Part shown: piece after piece, positions 1-64,000 of the stretch | How the letters are laid out: every line of letters begins with the position of its first letter | Numbering within the stretch: the stretch's first letter is position 1 | Assembly (NCBI GenBank): GCA_036346225.1 | Contig: JARFIW010000999.1 | Location: 6,307,001 to 6,371,000 of the forward strand | Direction: 5' to 3' | DNA from: Platerodrilus igneus | Lineage: Eukaryota > Arthropoda > Insecta > Coleoptera > Lycidae | DNA length: 64,000 bases | Notes under the pieces: generated by a model | What the model was told of the DNA's origin: nothing | Databases searched by the model: none | What the model saw: the letters and a program-made list of their open reading frames with translations, nothing else | Translations under genes and position numbers: made by a program

Positions 1-605
1 ATACGCGGCGGTATAACCAGTTGTTTCACACCAAACCGAATTCATCGCAAAACGGATAGAGGGCAACTTCACATGTCAATTTCAATGATCCGTACTCACA
101 AGCATCGCGAGTCTTGGCTTTAAATCTCTATTTTGCGTTCCACCATATTCGCTGATGGGTGATATAAAAGAGTAAACGATTCCTTAATATCCAAAATAAA
201 ACAAATCTGCTGCATCACAGCAGATACAAACTGTACACCATTATCCGAAATAATCTTCCGAGGTATGCCATAACGAAGAAATATTTCGTCTACAAGAGTG
301 ATAGCACACTCTTCTGCTGTCGCTCTAACCAAAGCAAACAATTCTACCCATTTTGTAGCGGTATCCTCTACAATAAAAATCCTTTTTTCTCCTTTTGGAC
401 CTTCAGGCAGTGGCCCAAATAAATCAATTGTAAGAACTTCGAACCGTTGAGCATAAACGGGAGTAAGCAATGTTCCCGGTGGCTTTAAATTCGTAGCCTT
501 GTACCTTTGACAATCGGCACACTTGCTTACATAATCACTAATGTACTTTCTCATACCAGTAAAGTAATATTTTTTGGCAATACGAAGATAAGTGCGCTCT
601 ATACC
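1..605 (-). pseudogene. gypsy integrase, incomplete at window edge
   Basis: Integrase inserts the DNA copy into the host genome. The zinc-binding region is represented by CADCQRYKA. The catalytic core shows its first Asp in TIDLFGPLPEG, the second in SDNGVQF and the Glu in MVERK. Beyond an in-frame stop near 120, the reading frame is disturbed, but integrase-like text (SIRFAMNS and CETTGYTAAY) continues to position 1, so the coding region runs out of the window. The stop before 600 and the one near 120 mark it as inactive. Confidence 0.85.
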
Positions 606-2483
606 CTAATGAGCGGCTGTGGCTGCATCATGCAGCTCCTGTAGAACTGGTTCCCTTTCATGAACCGGAACAACTAGTTGTGCTTCCTCGCCATCATCGG
701 CGGCATAGCGGTAAAGAATTCCTTGAGACAACAAATATCCACGATCCGTCCACTTACAAAATTCATTATCGGTCGAATCTTCAAAACTACGAATTATTTT
801 TTCAAGGTCCGGATCTTTGAGTTGTTCGCGTCGAATTTCATCTGCTGAACGATGAGGCAATTCTACAGATATTTGACAAACACTACAAGTTTCTACATTG
901 TCGTTGCTACAGGGAGGTCGTGATAATGTATCAGCAAGTACATTTCGTTTCCCTGGCAAATACTCAATTTTTACATTGAAACTTTGTATTAACAAGGCCC
1001 ACCGGGCCAGCCTTCCTGTGGGAGACTTAAGGCTCATTAACCATCGCAAAGGTTGATGATCCGTTTGGACAGTAACAGAACAGCCTTCAATGTATCCCCT
1101 AAATTTATTCAAAACCCATACCACCGCCAAGGCCTCTCGCTCCGACGTGGCATAATTTCTCTCGGCGCTAGTCAAAAGTCGACTGGCGTATTCTATGGGG
1201 TGCTCTTCAGCGCCTTCGCCTTGTAAAAGCACTGCCCCTAACGCATAATTACTAGCATCCGTACGTATCAAATACGGTCTTGATTCATCACACTGTCCCA
1301 AGACCGGGGCTGAAACTAATGATCGTTTTAACGCATCAAATGAATTCTGTTGGGTTTCTTCCCATTTCCAAATAGCATTTTTCTTCGTTAAATCGCTTAA
1401 CGGTCGCGATATCGTAGCAAAATTCTCAATAAACCGTCTATACCAACTAGCGATTTGCAAAAAGGATTGAACTTCCTTTACATTTCGTGGGGCGAGCCTA
1501 TCAACCATGGCTGCCATTTTTTCAGGATCCACTGAAATACCAGAGGGCGTAATAATATGACCTAAATATTTGACTTGAGCACTAGCGAAAACACATTTTT
1601 CTCTATTTGCACGCAGCTTAAACTGGTCTAATCGGTCAAATACTAATTTCAAGTCCTCTAGATGATTGTCAAAAGTGCTTGATAGCACGATAAGATCATC
1701 CAAGTATGCCAACACTAAAATATCACCCAGTCCTCGACGGAACTGGTCCATTAATCGTTGAAAAGTAGTCGGAGCAGTCTTTAGTCCGAACGGGAGACGT
1801 AGGAACCGATACGTCCCAAAAGTGGTTACAAAAGTAGTCTTATCTCGATCACTATCTTTAACGGCAATTTGGTGATAACCAGAACGTAAGTCAATAGTTG
1901 ACATGAAAAATGTTCGCTTAGCAGCATGTAATAAATCGTCTACACGCGGCAACGGATAATATTCATTCACAGTGATCGAATTTAATCTTTGATAATCTAC
2001 ACACAAACGAACACCTCCGTCCTTTTTCGGTACTAATACTACTGGAGCCGCCCACGGGCTTTCACACTCTACAATTATACCATCTTTAAGAAGTCTATCT
2101 AATTCAACTTTTAACTGTTACTTCCTAACAGGAGATAAACGATAAGGAGGTAAGGCGATTGGTGCATGATCGCCTGTATTTATGATATGCTGAGCAAATG
2201 GTGTGGGGTCTCCCCCCAGACTGAAGGTATTATGTCGTTCTTCCAGAAACGCACTAAGACGACCGCGTTCCTCGAACGTCAACGTCGCGCCTTCATCTGA
2301 CCTAAGATTATCCAAACTACATAGCTCAAGAGAGGGTGCATTTTTAATCGCAGAAATATTCCTCTCAAACGAATTTTCAAATTCCAAAGGGAAAATACAA
2401 TTTGGCAAATCCAGGAAATTCCAAGTTTCACTGGCAACGTCCAAAACAATTTTCGCCTGTTTTATAAAATCAATCCCAAACAA
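606..2483 (-). pseudogene. gypsy protease tail, reverse transcriptase and RNase H
   Basis: Copies element RNA into DNA. From 2483 the protease C-terminal part is readable (MFGIDFIKQAKIVLD), followed by a linker and an in-frame stop near 2118. The RT block has LCVDYQRL, a DLRSGYHQI motif and the catalytic YLDD (in LAYLDDLIVLS). RNase H follows, with TDASNYALGAVLL, the Glu in SEREALAVVW, TDHQPLRW and the terminal GKRNVLADTLSRPP. An in-frame stop at 606 separates this from integrase. All catalytic residues I can recognise for RT and RNase H are kept, so decay is by nonsense mutation rather than loss of domains. Confidence 0.9.
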
Positions 2484-2516
2484 CGTATTGTTTTCAGAGT
2501 CAGGTAGGATTATAAA

Positions 2517-3637
2517 TTACGTTGGAATAACCCTATCTTTCAAATTTACATCAACCAACGTAGTTAAAACGTCCTTTTTCTTGAAGGAGCCATCCGCAAG
2601 TTTAATAGTAACAGATACTTTTTGAAATTCTACCCCTTCACTTTGCAAAATACGGTACAGGGTACTGCCTGCTATACTTTGTTTAGCGGCCGTATCTACC
2701 ATTCCTAGACCACGATGATTTAAAATATTCACGCGCAGGACCGGTCTCGGTTGCGGAGAAATCAAAGCGTCCGTACTAAGAAATTCTAGTGTCTCGGTTT
2801 CAATGGTTTTACAGGAAGGACAGTTTGCACGAATAAATCCCTGTTTACCACAACCATAACATGCAATTGGTTTAACCGAAGGTTTTTCTTTAATTCCCGA
2901 ATTGTCCTGTCGCGAAATTCCACTAACAACTTTTACAGAGTCGTTTTTTTTATTTTTCAACAAAAGTTTTTGACATTCACTTTTTGTATGGCCCGTATTT
3001 TTACAGTAATGACAACGAATACGTTTAATACTATTTTCCGACTCAGGTCGCTCAAAACTTTTTTCTACCAATCTCGACTGAGACAAAAGTTCATTAAAAT
3101 CGTTAACTTTATCGCGCGGTATTTTCTGTCGAACATTGTTATGCAAAAGTCCATAAACCATATCTAGTTGCACTTGTTCAGATAACGTTCCCGACGGCAA
3201 TTGTGCAAGAATAGATCGCGCTTTACAAATAAAAACGTCCGTAGGTGTATAAGGATCTTGTTCTGCCGCAAACAATTCACGATACACCCTGTATGGCGGC
3301 TTTTGTGGACCAAAAGTCGTTCTAAGCAATTTTAGCGCCATATCCCATGATTGTACTGTATCTTTAACACCGTAATACCACTTCGATGCAAAGCCATCAA
3401 GTAACATCGGCAACCCTTTGACTGCGTTTTCGTCAGTAACTCGCATACAATCTTTATAAATGATTACCGCTTCAATAAAACCATTAACATCCGAATGATC
3501 TGAACCACCAAAACACGAAGCGCAATTAGCTAAATTACCGCTATTAACAGAAGCCGGTATTCTTGTTGCCCAATTGACAAACGTCCTAGCAATTCTTGGA
3601 ACTGTTCATTACTAAGAACCACATTGTTTACAGCCAT
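2517..3637 (-). pseudogene. gypsy Gag with two zinc knuckles plus start of protease
   Basis: Structural (Gag) protein that would coat the element's RNA. A plausible start Met lies at 3637 (MAVNNVVLSNEQ), but that first block is in a different frame from the main block, which is open from 3446, so an indel separates them. The main block contains two CCHC-type knuckles (CHYCKNTGHTKSEC and CYGCGKQGFIRANC; the second lacks the usual His, with Ile before Arg-Ala-Asn-Cys). A retropepsin start follows, in which the usual Asp-Thr-Gly reads VDTAAKQSIAG. DTA in place of DTG is known in some gypsy proteases, so it need not be inactivating. The block stops at 2517 and continues in frame at 2483. Confidence 0.85.
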
Positions 3638-4401
3638 TTCGGTTTCTCGAACAAACACTTTATTTACAACAGTTTCTAAAATTTCGGAAACAAGGTCAAT
3701 TACTGTATTCTGCTTGCGAACAATTCTACTCGTAGTAGAGCGAAGCAAATACCTTTCTTTCCCTACCAGATTAAATTATGTGTGTATACAAAAAACAACA
3801 AAGAGTACTTACAGGTTTATATCCAAACATCCAAAAGTACCTTACAAAATGCCAGCAAGCGTATCCAAATTTCCAAACACTGTACTGCATCAATAACTTT
3901 CTGAATCACACACAAAACTTTTCAAAATTATTGTAACGTAACACGTGAACAATAACAAACGAAATCGAAATACTAATCTATCAAACTGCGCGGCGCGCTC
4001 ACGGTCATGAACTTCAAACTGTTTACCATCGATCGATACTTGTTACAACGTCACGAAAACACCTGCAATTGAACCTAGAGGCCCATCGTTGGACGGCACT
4101 TTTTATAACGGGGTTGTTATGTTATATAATTTTAAAGGGGCTCTGCTCGATTCAATCAACAGATGTTATTTTGTGTTAAGCATTTAATGAACGTAAACCA
4201 AATATACATAAATGTAAAACAAACAAACTTAACATTTAGGTAAAATTACTGATATAGTTTCAACAGTTCACGGCGCGTGGTCTTAACCGGCCCGCATATA
4301 TAGATGGACTCCTCGCGACTACTACTGATAAGGAACGCTCGGGCTTGTTCCGGTTAAAACATACACTACGCGCAGGGGCGGACTTATTATATTTGTTACA
4401 A
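3638..4401. other. non-coding stretch between gypsy element and copy A
   Basis: No gene recognised. It may include the 5' LTR or leader of the minus-strand gypsy element, but with no second LTR copy in the window this cannot be shown. The segment from about 4260 to 4400 has GC-rich patches and borders the point (about 4402) where similarity to the other copies of the polymerase-B family begins. Confidence 0.4.
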
Positions 4402-5251
4402 GCTGGAATTAGAGGAAATAGATGCAAAAAGACGAAAGTTGGACTACATGGAAAACACTGCGACAATATGCCAATAAACCAAAGATGTGTGAGACAAAGA
4501 ACTTTTTATTAGAGAAAATGAGGAAGAATTAAAAGATTATTTTATGTGCCGATGGACTGACTTAGATACATCCGGGTTGTACAAGCTGTATGCATTTGCG
4601 GTTAGTAAGAAAGACTCTTTTAGTTATGTAGGCGTCCTTGCGGAAAAGGATGGTATTAAATCTGTATACCTTTTAAAACATTATTCTAAAAAGGTATTTA
4701 TCGAAATGGCAGATAACATAGACGAACTAAAGAATGCGAGTTTCGTAACCTTGGCGTACACCACACGCAAAGGGGATCCGCTAAACATTGTATATTTGCC
4801 TAGTAAAGAACCTTTCGGATCATTTAAAACCGAGGGTCTTACAACCTATAACAACCATATATTCCCAAAAGTGATGGATATGCAACTACACAACAGTGTG
4901 TGGGAGAAAAAGGATTTCCTCCAATACCGACAAGAAGAAGTCGATCAAGCTAACAAGAAACGTATGCAGGATATAGTGGGAAAGCTGCGATTAAAAGATT
5001 GTCACAAACTGCAAGAATTACACGAAGGAATGGATCTGGTTGTCGGTGGAATCAAAGACTTTAAATATAGAGGCAAACTTCGGTACATTTTACAATTCGA
5101 AAACCTAGACGGTCTTTATGCATCAAACTATTGGTTAGAAAAGGAGATAGAAGACTTGGGTGTCGATTTAAATTTTAAGCTGCGAATACAATTAGATAAA
5201 ATTAAAACCACTGCAAACAAACATAAAGAAAGGACTGTCTTCTGTGTATAA
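4402..5251 (+). pseudogene. C-terminal part of initiator-like protein, copy A
   Basis: Open from 4544 to the stop at 5249-5251; broken-frame similarity to copy B extends back to about 4402 (LEEIDAKRRK). It matches copy B (58797-59627) closely, including FMCRWTDLDTSG, YVGVLAEKDG, FKTEGLTTYN and the end KHKERTVFCV. The last ~90 residues (GIKDFKYRGKLRYILQFEN, then SNYWLEKEI) have the alternating pattern of a small beta-barrel, perhaps an OB-fold nucleic-acid-binding domain. That is an inference without a search. I do not recognise the family by name. The upstream two thirds of the protein, present in copy B, are missing here. Confidence 0.55.
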
Positions 5252-5410
5252 CTTTGTATTAAAATTAAGTTTAAATGACTCCATGCTTGGCATTAAATAT
5301 TTTTAAATTTGTTATGTATAATGTCAGAATAAACATTTTTTAATAGTATATAACATTGTTCTTTATTTATAAAAGGTTGTGACGTTATTCCGAAATAGCA
5401 GTCGCACAGA

Positions 5411-5512
5411 GAGAGGAGCGCATGGGCAGCGTGCATGGGTAGGGGTGCGTATGCGCAGGGGTGCGCATGGGCTGGAGTGTGCATGCGCAGGGGTGCTCAT
5501 GGGCTGGGATGT
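5411..5512. repeat. GC-rich minisatellite in copy A
   Basis: About 100 bp of imperfect ~15-bp units built on GCGCAGGGGTGCGCATGGGC. It begins just after the polyadenylation-like tail region of the initiator-like gene. The matching place in copy B (about 58560-58640) has fewer, different units, so the array length varies between copies. Confidence 0.75.
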
Positions 5513-5596
5513 GTCTGGGCGTACACGAGGGAAGCGAATGTTAACAGTCACCAAGCATTCAATTCTTTATTTGGATGGTATCGAGTACTTGTCTGC

Positions 5597-5735
5597 GTAT
5601 GTATCCGGAGTAAAAGAATACGATTTGCATACGCAGCTTATTAATAAAATTAGTTTATCGAGGGAAGATGACAAAAGGTACATCATTCCTAATAGTACAA
5701 CAATCTACGCATGGGGGCGTAAAGATATAAGATAG
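5597..5735 (+). pseudogene. DNA polymerase B, extreme C-terminal fragment (copy A)
   Basis: The text SGVKEYDLHTQLINKISLS followed by EDDKRYIIPN and IYAWGRKDIR, then a stop at 5733-5735, resembles the C-terminal end of the eukaryotic/viral protein-primed-type family B DNA polymerases found in arthropod mobile elements. Those end with a pattern like HE.YT..NKIALS..DDKR.I and a final YGH-like segment. The assignment rests on my memory of that family. The same fragment occurs in copy B near 58350-58480 (-). It lies upstream of, not downstream of, the next polymerase piece, which is the wrong order for one gene. Confidence 0.6.
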
Positions 5736-6111
5736 TTGTTTATATTTGTATGGATTTTGTAAATCTATTGTATATATTAGTTTTAAGATTCCATAATTTT
5801 TAAGTTCTTCTCCCACCTTCCAAATCCTTCCGGCTTCTATCATGGTTGACAGAGTATACGTGTTATCTCCACGTGGTATTCGCGGGACACGGCGGTTTTA
5901 GATTTCTCGGGAGATGGTTGGCTAAGGCATATGTCTTGCGTACCAAAAAAAGGTTCTAAAGATGGAGTTAAATAAAGATGGGTAAAAATTAGAGGTTTGG
6001 GGTCATTAAAAGGCATAACTTTGTATGGGGTGGTCCTATTTAAAATTTATTTACAGATTTGGGGTCTCTAGAAAAATGATGCCAAACAAAATATATTTAT
6101 CTTAAAAGAGT

Positions 6112-6297
6112 GACTACCCCGCGTATAATAAATACAATATAACACTTGTCAACAAAAAAATTGTAGGGAAAATTAAAGATGTATTTAATGGGGGTCCAGT
6201 ATTAGAATTTGTTGGTAGTAAGGCTAAGTCCTACTGCATTGTAGGCGAGAAAGATACAATTAAAAAGATTAAAGGGGTCTCACGAAGTGTAGTTAAG
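6112..6297 (+). pseudogene. DNA polymerase B, near-C-terminal fragment (copy A)
   Basis: Reads DYPAYNKYN, VNKKIVGKIKDVFNGG, LEFVGSKAKSY and KKIKGVSRSVVK, then a stop codon. Arthropod-element polymerase B proteins carry an NKKVIGKFKDE, EFVGLR and KKAKGVKK.VVK series shortly before their C-terminus, so this should precede the fragment at 5597-5735. Copy B (57798-57998) reads VVGKFKDEF and FVGSRAKSY, closer to the family pattern, which supports real coding ancestry. Confidence 0.6.
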
Positions 6298-6402
6298 TAA
6301 AACCGAGGGTCTTACAACCTATAACGAGCATATACCTCCAAAAGAAATGGACATGCAACTACACAGCAGTGCGTGGGAGAATAAGAATTCTCTTCAATAA
6401 GA
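6298..6402 (+). pseudogene. Duplicated internal piece of the initiator-like gene
   Basis: Directly after the polymerase fragment, about 100 bp repeat the middle of the initiator-like gene: KTEGLTTYN and MDMQLH are recognisable, as at 4830-4930. The same join occurs in copy B at about 57690-57790, so the rearrangement preceded copying of the family. Confidence 0.65.
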
Positions 6403-6739
6403 AATTTAAGTTTCCATGTACGTAGCACCAGTCATTGGGAAATGGTCGAAATGTGAAACCTATAAAAGCGATTATTAATTGTGGTTTAGAAGAATAATAG
6501 TTTTCGTGGACTAAATAAAATAGCTTAATCTGGTTAATGTATATGGTTACATACTCTCGTACACATCCACAAACATCTGTTTACGTCCACAATGACGATA
6601 CCGGTAGTTTTTGTTTAACAAATAGTAGGAAAGATACGTCAGGTGTTAGTGTGCGGAAGCCCATAGGATCGTTGGATTCAAAAAGAACAGTGCGGCGGGA
6701 TGTATGGTGGTCTCCGTTAGAATAATCTAAAGTGGTTAA

Positions 6740-6995
6740 TCAATCGTATTAGATGTTTAAATAGGCGAAAGTGTAAAGGCCTACATAAACAAAAATTTAA
6801 TTATCCGACAAAAAAGTGCGCGATGTGCTACACTTATAAAGAAAGTATGGAATGGTGCTTTTTAGCGGCCCTAGCAGTAAAAAGGTCGACTGATTTTTTC
6901 AAGCAACTACAAGAATAACAGTAGCGCAGAGAAGGGGTATGCATGTATTATACAGTGTACAGTTGCTGCAAAATATGTTAGTTTACGCGTAGCTC
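6740..6995 (+). repeat. Internal duplication unit 1 in copy A
   Basis: About 250 bp that repeat at 7230-7482. Shared landmarks are GCGAAAGTGTAAA, AAAAAGTGCGCGATGTGCTA, the ATGGTGCTTT block and GGGGTATGCATGTATTATAC. Copy B/C has this sequence only once (about 51030-51290), so copy A gained a unit or B/C lost one. Confidence 0.7.
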
Positions 6996-7229
6996 GGATG
7001 TTTAATTGATCACGACTTAAAGATCCCTCGAAGGTTTAAAAATTCTCAGCCCATTGTCGTTTGAAAAATGTTTGTAAATTATCAGAACAGGAGCGGGTCG
7101 AAGTTTAAGTTAGATGGACGATTGACCGAGTTTTTTCTACCTTTTACGAGGGAATCGGAAGTTGACAGACATCGAGCATCTAATTCTCTATTTGGGCGAT
7201 ATCGAGTACTTACCGGTTCTAGAAATCAT

Positions 7230-7482
7230 TACGTGCGGCCGACCGCTATGCGAAAGTGTAAAAGCCTACAGAAGCAAAATTTAATTATCAGACGAAAAAG
7301 TGCGCGATGTGCTATAGAAAGTATAAAATGGTGCTTTGCATCGGTCCTAACAGTAAAAAGGACAGTGACTTTTTCTAGCAATTACAAGAATAGCAGTAGC
7401 GCGGCGAAGGGGTATGCATGTATTATACAGCGCATTGTTACTATAAAATATATTAGTTTACAAGAAGCTCGAGCGTGAACAA
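7230..7482 (+). repeat. Internal duplication unit 2 in copy A
   Basis: Second unit of the duplication described at 6740-6995, separated from it by about 235 bp. Just upstream, 7148-7212 repeats 5527-5590 (GAGGGAA...TATCGAGTACTT). The duplicated material therefore includes the edge of the polymerase C-terminal piece. Confidence 0.65.
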
Positions 7483-7822
7483 ATTAAATTTTAATCTATC
7501 ATTAACCACGGTCGTAAAAATGGGAAATTAATGGTTAATTTTAATACCGCTAAGCATATACTTTTGCTTGGTGATTCATTTAGAAAATATTCAAGCCTAC
7601 CATTTCCTAAAGTATGACGTAGAAGTTATTTAAAATTAAATTGCTTTATTAGTAAGTATCCTGTAGACAGCAAGTTGGTATTTTCTTAGTAATGGTTTAA
7701 AGTGTTTTTATTAAGTTTTTGGTTATAGTAGCACTGCATTTTCTACAGCACGACTTGCAGACAATTTGTGTGCGTGTGCTATCACCCTTTTGGATTTTTA
7801 ATATGCACGCGATCCGTATAAC

Positions 7823-7930
7823 ATGGAAGACGTTTCCGATGTTTCTACTAACGGCATTCGCAGCATCGACGATGCGAACCAGGTGCATGCATTGGCGCTA
7901 AATGTATTGGATAAGCACCAAGGATTATGA
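7823..7930 (+). CDS. 35-residue open frame shared by copies A and C
   Basis: ATG at 7823 to TGA at 7928-7930 gives a short acidic peptide starting MEDVSDVSTNGIRSIDD and ending in KHQGL. Copy C has the same frame at 50572-50679 (-), differing by about three conservative changes. Function unknown. The stop overlaps a perfect TGACGTCA palindrome, so the local conservation may come from that regulatory site or simply from the copies being similar throughout. Whether it is translated is not shown. Confidence 0.25.
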   Translation: MEDVSDVSTNGIRSIDDANQVHALALNVLDKHQGL

Positions 7931-8100
7931 CGTCATTTAGTTCCCCGTTGAATCCTCAACATCGTTCGGGTGTCTTCGGAAACCTTCGGTATGCATTCTA
8001 TATGGTACATAAAGCAGGTGCGCAAGAGTAAACTCTTTAGTTATAAGTTAGTTCGCTTACAAGTCAAGTCTTATAGTGCGGATTTTGTTTTGTACTAAAA
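7928..8100 (+). promoter_or_regulatory. Putative promoter with CRE palindrome upstream of zinc-finger gene
   Basis: A perfect TGACGTCA (7928-7935) starts a block conserved in copy C. The block includes GTATGCATTCTATA, a CATAAA-like element and TTATAGTGCGGATTTTG immediately before the ATG at 8100. The conserved spacing between the palindrome and the start codon in both copies suggests a promoter; there is no experimental support. Confidence 0.4.
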
Positions 8101-8880
8101 TGGTACCCGCAAACGTTTTTAAATGTGACTCTTGAATGCTTCCTATACCTGGAAATATGCTCTCAAACAGCACCAGAACAAATGTCGTGGTGTAACATCG
8201 CCCAGGGTTAGGCTTATACATCCGTCCGCAGCAAAGTACTTTAACTGTGGGTCTTGCGGTATCGCTTTTACGAGAATGGACAGCTTACAGCGACACAAGG
8301 AAAAACAGCACGGTATGTCATTAAGCCGTAAACGTTCAGCCCCGTTAGCTGTTAAAGAGCCTTGTACGAAACAACCACGAATTATGTGTAAAGTATGCGA
8401 TTTCGAAATGGAAAAGACTACCTATGCTGCACACTTAAGGAGCAACAGACATAAAAATGCATCAGTTACCGCTACTAACGACGATGGTGTAGAAATGGTT
8501 AGTACAGCGTTTAACAACCGTATGGCTAGCTATCGCATAAAGAACGCCAGTGTCGACGATGGAGTGTGCGAGTTTCTTTGGAAGCAGAAAGAGCGATTTA
8601 TTCGATTAAAAAAAATGAAAAAAGAATACAACATACAGCAATAAAAGTCTGCTGCGAACTCTACGGCGTTTACACCAAAATGGGAGAAGAGACTACCGAT
8701 GTGAAATCCTTTAACACAAAAAATGTGGTTATAACGTCTTCTAGTAATCTGGAAAATACGTACGAGGTCTTAAGCGAAACCATAAGAACAAAATCAGAGG
8801 AATTTGAAACATGCGGGTCCGGTTGGTCTTTGGAAAAGGTGCTCTATTTAGAAATAAATATTAATAAGTATAAGCCGATA
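8100..8880 (+). pseudogene. C2H2 zinc-finger protein leading into DNA polymerase B N-terminal region (copy A)
   Basis: ATG at 8100 starts MVPANVFKCDS; a one-base loss near 8133 breaks the frame, which reopens to 8644. Finger 1 is C-x2-C...H...C-like (YTWKYALKQHQNKC). Finger 2 is FNCGSCGIAF...HKEKQH (C-x2-C-x12-H-x4-H). Finger 3 is MCKVCDFEM...HLRSNRH (C-x2-C-x11-H-x5-H, matrin-like). A second frameshift near 8640 leads to VKSFNTKNVV and YLEININKYKP. The latter resembles a segment I recall following N-terminal fingers in arthropod mobile-element proteins that continue into a family B DNA polymerase. The polymerase body is absent after 8880. Role inferred: DNA-binding N-terminus of a self-encoded polymerase. 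Confidence 0.6.
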
Positions 8881-9039
8881 TGAGAAGTTCTAGGTTAAGA
8901 ATAAAAAATTGTGAATATGTATTTAGAAATGTGGTTTACAAATTTAAACTGTATTAGTGAAAATTGTTTGTAATAAAAAGTTTTAAGAATTGTTTTTAGA
9001 TTTTCTTTTAGGTATGAGCTGCAGGAAAGTTATAATTTA

Positions 9040-9900
9040 GAGGTGTGTGTAAAGTGGTAAGGGATGGTTTGATTTTAAATCTATTTAGAGATTCGGATTG
9101 TGCATAAAATTCTAGACTAACAAAATGTGCTACATGTACAAAAAAATTTATAAGAACGCTCAAAAGTCGCTACAGGTAAGAAATCTTAAAATTGGGGTAG
9201 CTCTCTGGGGGATAGCGCTATCTAAAAAATTTAAAGAGATTTGTGTAGCTGAGAAAATTCTAATATTAATTGATACCAAACAAAGTACATTTATCTCGTG
9301 GGTGGAAGTGTGGAAAAAGATTTATCTCGCAAAGGGTTGTGTGTAAATTTGTAAATCTATTTGCAGATTCAAATTCTGCGTAAAATTTTAGACTAATTTA
9401 ATGTATCGTATGTATAAAACAATGTTTAAGGACGGTCGGAAATCGCAACAGGTAAGAAATCTTAAAATCAGGGTAGCTCCCTTGGGGATGATGCAATCTG
9501 AAAATTTTCTAAAAATTCGGGTAGCTGAGAAAATTCTAATATTAATTGATACCAAACAAAGTACATTTATCTCGAAAGATGAGCTAAACAAGATAGAAAG
9601 TATGGTGTAACATTAAAAGCGAGTAGTGGTACGGTCGCGGCATGCTCGCTAGAAGGTATGTGTGTAACTTTGTAAGGAGTAGTCCGATTTAATTTCATGT
9701 ATCGCATGTATAAAAAAATTTATAAGAACGCTCAAAAGTCGCAACAGGTAAAAAATCTTAAAATTGGGGTAGCTCCCTCGGGGGTGATAATATCTGAAAA
9801 ATTCCTAGAGATTTGGGTACTGAGAAAATTCTAATATTAATTGATACCAAACAAGATAGGTTTATCTCGTGTGTGGAAATGTGGAGAAAGATTTATCTCG
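9040..9900 (+). repeat. Three-unit tandem repeat, ~300 bp per unit
   Basis: Units start near 9040, 9338 and 9655. Each contains a TGTGTGTAAA start, a TAAAATTYTAGAC or shortened version, TAAGAACG/TCGCAACAGGTAAGAAATC, GAGAAAATTCTAATATTAAT and GATACCAAACAA...TTTATCTCG. Units 1 and 2 each carry a short open frame ending in a shared AEKILILIDTKQSTFIS. Weak similarity to 6030-6110 in copy A (YAGATTTGGGGT..., ACCAAACAAA...TTTATCT) suggests the units derive from the spacer of the polymerase-B family. Confidence 0.75.
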
Positions 9901-12326
9901 CGGGTGGAAAGAATGCGGGTATGACGTAATCAAAATGGTTGGGGGTGTCCGAGCAAGGAGGAGAGCAAGGAGGAGATTTATCTCCACATTTCCTCTTTAT
10001 GGGAATTTACATGTAAATTGGTCCAGATGTGTGAGGAAATGTGGGATTTTGGAGGAAATCTGGCGGTGGTATTCCCATCAACCATCTACTCAAATGATAA
10101 ATTCAGAGACAAAGCAACAGATAATCAGAAAAATATTCCCTTCAATAGTTAACTAACTAACTGTTTTACAATGAATACCAACATCCATTCAAAACAATGC
10201 TCTGATTATAAAGATGTAATCAGATTACCTTGAATATCAATTACATTATTGATTTATAAAACATTACCTTTAATAAAATCAGCCAAGTGGAAACTTTTTC
10301 GACCTACCATTTTGAAAACTAAAGACAAAAGTGCTTTTCAAACCTGTCGACTCTAGCTTGATTACCCATACGCATGCGTCCCTTATGATGTCAATTCTGA
10401 CATCACGGAATGCGTTCAGAAACCTGCAAGTGGTTGATGAGCTACTAACAAATACCTTCGAATATCGAAATGTACACTATAATATTTGTAATAATTATCA
10501 ACCAATGAGAAAACGACTTAGAAACACTACGGAACACTTCAAGTTCTAGATAAATTATATAATTGATATAAGTTATTTGTGAATATAAGAGTTGGTTATT
10601 ATTGACTAACATAACATTAACTTTACTTTTTATACTAATAATAATAAGTAGTTGAAAAAGATCGAGTGAAATTGTCTAGGTAAAAATGTATACCCCTTGC
10701 AGCACTCAATGTTTATATTACTAGGATTGTAAGGATTACTTGAAGAAATATGGCGTAGTATACATAACGATTATGCGAAATATACAATGACATGATTGTT
10801 CAGTATGCTCATCTTTACTACACTCACACATAGCAGCTAATTCTTGTTTTTCTCGAGTCCTTCTTATAGGAAGGGTTTTCAATGTAGATATTGCATAAAT
10901 CCTCTACCGGAACGCTAGTGGCTTTTGATGTAATCCTTTTGTTTTGCCGTTAGTTGACTGTTTTCTAACGGTATGTGACCTACTGACGCTTTTTGTGAAT
11001 ATAAATGTCTATGTATTTGATTTGTGTTTGAACCTGGCAAGGACAGTACAAAAAAACATTTCGATGTAAATATTGCGCTTGTACTGGAGTTAAAAGTTTC
11101 TAGCACTTAGTTGTATATTTTTTCAGATCTTATTTTATGGCATTAGTTTGAAAATTACAGCCGTGTCTACTTGAATATTTCAACACGTAAATAAAAACGT
11201 TAGAAGAAATTCCTGATTTATAACATTCTCAATTCAATCTTAATACAAAATCTAATCAATAATTTCTACTGAAAGGTTTTCCATCCAGAAATTTTAAAGT
11301 TTACGATCATCGTCTTCGATGAAAATCGAATGAAAAGAACAGAACAGAGTATTGCTCTAGAAGAGCAACAGGAGAATATAAACAAAGGAAGGCGATAAGG
11401 TCGCAAAATATGCATTAGTCTATCTTAAAGAGAGCCGCTCGCGGAGTTAGTTGTTTTGAGGGACTTACTGGGGATGTAAGAGGGTGGTTCATCCGCTCAG
11501 TACGGGAGTAACTTCATTACGGATCCATTTGATGGAATCGAGGGCGGCTAGAACGTGCTACGAGTCTTTCGCGGTACAGTCTGCACATCATACAGCAGCT
11601 GCATAAAGTAAAATGTCGATCGCGACTGCCGCCGCTGTCTTTACGTTGCCGTTGCCGACGGCTTTTCTTTCATAAATTAGAGTTTGGAATTAGAATGCGG
11701 GTACGTTGTTTGAGTAGTTGTCAGTGTTGCTAGTTGTATTTCTTTTTTAATAATAGCTGTCGCACTGGAATTAAATCAAAATGTTGCTCTTGTAAAAATT
11801 TCTGAAGCGTGCAGCAAATATTTTGATGATAATTTTTAACTGTCCAAGCTCCATTTGCTAACTTACGTACAAGCTTTCTGGAATTGGATATATTGTTTAC
11901 TTTTAAAAAAGTTGATCTAGATCAATAATGAAATTGAAATCACACGATGGCATACTATGGATATCGAAAACTTCTCAATAAGAACCGTGTCATTAGAATC
12001 GGTTGCATTCTAGATTTCAAAATGTTCGTTAAAGTCTGACGAGAAGAGAAAAGATTTGTTACCGATAGCTAAGTTCCGCGTACAAAAATATGGTATAATT
12101 CAACAGTCGTATAAAAATGTCATAAAGATCAAAAATTTACCTTGAATTAGTTAATCCGTGTATTATAAAACCGTAACTTATTTTATTATTTTGCCTTTTG
12201 TTAGATAATCTAGTCAATTTGTAATGCTATACTATGTGACATATACCTCCACTTAGTCACAGCGTAATAAATTTTATGGCTCCCACATACATTTACGTTA
12301 ATTTCATCAATAGGTCTTCAGTTTTA
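9901..12326. other. Anonymous non-coding DNA
   Basis: No gene or known repeat recognised. There is a CpG-richer patch at 11430-11690 containing a very short frame at 11613 (MSIATAAAV...). It could be a host promoter or 5' UTR, but nothing else supports that. Confidence 0.3.
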
Positions 12327-12337
12327 GAACTGGTTGG

Positions 12338-12503
12338 TGTTCATGAAATAGTTAGCCAAGATTTTTATGTTGCTAAGTATCCTGAAAACAAGCTTCTCAT
12401 GTTATGTCAATTCATATCACATACAATTTATTAAACAGTTTTCAGATTAAATACTTCTATTACTTCCAGAATTGTTTAATATATTTTTAAGGCATACATT
12501 ACA
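12338..12503 (+). repeat. Left LTR of mag-like gypsy
   Basis: Matches 34640-34804 from TGTTCATGAAATAG to GGCATACATTACA. The right LTR begins about 11 bases earlier (TGTTATGTTTG); those bases are not clearly preserved here. The primer-binding site TGGCGATGAGGAT follows at 12508-12520. Confidence 0.85.
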
Positions 12504-12526
12504 TAATTGGCGATGAGGATAAAATT

Positions 12527-12778
12527 ATGGCTAATATTGGAAAAATTGATAAATATAATACTACTCAACCTGAAGCAACCTTTGCCGAAAGATTAGAGTT
12601 CTTCATGGAGGCTAATAATATTAAATAGAATAAACTTAAACGTGCAACTTTATTAATAGTTTGTTGTTTAAAATGGTATTCTACGATTAAGTCGATTTGT
12701 GCTTCCAAAAGAGTAACGAAACATTCTTATGAAGAAAAAAATCTAGGACGCATGTACGCCTTACAACCAAACTTACGG
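12527..12778 (+). pseudogene. Gag N-terminal fragment of mag-like gypsy
   Basis: ATG at 12527 starts MANIGKIDKYNTT and continues FAERLEFFMEANNI to a stop at 12626, then in frame ...LLIVCCLKWYSTIKSIC to about 12775. The pattern (a short acidic start, then RLEFFMEAN) is usual for mag-like Gag N-termini. Sequence after this loses similarity to Gag; the Gag C-terminus reappears only at 24600. Confidence 0.65.
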
Positions 12779-12983
12779 AAATTTTATAAAAGGAAATTAT
12801 ATATTTTAAATTAAATAACAAGTACTTAAATGTTAAACAAAATTTTATTATTATTATAAATATAATTTAATAAATTTTATTGTTTTAATCAAGTTTGAGT
12901 CGGACTACATCATGATATAAACTCCCAGCACCACTCAAACAAACAGAAAAAAAGAGAATAATTAATTAAAATTGTTAACATAT
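12779..12983. other. AT-rich non-coding DNA between Gag fragment and inserted gypsy
   Basis: About 200 bp of AT-rich sequence, not Gag-like. Together with 20098-20685 it forms about 790 bp that interrupts the mag-like element and contains the ATAT target of the minus-strand gypsy. It may be an older insertion. Confidence 0.4.
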
Positions 12984-13519
12984 TGTAACGGGCTACTGCT
13001 ACCGCGTTTCTTTAATTTAAAAACAAGTAATAACAATAGTCTTTATTACTCACTGTTCACAAGTCTAATTAACAGTGTATGCCTTATTTATAGATGTTTT
13101 CAGTCCAATTAACGATGAAACACTATCACACTAATGAATTTACAAGCACTAATATCTTCTTAAATTAACTTCTTTACCATAGGTCCATTAACAACACTAA
13201 CACAACTATTTGTTTATACACTTTGTCTATTTATGTATACTACAAGCTGCATGTACATTAGACACAGCATATAACATTTATGTATACACTTGAACTTCCC
13301 AAAAGCTCAACTACTATTACTTTACAACGATATAATTTATATTAGACATTCTAGTATAGACTCACTCTTGCATTCATTAGCGGTCTTATATATACTCTGG
13401 ATTAAAAAAGGATGACTTATGCTACAGTAATTTCTAGAAGAATTCTGGAATCCTTGAGAACAAACAGTGCTTGCGGCGTTTTGTGTGTTTGATGGGTTGC
13501 CTACTAGTAGCTCGCTACA
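12984..13519 (-). repeat. 3' LTR of the macrodomain gypsy
   Basis: 536 bp, the uninterrupted LTR. In element orientation it begins TGTAGCGAGC and ends CCCGTTACA. Its first bases supply the Pol stop codon (TAG at 13515-13517). It preserves the empty site (CTCACTCTTGC followed by ATTCATT) of the insertion found in the other LTR. Confidence 0.9.
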
Positions 13520-14066
13520 CTGCCCCCTCATTAAAACCGTTACGTTTCGTAACTGTAAATACATTTTGACGCCAATTTGATGACTGATGACGGTATCGGC
13601 AGCTATCTCCTCTGGTGCATCCACCACGCTGTTGGAAGTAACAGTCAACACTCTTTTCTTGGTCTTGGTAGGCAACCGGTTGATAACAACACACAAGGAC
13701 CTGGACGTTGGTTTCCTGGAAAACCACTTCAAGCATATTTTGGACTATCCTCCAATCTAAGCGATCCAGTCCACAGCCTAGCTTGGGCACCGCTAGTCTC
13801 GTTACTTCATTTTCCATCATCTGCGTCTTAAGATTTAGCAAAGCCTCCTATAAATGTCCATAACTAGGTCTCTGTCATAAAGAATTTTTGGTGACCAGAT
13901 AGTAAACATAACGATTTTTATCCTGAAGAACCAAAGCTTTTCCTACAGTTGGCTGCTGTGGTACTAATTCATCCACACATCCAAACTTTTTCTTGAAAAC
14001 AACAGCTATTCCCCTTGACATTGCCAAATCTTGAGCTACGCAATGTGCTCTAAACAAATCTTGCTG
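13515..14066 (-). pseudogene. Macrodomain (TARG1/OARD1-like) plus CCCH zinc finger, C-terminal part of gypsy Pol
   Basis: Starting near 14066 (EKQQDLFRAHCVAQDL) the frame of the integrase C-terminus runs on into a macrodomain. It shows AMSRGIAVVFKKKFGCVDEL, a VGKALVLQ segment, YVYYLVTK and VPKLGCGLDRLDW. These match the order in TARG1/OARD1-type ADP-ribosyl-ester hydrolases. The family's catalytic Lys (in FKKKFG) and Asp (in GCGLDRL) are both present. Two in-frame stops (13875-13877 and about 13848) break the domain between its halves; no frameshift lies between them. A CCCH finger follows: C67-x7-C75-x5-C81-x3-H85, counted from 13841 (CYFQQRGG, CTRGDSC, RYRH). The frame ends GAV-stop at the LTR edge. 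Role inferred: removal of ADP-ribose from element or host proteins, perhaps with RNA binding. Confidence 0.8.
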
Positions 14067-15244
14067 TTTTTCAACAACAACGCCAAATCTCGCCTTAGCG
14101 GAACCACTATACGCCGCCATAAAGCTCTCACAATCTACATTTGGCTCATGATTAATAACTTGTCGAACACCATTCTCATCATTCGAGCTTTCTTGGTTAT
14201 TGCCAGCGTAGGATGTTAAACGGTCAAAGTGTACCACTTTCGGTTTACCACGGGGAAATCTTCTGATCCGGTACACTACATCATTAATCCTTTTCATCAC
14301 TTCGTACGGGCCTTCCCATTGTCTTTGTAATTTTGGCGACAACCCACGTTTTCTTTGTGGATTATACAACCACACCAAATCTCCAGGTTCATAACCACCT
14401 TCTTGTGCTCTCGTGTCATATTGTAATTTCATTCGATCGCTTGCTGCCTGGATATTCTTTCGGACGTTTTCGTGAATGCTATTTGATCTTTCACGAAGCT
14501 TACTAACGTAATCTTCACCTGCGATCTCTTCTCCAGGTTTAAATCCCAACTGAAGATCACATGGTAGCCGCAATTCACGTCCTAGCATTACACAAGCGGG
14601 CGAGATACCATGTGCTGTCATGTACCGAAGATCAGTACGCCAGTAGGAACAAATGTAAATATTGGTCCCAGTCTCGTTGATGTTCAGAGACAACTTTGAT
14701 CAGATACTTTCCTAACGTCCTGTTCATTCTTTCAACCATTCCATCCGATTGGGGATGAAGTGGCGTGGTTCTAGTCTTCCTGATTCCAAGATGCTTGCAG
14801 ACGTTTTGAAACAACGCTAATTCGAAGTTCCGACCTTGATCGGAGTGTAATTCCAACGGAACTTCAAAGCGACAAAACAACTCCTTCACTAATACATCTG
14901 CAACCGTTTCGGCTTTTTGGTTAGGTATAGCATATGCCTCCGGCCATTTGGTAAAATAATCCATTGCAACCAAGATGTATTTATTTCCTTTCTCTGATTT
15001 AGGAAACGGATCCAGCTATATCAATGGCTACCTTCTCAAAAGGATTCCCCACGTTATACTGTCTCATTGGGGCTTTCCGTTTTGAGACCGGGCCATTTGC
15101 AGAGGCACACAATTCACATTTCCGGCACCACTCCTTCACATCTTCTTTGCAGTTCGCCCAATAGAATCTTTCCCTCACTCTTTCGAGAGTTCTTTTCACG
15201 CCAAAGTGCCCTCCGGAAATACCATCGTGCAAGTGCAGCAACAC
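14067..15244 (-). pseudogene. Integrase of the macrodomain gypsy
   Basis: The zinc-binding part lies at 15244-14999 (HDGISGGHFGVKRT and CRKCELCAS), with the first catalytic Asp in VAIDIAGSV. The core continues in another frame at 14973 (VAMDYFTKWPEAYA, LHSDQGRNFE, DGMVERMNR, giving the second Asp and Glu). The C-terminal part begins near 14633 (YMTAHGISPACVMLGRELR) with EPGDLVWLYNPQR, a KLQRQWEGPYEV segment (GPY/F-like) and VVHFDRLTSY. About 50 residues of polar linker then join it to the macrodomain. At least two frameshifts are needed to read it through. Confidence 0.85.
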
Positions 15245-15990
15245 TTACGGCACTCTGCTTTTCGGCACTATCACTTGAAGTCTCTCAGTACCGTCTTCAC
15301 ATTCATGGCGTCGTTTCAAGATTCTATTTTCAATCACAAAGGAGTCCCACTGTGCCCAGTATGCCTTCAGGCTCCTACTTGAAATACTAATTTCTTCCCA
15401 AGCTGGTCGTTGTCCTCTACTTTTCCACTCAATAATACGTCCCAATTCGGCGTCATTCTCCTGGTCTTCTCGTATTCTTTCGGGTTGCCAAGTATCATCG
15501 GTTACCGTCGTTCTATGGACGACACTTGTTTTCTCTTCCATCTTGGAACAATAAGTGCAGTCTACCGGACAAGGTCTCCTTGACAAAGCGTCTGCATTCC
15601 GACGGCTAGTTCCTACCCGATGTTCTGTGTCAAAGTCATATTCCTGCAACCGCTCTATCCACCTTGACACTTGCCCTTCAGGATTTTGAAACTGCAGTAA
15701 CCATTTCAGTGCAGCATGGTCTATTCTCAACAGGAATTTACAGCCGTATAAGTACTTATAAAGTGCTCTACAGATTTGACAACGGCCAACAGCTCCCTTC
15801 TTGTCACACAGTAGTTCCTTTCTGGCCGTGACAAAACCTTGCTGAAATACCCAATAACTTTTTCTTGTTCGTCCTGCACTTGAGAAAGAACGCCTCCTAT
15901 AGCTGTGTTACTGGCATCGGTATCTAACACAAATTTCCCCACCATCCGTGGATAACTCAAAATTGGTGCTGTAACTAGTAGCCGTTTCAA
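15245..15990 (-). pseudogene. RNase H and following linker of the macrodomain gypsy
   Basis: RNase H shows LDTDASNTAIGGVLSQ, RRELLAVVKSVEHF, then, in another frame from about 15730, RIDHAALKWLL, RWIERLQEYDF and RRNADALSRRPC. A linker follows (KMEEKTSVVH..., WEEISISSRSL) leading to the integrase zinc-binding region. The frame change near 15730 is one indel. Confidence 0.85.
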
Positions 15991-16098
15991 TTGTTCAAAT
16001 GCACTGTGGCAGTCGTCATTCCAATCATATTCTTGTCCATCTTCGGTTAATTTCGTTAACGGTTTGTCAATGTTCGCAAACCCAAGTATAAAACGTCG

Positions 16099-17130
16099 TT
16101 AATATGTGCACAATCCTAGAAAACTGCATAGTTGGTGTATATCTGCTGGTGTAGGCCACTCTTGTACCGTTTTTATTTTGTCAGGGTCAGCTCTTATTCC
16201 GGTCTCCGAAACGACATGTCCTAGGTATTTTACCTCTATTCCAAACAGGTGACACTTCTTGGGGCTCAATGTAAGATTTGCCCCACGTAATCTTTGGAAT
16301 ATCTCCTCTAGGTTCTTAAGGTGTTCTTCAAAAGACCGGCCTAACACTATCACGTCATCTAGGTACACTAGACAAGTCTTCCAAGACAGTCCACGCAGTA
16401 TCGATTCCATCAATCGTTCAAAAGTAGCAGGGGCATTGCATAATCTAAATGGCATGACCTTGAACTGCCATAATCCAGTTCCAATTGTAAACGCAGTCTT
16501 TTCTTTATCGTTTGGCTCCAAGCCTACCTGGCAGCATCCGCTTTTCAAATCCAAGGTCGAAAACCATTTGGATCCGGATAGAGTATCCAAGGTATCATCA
16601 ATTCTGGGCAAAGGATAGCTGTCTTTCTTTGTCACATTGTTAAGTCGCCGGTAGTCTACACAAAACCTTGTCGACCCATCCTTTTTCTTGACAAGCACTA
16701 CCGGGGATGCCCATGGACTATTCGAAGGTTCAATCACTCCCTGTTCTTCCATATCGGTGAGAATTTGCTCGGCTTCTTTACGTTTTGCCAAAGGAAGCCG
16801 CCTGGGGTGTTGTCTTATCGATTGCGCATCTCCAGTGTTGATCTTGTGTTGCACAACATTCGTCCTTCCTTTCTCACTATCATCTTGTGCAAACATACCT
16901 CGATATCGTCCGACCAGTTCTTTTTCCTTGCCCAGTTGGTCGCCGTTTAATCCTTGACACGAGGGTATCAACATATCCAGCAATTTCTGTGAGCAACCAT
17001 TGGCTGGTTTATCTTTCGTGTCGTCCACACAACGTTTAATATGACATACTGGAATGCAACTTTCCACAATCATGTCTTTCTTCAGGGTCACCGTATGGGG
17101 ATTCATGTTTAGCACCCTTACTGGTATCAT
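16099..17130 (-). pseudogene. Reverse transcriptase of the macrodomain gypsy
   Basis: An open block of 343 codons with the protease-RT linker followed by SPWASPVVLVKKKDGSTRFCVDY-like and RIDDTLDTL motifs, TLDLKSGCCQ, the catalytic YLDD (CLVYLDDVIVLG), and KYLGHVVSETGI. The end (FLGLCTY) is where thumb and connection sequences begin; about 100 bp to RNase H are out of frame. The catalytic Asp pair is intact. Confidence 0.9.
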
Positions 17131-17159
17131 GCTTCGAAACTTTACCAGCGTTCTTCCAA

Positions 17160-17662
17160 TCAGTAATCCTGACCTATTCCCGATTCAATTGCTTCCATCG
17201 TGCATACTTGTCCTTCCCGGAGCGTACCATCAGGGCGTCCCATTACTATCATTTCCGCCTTCTCGGGTATTTTCATTTCGCAAATCATTCGAATTTGCAT
17301 CGTCTTGTTACTCGTACCTTGAAATGGAATCTCATCATCATCTATCCGAAGCACATTTTATTTCATGTTTACAGAAACCCATTCTCTCATAAGATCCATT
17401 CCCAAGATCACTTTTTCAGTAATTTTACAAACACCCGATGATTAATTAGTTTGTCCCCAATTGCCAACGTAACGGCAGTCTCTCCGTGAGTACAAATTTT
17501 CTCACCACTTGCCGTTCGGAGACACACCGATACAGGTAGCACTTTTCCACGACCAACCAAATCTGGTCTCACAATAGTCCTTGTCGCTCCTGTATCCACG
17601 AGTAATCGGACAATCCTACCATTAATTCTACTATCGATATAAATGCTGTCCAGACTTCCCAT
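17160..17662 (-). pseudogene. Protease of the macrodomain gypsy
   Basis: Retropepsin-like aspartic protease that would cut the polyprotein. At 17662-17408, GRIVRLLVDTGATRTIVRPD gives the Asp-Thr-Gly active site. A frame change near 17400 leads to the second half at 17354-17160 (MKIPEKAEMIVMGRPD), where the ILG..D-like turn is only loosely kept. Confidence 0.75.
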
Positions 17663-17701
17663 CGACGATGCAGCACGGATGATAATCTCCGGGGCACTAC
17701 G

Positions 17702-18977
17702 CTATGCTGTCGACGTTCGCTCCCTTACATTGACCTGCTTTAACTCAACCGGTTGTTTCTTTGGTTGAGTACAGCGACTCTGCATATGACCAACTTCACC
17801 GCAGCTCCAGCATCGCATACGCCATCTCTGCGATCGTAATCTTTCCAGCCTTTCCGCTTTTTGTTTTTCAAATCCACGGTTGAGTATTTCTTCTACGCTT
17901 TTTTGTGATTGCTCAGGTTCTTCTAATGCAGACAGAACTTTGCGACTCATCCTGTGTGACGTCTGCTTAGCTGCTTCAAATTCAAGCGCATGAGCCAGTG
18001 CGTCATCTAACATTTTTGACCGTACTAATCTTAGCGCTTGCTGTATTTCACTGTCTTTAATGCCATCCACAAATGTTTGAACAGCCAGTTGTTCGAGGAA
18101 ACTATCTGGTGCAGTTGGATATGCCAATCTAACTAATCTGGCGATGTCAGCTTCGAATTCTTGCAGGCTTTCACTTGTCTTTTGCGTGTGGTTCTTAACT
18201 TGTGCGTGGTAAACCTGTTAAAGGTGAGCGTCTCCATATCTCATCTCAAGCTTTGATGTTAAGAGGCCGTAATCATTCTGCTGGTGATCGGGAATGGTTT
18301 GTAAGATTTTAAGAGCTTCCCCCGTAGGGCCACTATTAAAGAGATAGTCTTCACTTTGTTGCACCAACCGTTGGCTATTGCAGCAGCTTCAAATTATTTC
18401 AAATATGTGGGCCAAGGTGTTTTGCCATCGAATGTGGGTGGTTTCGCTTTAAATTTTGACGGTATTGACTCGCTTCCTTCCATGCTTCTTATTTCTGGAA
18501 TGTTCTGATTTACAGCTTGGTTTACTAATTCAAGTGGGTCATCATTTGTTCTTGAAGCCTCATCACATCTTCTTCCATTTTTAACAATTTATTGTCCAAC
18601 TTTTGCTCAACTGTTTTTACCTGTTTAGTGACATCTTCTTTCAATGCAATGGAGCTTGCTATTAATCTTTGTTCTAACGTGGCCGTCTTTTCATTCAACT
18701 CTTCCATTTTCATCGCGTTTTCACTAAACCGTTCCTCTATTTTCTTTGCATTTTCACTTAACCTTTCGGTAAGGTTTGATTCCAGTTCAACTGACCACAC
18801 TAAGTTTTCATTTAGTGTCACTTCCAGTTTAGCCTACCTCTCTTCCATTTTCTCAGCATTTTCACTAAGCATCAATTCTAGTTTAGCCGACCTCTTCTCC
18901 ATACCGGATTTAAAATCCTTGAGGAAATTCATTAAAGTTTCTGCTTCCATTTTACTTTGACTTCTTGTAACTGGCAT
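17702..18977 (-). pseudogene. Gag of the macrodomain gypsy, coiled coil plus one zinc knuckle
   Basis: A start Met at 18977 opens MPVTRSQSKMEAETL, followed by repeated E/K/L-rich segments (SENAEKMEER, EERFSENAMKMEEL, VEQKLDNKLLKMEED) that predict a long coiled coil. An in-frame TAG lies near 18839. After frameshifts around 18400-18130 the C-terminal part (AYPTAPDSFLEQLAVQTFVDG) leads to a CCHC knuckle, CWSCGEVGHMQSRC. The start was chosen as the first Met downstream of the 5' LTR and primer site. Expected role: particle assembly and RNA packaging. Confidence 0.8.
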
Positions 18978-19036
18978 ATACAAACTACTCAAATGTCTTT
19001 AGACTTAATTAATCACCCAACACAGCCTGACACCAG

Positions 19037-20097
19037 TGTAACGGGCTACTGCTACCGCGTTTCTTTAATTTAAAACAAGTAATAACCAGAGTCTTTATTA
19101 CTCACTGTTCACAAGTCTAATTAACAGTATATGCCTTATTTATAGATGTTTTCAGTTCAATTAACAATGAAGCACTATCACACTAATGAATTTACAAGCA
19201 CTAATATCTTCTTAAACTAACTTCTTTACCATAGGTCCATTAACAACACTAACTCAACTATTTATTAATTATACACTTTGTCCATTTATGTATACTACAA
19301 GCTGCATGTACATTAGACACAGTATATAACATTTATGTATAAACTTGAACTTCCAAAAGCTCAACTACTATTACTTTACAACGATATAATTTATATTAGA
19401 CATTCTAGTATAGACTCACTCTTGCCGCCGTACATTTGCTGGACGCGACGCTCTCAGCGTCGCTATAGTGCCATGTAACTCCACGAGTTTTTCGGCATGT
19501 TGAAATTTCTTCTTCTGGTAAGTTGTGGTTTGTAGTTGATGTTAATGTTCTTGATATATATTTATATATGTAGGTCTGGATTCCAAGAGACCTGCTCCTG
19601 GAATCTTCTTGGTTTGGTGCAGTGAGCAGTTTCCCGGATCTTCCCCTCAGTTGTCCTCCTACTACACAGTATTCCGGATCCTGGGTCCACTGGCCTGTGG
19701 TTATCGCCTAACAGAACTGGCTACTCGCCACAGGCCGCTCCATCGTCAGGTAGCTCGTCTAAACAGGACTGACGGGTGTGCATCCCCGACGACTTCACTT
19801 GTGTGCCCATTCCTCGGCACCCCGCATAGCTGGAGAACTCCCTCAGGACGTCACCGTTCCGCTGCCCACCTTTGAACGCTCCGAACGCGGTGGTCGGAAT
19901 ACGTGAGCTGTTACCCCATCGGAGTCTGGGCAACAACTCTCACTCTTGCATTCATTAGCGGCTTATATATACTCTGAATTCAAAAAGGATGACTCATGCT
20001 CCAGTAATTTTCGAGAAGAATTCTGAAATCCTTGAGAATAAACAGTACTTGCGGCGTTTTGTGTGTTTGATGGGTTGCCTACTAGTAGCTCGCTACA
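19037..20097 (-). repeat. 5' LTR of the macrodomain gypsy, carrying an insertion
   Basis: Equivalent to 12984-13519 once the 513-bp insert at 19426-19938 and one copy of its 11-bp duplication are removed. In element orientation its inner edge is followed by CTGGTGTCAGGCTGTG, a candidate primer-binding site. Confidence 0.9.
19426..19938. mobile_element. Unidentified 513-bp insertion in LTR with 11-bp target duplication
   Basis: Flanked by CTCACTCTTGC on both sides (19415-19425 and 19939-19949). The sister LTR has one copy and no insert, so this is a true insertion. It is GC-richer than its surroundings and starts CGCCGTACATTTGCTGG. It has no obvious terminal inverted repeat, poly(A) tail or LTR-type TG/CA ends. 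An 11-bp duplication is more usual for target-primed (LINE-mobilised) insertions. Class not assigned. Confidence 0.75.
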
Positions 20098-20685
20098 ATA
20101 TATTCTGTGATTAGTCCCGGGTATTCTGATTCCTTCGAATAAGTTAGTTTGATGTACGGTTGGAATATCTTCAGCCGAATTAGGAATGATTGCTTCATAG
20201 TGATCTCCATGTATCAAATCCCTGACATTTCCAGCGCAATGAACTACAGCTAAAGACTCGCGAACTAATTGATCTTCTTTTGCACAAAAATTATATGATG
20301 TGAAACTGAAGCCGAAATAATAATAAGAATCATTTGGATATCTATTAAAGTTTATATTAGTTTGTACTGTTAACATTTCTCAAATAAATTCGATTATCTC
20401 GAAAACTAAATGAGATATCGAAAAGTGTATAGCATATTTATAATCAGCGTAAAAACTAAACAAGGTACATATATATCATTTATTGTATCATTATGGGAAT
20501 ATAGCAACGGACGACGGCGGCGACGACGACGTAGCGATTATATTAACCTAACTTACTTCGTAAGTTTGGTTGATAATTACAAAACTGACTGAACATTTTT
20601 CTCTGAAATCTTCTACAGTAGTTCAGTGCTATAAGTTTTATAAAAGAGTTCAAAAACAGAACGAATCAATTAGTACTTTTTGAGG
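20098..20685. other. Unassigned DNA with a possible minus-strand coding remnant
   Basis: The minus strand of 20376-20100 reads MLTVQTNINFNRYPN...LIHGDHYEAIIPNSAED. The GDHYEAIIP motif recalls the C-terminal histidine region of OTU-type cysteine proteases found in some mobile-element proteins; this is a weak resemblance only. The plus strand has a GAC/GGC-rich stretch at 20508-20535. The region sits between two LTR elements inside the mag-like element. Confidence 0.3.
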
Positions 20686-20817
20686 TGTTAATTAAATACT
20701 TTATTTAGCTGTGTTATTTTGTCTTGCATACTGTCAGTTAATGTCAAGTAGTTTTAACTAACGTATATATTGAGTTCTCTGTTCATTAAAGCCTTACTAC
20801 AGGTCTAATTTATTACA
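20686..20817 (+). repeat. 5' LTR of small gypsy
   Basis: 132 bp; starts TGTTAATTAAATAC and ends TTTATTACA. Differs from the 3' copy at two positions (GTCTTG against GTTTTG, and AAAGCC against AAAACC). Confidence 0.9.
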
Positions 20818-20849
20818 ATTTAATGAACAGAACTATTGTAACTTGTAAA

Positions 20850-21640
20850 ATGGATCAATTGCTACGTCCTGAGAAATTTGGCGTAGATCCTAACTTACAG
20901 ACTGCCACCCAAGAATCGAAACACTGGTTTCAAACATTTTAAAACTTAATTGATTCCATGACTTTTCTAGCAGAAGGTACCAAGGCAGTTCTTTTAAAAC
21001 TAAGTATACTAGTAAACTACGTATCTCCGGCTATATACGAGTACATCTCTGATTGTTCGTCTTATGAACTAGTTATAGAAAATTTAACTAAAATATATGT
21101 TAAAGAAGTAAATCAGATATACAGTAGACATGTCCTCGCGACGCGCGAACTACGATCTGGTGAAAGCATCGATCAGTACTTGCAAATATTAAAATCTCTC
21201 GGAAAAAATTGTCAATTTAAATCGGTTACCGCTGAACAATATCAAGACGAATATATTAGAGATGCTTTCCTAAGAGGATTATTTTCAGTTGACATTAGGC
21301 AAAGACTTCTAGAAAGCAATACTTTATCTCTTCAACAAGCACTAGATAAAACAAGATCCCTGGAAACCGCTCAAATACAATCAAATCTCTATAAAACATC
21401 GCCTATATCTACCGTTAACAATGTTTCATTAGAGTCTCAAAACGAAAACGAAACTTCAAAAGTAGGGGCAGCACTGCAACGTTTTAAATCGTCCAAGAGA
21501 TGCTTCTTTTGTGACCGTACTTAGACACTATAGAAGTATATGCCGCGCTAAAAACTCTGTCTGTAAATTATGTAACAAAATGGGCCATTGGGCTTCTGTT
21601 TGCAAATCTTCAAACGCTAAACTAGGGACTGTGGGGGCTA
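20850..21640 (+). pseudogene. Gag of small gypsy
   Basis: ATG at 20850 (MDQLLRPEKFGVDPN) with an in-frame stop at 20940, reopening to 21524 (FLAEGTKAVLLKLS..., RSGESIDQYLQILKSL). The knuckle region is split by a frameshift near 21515: CFFCDRT, then CKLCNKMGHWASVC. The MDQLL.PE.F start and the paired knuckles occur in a gypsy group widespread in arthropods. The first Met after the LTR was chosen as start. Confidence 0.8.
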
Positions 21641-21723
21641 TTTCATCAGCAGTAGATCGGTCTTATGTTACGGCTGTTATGCACCCAAGCCTAACAAAAT
21701 CGTCTATTATAAGATTAAAGTAA

Positions 21724-23330
21724 ATGGTAAATTTACAGATGCCTTGGTGGACACCGGTAGTTCTGAAAGTACAATAAACTCAGCCATTGTTAAAGGAAGA
21801 AACCTACCTACTGTTCCATTCCCCGGAAAGTTCTCTATAGCTTCATCTTCCTTGGTTTCCCAAGTTCAAGGCTTTTGTGTAGTCGATTTAGAAATCCAGG
21901 AACATTTGTATGAGAACGTTAAACTGCTGATTTTAGATCAGCTTTGTTCCGATGTTATTCTTGGTCATGATACCCTAAAGCAACATTTTTTTTAAAGCTA
22001 CAGTTTGGTGGAAAGAGCCCTCCTATTTGAATCTCCTGTTTAACTGCAATGAAAGTGCCAGAAGCTCGTCTTTTTGAAAATATGGAACCTAAGTGTCGTC
22101 CAATAGCAACTAAATCTAGAAGATACTCGCAAGAAGATGAAAGGTTTATTGAATCTGAAATCTGCAAACTGTTAAAAGAGGACGTAATTGAAGAGAGTCA
22201 GTCTCTATGGAGAACACAGGTACTAATTACATTAACGGAAAACCACAAAAAGCGTATGGTGGTTGACTATTTATAGACTGTAAATAAAACTACTCTTCTA
22301 GATACTTTTCCACTACCTAGGATAGATAAAATAGTTCAACAAGTTGCCCTATATAAAGTGTTTAGTACCATTGATCTTTGTGATGCCTACCATCAGATTC
22401 CGATCAAAGAATTGGATAAGCCATATACAGCTTTTGAAGCATGCGGCCGCTTATATCAATTTAACAGAATACCCTTTGGCATCACTAATGGTGTCGCTGC
22501 ATTCCAACAAGTTATTGATAGTTTAATACTTCAGGAGAAACTTAAGTAGACGTTTGCATATTTGGACGATATAACCATATGCGGCCTAACTCAGGAAGAG
22601 CATGAGAAACCCTACAAAAATTTTTAGATGTGGCACTAAAATATAACCTTACAATAAATAAATCAAAGTCAAAATTCTCCCAGGAAAAGGTACAATGGCT
22701 AGGGTATGTTATTCGAGATAGAACTATCAAACCCGATCCTGATCGTCTTGGGCCACCTATGGATCTTCCAAAACCACACAATATCTCATTTTTACGTAGA
22801 ACACTTGGCTTGCTCGCTCACTATTCTCAGTGGATTCGACTTTTTTCAAAGAGGATTCATACTTTAGCTCACAGTAATGAATTTCTTATATCTGAAGAAG
22901 CTTCAAGAGTTTTTAAAGAATTAAAAGAAGAAATTACTGCAGGTGCTATCACTTATGTACACAAAACTGACCTACTAACAGTAGAAACGAACGCTTACGA
23001 ATTTGTCATTGCAGATACCTTATCACAATGCGGTAGACCGGTTGCATTCTTCTCCAGGACTCCTACTGCTAGCGAGAAACATCACTCTTCAATTGAAAAA
23101 GAGGCTTACGCCATAGTAGAGGCTCTTCGGAAATAGAAACACTTGCTGCTAGGCAGGCAATTTCAACTTATTACTGATCAAAAGAGTGTTTCTTTTATGT
23201 TTGATCATAACTCTCATGGGAAAGTTAAAATGATAAAATATTAAGATAGTGGCTTGAATTATCTCCATTCAAATATGAAATTCTCTATCGCCCTGGCTCT
23301 AAAAACAGAGCAGCTGATACGATGTCTAGA
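21724..23330 (+). pseudogene. Protease, reverse transcriptase and RNase H of small gypsy
   Basis: Protease: ALVDTGSSESTINSAIV at about 21744, then QLCSDVILGHDTLKQHF. RT: MEPKCRPIATKSRRYS, a stop after MVVDYL, then KVFSTIDLCDAYHQIPI, IPFGITNGVAAFQQ and, after another stop, the catalytic FAYLDDITICG near 22560. Thumb: QWLGYVIRD. RNase H from about 22960: VHKTDLLTVETNAYEF, where the usual first Asp context is altered, then EKEAYAIVEALRK and, beyond a stop, ADTMSRV-like text. At least four stops or frame changes. Confidence 0.85.
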
Positions 23331-24440
23331 GTTTGTTCTGCCGTGGGTAGCAAAGTTGACATACGCCAATTACACATAGATCTATGTCACGCAGGTATTA
23401 CCCGCATGTACCATTAGTTGAAGCTCAAAAATCTCGCAGTCTCCTTGGATGAAGTTTGTCAGATGACTGCTTCATGTCAAATATGCTCTGAAGTCAAACC
23501 CAGATTTTTTCAAAATCAAGGCACTTCTATTAAATCCACTTCACCTTTTGAAAGGCTTAATGTAGACTTCAAAGGACCACTTCCTACTTGTACTAGAAAA
23601 CCTTATATGTTAACGATTGTCAATGAATTTTCTAGGTTTCCGTTTGCCTTTCCCTGTTCGAGCACGGCGACTTTGGAGGTTAATAGGTGCCTTAAGAAAC
23701 TTTTTGTCATTTTTGGAAATCCTTATATTTATAGCGATCAAGGTGCATCTTTTATGTCCCAAGAACTGAAAACGTTTCTTAATTCCGTAAAAGTAGCCAC
23801 TAGCAGAACTACGCCATACAATCCTCCTGGCAACGGACGGTGTGAAAGTTATAACGGCATTATCTGGAAAACCATTAATCTTGCCCTTCGATCCAGAAAT
23901 TTAAAAGCTAGTCAGTGGGAAGAGGTAATGCCCCAAGCGCTTCACTCGATCATGTCATTATTGTGTACTGCTATGAATGCTACTCCCCACGAAAGGATGT
24001 TTATACACGCGAGGCGTTCGACTAATGGAATCTCCTTACCATCATGGCTTTCTTCCTCGGGTCCGGTTCTACTTCGAAAGTTTGACAGGAATAGTAAATA
24101 CGACGCTTTAGTTGAAAAAGTAGAACTTCTGAATGTTAATCCACAGTATGCTTAAGCGCGTTTAACAGATGGCCGAGAATCTACGGTTTCATTTAGACAC
24201 CTGGCTCCCCTGGGAGAGGAGCTAAATAGAACTGCTACTTCTACTCAAGAGCGAAGAGACGCACTGCCTCCCGTTAGAGAAAATGATGAATCTAGTTCTG
24301 ACATCGAAACTTCACAATTTGGGCCTAGCAATGGACTGCCATCCGAGGTATTTTTTGCTATAAATGCATCACCAAGGAATCGGGCGGGCTTGGCTTCAAG
24401 AGAAGCAGCTCTTTTGTACTTGAGTGACTATATTCGATAG
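23331..24440 (+). pseudogene. Integrase and Pol tail of small gypsy
   Basis: A zinc-binding remnant (DLCHAGITRMYH, then CQMTASCQICSEV) precedes the core: NVDFKGPLPT (first Asp), YSDQGASFMS (second Asp) and GNGRCESYNG (Glu). A tail from NATPHERMF to a stop after NPQYA is followed in the same frame by 95 further codons (ARLTDGREST..., ending LLYLSDYIR) to TAG at 24438. All three catalytic residues are present. Confidence 0.85.
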
Positions 24441-24455
24441 GCGGATAGAACGACG

Positions 24456-24587
24456 TGTTAATTAAATACTTTATTTAGCTGTGTTATTTTGTTTTGCATA
24501 CTGTCAGTTAATGTCAAGTAGTTTTAACTAACGTATATATTGAGTTCTCTGTTCATTAAAACCTTACTACAGGTCTAATTTATTACA
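24456..24587 (+). repeat. 3' LTR of small gypsy
   Basis: Partner of 20686-20817, identical except for two positions. It is followed directly by Gag-like sequence of the mag-like element. Confidence 0.9.
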
Positions 24588-24599
24588 CTTTTGTTAAAA

Positions 24600-25114
24600 A
24601 ATTGCGTTTGATGGCCGATAGTTGTTAATTTCTTAGACGAAGCCATACGAGACCGTTTAGTTTGTGGGGTAGGAAGTGAATCTTTACAGCGTCGTGTACT
24701 TGCTGAAACAAAGCTGACTTTAAAAGTTGCTTACGAAGTTATAATTGCTACCGAAACTGCCACGAAGAATATAGATGAAATAAAGAATGATTGCAGTAGT
24801 ACTACAGATTCGTGTTTTTTTATAAAAAAAATAGGAATAAGGATGATGCAGAGCAGCACTGTTACAGCTGTGGTGGTAATCATTCGCGTTCAAAATGCAA
24901 ACTACGATATTCTAGGTGTGTTGCCTGTTATAAAAAAAGTCACATTGCAAATGTAACATCGGATACTGAAAATAGTCGGGAAGAAAAATTTAAACAAGAA
25001 ATTAATAATCTTTCAGGTTCTTGTATTGCTCCTTATACAATGGAAGTTTTAATTCATGTTTGTTTGAAGTTAACACGGTTCAGCAGAAACATCACTGTCG
25101 GAAAGATGTTTTAG
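24600..25114 (+). pseudogene. Gag C-terminal fragment of mag-like gypsy
   Basis: Readable in two frames: LDEAIRDRLVCGVG, LQRRVLAET and AYEVIIATETATKN are typical of the mag Gag C-terminal domain. Then comes a knuckle region, CYSCGGNHSRSKC and CVACYKKSHIANV. The protease that should follow is not recognisable, so part of Pol is degraded or deleted between 25114 and 25300. Confidence 0.75.
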
Positions 25115-25299
25115 AAAACTTTATCCTAAAATAACTCCTAAACTGGATCGTTCGAAACTTATATCAATTGTAATCGTTGCTAGCAATCGAAAAATTTGTT
25201 AGAACGGAAATGGTTTAATGCATTGGGTATTAAGCTAATAATAAGTGACAATAAGGAAGTTGCGTGGAATAGCACGAGACTAATACTGCTAGTATTACA

Positions 25300-26230
25300 A
25301 ATGACCCAAGTACAAATCAAAAATTTGCGACGCTATTCGATAAATTTGCGGACGTTCTTTCTAAAGGCATAAGTACTTTTAGCGGTGTCCCTGTATCACT
25401 CGGGATAGATCCAAATTTTAAACCTATCTACATGAAAGCAAGGCCAATACCATTTGCTCTAAAGTCACTTGTTGAAGAAGAACTTGATCGATTAGTTAAG
25501 CAAGGTGTTCTTGTTCCAATTACGTACTCAAAGTGGGCTACTCCAATTGTGGTGGTGCCGAAAAAAGAATCAAACAAAATCAGAATATGCGGAGATTATA
25601 AAAGTATGCGTAACAAAGCATTGTCCAAGCATTCATATCCTATTCCTTCTGTGAAAGAATTATCTAACTTGGCCGGTGGAAAGATGTTTGGGAAGATTGA
25701 TTTATCCCACGTTTATCAACAACTAGTGGTTGATGAAGAGTCTGCAATGGCCCAGACAATTATTACTCATAAGGGAGCGTTCGGTGTTAGGCGTCCACAA
25801 TTTGGCATTTCGGTGGCTTTTGCAATATTCCAAGAATTTATGGAAAGAATTGCCGAATGACGAAGGCGCTGTGCCATTTTTTAACAATGTTCTCGTCTCT
25901 GCTCAGACTGAAGAGGAATCTGCAAAACGCATTACACGAGTTTTTACAATTTTGAAAGATAGCGGCCTAAAATTCAATAGAGAAAAATGTATTCTAGAAT
26001 CATCGTCTGTTACATACCTTGGGTTTCGTGTTGATTCTGTAGGCATCCGCCCAGCCGAAGAAAAATACAAAGCTATACGTGATGCACCAGTTCCCAAAAA
26101 TAAAGCGGAGTTGCAAGCATTTTTGGGCATGCTTAATTTTTATTACATTTTTCTAAAGGGCAAAGCCACAATTGTTGAACCTTTACATTGGCTCCTGGAT
26201 TGCTTAAGCCATTGGGTTTGGACTGCTATC
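25300..26230 (+). pseudogene. Reverse transcriptase of mag-like gypsy, catalytic Asp pair lost
   Basis: From FDKFADVLSKGIST the block includes VKQGVLVPITYSKWATPIVV, RICGDYKSMRNK, KIDLSHVYQQLVV and QFGISVAFAIFQEFM. A frame change near 25860 leads to the place where Tyr-x-Asp-Asp is expected, but the text is PFFNNVLVSA, with both catalytic Asp replaced by Asn. It continues with CILESSSVTYLGFRV and ELQAFLGMLNFYY, then is cut at 26230 by a BEL/Pao insertion. The two codon changes are G-to-A. Confidence 0.85.
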
Positions 26231-26634
26231 TGTTCGGTCTCTTTGTCGCACGTTTGCGTGTTTAATTTTAAGTCGTAAATTTGTAGTTGTAAATCTAATA
26301 GTAAAACTGTCATCCCTTGTTCCCTTATATTCTGCCGTAAAAATTACTTGTGCATGTGTGAATAAGTTGGACTAAGAGTAGTGAACAAACACTCTCTTAT
26401 GAATATCGAAGCAGAACATTCGGTTTTTTCGTTCGGTAACGTAAGTTAGTCATAGTGCCGCGGAATGTGAATTTATTTATTAAACCCCTAAAAAACACAG
26501 TGCAAGTGCAACGTAACACGGACTAAATCTCGCATACAGTCCACTTAGTTGAAGGAATAGGAACTGCAGCTTAGAAAAACAAAAAACCGTGGAGGTAAGT
26601 CGATGTACAAAGTTATACGATTCCCCGCGTAAAC
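26231..26634 (+). repeat. 5' LTR of BEL/Pao element
   Basis: 404 bp, TGTTCGGTCTCT...CCCCGCGTAAACA. Partner of 32446-32850. Confidence 0.92.
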
Positions 26635-27127
26635 AAAATGGGCCTTCATCACCGGATTATTAATTAATTAATTAGTTCCTATCCTTCAAGCTCCTTATAC
26701 TTAAATTTATAAAATTGTCGTAGTTTTTATTATGGTTAAACGTGTTACACGGCAAATTTGCAAATTTAATGATAGAAACATCTGGTTATAGCGGTAGATT
26801 TTACAATACATTCCTTATCCTTTGTGGCAAAGATTAGGGTCGATCGTCGGTGTGTTTGGGTAAACAATTGATGAAGGGTTGTTGTATTTTAAATTCTTGC
26901 CTTATTTTTCGTCGTCAAGTTTGAGGGACCATCGGGTCATCAACTTGTTTAACAAAGGGGTTGAAATTTATTTGAAACGTTAAACGCTTTGTCGGGCGAG
27001 TACTGTAGTTAGTTGCATTTTTCTATTAATAATTTAATTTCGTAGATGAATTAGTAATTTAGCGTATTCGAGTTACGCATTGTTTTTACATTCATTTTTA
27101 TTGTCGTTCATTAATCATTAATCAAAT

Positions 27128-28540
27128 ATGGTTATATCAATTGATAAAGCTATTCTTGAAGCTAGATTTGTAGTTAAAAAGTTGGATCATATATACAGTA
27201 AAATTAATCAACCGGAAAATGTATCGATTGCTTTAATTAGAGCGTCGATTAAAAGTGTCGAGCAGATTGAAACGCATTTTAAATCTTTTTGCAAAGATAT
27301 TTTCTTTGATGAAGAAAGTGAACAATTGGATGAATTTTCGGCTCTTAGGGTGAAAATCGATGACTATCTATTAGATATTCGTATTATCTCTGAACAATGC
27401 GAATTAGATCGGGTAGAAAATAAGCCAAAGGTGAAAAATATGAATAATTCTTTTTCGCCAAATTGTTGAATTTGCTTGAAACATCTTTCTGTCCCACGGT
27501 TCTCCGGACGCATTTCAGATTTTGAGAGTTATAATGCAATTTATAACCGGTTGATTCACGATAATGTCGGTTTGTCCCCTGTGGAAAAATTTTGCCATCT
27601 CGTTGATACACTAGATGAGTCGTCGCGTATGTTAATAAAACACTTGCCATTAAATGATTATGCATACGAGGAAGCCTATAAAATCATTACTAATCGTTTT
27701 CAGTCCAAGAGGTTATTACTTTCAACATATTTTAATGCTCTTGAAAAATGCCCTAAGGTCAGTTCCTCAGACTCGCATACGGATCTCCGGCAATTAATTA
27801 GTTGTTTTGATGAAAATATATTCGCGCAAAGGCAGATGGAAATAGATTTATTAGATTTCGTGTTGTTTAATCCGTTATCAAAAAAATTAGATACAAACAT
27901 TTTAAAGCGTTTCGAATTAGAAAATAATGACGAAATTCCTTCGTTCAAAGGTTTAAGGTAGTACATTGAAAAACAATGTAAGGTGTTGGAAATAAATGAC
28001 ATTGCTTCAGGAATATGCCTGAAATCTCGAGATTCCGTTAAAGAAAGAGAAAAAGGAAGGTTTGTTAGCGCTTCGGCTAAAACTTCTTTAGTTGGTACCA
28101 CCAATGATGGTAAAAATTGTAGTTTATGTCAAGCTGTACATTCTATTTATAGATGTAAGCAGTTTCTCGATAAAACCCCTCAAGAAAGATTTGAGGTGGT
28201 AAAGCTTAAAAATCTTTGTATCAAATGCTTAAATACTTCACATTCGATGAAAAATTGTACGTTAGATTGGTCGTGTAGAAAATGTCATCAGTCGCACAAT
28301 TTGTTACTCCACTTCGATAAACAAGAAAAATCGATGTCTCCACGCAGACAAACCCATCGTCGAAGGTCAGCGTCTCCTCGGAGAGCGGCGCCTACACTTA
28401 CTTCTACTAGTAGACCTAGTGAAGACAATCTGTCGTCGTCGGTTGTGCATGAACAACCTGCCACTAGCTCGTTGATTTCGACGTCATTAGAACACACAAC
28501 CACGCTGTTAGCTACGGCAATGGTGTCGGTGCTTGATTAT
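27128..28540 (+). pseudogene. BEL/Pao Gag
   Basis: One reading frame with stops at 27467 (TGA) and 27959 (TAG). The start at 27128 (MVISIDKAILEARFVVKKLD) gives the helical N-terminal part. LSVPRFSGRISDFESYNAIYNRLIHDN is the conserved Pao Gag core pattern, given here only as landmarks at about 27480-27570. Zinc-finger-like segments CSLCQAVHSIYRC, CIKCLNTSHSMKNC and CRKCHQSHNLLLH are the typical BEL triplet. The 5' leader from 26635 to 27127 shows no other gene. Confidence 0.88.
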
Positions 28541-30191
28541 ACAGGAAACTTGCAACCTGTTCGTGTAATATTAGTTAACGGATATATGGAAAGTTTCATG
28601 ACTGAAAGGTGCTGTCAGAAATTAGGTTTAAGGAAACGGAGAGCCAATGTCACTGTTCAAGGACTTGGCTTGAATTCGTTGTTAGTGTCTGGTGCACTAT
28701 CGTGTGTAGTCAGCCACTCGGGAGCACGGTCTCCAGCATATGGAATTGATTGTTATATTTTACCTAACATTTGTAATCAATTACCTTCGTCGTCGATAGG
28801 GGTCAAGGAATGGTCGCATACTCGAGGTTTGGCCTTAGCTAATCCTAATTTTAATATTCCTGGTAAAATTGACATGCTACTCGGAGCGGAAGTCTTTGCT
28901 CAGGATTTGTTAAACGAATCTCGTTGGGATGTCGCTAACGAGCCAGTTGCTATTAAAACAACCTTTGGTTGGGTTTTAACGGGAAAGGTCGTTTTCCCGA
29001 ATAGTTCTATTACGTCGTTGTGTGCTTTCGTTGAGCCCTTAGACTGTGACATTCGTCGATTTTGAGAATTAGAAAATATTCCCTTCAAAAAACACATTTC
29101 TCCTGAAGAAGAAAGTTGTGAAAATCAATTTGTGGAAAATTATAGACGTAACAAAGACGGTCGTTTTGTAGTATCCTTGCCCTTTAAAATTTCGGAACCC
29201 TCATTCGTGGGTATGAGATCAATTTGTATTAAAAGATATTTTGTCGTTAGAACGTCGTTTGTTCAAAAATCCTGAATTGTATTCGGATTATAAAAAATTT
29301 ATGGAGGATTATTTGACAAGCGGTAATATGGTTCAAGTGAAATCGCCTGAAAATTTATCAGTTAAAGAGAAAATGTATTACATTCCCCATCATGCTGTAC
29401 ATAAGCGTAATAGCACTACCACCAAATTGCGTGTGGTTTTCGATGCTTCGTGTCCAGATCAATCTGGAAATTCGTTAAATAATAGCTTGGCTATTGGCCT
29501 CACTCTGCAAAAGGACATTGCAGTTTTGTTATTGCACTTTCGTGTACATCCTATCGTAATTACAGCTGACATCAAACAAATGTATCGGCAGATTTTGGTT
29601 AAAGATACTCATCGTGATTATCAACGTATCGTCTGGAGATTTTCTCCGTCAGATCCTATTATGGACTTTAAATTAAATACTGTGACCTATGGAGTTTCGT
29701 CGCCGCCTTTTTTGGCCTTGCGTACTGTTCAAGAATTGGCAAGGTTAGAATCAATTAATTTTCCTTTCGCGTCATTGGTATTGGCGAGCAATACCTATGT
29801 TGATGACTTAGTCACTGGATGCAATTCGATTGAAGCTGCTAATCAATTAATTGGTGAATTGAATAGTATTTGCACTAGTAGTGGTTTTCAATTAAGAAAA
29901 TGGAGTAGTAATTGCCCGGAAGTGATGTCCAACTTGAGGGAGTCCCTGTCCAGTTCGGACGCAATTACATTTCAAGATAAAGATAGTGGTTCAATAAAAA
30001 TTTTGAGCCTTTCGTGGCGTGCTCTTACAGATGCATTTTTATACAACTTAGACGTTGAAGAGCGCACCTGCACTAAGCGTAATATTTTGTCGGCTATCGC
30101 CAAAATCTTTGATCCTCTCTGTTTGATTGCACCTGTAGTACTGTTCGCTAAACGTTTAGTTCAAGATCTTTGGCTTTTAGGTCTCGGGTGA
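28541..30191 (+). pseudogene. BEL/Pao protease and reverse transcriptase
   Basis: The protease region reads VRVILVNGYMESFMTERCC where family members have an Asp-Ser-Gly at the active site, so the catalytic Asp appears lost (Asn). Downstream IDMLLGAEVF and TTFGWVLTG are normal for the family. A frame change between 29065 and 29241 leads to RT: LRVVFDASCPDQSGNSLN, ITADIKQMYRQILV, YGVSSPPFLALRTV and the catalytic YVDDLVTGC. A stop at 30189 ends the block. Confidence 0.88.
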
Positions 30192-30206
30192 GACCAAAAG
30201 CCTCCA

Positions 30207-32322
30207 TTGGAAGTCATACAAAAATTGAAACATTTTTTGGGTGAATTGCCAGCGGTTTCGAATATTGAGATTTCGCGTCGCATCGTATGTCATCATTTTA
30301 AAAAGGTGAAGTTGCATGGGTTCTGTGATGCTTCTGAAGCTGGGTATGCAGCTGTCATCTATTTTCGTTCGTTCGATCTAGAAGGTAATATTACCATGTC
30401 ATTAGTATGCGCAAAATCGAAGGTTGCTCCTACTAATCGTGTTTCATTGCCCCGTCTCGAATTGCGTGCTGCCGTACTCTTGTCAGATTTAGTAGATTTC
30501 GTCAAAAATATTTATACAGATATTTTATCCTTTAGTAATATTTTCGCGTGGTCAGATTCTACTATTGTTTTGTCTTGGATTCGGTCTTCCTCGCATAAGT
30601 GGAAGACATTCGTTAGCAATTTCATTTCGCAGATTCAAGAACGTATTCATCCATCTTCGTGGTTTCATGTTAAGTCCCAGGATAACTCTGCGGATTGTGC
30701 CTCACGTGGACTTTTGACTTCAAAGTTGGTTTATCATCCATTATGGTGGACAGGGCCTTCCCGGTTAGTGCGTCGTAGCGAAGAATGGCCAGTAACGTCG
30801 CTGCCAAACCTTATCGACTCATTTGAGATGGACGTCGAATATCGTACTTTGTCATTAACAGTCGTTATGTCTGAGAATTTCTTAGATTTGTTGTTGGATA
30901 AATTTTCAAAACTGCAGAAAATTTGTAGGATTATTACCTGTGTTCGTCATTTCATTCGTAATGTTCAATGTCCAGATTTGCGTTCAAAATATTCTGATAG
31001 TTTGTCTCTAGCTCAACAGCAAGAGGCTATACATTTATTGATTAAAAGAGTTCAAACAAATGTTTTTGCCCAAGACATTGCTAATATTAAAACTGGAAAA
31101 CTTCGTAGCCTTATTCCGTTTCTAGATAGTCGTGATGTTTTTTTTGGGGTGGGCGGTCGCCTACGTAACTCAGAGTTATCGTATGATGCAAAATTTCCAA
31201 TTTTGCTTCCTCGTTCGCATCGGTTGACTGAAATTATTATATTAGATTGTCATGAAAGACATTTACATCCTGGAAATCGAACAACTAAGTTTTTACTAAC
31301 TCAAAATTATTGGATCTTGTCCGCCAAGAGGGCTATTCGGCAATGTCTGAAATCCTGCATTCGTTGTTTTCGTGTAAACCCTGCGGCTTTAAGCCCCCCT
31401 ATGGGGGATTTACCAGCTTCTCGGTTAACTCCAGGTAAGGCGTTTTTACATACGGGGGTCGACTTTAGTGGACCTTTCTCTGTCACGATGAATCGATGTC
31501 GTGGCGCAAAATCATTGAAAGCGTACATTTGTCTATTCATTTGTTTCAGCACGAAGGCTATCCATTTGGAACTAGTGTCTAACTTGTCGACAGACGCTTT
31601 CTTGGGTGCTTTACGTCGATTTATTGCTCGAAGAGGCAAATGTATTCAAATCCATTGTGATAATGGTACTAATTTCGTTGGGGCCTCTCGTGAAATCTCT
31701 CAATTGATGCGCCATTCGTCAGCGCGTTGAGGGAATCGAATTTGTGTTTAATCCTCCTGCTGCTCCTCATTTCGGTGGGTTATGGGAGGCCGGGATTAAA
31801 TCGGTAAAATCCCATTTAAAGAGAATTATCGGTGAACAAATTTTGTCGTTTGAAGAATTCTCGACGGTATTGATTTAAATCGAAGCGATTCTCAACTCAC
31901 GTCCACTATGCGCACTGAGTTGTGAACCGCATGATTTTTCGTATTTGACCCCGGGTCATTTTCTTAATGTTGAACCAGTCTCGGTGTTACCAGATCCAGA
32001 TTTGTTGTCCATAAACCCCTCTCGTTTGAATCGCTGGCAACTGTTGCAGCAAATGCAACAAGAGTTTTGGAAGAAATGGAGTGCTGAATACCTGCACACG
32101 TTGCAGCAGAAAGATAAGTGGTTGAGGAATTCCGCTAACCTACCTATTGATTCGCTTGTCCTCTTAAATGAAGAAAATAACCCCCCTCTACAGTGGCGTT
32201 TAGGAAGAGTAGTAGATGTTCACCCTGGTAGAGACGGTATCGTTCGGGTAGCTACAGTCAAGACATCCCAAGGGTTAGTTAAACGCCCCCTAGTGAAACT
32301 ATGTTTACTGCCAGTTACTTGA
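30207..32322 (+). pseudogene. BEL/Pao RNase H and integrase
   Basis: RNase H: LHGFCDASEAGYAAVIY, PRLELRAAVLL, AWSDSTIVLSWI and NSADCASRGL. Integrase: zinc-binding HERHLHPGNRTTKFLL with CLKSCIRCFRVNP, the first Asp in GVDFSGPF and the second in HCDNGTNFVGA. A frame change at about 31730 follows, and the Glu region (HFGGLWEAGIKSVK) is readable to a stop near 31876. The C-terminal part (SYLTPGHFLNVEPVS..., QWRLGRVVDVHPGRDG, RPLVKLCLLPV) ends at 32322 and is typical of Pao Pol proteins. Confidence 0.9.
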
Positions 32323-32445
32323 TATTTAATGGTATGTACACATATATTCACTTATATAAGTTTGTCGGTTAGGTTTCTTAGTTAATAGCTCTAATTAGTT
32401 TTAAATATAAAATAAGTTAGTTCATACTTATTGTGGTGGGCGGGA

Positions 32446-32850
32446 TGTTCGGTCTCTTTGTCGCACGTTTGCGTGTTTAATTTTAAGTCGTAAATTTGTA
32501 GTTGTAAATCTAATAGTAAAACTGTCATCCCTTGTTCCCTTAAATCCTGCCGTAAAAATTCCTTGTGCATGTGTGAATAAGTTGGACTAAGAGTAGTGAA
32601 CAAACACTCTCTTATGAATATCAAAACAGAACATTCGGTTTTTCGTTCGGTAACGTAAGTTAGTCACAGTGCCGCGGAATGTGAATTTATTTATTAAACC
32701 CCTAAAAAACACAGTGCAAGTGCAACGTAACACGGACTAAATCTCGCATACAGTCCACTTAGTTGAAGGAATAGGAACTGCAGCTTAGAACAACAATAAA
32801 CCGCGGAGGTAAGTCGATGTACAAAGTTATAAGACCCCCCCGCGTAAACA
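32446..32850 (+). repeat. 3' LTR of BEL/Pao element
   Basis: 405 bp; partner of 26231-26634. The target duplication CTATC follows at 32851-32855. Confidence 0.92.
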
Positions 32851-33300
32851 CTATCCATGCCAAAGTTTTTAAGAACGTAAAAAAACTAATTACTTCAAAT
32901 GCGGTGGTGGTACACCACGATCCAATGAAACCAAGAACGATTACTTGCGATGCTTCTCAATATGGCGTTGGTGCTGTTCTTAGCCACGCTTTACCAAACG
33001 AAGTGGAAGCTCCAATTGCATTTTACTCTAGAATAATGAATTCTACAGAAAAAGGTTCTTCACAGTTGGATCCGGAAGCTTTCAAAGCATTACTGCAGGA
33101 ATGAAAAAAATCCATAATTACTTATATGGCAGGAAATTTACAATTGTTACGGACCACAAAACACTTTGGGTCTTTTTGCTCCGGAAAAGGCCAACTCCAA
33201 ATATTATTTCTCCTAGAAAGCAACGTTGAATAATTACTTATGGTTACGAAAATAACTACAATCTGACAAGCAAATTTCTAATGCAGATGGGGGAAGTAGA
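32851..33300 (+). pseudogene. RNase H of mag-like gypsy, downstream of BEL insertion
   Basis: Resumes exactly after the BEL element: HAKVFKNVKKLITSN, then PRTITCDASQYGVGAVLSH, APIAFYSRIMNSTEK and LDPEAFKALLQE. A frame change near 33100 leads to broken KFTIVTDHK-like text and further stops. The first catalytic Asp (TCDAS) and Glu context are readable; the domain ends in several stops before 33300. Confidence 0.8.
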
Positions 33301-34440
33301 CTGCCTTTGTCTATCATAGAACAAAACATTGAAAACCGACAAGAAGTTCTATTATTGGAATCGATGGAAGATCCGCCTTTAGTTGCTAAGCAAATTTCTT
33401 CGCTAGCGGCTAAGGATCCCATTCTGGCACGTGTATTCAACTGGATACTGAAAGGATGGCCTAAAGGGCGGGTATCGGAAGAGTTCAACATTTTTTATGC
33501 CTGCAGGAACAAATTATCGTCACATAAAGGTTGTATTCTTCGCGGATGTCGTGTAGGAATTCTTGAAGTACTGCATGCGCGTCATCCCGGCATCGTCAAC
33601 ATGAAAGCAATAGCAAAAAGTTACATTTGGTGACCAAGAATGGATGGTTAAGTAGAAAATGTTGTTAAAGGTTGTAGATAGTGTCAAACAAATTCTCGCT
33701 CACCTACAGCTTGCCCAGTATTTCCTTGGGAACGTACAAATAAACCATGGTCGAGATTACATTTAGATTTTGCGGGGCCATTTACGGGAAAGGTTTTTCT
33801 AATAGAGGTGGATTCATTTTCTAAATGGCTTGAAGTTCGAATCGTTCCAAATACTTTACTGAAGCAGTCATATCAACATTGTATGGGTTAATCGCTACTC
33901 ACGGGTTGCCTGATACAATGACATCCGATAATGGAACTGCATTTACTAGCGAACGGTTTAAACAATTTGGGAGAAAGCAGAATGAATGGCAGAAAGAATG
34001 GTTCAAACAGCTAAAGATTTTCTAAAAAAGAAAATATTACTGGAGATTGGAAATTTAAATTAGCTAAATTTTTATTATAGCCGCACATCACTCCTAGCTC
34101 AACCACTGATCGGAGTCCTAGCGAGATTCTTATAAACAGGAAGTTACAAATTGTGTTGAATAAACTACATCCAGATTTGTCTTCGGAGTTGCAACTTAAA
34201 AGGGAAGAATCACTTGATAGTGTTTTAGAGTCACCTAACCTACGGACAGTTACCGTTAACGACACCGTCTTCTGTAAGAATTATAATAGCGGTGATAAAT
34301 AGATTCCTGCGATAATCTCTGAAATTAGTGGGCCCGTTTCTTACAAAGTTAAATTACATAACGGAAGCATTCTGCGCAGGCATGTAGATCAAAACAAACG
34401 TAGATTTCCTGTTACTTTAAATGGTGAAGGTAATAAATAG
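33301..34440 (+). pseudogene. Integrase of mag-like gypsy
   Basis: Open at 33307-33633: a linker (AAKDPILARVFNWILKGWP) and the zinc-binding start ARHPGIVNMKAIAKSYIW. After a stop, VENVVKGCR and broken core text remain readable in three frames: RLHLDFAGPF, VDSFSKWLEV and TSDNGTAFTS (catalytic Asp residues). The tail region at 34080-34430 (TPSSTTDRSPSEI..., RHVDQ) ends near 34438. Many indels. Confidence 0.75.
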
Positions 34441-34616
34441 ATTTTAATTACTCGCCGCCATCATAATCATTCCGATGTTCTATGTTACCCGTATATGCCG
34501 GCCGGTTCTAATGAGCCGTTAACGGATGGTCGGGACAAAGTTGCTCAATTCCAACTACGTATGAGAGACCGCAACGAATTAGACAACCACCGGTGGAGTT
34601 AGTGTTTACGTTGCTT

Positions 34617-34804
34617 AAGGGGGAGAAGTGTTATGTTTGTGTTCATGAAATAGTTAGCCAAGATTTTTATGTTGCTACGTATCCTAAAAACAAGCTTGTC
34701 ATGTTATGTCAATTCATATCATATACAACTTTTAAAGAATTCTCAGATTAAATACTTCTACTACCTCCAGAATGGTTTAATATATTATTAAGGCATACAT
34801 TACA
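34617..34804 (+). repeat. Polypurine tract and right LTR of mag-like gypsy
   Basis: A purine tract (AAGGGGGAGAAG) directly precedes TGTTATGTTTGTGTTCATG at 34629. The LTR ends GGCATACATTACA at 34804. It matches 12338-12503 with about 91% identity by eye. Confidence 0.85.
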
Positions 34805-34805
34805 G

Positions 34806-35230
34806 ACACGTACCTCCATTGTTTTTTATTCTAAGCTAACTTACACATTTTCCTGAAATTTCGACGACCTACATCTTCCACTATCTGCGTGCAATAGTCT
34901 AATCCAAGTCTATCTCTACCTCACTTTTTCCTTTCTCTACTTCTAATATAGACCACGCTATTTCCTCATACATTAATATGTGTCCTATCACCCAAGCTCT
35001 ACTATTCTTTACTGTTTTGCACATATTTCTTATTTCCCTAACCATTTCTAAAATCTCTATCTTTTTAACTTTGTATGTCCATGATATTTACATAATACGT
35101 CTGTGGCACCACATTTCAAGGGCTCCTTTTTCCTATCCGCTTCTCCTACTGTTTACGTTTCACAACCGTACGGTGTTGTGCTTCATGCAATAGCCCCTTC
35201 CTTCTATATTTCCTGTCTTCAAACACAGCA
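34806..35230 (-). pseudogene. Non-LTR retrotransposon reverse transcriptase, C-terminal remnant
   Basis: The minus strand, read through frame changes, gives YGCETWTV, LEMWCHRRIM, ISWTYKVKK, EILEMV and WVIGHILM. This is the order seen after the RT core of many RTE/R4-type elements (YGCE.W.., EMW..RRML.I.W.D, IGH). Only the C-terminal part is left and it is heavily mutated. It abuts the outer edge of the mag-like element. Confidence 0.55.
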
Positions 35231-35559
35231 ACTACTTTTTCTTCTTAAATATAGCACAGCAGTAGTAGGATAGGTGCATTTTAACGCAGACCCACCTTAT
35301 GGGATCCACCCTATTGCATCCACTTTTTACATGTAAATTCCCACTTTAAAGTCTTATTTTTAAGAAATTTCTTTCTTGCTCCCTTCTTGTGGAAGAAGGA
35401 TTTTCTTCTTGATTCATTTTTACCTCCATTATTCCCTACCCTAAAAATCGGTAACCTAACCCCTAAAATTTATGACCAACCCTTACAACCACCATATAGG
35501 TAAAATCACCACTTCGCTATGCTCTCGGTTACCTAGTTTCGTGTACTTTTCCAAGGTCA
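35231..35559. other. Non-coding DNA
   Basis: Nothing recognised between the non-LTR remnant and copy D. It is pyrimidine-rich. Confidence 0.4.
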
Positions 35560-36095
35560 TTGTGACGTCATAGCCTTTTATAAATAAAGAGCACTGTAAT
35601 ACTATTCTAAAATTTTTTTCTGACATTATACATAACAAAATTTAAAAAAATTTAATGCCAAGCATGGAGCCATTTAAACTTAATTTTAATGCAAAGTTAT
35701 ATACAGAAGACAGTCCTTTCTTTATGTTTGTTTGGAGTGGTTTTAATTTTATCTAATTTTATTCGCAGCTTAAAATTTAAAGCGACACCCAAGTCCTCTA
35801 TTTCATTTTCTAGCTAATAGTTTGATACATAGAGACCGTCTAGGTTTTCGAATTGTAAAATGTACCGAAATTTGTCTCTATATATAAAGTCTTTGATTCC
35901 ACCGACAACCAGATCCATTCTTTCGTGTAATTCTTGTAGCTTGTGACAATCTTTTAATCGCGGTTCTCTCTCTAAGCTTGACCGACTTCTTGTCGGTATT
36001 GGAGCGATTTCTTATTCTCCCACTCACTGTTGCGTAGTTGCATGTCCACCACTTTCGGGAATATATGCTCATTGTAGGTTGTATGACTCTCGGTT
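35560..36095 (-). pseudogene. Copy D: C-terminal fragment of initiator-like gene plus 3' flank
   Basis: Similar to 58660-59220 and to the end of the copy A gene. The stop is at 35697-35699. Readable parts are LKDCHKLQELHERMDLVVGG, RYILQFENLDGLYVSNY followed by a stop, LNFKLRIKLDKIKT and KHKERTVFCI. A deletion/frameshift near 35980 joins to FPKVVDMQL-like text. The 3' flank contains AATAAA-like signals (TTTATT on the plus strand) and a perfect TGACGTCA at 35563-35570. Confidence 0.6.
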
Positions 36096-36500
36096 TTAAC
36101 AACTACAGGTGCTGAGTGTGAAATATTTTCAACTAATGTTAATTATGCGAAAAGATATATTGGATAAATTACTAATTCGATAAATGTTCAAATGCTGGAG
36201 CAACTTCGCAGCCAATGGCTGCTTAACCCCCGTCAGATACCACTGAATATCGGGAAAATAGGGTATATAGTTGTAAAACAATAGATGATGACCAAATTGC
36301 ATAAAAAAAAGAACAGCAGCTATATTCAAAGACAGCTGACAGAAAGAGAGAAGCCTTCTGGAATGTTGTGCTTCAGATATATGAGAATGTTAGCATGGAC
36401 AGACAAAGTTAATAACAAATAGGGTATAGAAATAGTAGAGGAATAAAAATATCTGTGGAAAACAAAAAATATAGAAGATATAAAAGGGACAGGATACGTT
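36096..36500. other. Non-coding DNA
   Basis: No gene or family repeat recognised. Confidence 0.4.
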
Positions 36501-37293
36501 TGTTACGTGCCAATCAAATTGGCCCTTAAACATTGTTTTTAGGTTAATTCTGATGTGCGGAAGTTTCGCGCCATAAATTCAAAAGACGCGGTGCGTGTAT
36601 TTCCGCTACGTCACAGTGCGTCTGCGCTAGATCGCGCGACGCGAGAGGGTTGGACGAATAACTTCGCGCCGACGTGTAAAAAACAGAAAGCGGGGAGAAG
36701 TGTTTCCGTTAGACTCTTGAACGTGGCTGTTTTGCCAGAATCTTCAAGGAGTGTGGACGTTAGAGGTATCGTATCGTGCCTTATCTTATCTATGTAGATT
36801 TCCTTTGCCTAATTATCTTGTTTGTCGTCCTCATACCATGTTTCCCGTCTTTCCCTGCATAGGTAGGTAATTTGCAGCCTTGCCGAACCGTACTCCACGA
36901 CCCTAGACGAACCGGATGTCCATGTTCCTGCAACAGCACCGGAGCAGTCCCATCTTTAATTACTCCCGGATGGAGCCCTGATGGACCTTGATAGAGGCCA
37001 ACTTTAGCTCAACCCCGCAAAACGTTTGGATTTCCGATGTAAGTAGTCCATTATTAATTTGTTCGCGGATATAACCAATTATCTTTAAAGTTATGTTTTC
37101 CGATTATTACGCAATATTTTTTTGTGCATTGGTGACGTCATTGGTAGATGGCCGCGCTAAAGCCTGTGTAAGCTGGAGCTACCACCCGCCCGTGACGTCG
37201 CTTATTCCGCGCTTGCGCGATGTATTTATGAACTTTTTAACTGTATTTATCGACGTTCTTTAACGGTAATTATCGACTTTTTCTAATTGTAAG
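36501..37293 (+). repeat. TGTTAC repeat family, long form, copy 1
   Basis: Begins TGTTACGTGCCAA and is similar over about 750 bp to 44399-45153. Landmarks are GCGGAAGTTT, AAAAGAC..GGCGTGTATTT, TATCGTATCG, CTACATAGGTAG-like text, GGAGTGAAGCCCTGA and CATTGGTGACGTCATT...GCCTGTGTAA. The first ~110 bp are shared with the short-form copies at 45425, 49465 and 61976 (-). No coding capacity is conserved between copies. It could be a solo LTR, TRIM or other non-autonomous element. Confidence 0.65.
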
Positions 37294-40200
37294 ACGTTCT
37301 AAGGTATTTTTAGGGAATAGTACAGGATAAATTACAGGCAGAGATAGGGAAAAAGAGGTAGAGATAGATCAAGATAAGACTTTTGACGCAGATAGTGATA
37401 GATGCAGACTGTGCAAGGGAAATATAAAGGTGAGTTCAGAATAGGAAACAATGAGGGTACGCGTCTAACCAGTTCCAGGACCGAAGACTTTGTAGCATAC
37501 TAAGTTCCACAAAAGGTAAATAGTATGCCTGCTCTACTATATAGGCGGCAGAGCCTCGATAGGTTAAGCCCAGGGTAAAAAGGATGTTAAATGGCTTTGA
37601 GAGAAAAGGGTCCCTCTAAAGAGATCTTCCAGCCAGCTAAGCTTCTTCAACTTAGGACAGAGCTATGAGCTAGGGTCGTAGGATGGTATACGATAGAACG
37701 AAAGAAATTTTATTGGACGCCACCATATCTTAAAGAGTGTTATAATAAGAAACTATCCGAAGATCAGATACGAAAATCTTCGAAAGAAAAAAACTTAAGA
37801 AACTTAAAAAAAAACTTTGGTCTCTGCAATCTGGAATGGGAACGACGATCTCGTGCTATCTGAATACCTTGAAAATAATAAGGTCATTTATGCATTATTC
37901 AAATACTAAATTTTGAACTAAATTTTACGTGAATCAAATTTACTGATCTTCAAACCTTCACAAAAATTTCGAGAATTAACTTTAAATAAACATATATAGC
38001 TTCTGCGAAAATTATTTGTACATCTTAAATGAATGTTCCTTGAAAAGAATATAGGTATAAAATGGAGGATGACTCACCGCTGGCTATCTGCTTGGCGGCC
38101 GGTTTTTTTCTAAAACATCTGCGTTCTTACTCTTGTGGTTGTGCGCAGCTGCCGCAGGGGTCCGGATTTGACCTTCATACTAACCAATCATATGTAGGGG
38201 TTTCCACTCTTTTGCCTAGCAACAATTGAAACTGCATCTAAAGCTCAACCAATTTCCAAAAAAATTTAAAACGTGTCTTTACTTTACTTCAGTCTTGTAC
38301 TTGCCATATGGTTAACGATTGTTTTACTTAATACATAATTTCCATTACTTTAATACTTGAAACTTGAAATTAATATTTTAAAATTTGGAATTAATACCTA
38401 AAACTTGTAACTTGCATAACACGGGCATAATACTTCATACTTTAAAAAAACTTGCTTCATATTTAACACTTGGTACTTTAAAACTTGCACTGAAATCAAA
38501 CGGGAAAATTGAATTTAAAGGTAAGTTTGCGAATTATTTTCTTACCGTAGAAATATATTTACAACCATCTTAGGTCGATGCTACAACTAAAACTGAACCC
38601 ATGGTATACGTTGACTCCACTTTACTACGTGCTGGGGCGGTATGTTTAATTAAAAACCTGCAGGCCCTCGATAACACTTCTATACGGATTACGTGCTGAT
38701 ATCAAAATGGCTTGACCACGAGGCAATGTTAACTATTCAAGCATGCGCCGGGAAAGGGGATATTGAATTAAGATACAGGCAAATAGAAGAGCACTTAAAG
38801 GTTACTTTGACTATTCTAACGTAGATGGGGCACGATGTATGAATTCGTAATATACGGTTTCAATAGAAGTTTAATATTTATCGAATAGGTGTATTGAACG
38901 AAAGCGTATATTTAAATAACAGAAAATCGTAATTGTTACAACCTAATGATGATGAAGATACTTTAAACTTGGTTATATGGTAGATTTAAAGTAGCTGGTT
39001 CTGTGGGTTTGTCGGCTGACCTATGACTACTAGTTTTAAGATTTCGGGTTCAATTCCCATCAAGAACTGTTTGAAAGCTATTAAGCAAGCATTTTTCAAA
39101 AAAATACGCTTTCCTTGAAACAACAGTGAAGTAAGCGACTAGAAGTAATAGCCAATTGTCTGCCTCCTCAATGAGCCACGTCCCTTCCTATCAATCCACG
39201 ATAAAAGCTACACCTATTTTAGTCCAACATCAAATAGCTCCGTTCCCTTATAATAATACAACCTCCTATAAGTAAGATCGCTCTTATAGATATCTCTTAA
39301 GAAAAATTAATTAGCACTTTTTTATAAATATATATGGTAAGCTGTTCGTTTTATCAAATTTGCAGAAGGCGATAAGTTGTGTTTCTGCGTACTTAATTTC
39401 ATGCAAATGACAAACTTTTTTCTGCTATATGTTACAACTAACCACCGACGACACGTATGAAAACAACAGATTGCACACTACTTATTTATTTAGAAAGTGA
39501 CGTATATCACTCTAGTGTTGAAATAATTTTCAACTTGTAATTTGAATATTTACCTACCGCGTGAGGGTATCCAATTAACAATATATAATAAATGGGAAGG
39601 ACCTCTAACACTATAGTACCCTCACGTTTCGGGACATTGCCTCGCAAGCTGCTGCATTCGGTGAGAAGGGGAGACAAAATTCCAATTGTTTTATTAAACG
39701 GGCTACTAACTAACTTAACCTAATTACATATGCATACAAAATTATACAGTAATTAACATTATTTACAATAGGGCGCCACCATGGGAATTAAACGGCCCAT
39801 GGACCGATCGCGGTAATAGCTCTCGTCGCACTTTGTTCGTGGCGATGAACCAAGATTGCAGGACAGAAAATACTTCACTTCACAGGGGCAAATCTTATAA
39901 AGTCTCCGGCTAGCACAAACACAACTTAACTAAACAATTCTAAAGTCCTTATTTTATGAATATTAACAACAGTTCTGGGTGCAAACACCCCAATACATAT
40001 AATTAATTAACGCTACCGCAGTCTACTTAACTTGCATACTGAAACGACCTTCCTTTATTCACGGGGTCATCAATGACAGGAAAAACATGACCTTCACACG
40101 GGTCAAATAGTACAGTAACGGAATTCGTGGCTTAGTTATTACAAGCCTCGGACAACGTCGAAACACAAAATAAGAAATCCTTCAAAAGATGCGGTCTTTA

Positions 40201-42480
40201 ACAATAACCTAACGGGATTAAATTACTGGAACGGGGCTTTAACCCGAAGTTGTATGCTATGAAAGTCGACCGATATTGTATTTAAACAAATAAATGACTT
40301 ATGATGCATAACACAGCCTTGAGTTCATAGTAATACCATATGTAATAATTACTTACTCAAAGAAATAAACTAACTTTGAACATAACGGCACGCACTTGAA
40401 TTCAGAGAAATAAAACACTTACTCAATCTGCAAGTCCGCGAGCTTTAGACTACAACGCGTCTGGAAATAAACAACCCCCATTACCACCGGCTGGCATCCT
40501 TATATACATTTAAGTTAATTGAAAAATAACCCCTTTCTTGGCTCTCATACTCGGCTTAGGATACGCCGGTCGTAAATCTTTAAGATTAATTAAACTGCCA
40601 ATTGCCTAAGATAGCCACACAAGTAGCTCTCGGAACTAATTTTTAGTTGAGTGTCCCGCTAATTGAAAAATTCCTTCCGACCACCCAGACATAAATAGAG
40701 TCCTAGAACATGATTGACATCTAATCATAGATAGCAACTAAGCTGACGTGTTTAGTGCCTTTCACGTAAAGTGCTTTTAGAAAAATTAATTGACTCTTAG
40801 ATTATATCTTCCTGGAGCTTCGCTAGGACGCTACTTGGGTGATCTTGCAGCGGTTTAACATTTGCAGAATATTTATGCTACACGACCTTCATTCTAATAA
40901 TTAGCATGCTAAAATTAAACTAGAAAATAACTATTTTTAGAAATACTAGAACTATTAGAGCGTATTAAAACAGTATGTTATAAACTCTAGAGTGTATAAC
41001 GAACGAGATATTAGTACATTAATTACCTAGATGACTCAACATGCCCAATGCCAAAAATACGATGTAGAGTTTGTTCGACATAACCACTAGACGATCGCAC
41101 GACCTTGCATCAAGGCAAGGTGTAAAAGGTAAAAAACAACAGTGTACGTTTATTTAAAATATCTTTCTTAATTTTTTTCATTAGCTGTGGTCGTCTGAAA
41201 AATCGTGTACAGTACTCGTGTCGAAAGTACCATTTCACACTCGTGTAAAATGGGTCTCTTTCTACACTAGTAATGTAATATACTGTTCTAGGTTTATGCA
41301 AAGAGCTGTTTTTACCAAGAAATCTACATTTACATATACGGGCTCTCAGTACATACACCGCAGGTTCCTAAATTCTAAATTCAGATAAGAAAGCTATTAC
41401 ACTTTTCCTAAACCGTACAAAATGACATCAGCACTACCTTAATTTTCTTCGAAATTAATACTGCAACGAAAAGTCTTTATTTACAAACTGATTATAAAAG
41501 CCTATCTGACAACTCGTAATTACAACGAAATTTGCTAAAAGCACTACCGACAATTTATTTTCAGCTAATCGCTTATAATATAAGCATTATATTCTTAACA
41601 CCACCATGCTATTCTCTAAATTGCTATCGAAGTACTATAATTAACTAACTAAGGACTGATTATTGATTTATATAATCACTACAGTAATTTATATTAACAG
41701 AGAGTAATTTATATCGACAGCAATTTATATCGCTTATGTACCACTGCTTATTTCATTTCAAACTATCAAAGCTTTGAACTAGAACATATTACAATTATAA
41801 CTTCAATCAGAACTGATTGCAGAACCGCTTAACGGAAATTTATAACTTATACCAATGTTCTAGATTATTCTAAAACATACCACAATTTACAAACAATAAT
41901 CTCAAGCTTTCCTATTGTAACCGAAATAACTCTTAAATTTAAAACTCTTGTACCTGTCAATCAAATATGTCAGGTCATAGGTGCTCACCAATTATCATTT
42001 GTGTACAAATGCTTCGTTTACGTTCTGATGTAATTATTCTGGTTAAGATAGAACCATTGACGCTACAATGCAAAAGTAACAAATTTGTAAAGAAATATAA
42101 AATTAGATATTAAGACCCTCAGTACATACACTCCAGATTTTTAAGTTCTATGCTAAAATAAAAAGTTATTAATTTTTTTCTGAACTGTATCAAGTGGCCA
42201 CCAGCTCTACTTAATTTTGTTGTAGGTGAATACAAAAATTGCAAATTTGTGAAATAATCTAAATCTAGGTAATGAAGCCCTTGGTACATGCGCGGCAGAT
42301 ATTAAATTGCGGGCTTTTAGAGTTTCTGTTTGCATCTTATCTGTACCTGGCGTTTTACCATTTTTCATACCCTTTAATGCTAATTCAAACTTATCTCGAA
42401 GTAACCTAAGTCATCATTTTCAATGTCTGACTCCTGTTTTAATGCTGTTAGTTCTTCTCGTGCATATAAATTACCTATAT
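37294..42480. other. Long anonymous non-coding region
   Basis: No protein gene recognised in over 5 kb. Minor features are AACTTG-rich simple sequence at 38350-38490, a tRNA-like B-box at 39047, a CpG-containing patch at 39580-39860, and a diverged repeated block (CTCAGTACATACA...) at 41340-41460, 42115-42230 and weakly at 42235-42300. It may be intronic or upstream DNA of the homeobox gene. Confidence 0.35.
39047..39057 (+). other. tRNA-type B-box, possible SINE remnant
   Basis: GGTTCAATTCC within CGGGTTCAATTCCCATC fits an RNA polymerase III B-box. A good A-box at the right spacing and a cloverleaf are not evident, so a tRNA gene is not called. A decayed tRNA-derived SINE is possible. Confidence 0.2.
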
Positions 42481-42615
42481 ATTCTTGGCATCTAATCACT
42501 TTTTCTACATTTTCTATAATAACGTTCCTCACGCGTCCCTTATATTTTTGCTATACGGTTTTATATTCCTAAAATTTATTCTAATTAGTTTGTATGTTTC
42601 GTCTGTCTTTCCTAT

Positions 42616-42825
42616 TTACATCTTAGTTTGTACCTCTTTGCACTTTTCATCAATCCTTTGTTCTTTAGCTTTCCTACATTTCCGAATAATTTTCCATTTT
42701 ATGAATTTGTACTTCTGTTTTCCTGTTTCGTCTGATCTATTTTTGTATTTTCGTCTTTCTTCTAATAAATTCAAAATATTATATGTTATCCATGGTTTCT
42801 TATTTTCTTCTTGAGTATACCCCAA
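42616..42825 (-). pseudogene. Linker fragment of RTE-like element before RT
   Basis: KKPWITYNILNLLEERRKYK followed by KWKIIRKCRKAKEQRIDEKC is the basic helical linker that lies between endonuclease and RT in these elements. About 350 bp between this and the endonuclease are out of frame. Confidence 0.7.
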
Positions 42826-43178
42826 AAATATCTCTGGCTGCCATGTCTAAGCTGGATTTAATGTTATTCAATTCTGCTTCTACTTCCTTAGTATCAGAAA
42901 TTTTCCCGATATCTTTCAGCAATTCATTTCAATCTTTCGTGGATATCTTTAACTTTTAGTTTCTCCAAGTTAAAGTGCATTTTTCTGTTTCTTTTTTTGA
43001 ATTTTCTAATTTAATAGAGGCCTTCATAATTACGATGTGGTCAGTGTATATCTGCTTCTAGGCAGCTTCTACAATCTTTTATTTGATTCCTAAATTGTTG
43101 TCTAACAATAATGTAACCTATTTGATATCTTCCTATATCTCTTGGCATTTTCCACGTATATCGTCTTCTAGCATGATG

Positions 43179-43763
43179 TTAAAATAATGTACTTGTGATA
43201 GGTAAACTGTTCTTGTCGCAAAATTCTACCAGCCTATTTCCCTTGTCATTTCTCGTGCCTAAACCCAATAAACCTACTACCGCTTTTTCCCTACCCTCAT
43301 GTACCACTGCATTAAATTCCCCCGTAATTATTATTACTGTATTTACCGGTTTAGATTCTAATCTAATCATGATTACTCTTTCGTTCTTTTGTAAGTAGTT
43401 TTCTACACGCCGTCCTATCCTTTTTCGCATAACTATCCCCACATTCGAATTTCCTTCCTCTCCTCTTGTATGAATTACCCTAAAGTCTCCATTCCAAAAG
43501 TCCCTCGCCTCTGGCCAGTAAACTTCTCTGATCCCTGTTATGTCTAGTTCTAACCTATTCATTCCAATCTTCAGGTTCTCTAGCTTACCTACTTGGTTCA
43601 TACTTTTGACATTCCACGCTCCGACTCGCAGAATGTTTACTGATCTTTTTCTATACTTTCGGATCACATCTCCTGAAGTAGTCCCTTCCCGGAGATCCGA
43701 ATGGGGGACTATTATATCTCTGGAATTTTTTACTCCAAAGGATGCCATCAAGTTTACTAACAA
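43179..43763 (-). pseudogene. APE-type endonuclease of RTE-like element, internally deleted
   Basis: Would nick target DNA to prime reverse transcription. Readable motifs are RVGAWNVKSMNQVGKLEN (Asn in WNV), DITGIREVYWPEA (Glu), VIHTRGEEGNSNVGIVM and RLESKPVNTVIII. The frame then jumps directly to TGEFNAVVHEGRE and RNDKGNRLVEFCD. Relatives have about 40 residues (a VYMP-type strand and helix) between these, so an in-frame internal deletion is inferred. The C-terminal SDH motif is not present. Confidence 0.8.
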
Positions 43764-44089
43764 TTTCTGTACGCAGTGTACTTGGGAGGTTATGTGGTGG
43801 TTTCCCGTTGCCTTCCAGGTCGCAGTAGTGTGTCTTAGAATGTCATACTGACACCCTTATGGTCTCTGCTAATCTAAGTACCGAAAAAGCTGCTGCTTTC
43901 TTTCGGGGACCTGTCGTAGTCTGGTTCCTCCCTAGAGATTCCACTAATTTCGTTAAATCATATAGTTCGGCTCTTTAGCTCACTGAAACACACAAGCCGT
44001 TCCACCCGTTCTAGTAACGCAGAACTTCTTCGAAGTGCAGGTCCGTTCAGAATGGGTTTAAAGTATACTAATTGATTTTTATTTTACAG

Positions 44090-44266
44090 GTATGGTTTCA
44101 AAATAGGAGAGCAAAATATCGAAAGCAGGAGAAGCAATTACAAAAAGCACTAGCGCCTTCTGTTTTACCTGGTTGTAATGGAGCGATGATGCGAAATATC
44201 TATCCTGGTGCTGCAAGAGGATACCAGCCTTATCCACATCCTACCGCCATTAATAGGTATCCACAG
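44090..44266 (+). CDS. Internal exon of paired-like homeobox gene (homeodomain helix 3 and beyond)
   Basis: Exon bounded by a pyrimidine-rich ATTTTACAG acceptor (ends 44089) and a CAG|GTATGA donor (44267); 177 bp, 59 codons, phase 0 at both ends. It begins VWFQNRRAKYRKQEKQ, the DNA-recognition helix of a homeodomain, with the intron falling exactly before the Val of WFQN (between homeodomain residues 46 and 47), a splice position common in paired-class genes. The rest (ALAPSVLPGCNGAMMRN, YQPYPHP, INRYPQ) is less general and reminds me of insect Prop1-like homeobox proteins; that name is a guess. The preceding and following exons are not seen in the window. Nuclear transcription factor. The only likely functional host coding sequence here. 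Confidence 0.85.
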
Positions 44267-44398
44267 GTATGATTTACTGTATTTATATCTACATTTGCGT
44301 TTTATTATTAAGAGCTTTAGTCTTTGTTTCAACTACGTTTTTAAATTTTTAATGTCGTTAACAGCTACTCTTCTTTATAACAAATAAGATTGAAAGGG

Positions 44399-45153
44399 TG
44401 TTACGTGCCAAATTGGCACTAAACATTGTCTTAGCTTAATTTTTATGTGCGGAAGTTTTCGCGCCTTAAAATTTAAAAGACTTGGCGTGTATTTTCGTCA
44501 CGCCAGAGAGCGTTTGCGCGAGATCACGCGGGAACTTCGCGCCGACGCGTGAAAAGAACAAAAGTGGGGAGTTTCCGAAAGACGCTTAGGAAATGGGGCT
44601 TTTTGCCTCTGACCTTCGTGAAGAGCGGTTTTGTCAGATATCGTATCGCGCTTTATCTTTATTTATGTAGATCTCCTTGCTTGATTATCTTTGTTTGTCG
44701 CCCTTATACCTGTTCTTGCCCTTTCCCTACATAGGTAGAGGAAATTTGTAGCCATTGGCCGAACTGCATTCCACGCCGGAGCACCATCTTTAATCACTCC
44801 GGAGTGAAGCCCTGAGATCCAGTCGAAGCCACTTGGATGGACGTTAGGCGTACCCTCCGTTAATTGCCTTAAAAGGGCCATCAGTAGCCCTGATGGACTT
44901 CAACAGAATCCAACTTTAACCCAGGGACATATTCATGTGAGTATTTCGCTGTTATAAACTATTGTCTTAAATTTATATTTTCCGTTAATGGCGTATTAAA
45001 TTTGTGCATTGATGACGTCATTGACAGATGGGCGCGCCAAAGCCTGTGTAAAGCTTGGAGCTACCACCTGCCGTGGCGTCGCTTTTTCCGCGCGTGCGCG
45101 ATTGCTATTATAAACCTTTAAATTGTGCAATTATGAACTTTAAATTGTAAGAA
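44399..45153 (+). repeat. TGTTAC repeat family, long form, copy 2
   Basis: Partner of 36501-37293, starting TGTTACGTGCCAA in the intron 3' of the homeobox exon. It has the same GATGACGTCATT (palindrome at 45013-45020) near its end. Confidence 0.65.
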
Positions 45154-45424
45154 GGGGATGAGGTAATATACAAAGTGATTCATTAAGAATGGGCAACCTC
45201 TAAAGTAGAGATACTAGACACCAAAATATTACGATTTAGCCCAACATACATTATACAAATGTTGCTTGTTTTAGAAATACGGGTTCAAAGTTGAAAATTT
45301 ATTTTGAAATTTTTAAATAATTCTTAAAGTCTTGATAGGATCAATTCGAAATTTGTACTTTATGACTTTTGGCATAAGAATTACGAATTGGAAGCTTAAT
45401 TTCGCATTCTTCATATATGACGTT

Positions 45425-45845
45425 TGTTACATGCCAAAAATTGGCATTGTAAGTTTTTAATTTGCAAGTGAAGTCGCGCCAATATTTTAAAAGACTTGTG
45501 CGTGCATTTCCGTCACTTCAGACAGTTGCGTCGGCGCCCGAGAATGCGCAGACGCGGAGTCCGGAAGGAAGCCGGCATATTCCGTCACGACCGGGTCTAG
45601 TCAACGAAACGTCAAACAGTGAGGTTGATCTGTGTCGTCTTTCTATCTTGTTTTTTCTTTTAGATAATGTAGGGTTTCTGTATCGTACCTTTATCACTCC
45701 CCACTTTATTCCTATCGTATCGCTACCACAAAAGAAGAGGGACGACAGAAAATCTGGTTTCGACAAGGGTCGAAAGCCGATCCACGCCCAACAACGAGAT
45801 CAATGGAAAGTATAACTGCAAGGTTGTGAAAAGCTCCACATTATA
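45425..45845 (+). repeat. TGTTAC repeat family, short form, copy 1
   Basis: Begins TGTTACATGCCAAAAATTGGC; includes AAAAGACTTGTGCGTGCATTTCC-type text, CAGTTGCGTCGGCGCCCGA, CGTCAAACAGTGAGGTTGATC and CACGCCCAACAAC, ending near GTGAAAAGCTCCACATT. The same landmarks occur at 49465-49736 (truncated) and 61505-61976 (-). Confidence 0.65.
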
Positions 45846-48800
45846 CGAGAGTACATTTTATTTTCTTTTTTTGTATGTGATCCAAATTTGAGACGCAGTA
45901 ATGACATAATATCTTGTTGCGCAATATTATGCATGTAGTTATTGTGTTGTCAACTGTCGTAGTGGCTCTTATCAATTACGCGCGAGACTTTAACAGTATA
46001 CCTTAGACTAGAACAGGGTGGAGTATAACAGTGGCGCACCTAACGTTTGTATTGAAATTTGTCATCACCTCTTGTGTACTTTATAAAGTGTTAGTTTTCA
46101 ATATATCTGTAGCAATTGTATTTTTCACTCAAATAATAATAAAAAATAATTATTTAATTTTTAAATAACTTTCAAATATAAAAAATATAAGTTGGCAACA
46201 TTTATCTTATGTTGGCATGTCATCAAATGAAGTTGAAATGACATGGAAACAGCTGATGTGTCAATTTGAACATTTAGACAGCCATGTTGATTAGTGAATT
46301 GTTTAACTTTCATATATGTTATTGCTAAATTTAATTAATCAGCTTTTCCTTTATAAAAATAGTGTGTTCTTGTTCTAAATTCTCTTAAATAATTACCTGA
46401 TCCGGTTTGGAAAAAGATTAAAATGTATACCTTTCAAATGTGTTTGGCACATTCCCTTAACCTCACTTCTAGGTGGAAGCATATGCTTTTTGGATTACAG
46501 AATTTTTTCTGTAAGTATTCTAATTATAAATAAATAGCTTTATTTTCCATTCATTATGATTTAAAGAAAAGGAAAAAGTCTCTTAAAATGACACCAAGTA
46601 TAATTACTTTAATTCTGAAATCTTTCTTACTTTATTCTTACCTCTTTTTGGGTTAACTTTTCAAAAAGTCCTCATTTAGATAACTTATATACTATCTTAC
46701 CTTATTATTATTCTAAAATGTTCACTTAACAATTTAAATAATCAACTATAACTTACGAATTTCTTTATAAAGAAAATTTTGCTTTTAAATACAGCTAACG
46801 CAATTAACTGAGTTCTTAGTATATCTTTTACCTTCCAAAGCGCTATAGTAACTTGATTTCGTTATATCTGCTTCTTTAAACACTACAATAATGAAGTTGT
46901 TGATAACGTTTTGTATTTAAGCTCATTTACGATGGTTGTTAATAAATCCCGCGATATCAAAAGAATATTTTAATAATTTGGAATACTGTTTTTCTATACA
47001 TGTATCGTAGAATATTGCTTTTGTGTAGCGAGTATGATTTTGTTTTGATAGCATATTTTTTAGATATATCGATATTTCAACGCAGCATTTTAAGATCTAT
47101 TTGGTCTAGGCGAGATTTTCCGTCCGAGTTGGTCGCTCAGCATTACATAAGTCTACACGAGACCCGGAGTAAGTTTGTCGTTCTAGCAATTTGTAAATCA
47201 TTTTTTAAGAATGATGTTGGGGTTTTTCTTTATTAGTCTAGGTCAAGCTCAAAAGAGGGCTCGTCATCCTAGTAACTATATGCGTTGTAGCATATCCTTT
47301 TGTTCTTCAACAATTTTATCAGTAAATCGAGTTTCAATTACTGTTATCTCTTCATATAGCAATTCAAACCACACTAGGTGGCATATTAAAGACCTTAAAC
47401 CATTCTCCGCTGACCCAAATGCTAATTAAGTTTTTCACATTTCATTGCTTTAACGATTCACCTAATGTTTCTGTCCCCACTATGAATTAGTTACCTTCAT
47501 TTACTCATTCCTTTTCTTATACAGCACCTACCGCCTACACGTTTAACTTATTTACCTTAAACTAGCTATCTTTTTGCTACTTGTTAACTTTTTCTTGAAT
47601 TTATTGTTAGTCATATATCGGTTTATTGTCTAGGTCCCCCAGTATAACTCTGTTGCTTTATTTAATTAATCCTCGCACCTTTTCTACAACAGACTATTTT
47701 TTTCAGCATTTATCTTACATCGTTTAATTTTGTGGTGATTGTCGTAACTTTGGTTGCAATAACTCATTGAATTTTTATGATTGGTTTTAGCTGATGTTTT
47801 GAGTGGATGCTTTTTTTTGGACTCATATAGGAGCCGCGGCCTATGCCATTGTAAGGAATAGTTCATATTCGCAGTTGCAAAAAACTAGGAGTTTCTATTC
47901 CATGCGTTTTTCTTCTAAATTATTGCAGTCGCCCACTTTATCCTATATCATTACTTGTTTCTCCTTTTACAGTCACCATAACATATAAACATTTTTTTGT
48001 TGTTTTTATTGAACTTCGTGGTGAGGTGCTATCGCTTTTTATTGATATCTTATCGAATTCTCGGTTGTTTTAGCATATTGGGACGGTGTGTCTGTATTTA
48101 GCTGCTTATAATTAGGCATTCTTATGCGTTTATGGCGTTACCGTTTTTAAAAAATTACCTTAAACAGTTGGTTTTTGTGTGAAGGTATCTGTAGGGATAC
48201 TTTTAAGTTGTTGTTTCAACTTTTGTCTGATTTTCTTATCGTAGTGGATGCACTCGTTAGGAAAATGATTGTAGTAGTTCTCATTAGGGATATAGTAATT
48301 TTTCAACTTATGATGTACGTTAACTTGTCTGATTAATATAGCAGGTGGTCCTTCAGACCGACCTGTGTTTTATAAGGACAACTCTCTACCTTCTCTCGGA
48401 CGCTTGTCCAAAAACTCTACTTTTTCGTATCCCGCTGTCTCCGTTTCTGCCTTATCTTTTATTTGGTAGACCTGTGCTTGTCCCGGAACACCCGTCTACC
48501 ACATAAGAGTGATTTCTCCCTCACTCCGGGCTACTGACCACATTGGCTGGTTGAGTAGTGCTTTGCTATCCACCTTTTCTGTCTCTTTAGCTCAATGCGA
48601 GCCCTTCCTCTGTTCTTTTCTACCTGGAAGTGTCTCTTATGCATTTCCAAAATGCCTACCTCCCTCTTTTTACCTTTGCTATATTTCTATTACCTTTTCA
48701 TTTCCGTTAGTCACCGTGTGGTTGCGCGGGGGTTTTCACAGACACCCGGACCACGTCTCTGGGAATCTTTTGTGAGGTCATGCGGTGCCGCTGTCAGAGC

Positions 48801-49464
48801 ACACGGCCGCCAACAGTGCATGTATATACGAGTGTGTGTGTATGTGTGATGGTAGCCATGTAATTTGTTAGGTTAGTAATGTAAGAAATTAGTAAGATGG
48901 TACTGTTGGTAAATTGGTTAATTTACAACCATGTCATGAACAAGTTTTGATATGTATTGTTTAATAAGCCAAAGTACCAGTACTTAAAAATTTGCTAAAG
49001 TGCAGAGTAACTTGCTCTTTTGGACATTTTGAAATTTGGGCATTTCCTCGCCAAAGAAGAAACAGTCTAGATGCAACGCTTATGTGCGTATGCACTTAGA
49101 AAACTGTAATGTTAGCTTTAGTTATAGTATACAGGTTAGGCGACTTGTCGCATTTGTTTTAGTTTTATTAGTGTTTCATGCTCTCCAACAAATTTGCGCT
49201 GTCGATTATAACTGCGCCACATTAAAGACTCGTGTGTGCACTTTAAATGTAGTTCATGAAAATGGGGCTACACATTTCGTTTCCTGGTAATTCGGAAGAC
49301 ATGTTATTGATTGGAAAAAACGAGATGGCGCCTAAAATGAACATTTTGTAGAATTTAAGTTAGGGTATATGTAGGTTAGTTAGGATTTAGATTTTAAGCT
49401 TTTACCGTGCTAACAGTCATTTTCTTTTTTTAAGATTTTTTTTATTTTATGGATTTGTCGCGAT
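45846..49464. other. Anonymous non-coding DNA
   Basis: About 3.6 kb without a recognisable gene. The 48360-48800 part is C/T-rich on the plus strand with short open frames that show no conserved motif; 48820-48850 has a short GTGTGTGTAT run. Possibly intronic. Confidence 0.3.
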
Positions 49465-49736
49465 TGTTACATGCCAAAAATTGGTATTGTAAGTTTTAGT
49501 GTTGCGAGTGAATTTGCGCCAATATTTTAAAAGACTTGTACGTGCATTTTCGTCACTTCAGACAGTTGCGTCGGCGCCCGAAAACGCGCAGACGCTGAGT
49601 GCAGAAGAAAGTGAGCATTTTCCGTCACGACAGGGACTAGTCGACGAAACGTCAAACAGTGAGATTGATCTGTGTCGTCTTTTTATCTTGTCTTTTCTTT
49701 TAGATAATGTAGGTTTCCTTTATCGTACCTTTTAAG
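49465..49736 (+). repeat. TGTTAC repeat family, short form, truncated copy 2
   Basis: Matches the first ~270 bp of 45425-45845 and stops at TATCGTACCTTTT, exactly where the copy C zinc-finger sequence begins. One of the two has truncated the other. Confidence 0.65.
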
Positions 49737-50396
49737 ACCTCGTACATATTTTCCGGATTACTAGAAGACGTTATAACCATACTTTTTGTGTTAAAGGATT
49801 TCACATCGGTAGTCTCTTCCCCCATTTTTGTGTAAACGCCGTAGAGCTTGCAATTAACTTTTATTGCTGTATGTTGTATTCTTTTTTTATTAAGTAATCA
49901 AATAAACCGCTCTTTTTGTTTCCAAAGAATCTCGGACACTCCATCGTCGACACTAGCGTTCTTTTTGCGATAGCTAGCCATACGGTTGTTAAACGCAGTG
50001 CTAACCATTTCTACACCATCGTCGCTAGTAGCGGAAACTCATGTATTTTTGTGTTTGTTGCTCTGTAGATGACTAGGGTATGCAGACTTTAACACCTCCA
50101 TGTCGCACACTTTACAGAAAATCCGTGGCTGCTTCGAAGAAGGCTCTCCAACTGCCGGCGGAGCTGAACGTTTACGGCTTAATGACCGTGCTGTATTTCC
50201 TTGTGTCGCTGTAAACTATTCTCGTAAAAGCGATACCGCAAGACCCACAGTTAAAGAACTTTACTGCTGACGGATGTATAAGCTTAACCGTCGACGATGT
50301 TACACCAGGATATTTGTTCTGGTGCCGTTTGAGAGCATATTTCCAGGTATAGGAAGCACCACAAGGGTCGCATTTAAAAACGTTTGCAGGTACTAT
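49737..50396 (-). pseudogene. C2H2 zinc-finger / polymerase N-terminal region (copy C)
   Basis: Counterpart of 8100-8800. The start codon position reads ATA instead of ATG (50394-50396). VPANVFKCDPCGASYTWKYA keeps the first finger's Cys pair, which copy A lost by a deletion. The second finger (FNCGSCGIAFTR) then breaks in frame near 50220. Downstream parts corresponding to the third finger and the SFNTKN segment are recognisable to 49737, where the copy is cut. Confidence 0.6.
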
Positions 50397-50571
50397 TTTA
50401 GTACAAAACAAAATCCGCACTATAAGACTTTGGTTAAACTTATAAGCGAACTAACTTATAACTAAAAAGCTTACTCTAGCGTACCTGATTTATGTTTCCT
50501 ATAGAATGCATACCGAAGATTTCCGAAGACGGTCGAACGATGTTGAGAATACAGTGAGGAACTAAATGACG

Positions 50572-50679
50572 TCATAATCCTTGCTGCTCGTCCAGTACAT
50601 TTAGCGCCAATGCATGCACCTGGTTCGCATCGTCGATGGTGCGAATGCCGTTAGTAGAAACATCGGAAACGTCTTCCAT
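50572..50679 (-). CDS. 35-residue open frame, copy C counterpart
   Basis: MEDVSDVSTNGIRTIDD... to QQGL; ATG at 50679, stop at 50572-50574, which is also part of TGACGTCA at 50567-50574. See 7823-7930. Translation is unproven. Confidence 0.25.
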   Translation of the reverse strand: MEDVSDVSTNGIRTIDDANQVHALALNVLDEQQGL

Positions 50680-51422
50680 GTTATACGGATCGCGTGCATA
50701 TTAAAAATTCAAAAGGATGGTAGCACACGCACACAAATTGTGTGCAAGTCGTGCTGTAGAAGATGCAGTGCTACTATATACAAAAACTTAATAAAAACAC
50801 TTTAAACCATTACTAAGGAAATACCAACTTGTTGTCTACAGGATACTTACTAATAAAGCAATTTAATTTTAAATAACTTCTACGTCATATTTTAGGAAAT
50901 GGTAGGCTTGAATATTTTCTAAATGAATCACCAAGCGAAAGTATATGCTTAGCGGTATTAAAATTAATCATTAATTTCCCATTTTTACGACCGTGGTTAA
51001 TTATAGATTAAAATTTAATTTGTTCACGTTCGAGCTTCCCGTAAACTAACATATTTTATAGTAACAGTGCGCTGTATAATACATGCATACCCCTCTGCCG
51101 CGCTACTGCTATTCTTGTAGTTGCTTGAAAAAGTCACTCTCCTTTTTTACTGCTAGGGACCGATGCAAAGCACCATTTTATACTTTATTTATAAGTATGG
51201 CACATCGCGCACTTTTTTTGTCTGATAATTAAATTTTGGTCGTGTAAGCTATTACACTTTCGCATATTTAAAGATCTAATACGATTGATTAACCACTTTC
51301 GATTATTCTAACGGGAACCGCCATACATTTCGCCGCACCGTTCTTTTTGAATACAACGGTCCTATGGGCTTCCACACACTAACACCTAACGTATCTTTCC
51401 TATTAGTTGTTAAACAAAAACT

Positions 51423-51787
51423 TGTGATGGTGTAATAGCCAAATATCATAATAATTTATAGTTATTTCTTCGAATTAAGTGTTATGCATTTAAAAGGTGA
51501 GTGACTTGTTATAGGAAGTGAAAAGTGCGGATTTGTACAGGAAGACAATCGATAGGAAGTACACGTGCAACGAACTCTAGGCTAGGTGTAATTTGAATTA
51601 GTAAATAAGCATAATTGCATAATCATTGTTAGCAGTTAAGAACTAATATAGAATAAGAGCATTATAAGTCTAACCCTCAGATGTAACAGTTGCACTGCAC
51701 CTTAAAGTGACAAGTAAATTAAAGATGTGAAATGGTCTTCGACTTTGTTTCAATCACCTCTACTGAAGCCCCCAAGAGAACACTACA
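51423..51787 (+). repeat. 5' LTR of 17.6-like element
   Basis: 365 bp. Immediately followed by TGGCGATCCTGCC at 51788 (likely primer-binding site) and a short array of CCCTGCCAG/CCCTGCTA units to about 51870. Confidence 0.93.
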
Positions 51788-52162
51788 TGGCGATCCTGCC
51801 AGCCCTGCTGACCCTGCCAGCCCTGCTAATTCTGCCAGTCCTGTAATTCTGCGAGTCCTGCTAGTTCTACAGATTAAATTATAATAACCGAAATTTGAAA
51901 TGGGCACCAACAATTCCAAAAAAGAAGTAGTTGTTGCACAAACTGGAATGAATAATGGTTCGATAAATGGCTATTCAAATTCTGAGGTAATAGGTATTAC
52001 GTCAGGTACAATTTTAGCGTTGTTGGGTATTTTATTACTTTTTTAAATGTTCAAGAAAATGTTGGACAAGAAGATTAGGAGAGAGGTCAGTAGAAGCCAG
52101 CAGATTGTATAGTAAGAATTATTTTATTTTAAGCTATAAAAATTAAGTACGAGTTAAAATTA

Positions 52163-53308
52163 ATGACGGAACTTTTGAAGCAAATTTTAGAGGAATTTAA
52201 GATTTTTATAAAAAATTTAAATAAAGATGGTCAAGAAAGACGAAACGATTTAGATGTTACTAATAAGAAATTTGATTATTTGAATAGGTTATGCGAGGAG
52301 TATAGGTTAGAGAAAGATAAGATTAAAGTCGCAAAATTTGATAGTTCTGAAATTATCGATAAAGTTAAGCAGCACATAGCCATAATAGATAAGTCTATAG
52401 GAGATATTACTGAAGTTTTAACAAGTAGGAAGTTAAGTATTTTAAGTAGGAAAAATCAAGACACCATGGGTGAAAAATTTGAATTAAAAGTAGCAGCCTC
52501 TATGATTCCAGCCATGGACGGTTCAGAAAATACCACCAAGCAAATGGTCGACGCAATTGAACTATATGATAGCTTGTTAGATGATGAAGGTAAGAGATTG
52601 TTAGTGAATTTTGTCATAAAAATTAAGTTAAGTCAAAATGCTAAAATGCGATTAGGCAGTAAGTATGAGAATGTAGAAGCGCTTGTGAACGATATCAAAC
52701 ATCACCTTTTAACTAAAAAATCAGCATCAGGATTGTCCGCCGAATTACATAACTCCAGACAAAATAATAAATCAATAGAAAATTTTGGTAAAACGATCGA
52801 GGAATTAATGGTCAATTTAACAATAGCTCAAGCAGAGGGTAACAAACAATCATTAAAAATTTTGACAGCCGCTAACGAAAAAATTGCATTAAACGTATTT
52901 ACAAACGGAATAAGGGACGAAAATTTAATAACAATTATGAAAGCTCGAAATTACAATAAATTAAAAGACGCCATAATAGCCGCGAAGGAAGAGGAAATTG
53001 CAAATAAACCTCAGCAAATGTATTACACAACCGGAAAAGGTCGTCAATTTACTAGACGCGTAAAATATCATAACAATAATACAAATAGAAGTCAACGTAC
53101 CTCACACACCAGGTATCAAGGTCGAGGAAATAATCCATGCATGTTCATGAACACTAGAGATCGAGGAAATGCATATGTAAGTAAAACTGTAAGAGGTCAT
53201 CAGTTTCATAATAGGGGAAACCATCGCAATTTTTACATCAACTCGTCAGAGAAAAACTCCACAGAAAATATATTAGACCAAACTAGGGAACCGAAAACAT
53301 TTTTTTGA
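52163..53308 (+). CDS. Gag of 17.6-like element, intact frame
   Basis: A 381-codon frame with no interruption, starting MTELLKQILEEFKIFIKN. The N-terminal ~100 residues are lysine/glutamate-rich helices. The middle (MVDAIELYDSLLDDEGKRLL, VKHHLLTKKSAS-like) fits Gag capsid of the 17.6/mdg group. The C-terminal ~100 residues are basic with RG and N-rich stretches (RRVKYHNNNTNRSQR, RYQGRGNNP) and no CCHC knuckle, which fits groups that bind RNA with a basic tail. It ends in a T6 run (ACATTTTTTTGAG counted with flanks), beyond which pol is in the +1 frame. Confidence 0.85.
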   Translation: MTELLKQILEEFKIFIKNLNKDGQERRNDLDVTNKKFDYLNRLCEEYRLEKDKIKVAKFDSSEIIDKVKQHIAIIDKSIGDITEVLTSRKLSILSRKNQDTMGEKFELKVAASMIPAMDGSENTTKQMVDAIELYDSLLDDEGKRLLVNFVIKIKLSQNAKMRLGSKYENVEALVNDIKHHLLTKKSASGLSAELHNSRQNNKSIENFGKTIEELMVNLTIAQAEGNKQSLKILTAANEKIALNVFTNGIRDENLITIMKARNYNKLKDAIIAAKEEEIANKPQQMYYTTGKGRQFTRRVKYHNNNTNRSQRTSHTRYQGRGNNPCMFMNTRDRGNAYVSKTVRGHQFHNRGNHRNFYINSSEKNSTENILDQTREPKTFF

Positions 53309-53480
53309 GACCCCCCGGAATAATTTAAGGAATGTTCACAACATTTTAAATATTAATAGTGTAAATTTCATAGAAGTCGGATACAATAACAATACAATTA
53401 AATTAATTTTAGATACAGGAGCATCAGTAAGTGTTATTTTCATTTCTAGTTTAACAACTAAGATAAATATTGATACAAAT
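53307..53480 (+). pseudogene. Protease start of 17.6-like element, truncated
   Basis: In the +1 frame relative to Gag: NILNINSVNFIEVGYNN, then LILDTGASVSVIFIS with the Asp-Thr-Gly active site. After about 20 more residues (INIDTNKQIV) the sequence jumps into the RT/RNase H boundary of the same element type, so the rest of protease and the RT core were deleted. Confidence 0.85.
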
Positions 53481-54249
53481 AAACAAATTGTCTAGGAAAG
53501 GTGTAACTTTCCAATGGACCAATGAATGTCAAGCAGCATTCAAACTGTTAAAAACAACTTTAGCAAACCCACCAATATTGCAATACCCAGATTTTTCAGA
53601 TAATAGTACATTCATCTTACGCACGGACGCATCAGGTTACGCGTTAGGAGCAGTTTTGTCGAATGGCGACGACAAGCCAGTAGCTTACGCAAGTAGAGCA
53701 CTTAACAAAGCCGAAATAAATTATTGTACAATAGAAAAAGAGTTATTAGCTATAGTATGGGCAGTGAAAAAATTTAGACCATACTTATTTGGCAAAAAAT
53801 TTCAAATTTTAACGGATCATAGACCGTTAGTATACTTATTTGGTATGAGTAATCCATCTAGTCGATTAACAAAATTTAGGTTAACATTAGAAGAATTTGA
53901 TTTTACAATAACGTATATTAGGGGTACAGAAAACGTGACAGCGGACGCTTTATCTAGAATTATTATAGATTCAGATTATTTAAAGAATATGGAGCGAGCG
54001 GTTCACGAAAAAGTATATGTAACAACAAGAGCCCAAAGTAGAAAATTAGGCGACTCTCAAGTCGAATCAAAAGCATCAAAGGATGATGGGACTGATCACC
54101 CCAACATTGTTGAACTTTTGAAGCATCCGAAGGATGCAACAGAATTACGATTTGTAGCAGAGAAGGAGTTTAACAGAATCATTAAATCCAAAAATGAAAT
54201 AATTTTGTTTACATGCATGTATCAATTTATGATAGGAGTAAAAATATAA
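53470..54249 (+). pseudogene. RNase H of 17.6-like element after RT deletion
   Basis: Begins with the RT-connection text NKLSRKGVTFQWTNECQAAF and continues LRTDASGYALGAVLSNGDD, YASRALNKAEINY, EKELLAIVWAVKKFRPYL, LTDHRPLVYLF and ENVTADALSR. All RNase H landmarks are intact. A linker of about 100 residues ends at a frame change near 54230. Confidence 0.9.
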
Positions 54250-55497
54250 TTTATTTGAAGCAAGGATCTCGATCAGCGTCAGCCTTCGAAGCGTCGTTGA
54301 GAGACCTGCAATTTCTTCGTAGAGAATTTACAATTCCGGAATTTATTATTATAAAAAACGAAGAATCGAAGTCATTTTAAATAACTGTAAAGCCGGCCGC
54401 AATTTATTTAAAAAAATGACATACGAATTAGTGTGATTAGGGAAATCACTAATATTCAAAACTCAGAAACGCAAAGATTCATCATTAATGATTTTCATTT
54501 ATTGCTTACGGGAGGTCACGCGGGCATCAATAGAACATACAATAATATAAAGCGATACTATTTTTGGTCAAGTATGCGAAAGGATGTAGAAACATTTATT
54601 AAAAAATGTGACGAATGTCAAAGACATAAACATTCAAATATTAGCAAACAGCCGATGATAATTACAACCACAGCATCCGAAGCTTTCGAAAAAGTTTTTT
54701 TAGACTTAGTTGGACCATTGCAGCAAGATGCAAATGGAAACAGGTACATTTTGACACTACAGTGTGATTTAAGTAAATTTGTAGAAGCATATCCATTACC
54801 AAACAAAGAGACTGAAAGTGTAACTAGAGCGTTTGTCGAGAATTTTATTTTACGCTACGGCATCCCACGCGAAATTTTAACGGATAAAGGTTCAGAGTTC
54901 ATGTCGGAGATTTTTAAGAAAACTTGCAAATTATTAAACATAAAGCAGTTAAATTCTACAGCTTATCATCACGAAACTATCGGTGCGCTCGAAAACTCAC
55001 ATAAAAATTTAGCAGTATATTTAAGGACCCAATGTCCGCAGTATTCAAATAATTGGAGCAGTTGGATACCTTATTGGTGTTTTGCATACAATAATTCAGT
55101 GCATACGGAAACTAAATATACCCCGCACGAATTAGTATTTGGGAAAATTAATCAAATACCGTCAAACGTGGTAAACTCAGTAGACCCACTATATAATTTT
55201 GATAATTATCCAGCAGAACTTAAGTATAGATTGCAAGTCGCTGGAAATGAAGCGAGATATAATTTATTACAATCCAAAAGTAAACGAAAGAATAAGTTTG
55301 ATATCAAAACTAAGCATGTTAATTATAAATTTAGAGATAAGTTGTTGGTTAAGAATACATCTCTTAATAAAAGAGATCCAATATTTGTAGGCCCATATGA
55401 AGTAGTTTTAGATAAGAATCCTAATGTTATAGTTAAGATAGATAATAAGTTAGTAGAAATCCATAAGAATAGGATAAAATTATATAACGTATTGTAA
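54250..55497 (+). pseudogene. Integrase of 17.6-like element
   Basis: Open from 54433. Zinc-binding GGHAGINRTYNNIKRYYF and KKCDECQRHKHS; core Asp in VFLDLVGPL, Asp in LTDKGSEFMS and Glu in IGALENSHKN. The GPY/F-like FVGPYEVVLD follows, and the end is IHKNRIKLYNVL. The stretch 54250-54432 links to RNase H across a frame change. HHETIGALENSH is characteristic of the 17.6/297 group. Confidence 0.9.
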
Positions 55498-55555
55498 TTT
55501 AGAAAAAAAAATTTTATTTGAAAAACAAAAATTTTTTTAGTGCACCCCGTGGAGG

Positions 55556-55919
55556 TGTGATGGTGTAATAGCCAAATATCATAATAATTTATAGTTATTT
55601 CTTGGAATTAAGTTTTATGCATTTAAAAGGTGAGTGACTTGTTATAGGAAGTGAAAAGTGCGGATTTGTACAGGAAGACAATCGATAGGAAGTACACGTG
55701 CAACGAACTCTAGGCTAGGTGTAATTGGAATTAGTAAATAAGCATAATTGCATAATCATTGTTAGCAGTTAAGAACTAATATAGAATAAGAGCATTATAA
55801 GTCTAACCCTCAGATGTAACAGTTGTACTGCACCTTAAAGTGACAAGTAAATTAAAGATGTGAAATGGTCTTCGACTTTGTTTTAATCGCCTCTACTGAA
55901 GCCCCAAGAGAACACTACA
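55556..55919 (+). repeat. 3' LTR of 17.6-like element
   Basis: 364 bp; preceded by a short purine stretch (GTGGAGG). The target duplication AACT follows at 55920. Confidence 0.93.
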
Positions 55920-56000
55920 AACTACCGGCATCGCCATGTCCGTATGTGGACGTAAGCAGATGTTTGTGGATGTGTACGAGAATATGTAACCATATACATT

Positions 56001-57561
56001 GCTACACGATTGTCCCACTGTTACCAATCGTAACATTTATAAAAAAGAAACGTTGGCTAGATAAAGACCGCCAGGCGCTAACGCCTAAAAATAAATATAC
56101 ATACAATAACGAGGACGAATAGGTATACCTGAACAGCGGAAAATACTAGGAACGTTTGCCGTAACTAGATCAGTGGAGGGGGGAGTGGGTCTCACGAAAC
56201 CATCCCAAAAAAGAAAGATCTGAGATCGAAAATTAATGAGCGCCACCCAATTGACATAACCTGAATTTCCGCGAACCCAATTGGGACGTTCTCCCGTCGA
56301 AAAGATACTCAAATATCCTACCATAAAATGATACTTAAATCACACATACAACTACGGAACATACCCAAATAAATACCAGTACACTATCACAATATTTACT
56401 AAATTTCTAAACAATCTACAGCATCGATACATATACCTTATTGAATCAAGTTTACGCAAATTATTTACCTATTATTGTATGTATGTGAAATAAAGGAATA
56501 CTTAATATTAATTGTGCACTGTATGTAAAGGGGATATTGGTGCACCGATATCAGTTACACAATGTTCAAATTAGCACAATAAATTATATACAGTGGTGCA
56601 CTTGTAAATATAAATAAGCGTTGATTGTTATTGATTATTGTAAAATGAATAATTAATTGTGATGGTTCAAATTGTAACTACTGAAATATTTCATCATAAA
56701 ATGTACACAAATATCATTAAAAAGTTCATGCATTAACGTTATTAAATTTGTATCTAATAAACTTATAATAGAAATCATGCATAACGATACCCATCCAATG
56801 TCAACTCAGGAGGTTGCAATGACAGAATTCCCAACAACTGCCAAGCGTCGCAGGATAACAATTGAACTTGAAGCTTGAAGTTTATGAATATTCGGATTTC
56901 ACGCTTCACAATTAAAACTCTTAAGTTAAAGACTTAAAGCCTAAAACCTAAAATCTGAATTCTGAAATCTAAAACCCTACAATTTGCAATATTAGTAATC
57001 AATATCAACACATAAATTCACATACCGTACAACGGGCAATGAACTACGATAACATATACATCGATCAGCGGATGATCAATACGAACAGAAACATATGACA
57101 CCTAAAACACCTGTACAATAAAATCAATGGATTCGAATGTAATAATTAATTACCTTCAACTTCGATATGTAAATCCTCTTAAATGAGTTTATTGAGCAAC
57201 CATAACAAAGCATCACCAAATAGATTGCCTCAAAAAGTCCTGGAGTCACAAATCCCAAAAATGGTGGACGGCTAAACCGCATAAAGCAACAACCAGGATC
57301 GAAGTATCTCGAAAAAGCAGAAAACAAATGTTAACTTGAACTGATAATGCGCTCTAGATATCCAATTAAATTGATTATACATCATATTCGAATCAACCAA
57401 TAACATTTAAACATTTAAATTACCACGCAAGACCAATGCAACATTTCCTAATTATCCAATCATACTAGTAAATAGAGTTAGATGTACGAAAATTGAATTA
57501 TAGCCTAGGAATTCGCAAAAATTAATACAGAAATGTCGTTACGAGGAATTCGCCTGCAACA
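56001..57561. mobile_element. Unidentified 1.56-kb insertion in copy B
   Basis: Copy A runs straight through this point (near 6530). Here the sequence is interrupted between CATATACATT and AATCAG, with ACATT at both edges (55996-56000 and 57562-57566), which looks like a 5-bp target duplication. It is AT-rich beyond 56340, has no long frame, and shows no clear terminal inverted repeat. Class unknown; a solo LTR or non-autonomous DNA element is possible. Confidence 0.6.
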
Positions 57562-57689
57562 ACATTAATCAGTCTAAGCTATTTTATTTAGTCCACGAAA
57601 ACTATTATTTTTCTAAACCACAATTAATAATCGTCTTATAGGTTTAACATTTCTACCATTACCCAATGACTTTAATTTCTTATTGGAGA

Positions 57690-57998
57690 GAATCCTTATT
57701 CTCCCACGCACTGTTGCGTAGCTGCATGCCCACTCCTTTTGGGAATATATGCTCGTTATAGGTTGTAGCACCCGCGGTTTTACTTAACTACACTTCGTGA
57801 GACCCCTTTAATCTTTTTAACCGTATCTTTCTCGCTTACAGTACAGTAGGACTTAGCCCTACTACCAACAAATTATAATACTGGATCCCCATTAAATTCG
57901 TCTTTGAATTTTCCTACAACTTTTTTGTCGACAAGTGGTATATTGTGTTTATTATCCGCGGGGTAGTTACTCTTTTAAGACAAATATATCTTTTTTTT
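57690..57998 (-). pseudogene. Polymerase-B piece plus duplicated initiator piece (copy B)
   Basis: Minus strand from 57998: NYPADNKHN, VDKKVVGKFKDEFNGD, a stop, FVGSRAKSYC, VKKIKGVSRSVVK and a stop. It then passes directly into the FPK.VDMQL-type piece of the initiator-like gene. Same junction as at 6297/6298 in copy A. Confidence 0.6.
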
Positions 57999-58349
57999 GC
58001 TATCAACTAATATTAGATTTTTCTAGGGACCCCAAACCTGTAAATGGATTTTAAATAGAACCACCTCTTACAAAGTTACACTTTATAGACCCCAAACCTC
58101 TCATTTTTGCACCATCTTTATTTAACTACATCCTTAGAACTTTTTTTCGCTACCCAAACATATTCTTTAACTCACCATTCCTCTAGAAATCTAAAACCGA
58201 TGTGCCCCGCGAACACCACGTGGAGATAACACGTATACTTTGTCAACCAGAATAGAAGCAGGAAATATTTGGATGGTGGGCGAGGAGCTTAAAAATTATG
58301 GAATCTTAAAACTAATATACACAATACATTTACAAAATCAAACAACTAT

Positions 58350-58480
58350 CTTAGATTTACATCTTTATGCCCCCATGCGTAGATTGTTGTACTATTAGGA
58401 ATGATATACCTTTTGTCATCTTCGCTCGATAAACTAATTTTATTAATTATCTGCGTGTACAAATCGTGTTTTTATTCCGG
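58350..58480 (-). pseudogene. Polymerase-B extreme C-terminal piece (copy B)
   Basis: Counterpart of 5597-5735 with a disturbed frame: SGIKTRFVHA-like text, NKISLS..DDKRYI and NSTTIYAW are recoverable. Confidence 0.5.
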
Positions 58481-58796
58481 ATACATACACCGGCAAGTAC
58501 TCCACACCAAATAAAGAATTAGATGCTTGGTGACTGTTAACTTCTGCATCCCTCGTGTACGCCCAAACACATCCCAGCCCGTGTGCACCCCTGACCATGC
58601 GCACCCCTGCGCGTGCGCGTCGTTAACTATGCGTACCCCTCTCTATGCGACTGCTATTTCGTGGTAACGTCACAGCCTTTTGTAAATAAAGAGCAATGTA
58701 ATACTATTTTAAAATTTTTATTCTGACATACATAACAAAATTTAAAAATATTTAATGCCAAGCATGGAACCATTTAAACTTAATTTTAATACAAAG

Positions 58797-61179
58797 TTAT
58801 ACACAGAAGACAGTCTTTTCTTTATGTTTGTTTGGAGCGGTTTTAATTTTATCTAATTTTATTCGCAGCTTAAAATTTAAATCGATACCCAAGTCCTCTA
58901 TCTCCTTTTCTAACCAATAGTTTGATACATAGAGACCGTCTAGGTTTTCGAATTGTAAAATGTACCAAAGTTTGCCTCTATATATAAAGTCTTTGATTCC
59001 ATCGACAACCAGATCTATTCCTTCGTGTAATTCTTGCAGCTTGTGACAATCTTTTAATCGCGGCTCTCCCACTATATCTTGCATACGTATCTTGTTAACT
59101 TGATCGACTTCTTCTTGTCGGTATTGGAGGAAATCCTTATTCTCCCACTCACTGTTGCATAGTTGCATGTCCACCACTTTTGGAAATATATGGTCGTTAT
59201 AGGTTGTAAGACCCTCGGTTTTAAATGATCCGAAAGCTTCTTTACTAGGCAAATATACAATGTTTGACGAACCCCCTTTGCGTGTGGTGTACGCAAAGGT
59301 TACGAAACCCGCATTCCTTAGATCGTCTATGTTATCTGCCATTTCGATAAATACGTTTTTAGAATAACCTTTTAAAAAATATACGGATTTAGTACCATCC
59401 TTTTCCGCAAGGACGCCTACATAACTAAATGAGTCTTTTTTACTAACCACAAATGCATACAACTTGTAGAAACCAGATGTATCTAAGTCAGCCCATCGGC
59501 ACATAAAATAATCTTTTAATTCTTCCTCATTTTCTCTAATAAGATGTTCTTTGTCTAACACATGTTTGTATTGTTCGCGTACTGTAGCAGTGTTTTCCAT
59601 GTAATCCAACTCTCGTCTTTTTTGCATCCATTTCCTCTAATTCCATTTGTCTTTTTCTTCCACTTACAGCGTATGGCATGCATAATGGAGCAATTTCCTT
59701 TAGCGTAAACGGATAGAATTTACTGCCAATATTTACGCGTTGTCGTACAACCTCTGGACGAATGTTAGACGTATCTATCAACCCCAATTCCGAAATGACT
59801 ATTTCTTTTGGAATTGTAGAATATGGTGTTGCAGATTGTGTAAAATATGTATTACCTGTTTTAATGTAGCACTTGTGTATGATTTTTATTTTATCTTGGC
59901 TATTCTCCTCCTCTACTATCTCCAAATAATTTACAGGTAAATAGTTAAAACTAAAAGCCGAAAGCACATACTTTATCAATTTTTCCTTTTCCTCTGGTTT
60001 TTTGGACAACTTAATTGGCAAGCCTGTCAATTTCTTTGTATTGCCATTCCCCCAATACACGTACTGTAGCAGGTTATTATACACTAAACAGCAGCTATTT
60101 TGTAGCTTGACCGATAGCTTACTCCACATTTTGGCAAGTGGTACCGAGTACATTGGCGTCTTTAGGAAGTATAACTACTATCTTCCAATAAGGTTAAACA
60201 GTCTTTTAAGGGATTATACACCCGTTCCGCACTGACATAGCTTCCACTTGTTGTATATAGTCGCTTCCAATCGCGTAATACCATGTTCTTTGGCCAAAGT
60301 AGATGCAAAAGTTTCCCTTAAACGTACATCTGGGCATCGTAAAAAATCTACTATATGATTGCCAAGTTGTTTATTAACACCAGGACTTGTTATCTGACAC
60401 ACAAATTTGTTGTATATCTTAATTCTTGAATTCGTTGTTAACCATGTTAAACATTTAATTCCCACAGTTTTATCGTTGTCAACTATAATATTACACTTTT
60501 CTTTGTATTCTCCCTTATAGCAAAAGTTATGCTTTGTAGTTAAATAATTACACATCTCCATCTTGCTAAATATGCCAGCAAAATCTTTGGTTACATCCAT
60601 GTCAAAAAGATAGAAATAATCTTTTTCGAGTTCGTCTAATATATCTGGTAGTTCCTCCAATAAAGTTTCCAACTTAACATCTGCTAGTTCCACTTTGTAT
60701 GGAACACATATAGGATTTTGGAATTTTTTATTAATGCATTCGAGGTCTTCTTTTCCGATAATTTCTTTTACTCTCTGGCCCATCTTGCTAGTGATTTCCA
60801 GAGAAAACGGAAGCTTAGCTTTAACACCATGCCTAGCGGAAACAAATCGGTCGAACTTTCTTCGTAGATAGCTGTTAAATGCACCACAAATTTCTTTTTT
60901 TAGGATAAACATCTTTTTGTTTGCAGATGTTTGTTCGGCGTCAGAAAGGTCGCAAATTTTAACCAACATTATATTGTCACAAAATAGTTCTGTAATTGGT
61001 GTGTGTAGTCCACCAGTCAGCATCTGTTCGCCTTCAACATAACAAATATTACCAATATCTGTTACCAGATTATTGTTGCACATATTTTCTGTCAACAGCC
61101 ATAATCCAAATCGCTCATTTGTCGGTTTCACTTTATTCCCAATAAGTTGAGAAACGTTAATCACCTTGGAGACGCTCAT
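58797..61179 (-). pseudogene. Initiator-like long protein, fullest copy (three blocks)
   Basis: Read from Met at 61179 in three blocks (61179-60214, about 60153-59600, 59627-58797) that were one gene: the frame changes between blocks are small indels, and copy A reads across the last junction. Block 1 (321 residues) has FDMDVTKDFAGIF (192-204), RIKIYNKFVCQ (252-262), GNHIVDFL (273-280) and GITRLEATIY (300-309). A Y-(N/D)-K followed by an (I)TR(L/F)E strand recalls plasmid and phage replication-initiator proteins, but no HUH motif is visible. Block 2 is unrecognised. Block 3 ends with an OB-fold-like stretch (GIKDFIYRGKLWYILQFEN, SNYWLEKEI). Total about 790 residues. Function inferred weakly: replication initiator or DNA-binding protein of the element. 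Confidence 0.5.
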
Positions 61180-61180
61180 G

Positions 61181-61504
61181 TTTACCGTTCTAGCTACTAT
61201 CGAATACTGAATTGAATACGAAAAAATTGTTCTCTTATGTATTCTACAGAGCGGGGGCGTATATTGCCGAAGATAGTCGAATATGTTGTTATCCGACCTA
61301 GGCCGACAGGGATGCGCATCAACATATGTCCGGATATATGTAGGATGTTAGGTTAAGGTGAAATTACCCCATAGGGTGAAATTGTCTCCGATCTAGGTTG
61401 GATGTGGACTTGTCAGGAGTTAAGTTAGCTGGTGTTATCTGGTGTTAGGTTAGGTTAGTTGGAGTTGTGTGGACTTAGGTTAGATAAAAGGAAAAATTGA
61501 TCAA
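61181..61504. other. Non-coding DNA upstream of the initiator-like gene
   Basis: Contains the likely 5' flank of the gene ending at 61179 and a GTTAGGTTAGGTTAG run near 61465. No gene seen. Confidence 0.4.
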
Positions 61505-61976
61505 AAAGATAAAATGTACTCACTTAAAAATGTGAAACGCTTCACGACTTTGCGGTTATTCTTGCGCAGGAACCACGCTCATCTTAGTATGGATGTTGTT
61601 GGGCGTGGGTTTGGTTAGCCATCGTTGAATCAAATTTTCTGTCTTCCCTCTTCTTTGTTTGTAGCGGTTGGATAAAGGATAGATAGGGCGCACGATAAAA
61701 ACAAAGGTAAGGAGGAAACCTACATTCTAAAAGAGAAAAGACAAATGGGACGACACACATAAACCTCACTGTTCGACGTCTCGTTGGCTAATCCTCGTCG
61801 TGTCGGAAACCGCGCACATACTTTCTCACTCCACGTTTGCGCATTCTCTTGCGCCGACGTAACTGTCCGAAATGACGGAAATGAACAAGTTTATTTTTTA
61901 AATATTGGCGCGATTTCAGTCACATATTTAAAACTTAAACCAAAAATGATACATAGCCGATTTTCGGCATGTAACA
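61505..61976 (-). repeat. TGTTAC repeat family, short form, copy 3
   Basis: Minus-strand copy whose TGTTAC end lies at 61976 (GTAACA on plus). It keeps AATATTGGCGCG, CATTTCCGTCATTTCGG-type text, the GCGCCGACG block and the CACGCCCAACAAC landmark. It abuts a Penelope-like RT fragment at 61977. Confidence 0.6.
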
Positions 61977-62104
61977 AGTACCTGACTTCACTCGTTGAAA
62001 AATGTTTAACTTCTACCTATTTTGTCTTCGACGGACAATTTTACAAACAAATTTCGGGCACATCAATGGGCTCACCTCTATCACCTATTGTGACTAATAT
62101 ATTC
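61977..62104 (+). pseudogene. Penelope-like element reverse transcriptase fragment
   Basis: Reads YLTSLVEKCLTSTYFVFDGQ, FYKQISGTSMGSPLSP and IVTNIF. The F.F....Y.Q..G..MGSPLSP series is the hallmark of Penelope-like RTs (motif 4 region). Only about 43 residues remain; neither the YxDD region nor a GIY-YIG domain is seen. Confidence 0.75.
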
Positions 62105-62202
62105 CGGAACCATAAATATTTATGGTGCGTATTTTTGCATGCTGGACAAGTTTTTGGGGAATATTTTCTTTAGTTCAGCTTTTTCGTGCATTGTTTTTGC
62201 TC

Positions 62203-62545
62203 TAATTTTGTATCGTGTTCTTGTGCTTGTGTAGCTGAGAATGGGCAGGCTGAATTTTAAAACTGTCATTGGCAGCCAAAATATTGTCCTTCGTTATTTT
62301 TTTAAGAATGTTTTCTTTTGTGCAAAAGTGACAGTGCCCATTTAGAAAACATTCTAAACCATATAATAAGTTGATTCACAATGTTTTTTGAGCGGGCACT
62401 GTAACTTTTTGTCGTAGTTTATTGTCTTAATTATTTTTGTATCGTGTTTTTGTGCATGTGTAAATGAGAATGGAGGGACTGAATTTTGTAAATGCCCTTC
62501 GCAGCCAAAATATTGTCCTTTTATTATTTATAAGAATGTGTTCTT
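62203..62545 (+). repeat. Direct repeat pair of ~100 bp
   Basis: 62203-62310 and 62446-62545 share TTTGTATCGTGTT.TTGTGC.TGTGTA, GAGAATGG, CTGAATTTT and GCAGCCAAAATATTGTCCTT. Period about 243 bp, about 80% alike by eye. Confidence 0.6.
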
Positions 62546-64000
62546 GTGCGAGGAACAGTATTGTAGTTGCCAACACAGCATTTTCAAAAATTCAGCATAT
62601 CTATTTTCATTCACACACACCCACGAATACGATTCAAAAAGAATTATAACAAAACACAAATTACAAAAAAAGTTGGCGAAATCAACTTTTGCAGCTAGTT
62701 GAGGATATTTTCTTTGCAAATAACACAAATGAAATCTCAATTCACACTTACACTCTGACATAGCTAAGAGATTGCAGTTACAAATTACACTCGTCGATGT
62801 TATTTTATTCTCGAACATCAACAGAAAAGCTTGTGACTACTTTATCGAGCAAACAAAAAATTTTCTAAAGTTGCACACACCGAAACGTGTAAAAAACAAC
62901 CACACTTGTATTTAAAATGGTAATCTAAGAAAAATCGAGTATGCGGAGCGACGCAGTCTAATGAAGGTAAGTGGAACATCGCCGTTTTGGTGATTAGGAC
63001 GACGCAGGTAACGCAATTAGATGAGGTCAAAGAGGTTTGATGATTAGTTTAGGTGTAAGACCGCATTTCATCCGTTATTCGTAGCAGCGGACGCCGCCGT
63101 CGCCGCCGCCGTACGACGGACGCTCACCGCTACGGTAGACATCGCTGGATTCCAACATCAAACAAATATATGTAAATTGCATCGGAGTTAGTTAAATCTG
63201 GGTAGAAAATGACAGTTTTTCTTTCGCGAAAAGGCGTTATTAAATTTACACGGATTGAAGTTAGTGGGTCAATGTTAAACTCTAACTGAAAACACGCATA
63301 CCAAAACAACTCGAAAATGCATTCGTTTAATTTTTATCGAAGGTTCTTATAAATTCTCTTGCTATGGATTGGCGGCTTAAAAGCTTCCGCGACGAAAACA
63401 ATTTTGTTAAGCAAAAAGTTTAATATTTAGTATTTGTCTTAATTTTTAAAATTAATTAAAACGACGACTAGATTCTAAAGTACGAGTTTTATACTTAGAT
63501 CTGAATTGTGAAAATGCTGTAGATACTTGATCTGTCTAATAACTACACAGCAAAGTTTTTACAATAAAATTTAGAAGCAGGCACCTTTGAAAATTACAGT
63601 ATATGATGAGAAAAGAGGTACGGCGGTGTTGAAGACAAAGACAAATAGCTTTGGCATAAGTCCTCTCAAAAATATCGACTTGTAACTGTTTGAAAAATGG
63701 AACTGCCAATCTTCAAAAAACCTAAAAAGCATTATAGAAATTTAGTAAAAGTTTCTCTAAAGATGTACGCACATGACAATACATAGAGGGTAATTCACAA
63801 CTTCATAGACATATGGAGATCAGTTAAATGAAAACAAGACATGGCAAAAAAGCAAGTAAACTGTTTATCATTTCAAAAGTATATTAATTAATAAATTTTC
63901 AATGTTTCCCCACAATTTTTTACTTAAATATATGGCACACGTTTCGTTACCTATCATCATCATTAGGTTTTCATTCTAAATCTTCTTTGGGGATTAAACC
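62546..64000. other. Anonymous DNA to the window end
   Basis: No gene recognised. A CCGCCGTCGCCGCCGCCG run lies at 63088-63108. Confidence 0.3.

What the first reader, a model, noticed from the sequence alone, without database searches (positions are those of the whole stretch)
13515..14700. A gypsy retrotransposon whose Pol ends in a macrodomain and a CCCH zinc finger
Seen: after the integrase GPY/F-like segment and about 50 residues of linker, the same reading frame gives GIAVVFKKKFG, YVYYLVTK and GCGLDRLDW, then a C-x7-C-x5-C-x3-H finger. Known: TARG1/OARD1-type macrodomains hydrolyse ADP-ribosyl esters; viral macrodomains counter host ADP-ribosylation, and CCCH fingers bind RNA. Inferred: the element acquired a host-like ADP-ribose hydrolase that may protect its particles or RNA from PARP-type defence. 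I do not recall LTR retrotransposons being described with this pair.
Basis: partly seen in the sequence, partly recalled or inferred. Interest (0 to 1): 0.88.

Follow-up and report, generated by a model that had tools for sequence, protein, structure and literature searches.

The report
Jumping gene carrying an ADP-ribose eraser
A decayed copy of an insect retrotransposon belongs to an abundant family whose integrase protein ends in a conserved domain of an ADP-ribose-removing enzyme and a zinc finger, a combination that may let the element undo a host modification when it copies itself.

Summary
In one frame, between the integrase C-terminus and the 3' LTR of a decayed Ty3/gypsy element (20097-12984, minus strand), lie a TARG1/OARD1-type macrodomain and a CCCH finger, here broken by two stops and a 21-base gap. 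It is no chance neighbour. In the window's own genome, 29 of 29 other copies fetched by macro-CCCH DNA have integrase and LTR matches beside it; of 20 copies picked by integrase alone, 18 carry the whole stretch. The macrodomain evolves under purifying selection like the integrase C-terminus (omega 0.35 and 0.32; macro out-of-frame controls 0.76 and 0.88). Beetle relatives share the architecture; 24 of 28 scoreable relatives keep both catalytic residues, four do not. A model of an intact relative matches human TARG1 crystal structures at 1.0-1.1 A. Best reading: a TARG1 domain captured once into Pol and kept as an ADP-ribosyl hydrolase, probably acting on integrase or cDNA; activity and substrate are inferred. 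Counter-defence against PARPs is possible, untested. Macro domains are reported in fish endogenous retroviruses; none of the papers listed by my searches names an LTR retrotransposon with this pair.

The parts
12984..20097 (-). Whole Ty3/gypsy element, flanked by a 4-base duplication ATAT (20098-20101 and 12980-12983)
   Evidence: LTR starts and ends and flanks read; gag, PR, RT, RNase H, integrase fragments by Pfam
19037..20097 (-). 5' LTR, split by a nested insert of about 510-520 bases (about 19426-19949, one copy of the 11-base duplication GCAAGAGTGAG included)
17765..17815 (-). Gag CCHC zinc knuckle
   Evidence: Pfam zf-CCHC E 1.1e-4
17408..17701 (-). Protease fragment
   Evidence: Pfam gag-asp_proteas E 8e-8
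16099..17184 (-). Reverse transcriptase fragment
   Evidence: Pfam RVT_1 E 1.6e-32
15727..16098 (-). RNase H fragment
   Evidence: Pfam RT_RNaseH_2 E 1.5e-30
14999..15244 (-). Integrase H2C2 zinc-binding fragment
   Evidence: Pfam Integrase_H2C2 E 7.3e-19
14632..15015 (-). Integrase core fragment (different frame from the C-terminal part)
   Evidence: Pfam rve E 1.1e-15
14217..14312 (-). Integrase C-terminal domain (GPY/F-like), same frame as the macrodomain, followed by a linker of about 40 residues
   Evidence: Pfam Integrase_p58_C E 5.1e-13
13689..14096 (-). TARG1/OARD1-type macrodomain (ends set by alignment), broken by stops at 13877-13875 and 13850-13848 and by a 21-base gap relative to most fetched copies
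13887..13889 (-). Codon of the lysine equivalent to TARG1 K84
   Evidence: K in 27 of 30 copies, window included; alignment gap in 3
13764..13766 (-). Codon of the aspartate equivalent to TARG1 D125
   Evidence: D in 30 of 30 copies, window included
13587..13643 (-). CCCH zinc finger C-x7-C-x5-C-x3-H
13515..13517 (-). Stop codon of the frame, inside the first bases of the 3' LTR; the purine-rich stretch just before the LTR lies within the frame
12984..13519 (-). 3' LTR (536 bases); 20 mismatches in 541 ungapped aligned columns with the 5' LTR, 11 LTR positions being counted in both aligned pieces (K about 0.038)

Best explanation
This is a decayed copy of a high-copy Ty3/gypsy family whose Pol carries, behind the integrase C-terminal domain and a short linker, a TARG1-type ADP-ribosyl hydrolase and a CCCH finger. 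Shown here by sequence: the fusion, its fixation in the family, purifying selection, retained catalytic residues and a predicted TARG1 fold in a relative. Inferred: the domain travels with or is cut from integrase, the CCCH finger holds it on element RNA or cDNA complexes, and it strips ADP-ribose that host PARP-type enzymes place on integrase or other element proteins (Glu/Asp) or on cDNA ends and integration gaps, so that reverse transcription or integration can finish. Counter-defence in the narrow sense is treated as a rival.
For: Fixed in the family: 29 of 29 other copies fetched by macro-CCCH DNA have an integrase C-terminal match upstream (L017 only 44 bases) and an LTR match downstream (L038 only 52 bases, L028 about 90). 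Of 20 copies picked by integrase DNA alone, 18 carry the whole macro-CCCH stretch and 2 carry part (three of the 20 lie about 6 kb apart on one contig and may not be independent). Selection: omega 0.35 (0.25-0.49) for the macrodomain, 0.32 (0.23-0.48) for the integrase C-terminus, 0.35 (0.13-0.89) for CCCH; macro out-of-frame controls 0.76 (0.51-1.12) and 0.88 (0.61-1.41); 26 of 30 copies used. Residues: D125 in 30 of 30 copies, K84 in 27 of 30 with a gap in 3. The published TARG1 pattern (passages of PMC6397177) is met in 24 of 30 copies fetched with human OARD1; the other 6 have a stop inside the match. Fold: model of the natural relative P0012, macro part pLDDT mostly 80-95; Foldseek ranks 1-8 are C6orf130/TARG1, crystal structures 4j5s/4j5r at 1.0-1.1 A and 40% identity. 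In print TARG1 removes ADP-ribose from Glu/Asp, DNA ends and thymidine (passages of PMC8501950 and PMC5725667).
Against: No activity, binding or expression was measured. In 4 of 28 scoreable relatives D125 is lost, and in 2 of those K84 is arginine, yet macrodomain and CCCH stay. The strict TARG1 pattern is met in only 3 of the 120 listed relatives, in part because the first G of GxG is A, S, T or E in many. Pfam Macro misses its gathering score on the window copy. Selection on the domain says nothing about its substrate.
Confidence: 0.5

Rival explanations
1. Reader, not eraser: the macrodomain works as an ADP-ribose-binding module that steers integrase to ADP-ribosylated chromatin or breaks, at the place in Pol where chromoviruses carry a chromodomain; hydrolysis is secondary.
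For: It sits behind the integrase C-terminal domain. Four relatives (P0013, P0017, P0018, P0028) have lost the catalytic aspartate but keep the domain and a CCCH motif; they group together in the macrodomain tree at 92/95, just under the tool's star. The chromodomain comparison is recalled.
Against: Both catalytic residues stay in 24 of 28 scoreable relatives and D125 in 30 of 30 copies, more than a mere binding pocket needs. In the integrase tree P0018 does not fall with the other three, so loss may have happened more than once.
Confidence: 0.25
2. Counter-defence: the domain removes ADP-ribose set by host antiviral PARPs on element RNA or particles, as viral macrodomains do.
For: Viral macrodomains share the fold (alphavirus and coronavirus macrodomains among the matches); macro-domain proteins are reported in fish endogenous retroviruses (PMC4977317 passage).
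Against: The domain is of TARG1 type and matches the viral macrodomains listed at only 12-20% identity. No PARP-type restriction of this element was tested. That insects have few PARPs is recalled, not tested.
Confidence: 0.2
3. Passenger: a domain captured once and carried along without function.
For: The window copy is broken; some copies or relatives lack all or part of the stretch (L085, L095; P0042).
Against: Purifying selection like that on the integrase C-terminus and mean pairwise identity among 14 relatives of 51.6% for macro and 49.4% for CCCH (66 of 91 pairs) against 31.4% for the linker and 28.0% for the tail (51 of 91 pairs).
Confidence: 0.05

Closest known systems
TARG1/OARD1 (C6orf130) ADP-ribosyl hydrolase
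   Same: Predicted fold (1.0-1.1 A to 4j5s/4j5r, 40% identity), K84 and D125 equivalents, and the pattern TKx(30,35)Px[IL]GxGxD in 24 of 30 fetched own-genome copies
   Different: Fused behind a gypsy integrase and followed by a CCCH finger; many beetle relatives replace the first G of GxG; four relatives have lost the catalytic aspartate
[quoted passage not shown] 2009, cited in PMC4977317; only that passage seen)
   Same: A retroelement carrying a macro domain
   Different: The passage speaks of additional open reading frames in epsilon-like sequences of ray-finned fish; here the domain is in Pol of an insect-type gypsy element, of TARG1 type, with CCCH. The original paper is not held
Chromoviruses (Ty3/gypsy with integrase-linked chromodomain; recalled)
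   Same: Extra folded domain behind the integrase C-terminal domain
   Different: Macrodomain and CCCH finger instead of chromodomain
LTR elements with captured enzymes: m6A-demethylase-like ORF in orchid gypsy elements (PMC9289625), GDSL esterase and DEDDy exonuclease ORF3 in bdelloids (PMC5408684)
   Same: LTR elements that acquired an enzyme
   Different: Separate ORFs and other enzymes; the word-start 'macro' occurs in neither main text (passages seen)
DarG macrodomain (bacterial DNA ADP-ribosyl hydrolase)
   Same: Next best fold match (5m3e, E 2.2e-9, 20% identity)
   Different: Clearly more distant than TARG1

Membership tests
Ty3/gypsy LTR retrotransposon | LTR pair with short target duplication | tested here: met
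   LTRs and ATAT flanks
Ty3/gypsy LTR retrotransposon | gag with CCHC, then PR-RT-RNaseH-IN order | tested here: met
   fragments in that order on the minus strand; no RT tree was made
Ty3/gypsy LTR retrotransposon | Intact single Pol frame in this copy | tested here: not met
   stops and frame changes; the copy is decayed
TARG1/OARD1 macrodomain | TARG1 fold closest among solved folds | tested here: met
   predicted for natural relative P0012, ranks 1-8 all C6orf130/TARG1; the window copy itself was not folded
TARG1/OARD1 macrodomain | Catalytic K84 and D125 | tested here: met
   window; 24 of 28 scoreable relatives, lost in 4
TARG1/OARD1 macrodomain | Published pattern TKx(30,35)Px[IL]GxGxD | tested here: inconclusive
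   met in 24 of 30 own-genome loci and 8 of 20 integrase-picked loci but 3 of 120 listed proteins; in the window copy the residues are present but two stops lie within the span
TARG1/OARD1 macrodomain | Hydrolysis of ADP-ribose | not testable with these tools
   needs a biochemical assay
CCCH zinc finger | Three Cys and one His with CCCH spacing, Pfam gathering score | tested here: met
   zf-CCCH 21.8 bits against cut-off 20.5; each ligand in 28 or 29 of 30 copies
CCCH zinc finger | RNA binding | not testable with these tools
   inferred from the class only

The most novel reading that the evidence does not exclude
A single ancient capture put an animal TARG1 into the Pol of a gypsy lineage that has spread through beetles and relatives. 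There it acts as an integrase-linked nucleic-acid de-ADP-ribosylase that clears PARP-type marks from cDNA ends or integration gaps, while some members turned it into a catalytically dead ADP-ribose reader.
Probability: 0.25. Interest if true: 0.88.

Novelty: new variant of a known kind. Interest (0 to 1): 0.74.

Why it matters
LTR elements that keep a captured enzyme reveal which host step limits them. An ADP-ribose eraser linked to integrase, under selection like that on the integrase C-terminus and present in many copies, points to ADP-ribosylation as a barrier or signal in retrotransposition in insects. It gives a natural set of catalytic and catalytically degenerate versions with which to test eraser against reader.

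Tried and rejected
Chance neighbour: rejected. Bacterial or phage origin: 14 viral-contig loci (IMG/VR) with related macrodomains were found, and the C piece also matches a PHROG (phrog_335, E 9.4e-9). Human TARG1 scores higher against the family profile (146 bits against at most 122) and is the best BLAST hit of 20 of 23 element macrodomains, often by a narrow margin (107 against 106 bits for several; a tie to the digit shown for P0018). The tree separates element, human and viral-contig groups and cannot say which is closer to the element group, because no insect host TARG1 was available. Searching the own genome with human TARG1 to find the host gene failed: the 150 scored matches all cover nearly the whole domain with similar scores, and of the 30 fetched 29 have integrase nearby (the remaining one, L054, scores like an element copy). 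A host gene split by introns could have been missed.

Searches that gave nothing: viral contigs with the N half, RT, integrase C-terminal piece, integrase core and A2; genome contigs with the integrase core, one bacterial hit with the N half; phages with the N half, 8 records with the C piece, three phages being listed twice; protein database with the N half as region and with the C piece. Foldseek against viral models did not complete. Papers. I saw only listings (titles and starts of abstracts), and some were capped (12 of 506 listed, 20 of 22, 15 of 16, 6 of 24). None listed names an LTR retrotransposon with macrodomain and CCCH. The library holds open-licence papers only; supplements were not read.

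Limits of the selection test: copies were picked by DNA similarity to the window, 40 scored, 30 fetched (one is the window itself), 4 dropped before the final count (L017, L029, L030, L040: poorly aligned or rearranged). With all 30 rows omega was 0.40 (macro) and 0.50 (integrase C-terminus), out-of-frame 0.69-0.90 and 0.79-1.10. The linker, 0.45 (0.19-1.41), and CCCH plus tail, 0.55 (0.28-1.12), are not clearly below 1. Loci were picked by protein score and were not used for omega.

Full report
What is in the window. The minus strand from 20097 to 12984 is one Ty3/gypsy element: LTRs beginning TGTAGCG and ending CCCGTTACA, a 4-base flank duplication ATAT, and fragments of gag with a CCHC knuckle, protease, RT, RNase H and integrase in that order. 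The 5' LTR is split by a nested insert with an 11-base duplication. The LTRs differ at 20 of 541 ungapped aligned columns. The copy is decayed: Pol lies in several frames, and two stops fall in the stretch of the finding.

The stretch itself. One search gives one frame from 14699 to 13515 with integrase C-terminus, linker, macrodomain and CCCH finger, ending in a stop within the first bases of the 3' LTR. The pieces on either side of the stops, searched apart, hit human OARD1/TARG1 (C6orf130) at E 3.5e-15 and 1.6e-9, and the finger hits CPSF4 CCCH fingers. Pfam confirms Integrase_p58_C (5.1e-13) and zf-CCCH above gathering. Macro stays below gathering on the C piece (E 0.07) and is not seen on the N piece. 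The residues equivalent to TARG1 K84 and D125 are both present; their numbering and role are from passages of PMC6397177.

Relatives elsewhere. A protein search with the unbroken 274-residue piece found 204 proteins at E <= 1e-4, 120 listed. The best include beetles: Aromia moschata, Exocentrus adspersus, Molorchus minor, Callosobruchus maculatus, Diabrotica virgifera and Gonioctena quinquepunctata, besides unnamed metagenome proteins. Aromia is a longhorn and Diabrotica a leaf beetle; that the other four are beetles of these families is recalled. 41 of 120 have a macrodomain match, whole or part, and 21 of those 41 show a CCCH motif behind it by my count; some of the others are cut short or end in other frames. 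In 28 proteins both catalytic positions can be read; 24 have K and D, and 4 (P0013, P0017, P0018, P0028) do not (my count). These four keep CCCH. In the macrodomain tree they form one group (92/95, just under the tool's star); in the integrase tree P0013, P0017 and P0028 fall together with an unclear row (97), but P0018 does not. P0012, a natural relative, matches human TARG1 over 135 residues at E 1.1e-28. Its model matches TARG1 crystal structures 4j5s and 4j5r at 1.0-1.1 A and 40% identity, ahead of DarG. Among 14 diverse relatives mean pairwise identity is 66.7% for the integrase C-terminus, 51.6% for the macrodomain, 49.4% for CCCH (66 of 91 pairs), 31.4% for the linker and 28.0% for the tail (51 of 91 pairs).

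One origin. In a quick tree of the integrase C-terminal part (117 of the 120 proteins and the window) all 41 macro-bearing rows in it, the window among them, lie on one side of a branch with 99% SH-aLRT support, together with 12 rows whose tail I marked by hand as short or unclear and 4 without macrodomain; 60 rows without macrodomain and one unclear row lie on the other. With unclear rows left out the tree needs 4 changes of state. P0042, inside the macro side, goes from integrase straight to a tail like that behind CCCH, which may be a loss. Many relatives without macrodomain end some 10-20 residues behind the integrase domain. Element macrodomains, the window's N half included, form one group apart from human and viral-contig ones (99/95). 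This fits one gain with some losses; the root was not inferred, so the direction is an inference.

Copies in the window's own genome. The genome has 2.71 Gb; it is unnamed, and by the relatives probably an insect, perhaps a beetle. A DNA search with the macro-CCCH stretch gave 3272 first-look candidates; 40 were scored and all matched. Of the 29 other fetched copies, 29 have an integrase C-terminal match upstream (L017 only 44 bases, L029 and L040 in part) and 29 an LTR match downstream (L028 and L038 short, L021 from LTR base 158). To avoid picking by the trait, the first 20 of the 39 other matches found with integrase DNA alone were checked: 18 carry the whole macro-CCCH stretch, L085 has most of the macrodomain missing, and L095 matches only its first half; the strict TARG1 pattern is intact in 8 and CCCH in 15 of the 20. 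Three of the 20 (L082-L084) lie about 6 kb apart on one contig. A search with human TARG1 gave 8982 first-look candidates, 150 scored, all 46-50% identical over nearly the whole domain; by my count 13 have a stop inside. Candidate numbers are not confirmed copy numbers. Of 30 fetched, 29 have integrase nearby, 20 have integrase and macrodomain in one open stretch, 10 also CCCH, and 24 meet the strict pattern; the open stretches without a finger there end early or change frame, or have a ligand changed, in single copies. Over 28 loci of equal length, nearest neighbours are 93.3-99.7% identical, none identical.

Selection. Among 26 of 30 copies omega is 0.35 (0.25-0.49) for the macrodomain and 0.32 (0.23-0.48) for the integrase C-terminus. 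Reading the same DNA out of frame gives 0.76 (0.51-1.12) and 0.88 (0.61-1.41) for the macrodomain, 0.75 and 1.27 for integrase. CCCH alone is 0.35 (0.13-0.89); CCCH plus tail 0.55 (0.28-1.12) and the linker, 29 codons, 0.45 (0.19-1.41), are not resolved. With no row dropped the values are 0.40 and 0.50. D125 is kept in 30 of 30 copies, K84 in 27 with an alignment gap in 3, and each CCCH ligand in 28 or 29 of 30, window included. The two stops of the window copy are found in 2 and 5 of these 30, the window included, so they are mostly private decay.

How it may work. TARG1 is reported to remove ADP-ribose from Glu/Asp, from DNA ends modified by PARP3, and from thymidine (passages of PMC8501950 and PMC5725667). 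A TARG1 domain tied to integrase and a nucleic-acid-type finger would be well placed to clean integrase, cDNA ends or integration gaps. This is inference. The catalytically degenerate relatives argue that binding alone may be enough in some lineages, which is the main rival. Counter-defence against antiviral PARPs remains possible.

What is known. Macro-domain proteins are reported in fish endogenous retroviruses (PMC4977317, one passage; the original paper is not held). Extra enzymes in LTR elements are known in orchids and bdelloids (PMC9289625 and PMC5408684, passages), and PMC6338049 (first part of four read) names accessory domains, no macrodomain in that part. None of the papers listed by the ten answered searches (titles and starts of abstracts, some lists capped) names a gypsy element with TARG1 and CCCH in Pol. 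Database names such as 'C3H1-type domain-containing protein' show that such proteins are deposited. PMC6397177 reports that the 84 insect sequences meeting the strict TARG1 pattern in its survey all belong to Brachycera (58) and 'Climorpha' (26); that survey kept only proteins of 130-230 residues, so fusions like this one would have been left out.

Noticed in passing
13520-14200 against 14201-14634: Against the closest integrase copies (97-98% identical) the window's macro-CCCH stretch is only 85.4-92.5% identical in the 18 loci where it is whole, while L017-L019 match it at 93-94%; the window copy may be a mosaic of two subfamilies.
   Followed up: no
4404-6540 and 57562-59645: Two inverted copies, 86% identical, of a unit with open frames nearby; three of these frames (4493-5248 +, 59539-60174 -, 60217-61347 -) match no Pfam family at E <= 0.01.
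   Followed up: partly
51423-55919: A gypsy-like element with LTR-like ends 98% identical; by eye its last open frame (54412-55497) ends behind integrase without an extra domain.
   Followed up: no
19426-19949: Nested insert of about 510-520 bases in the 5' LTR with an 11-base target duplication.
   Followed up: partly
27470-31730: Bel/Pao-like element (recognised by eye from the translation, not tested).
   Followed up: no
P0013, P0017, P0018, P0028 (relatives): Relatives whose macrodomain lost the catalytic aspartate, two of them with the lysine changed to arginine, while the CCCH motif is kept.
   Followed up: partly
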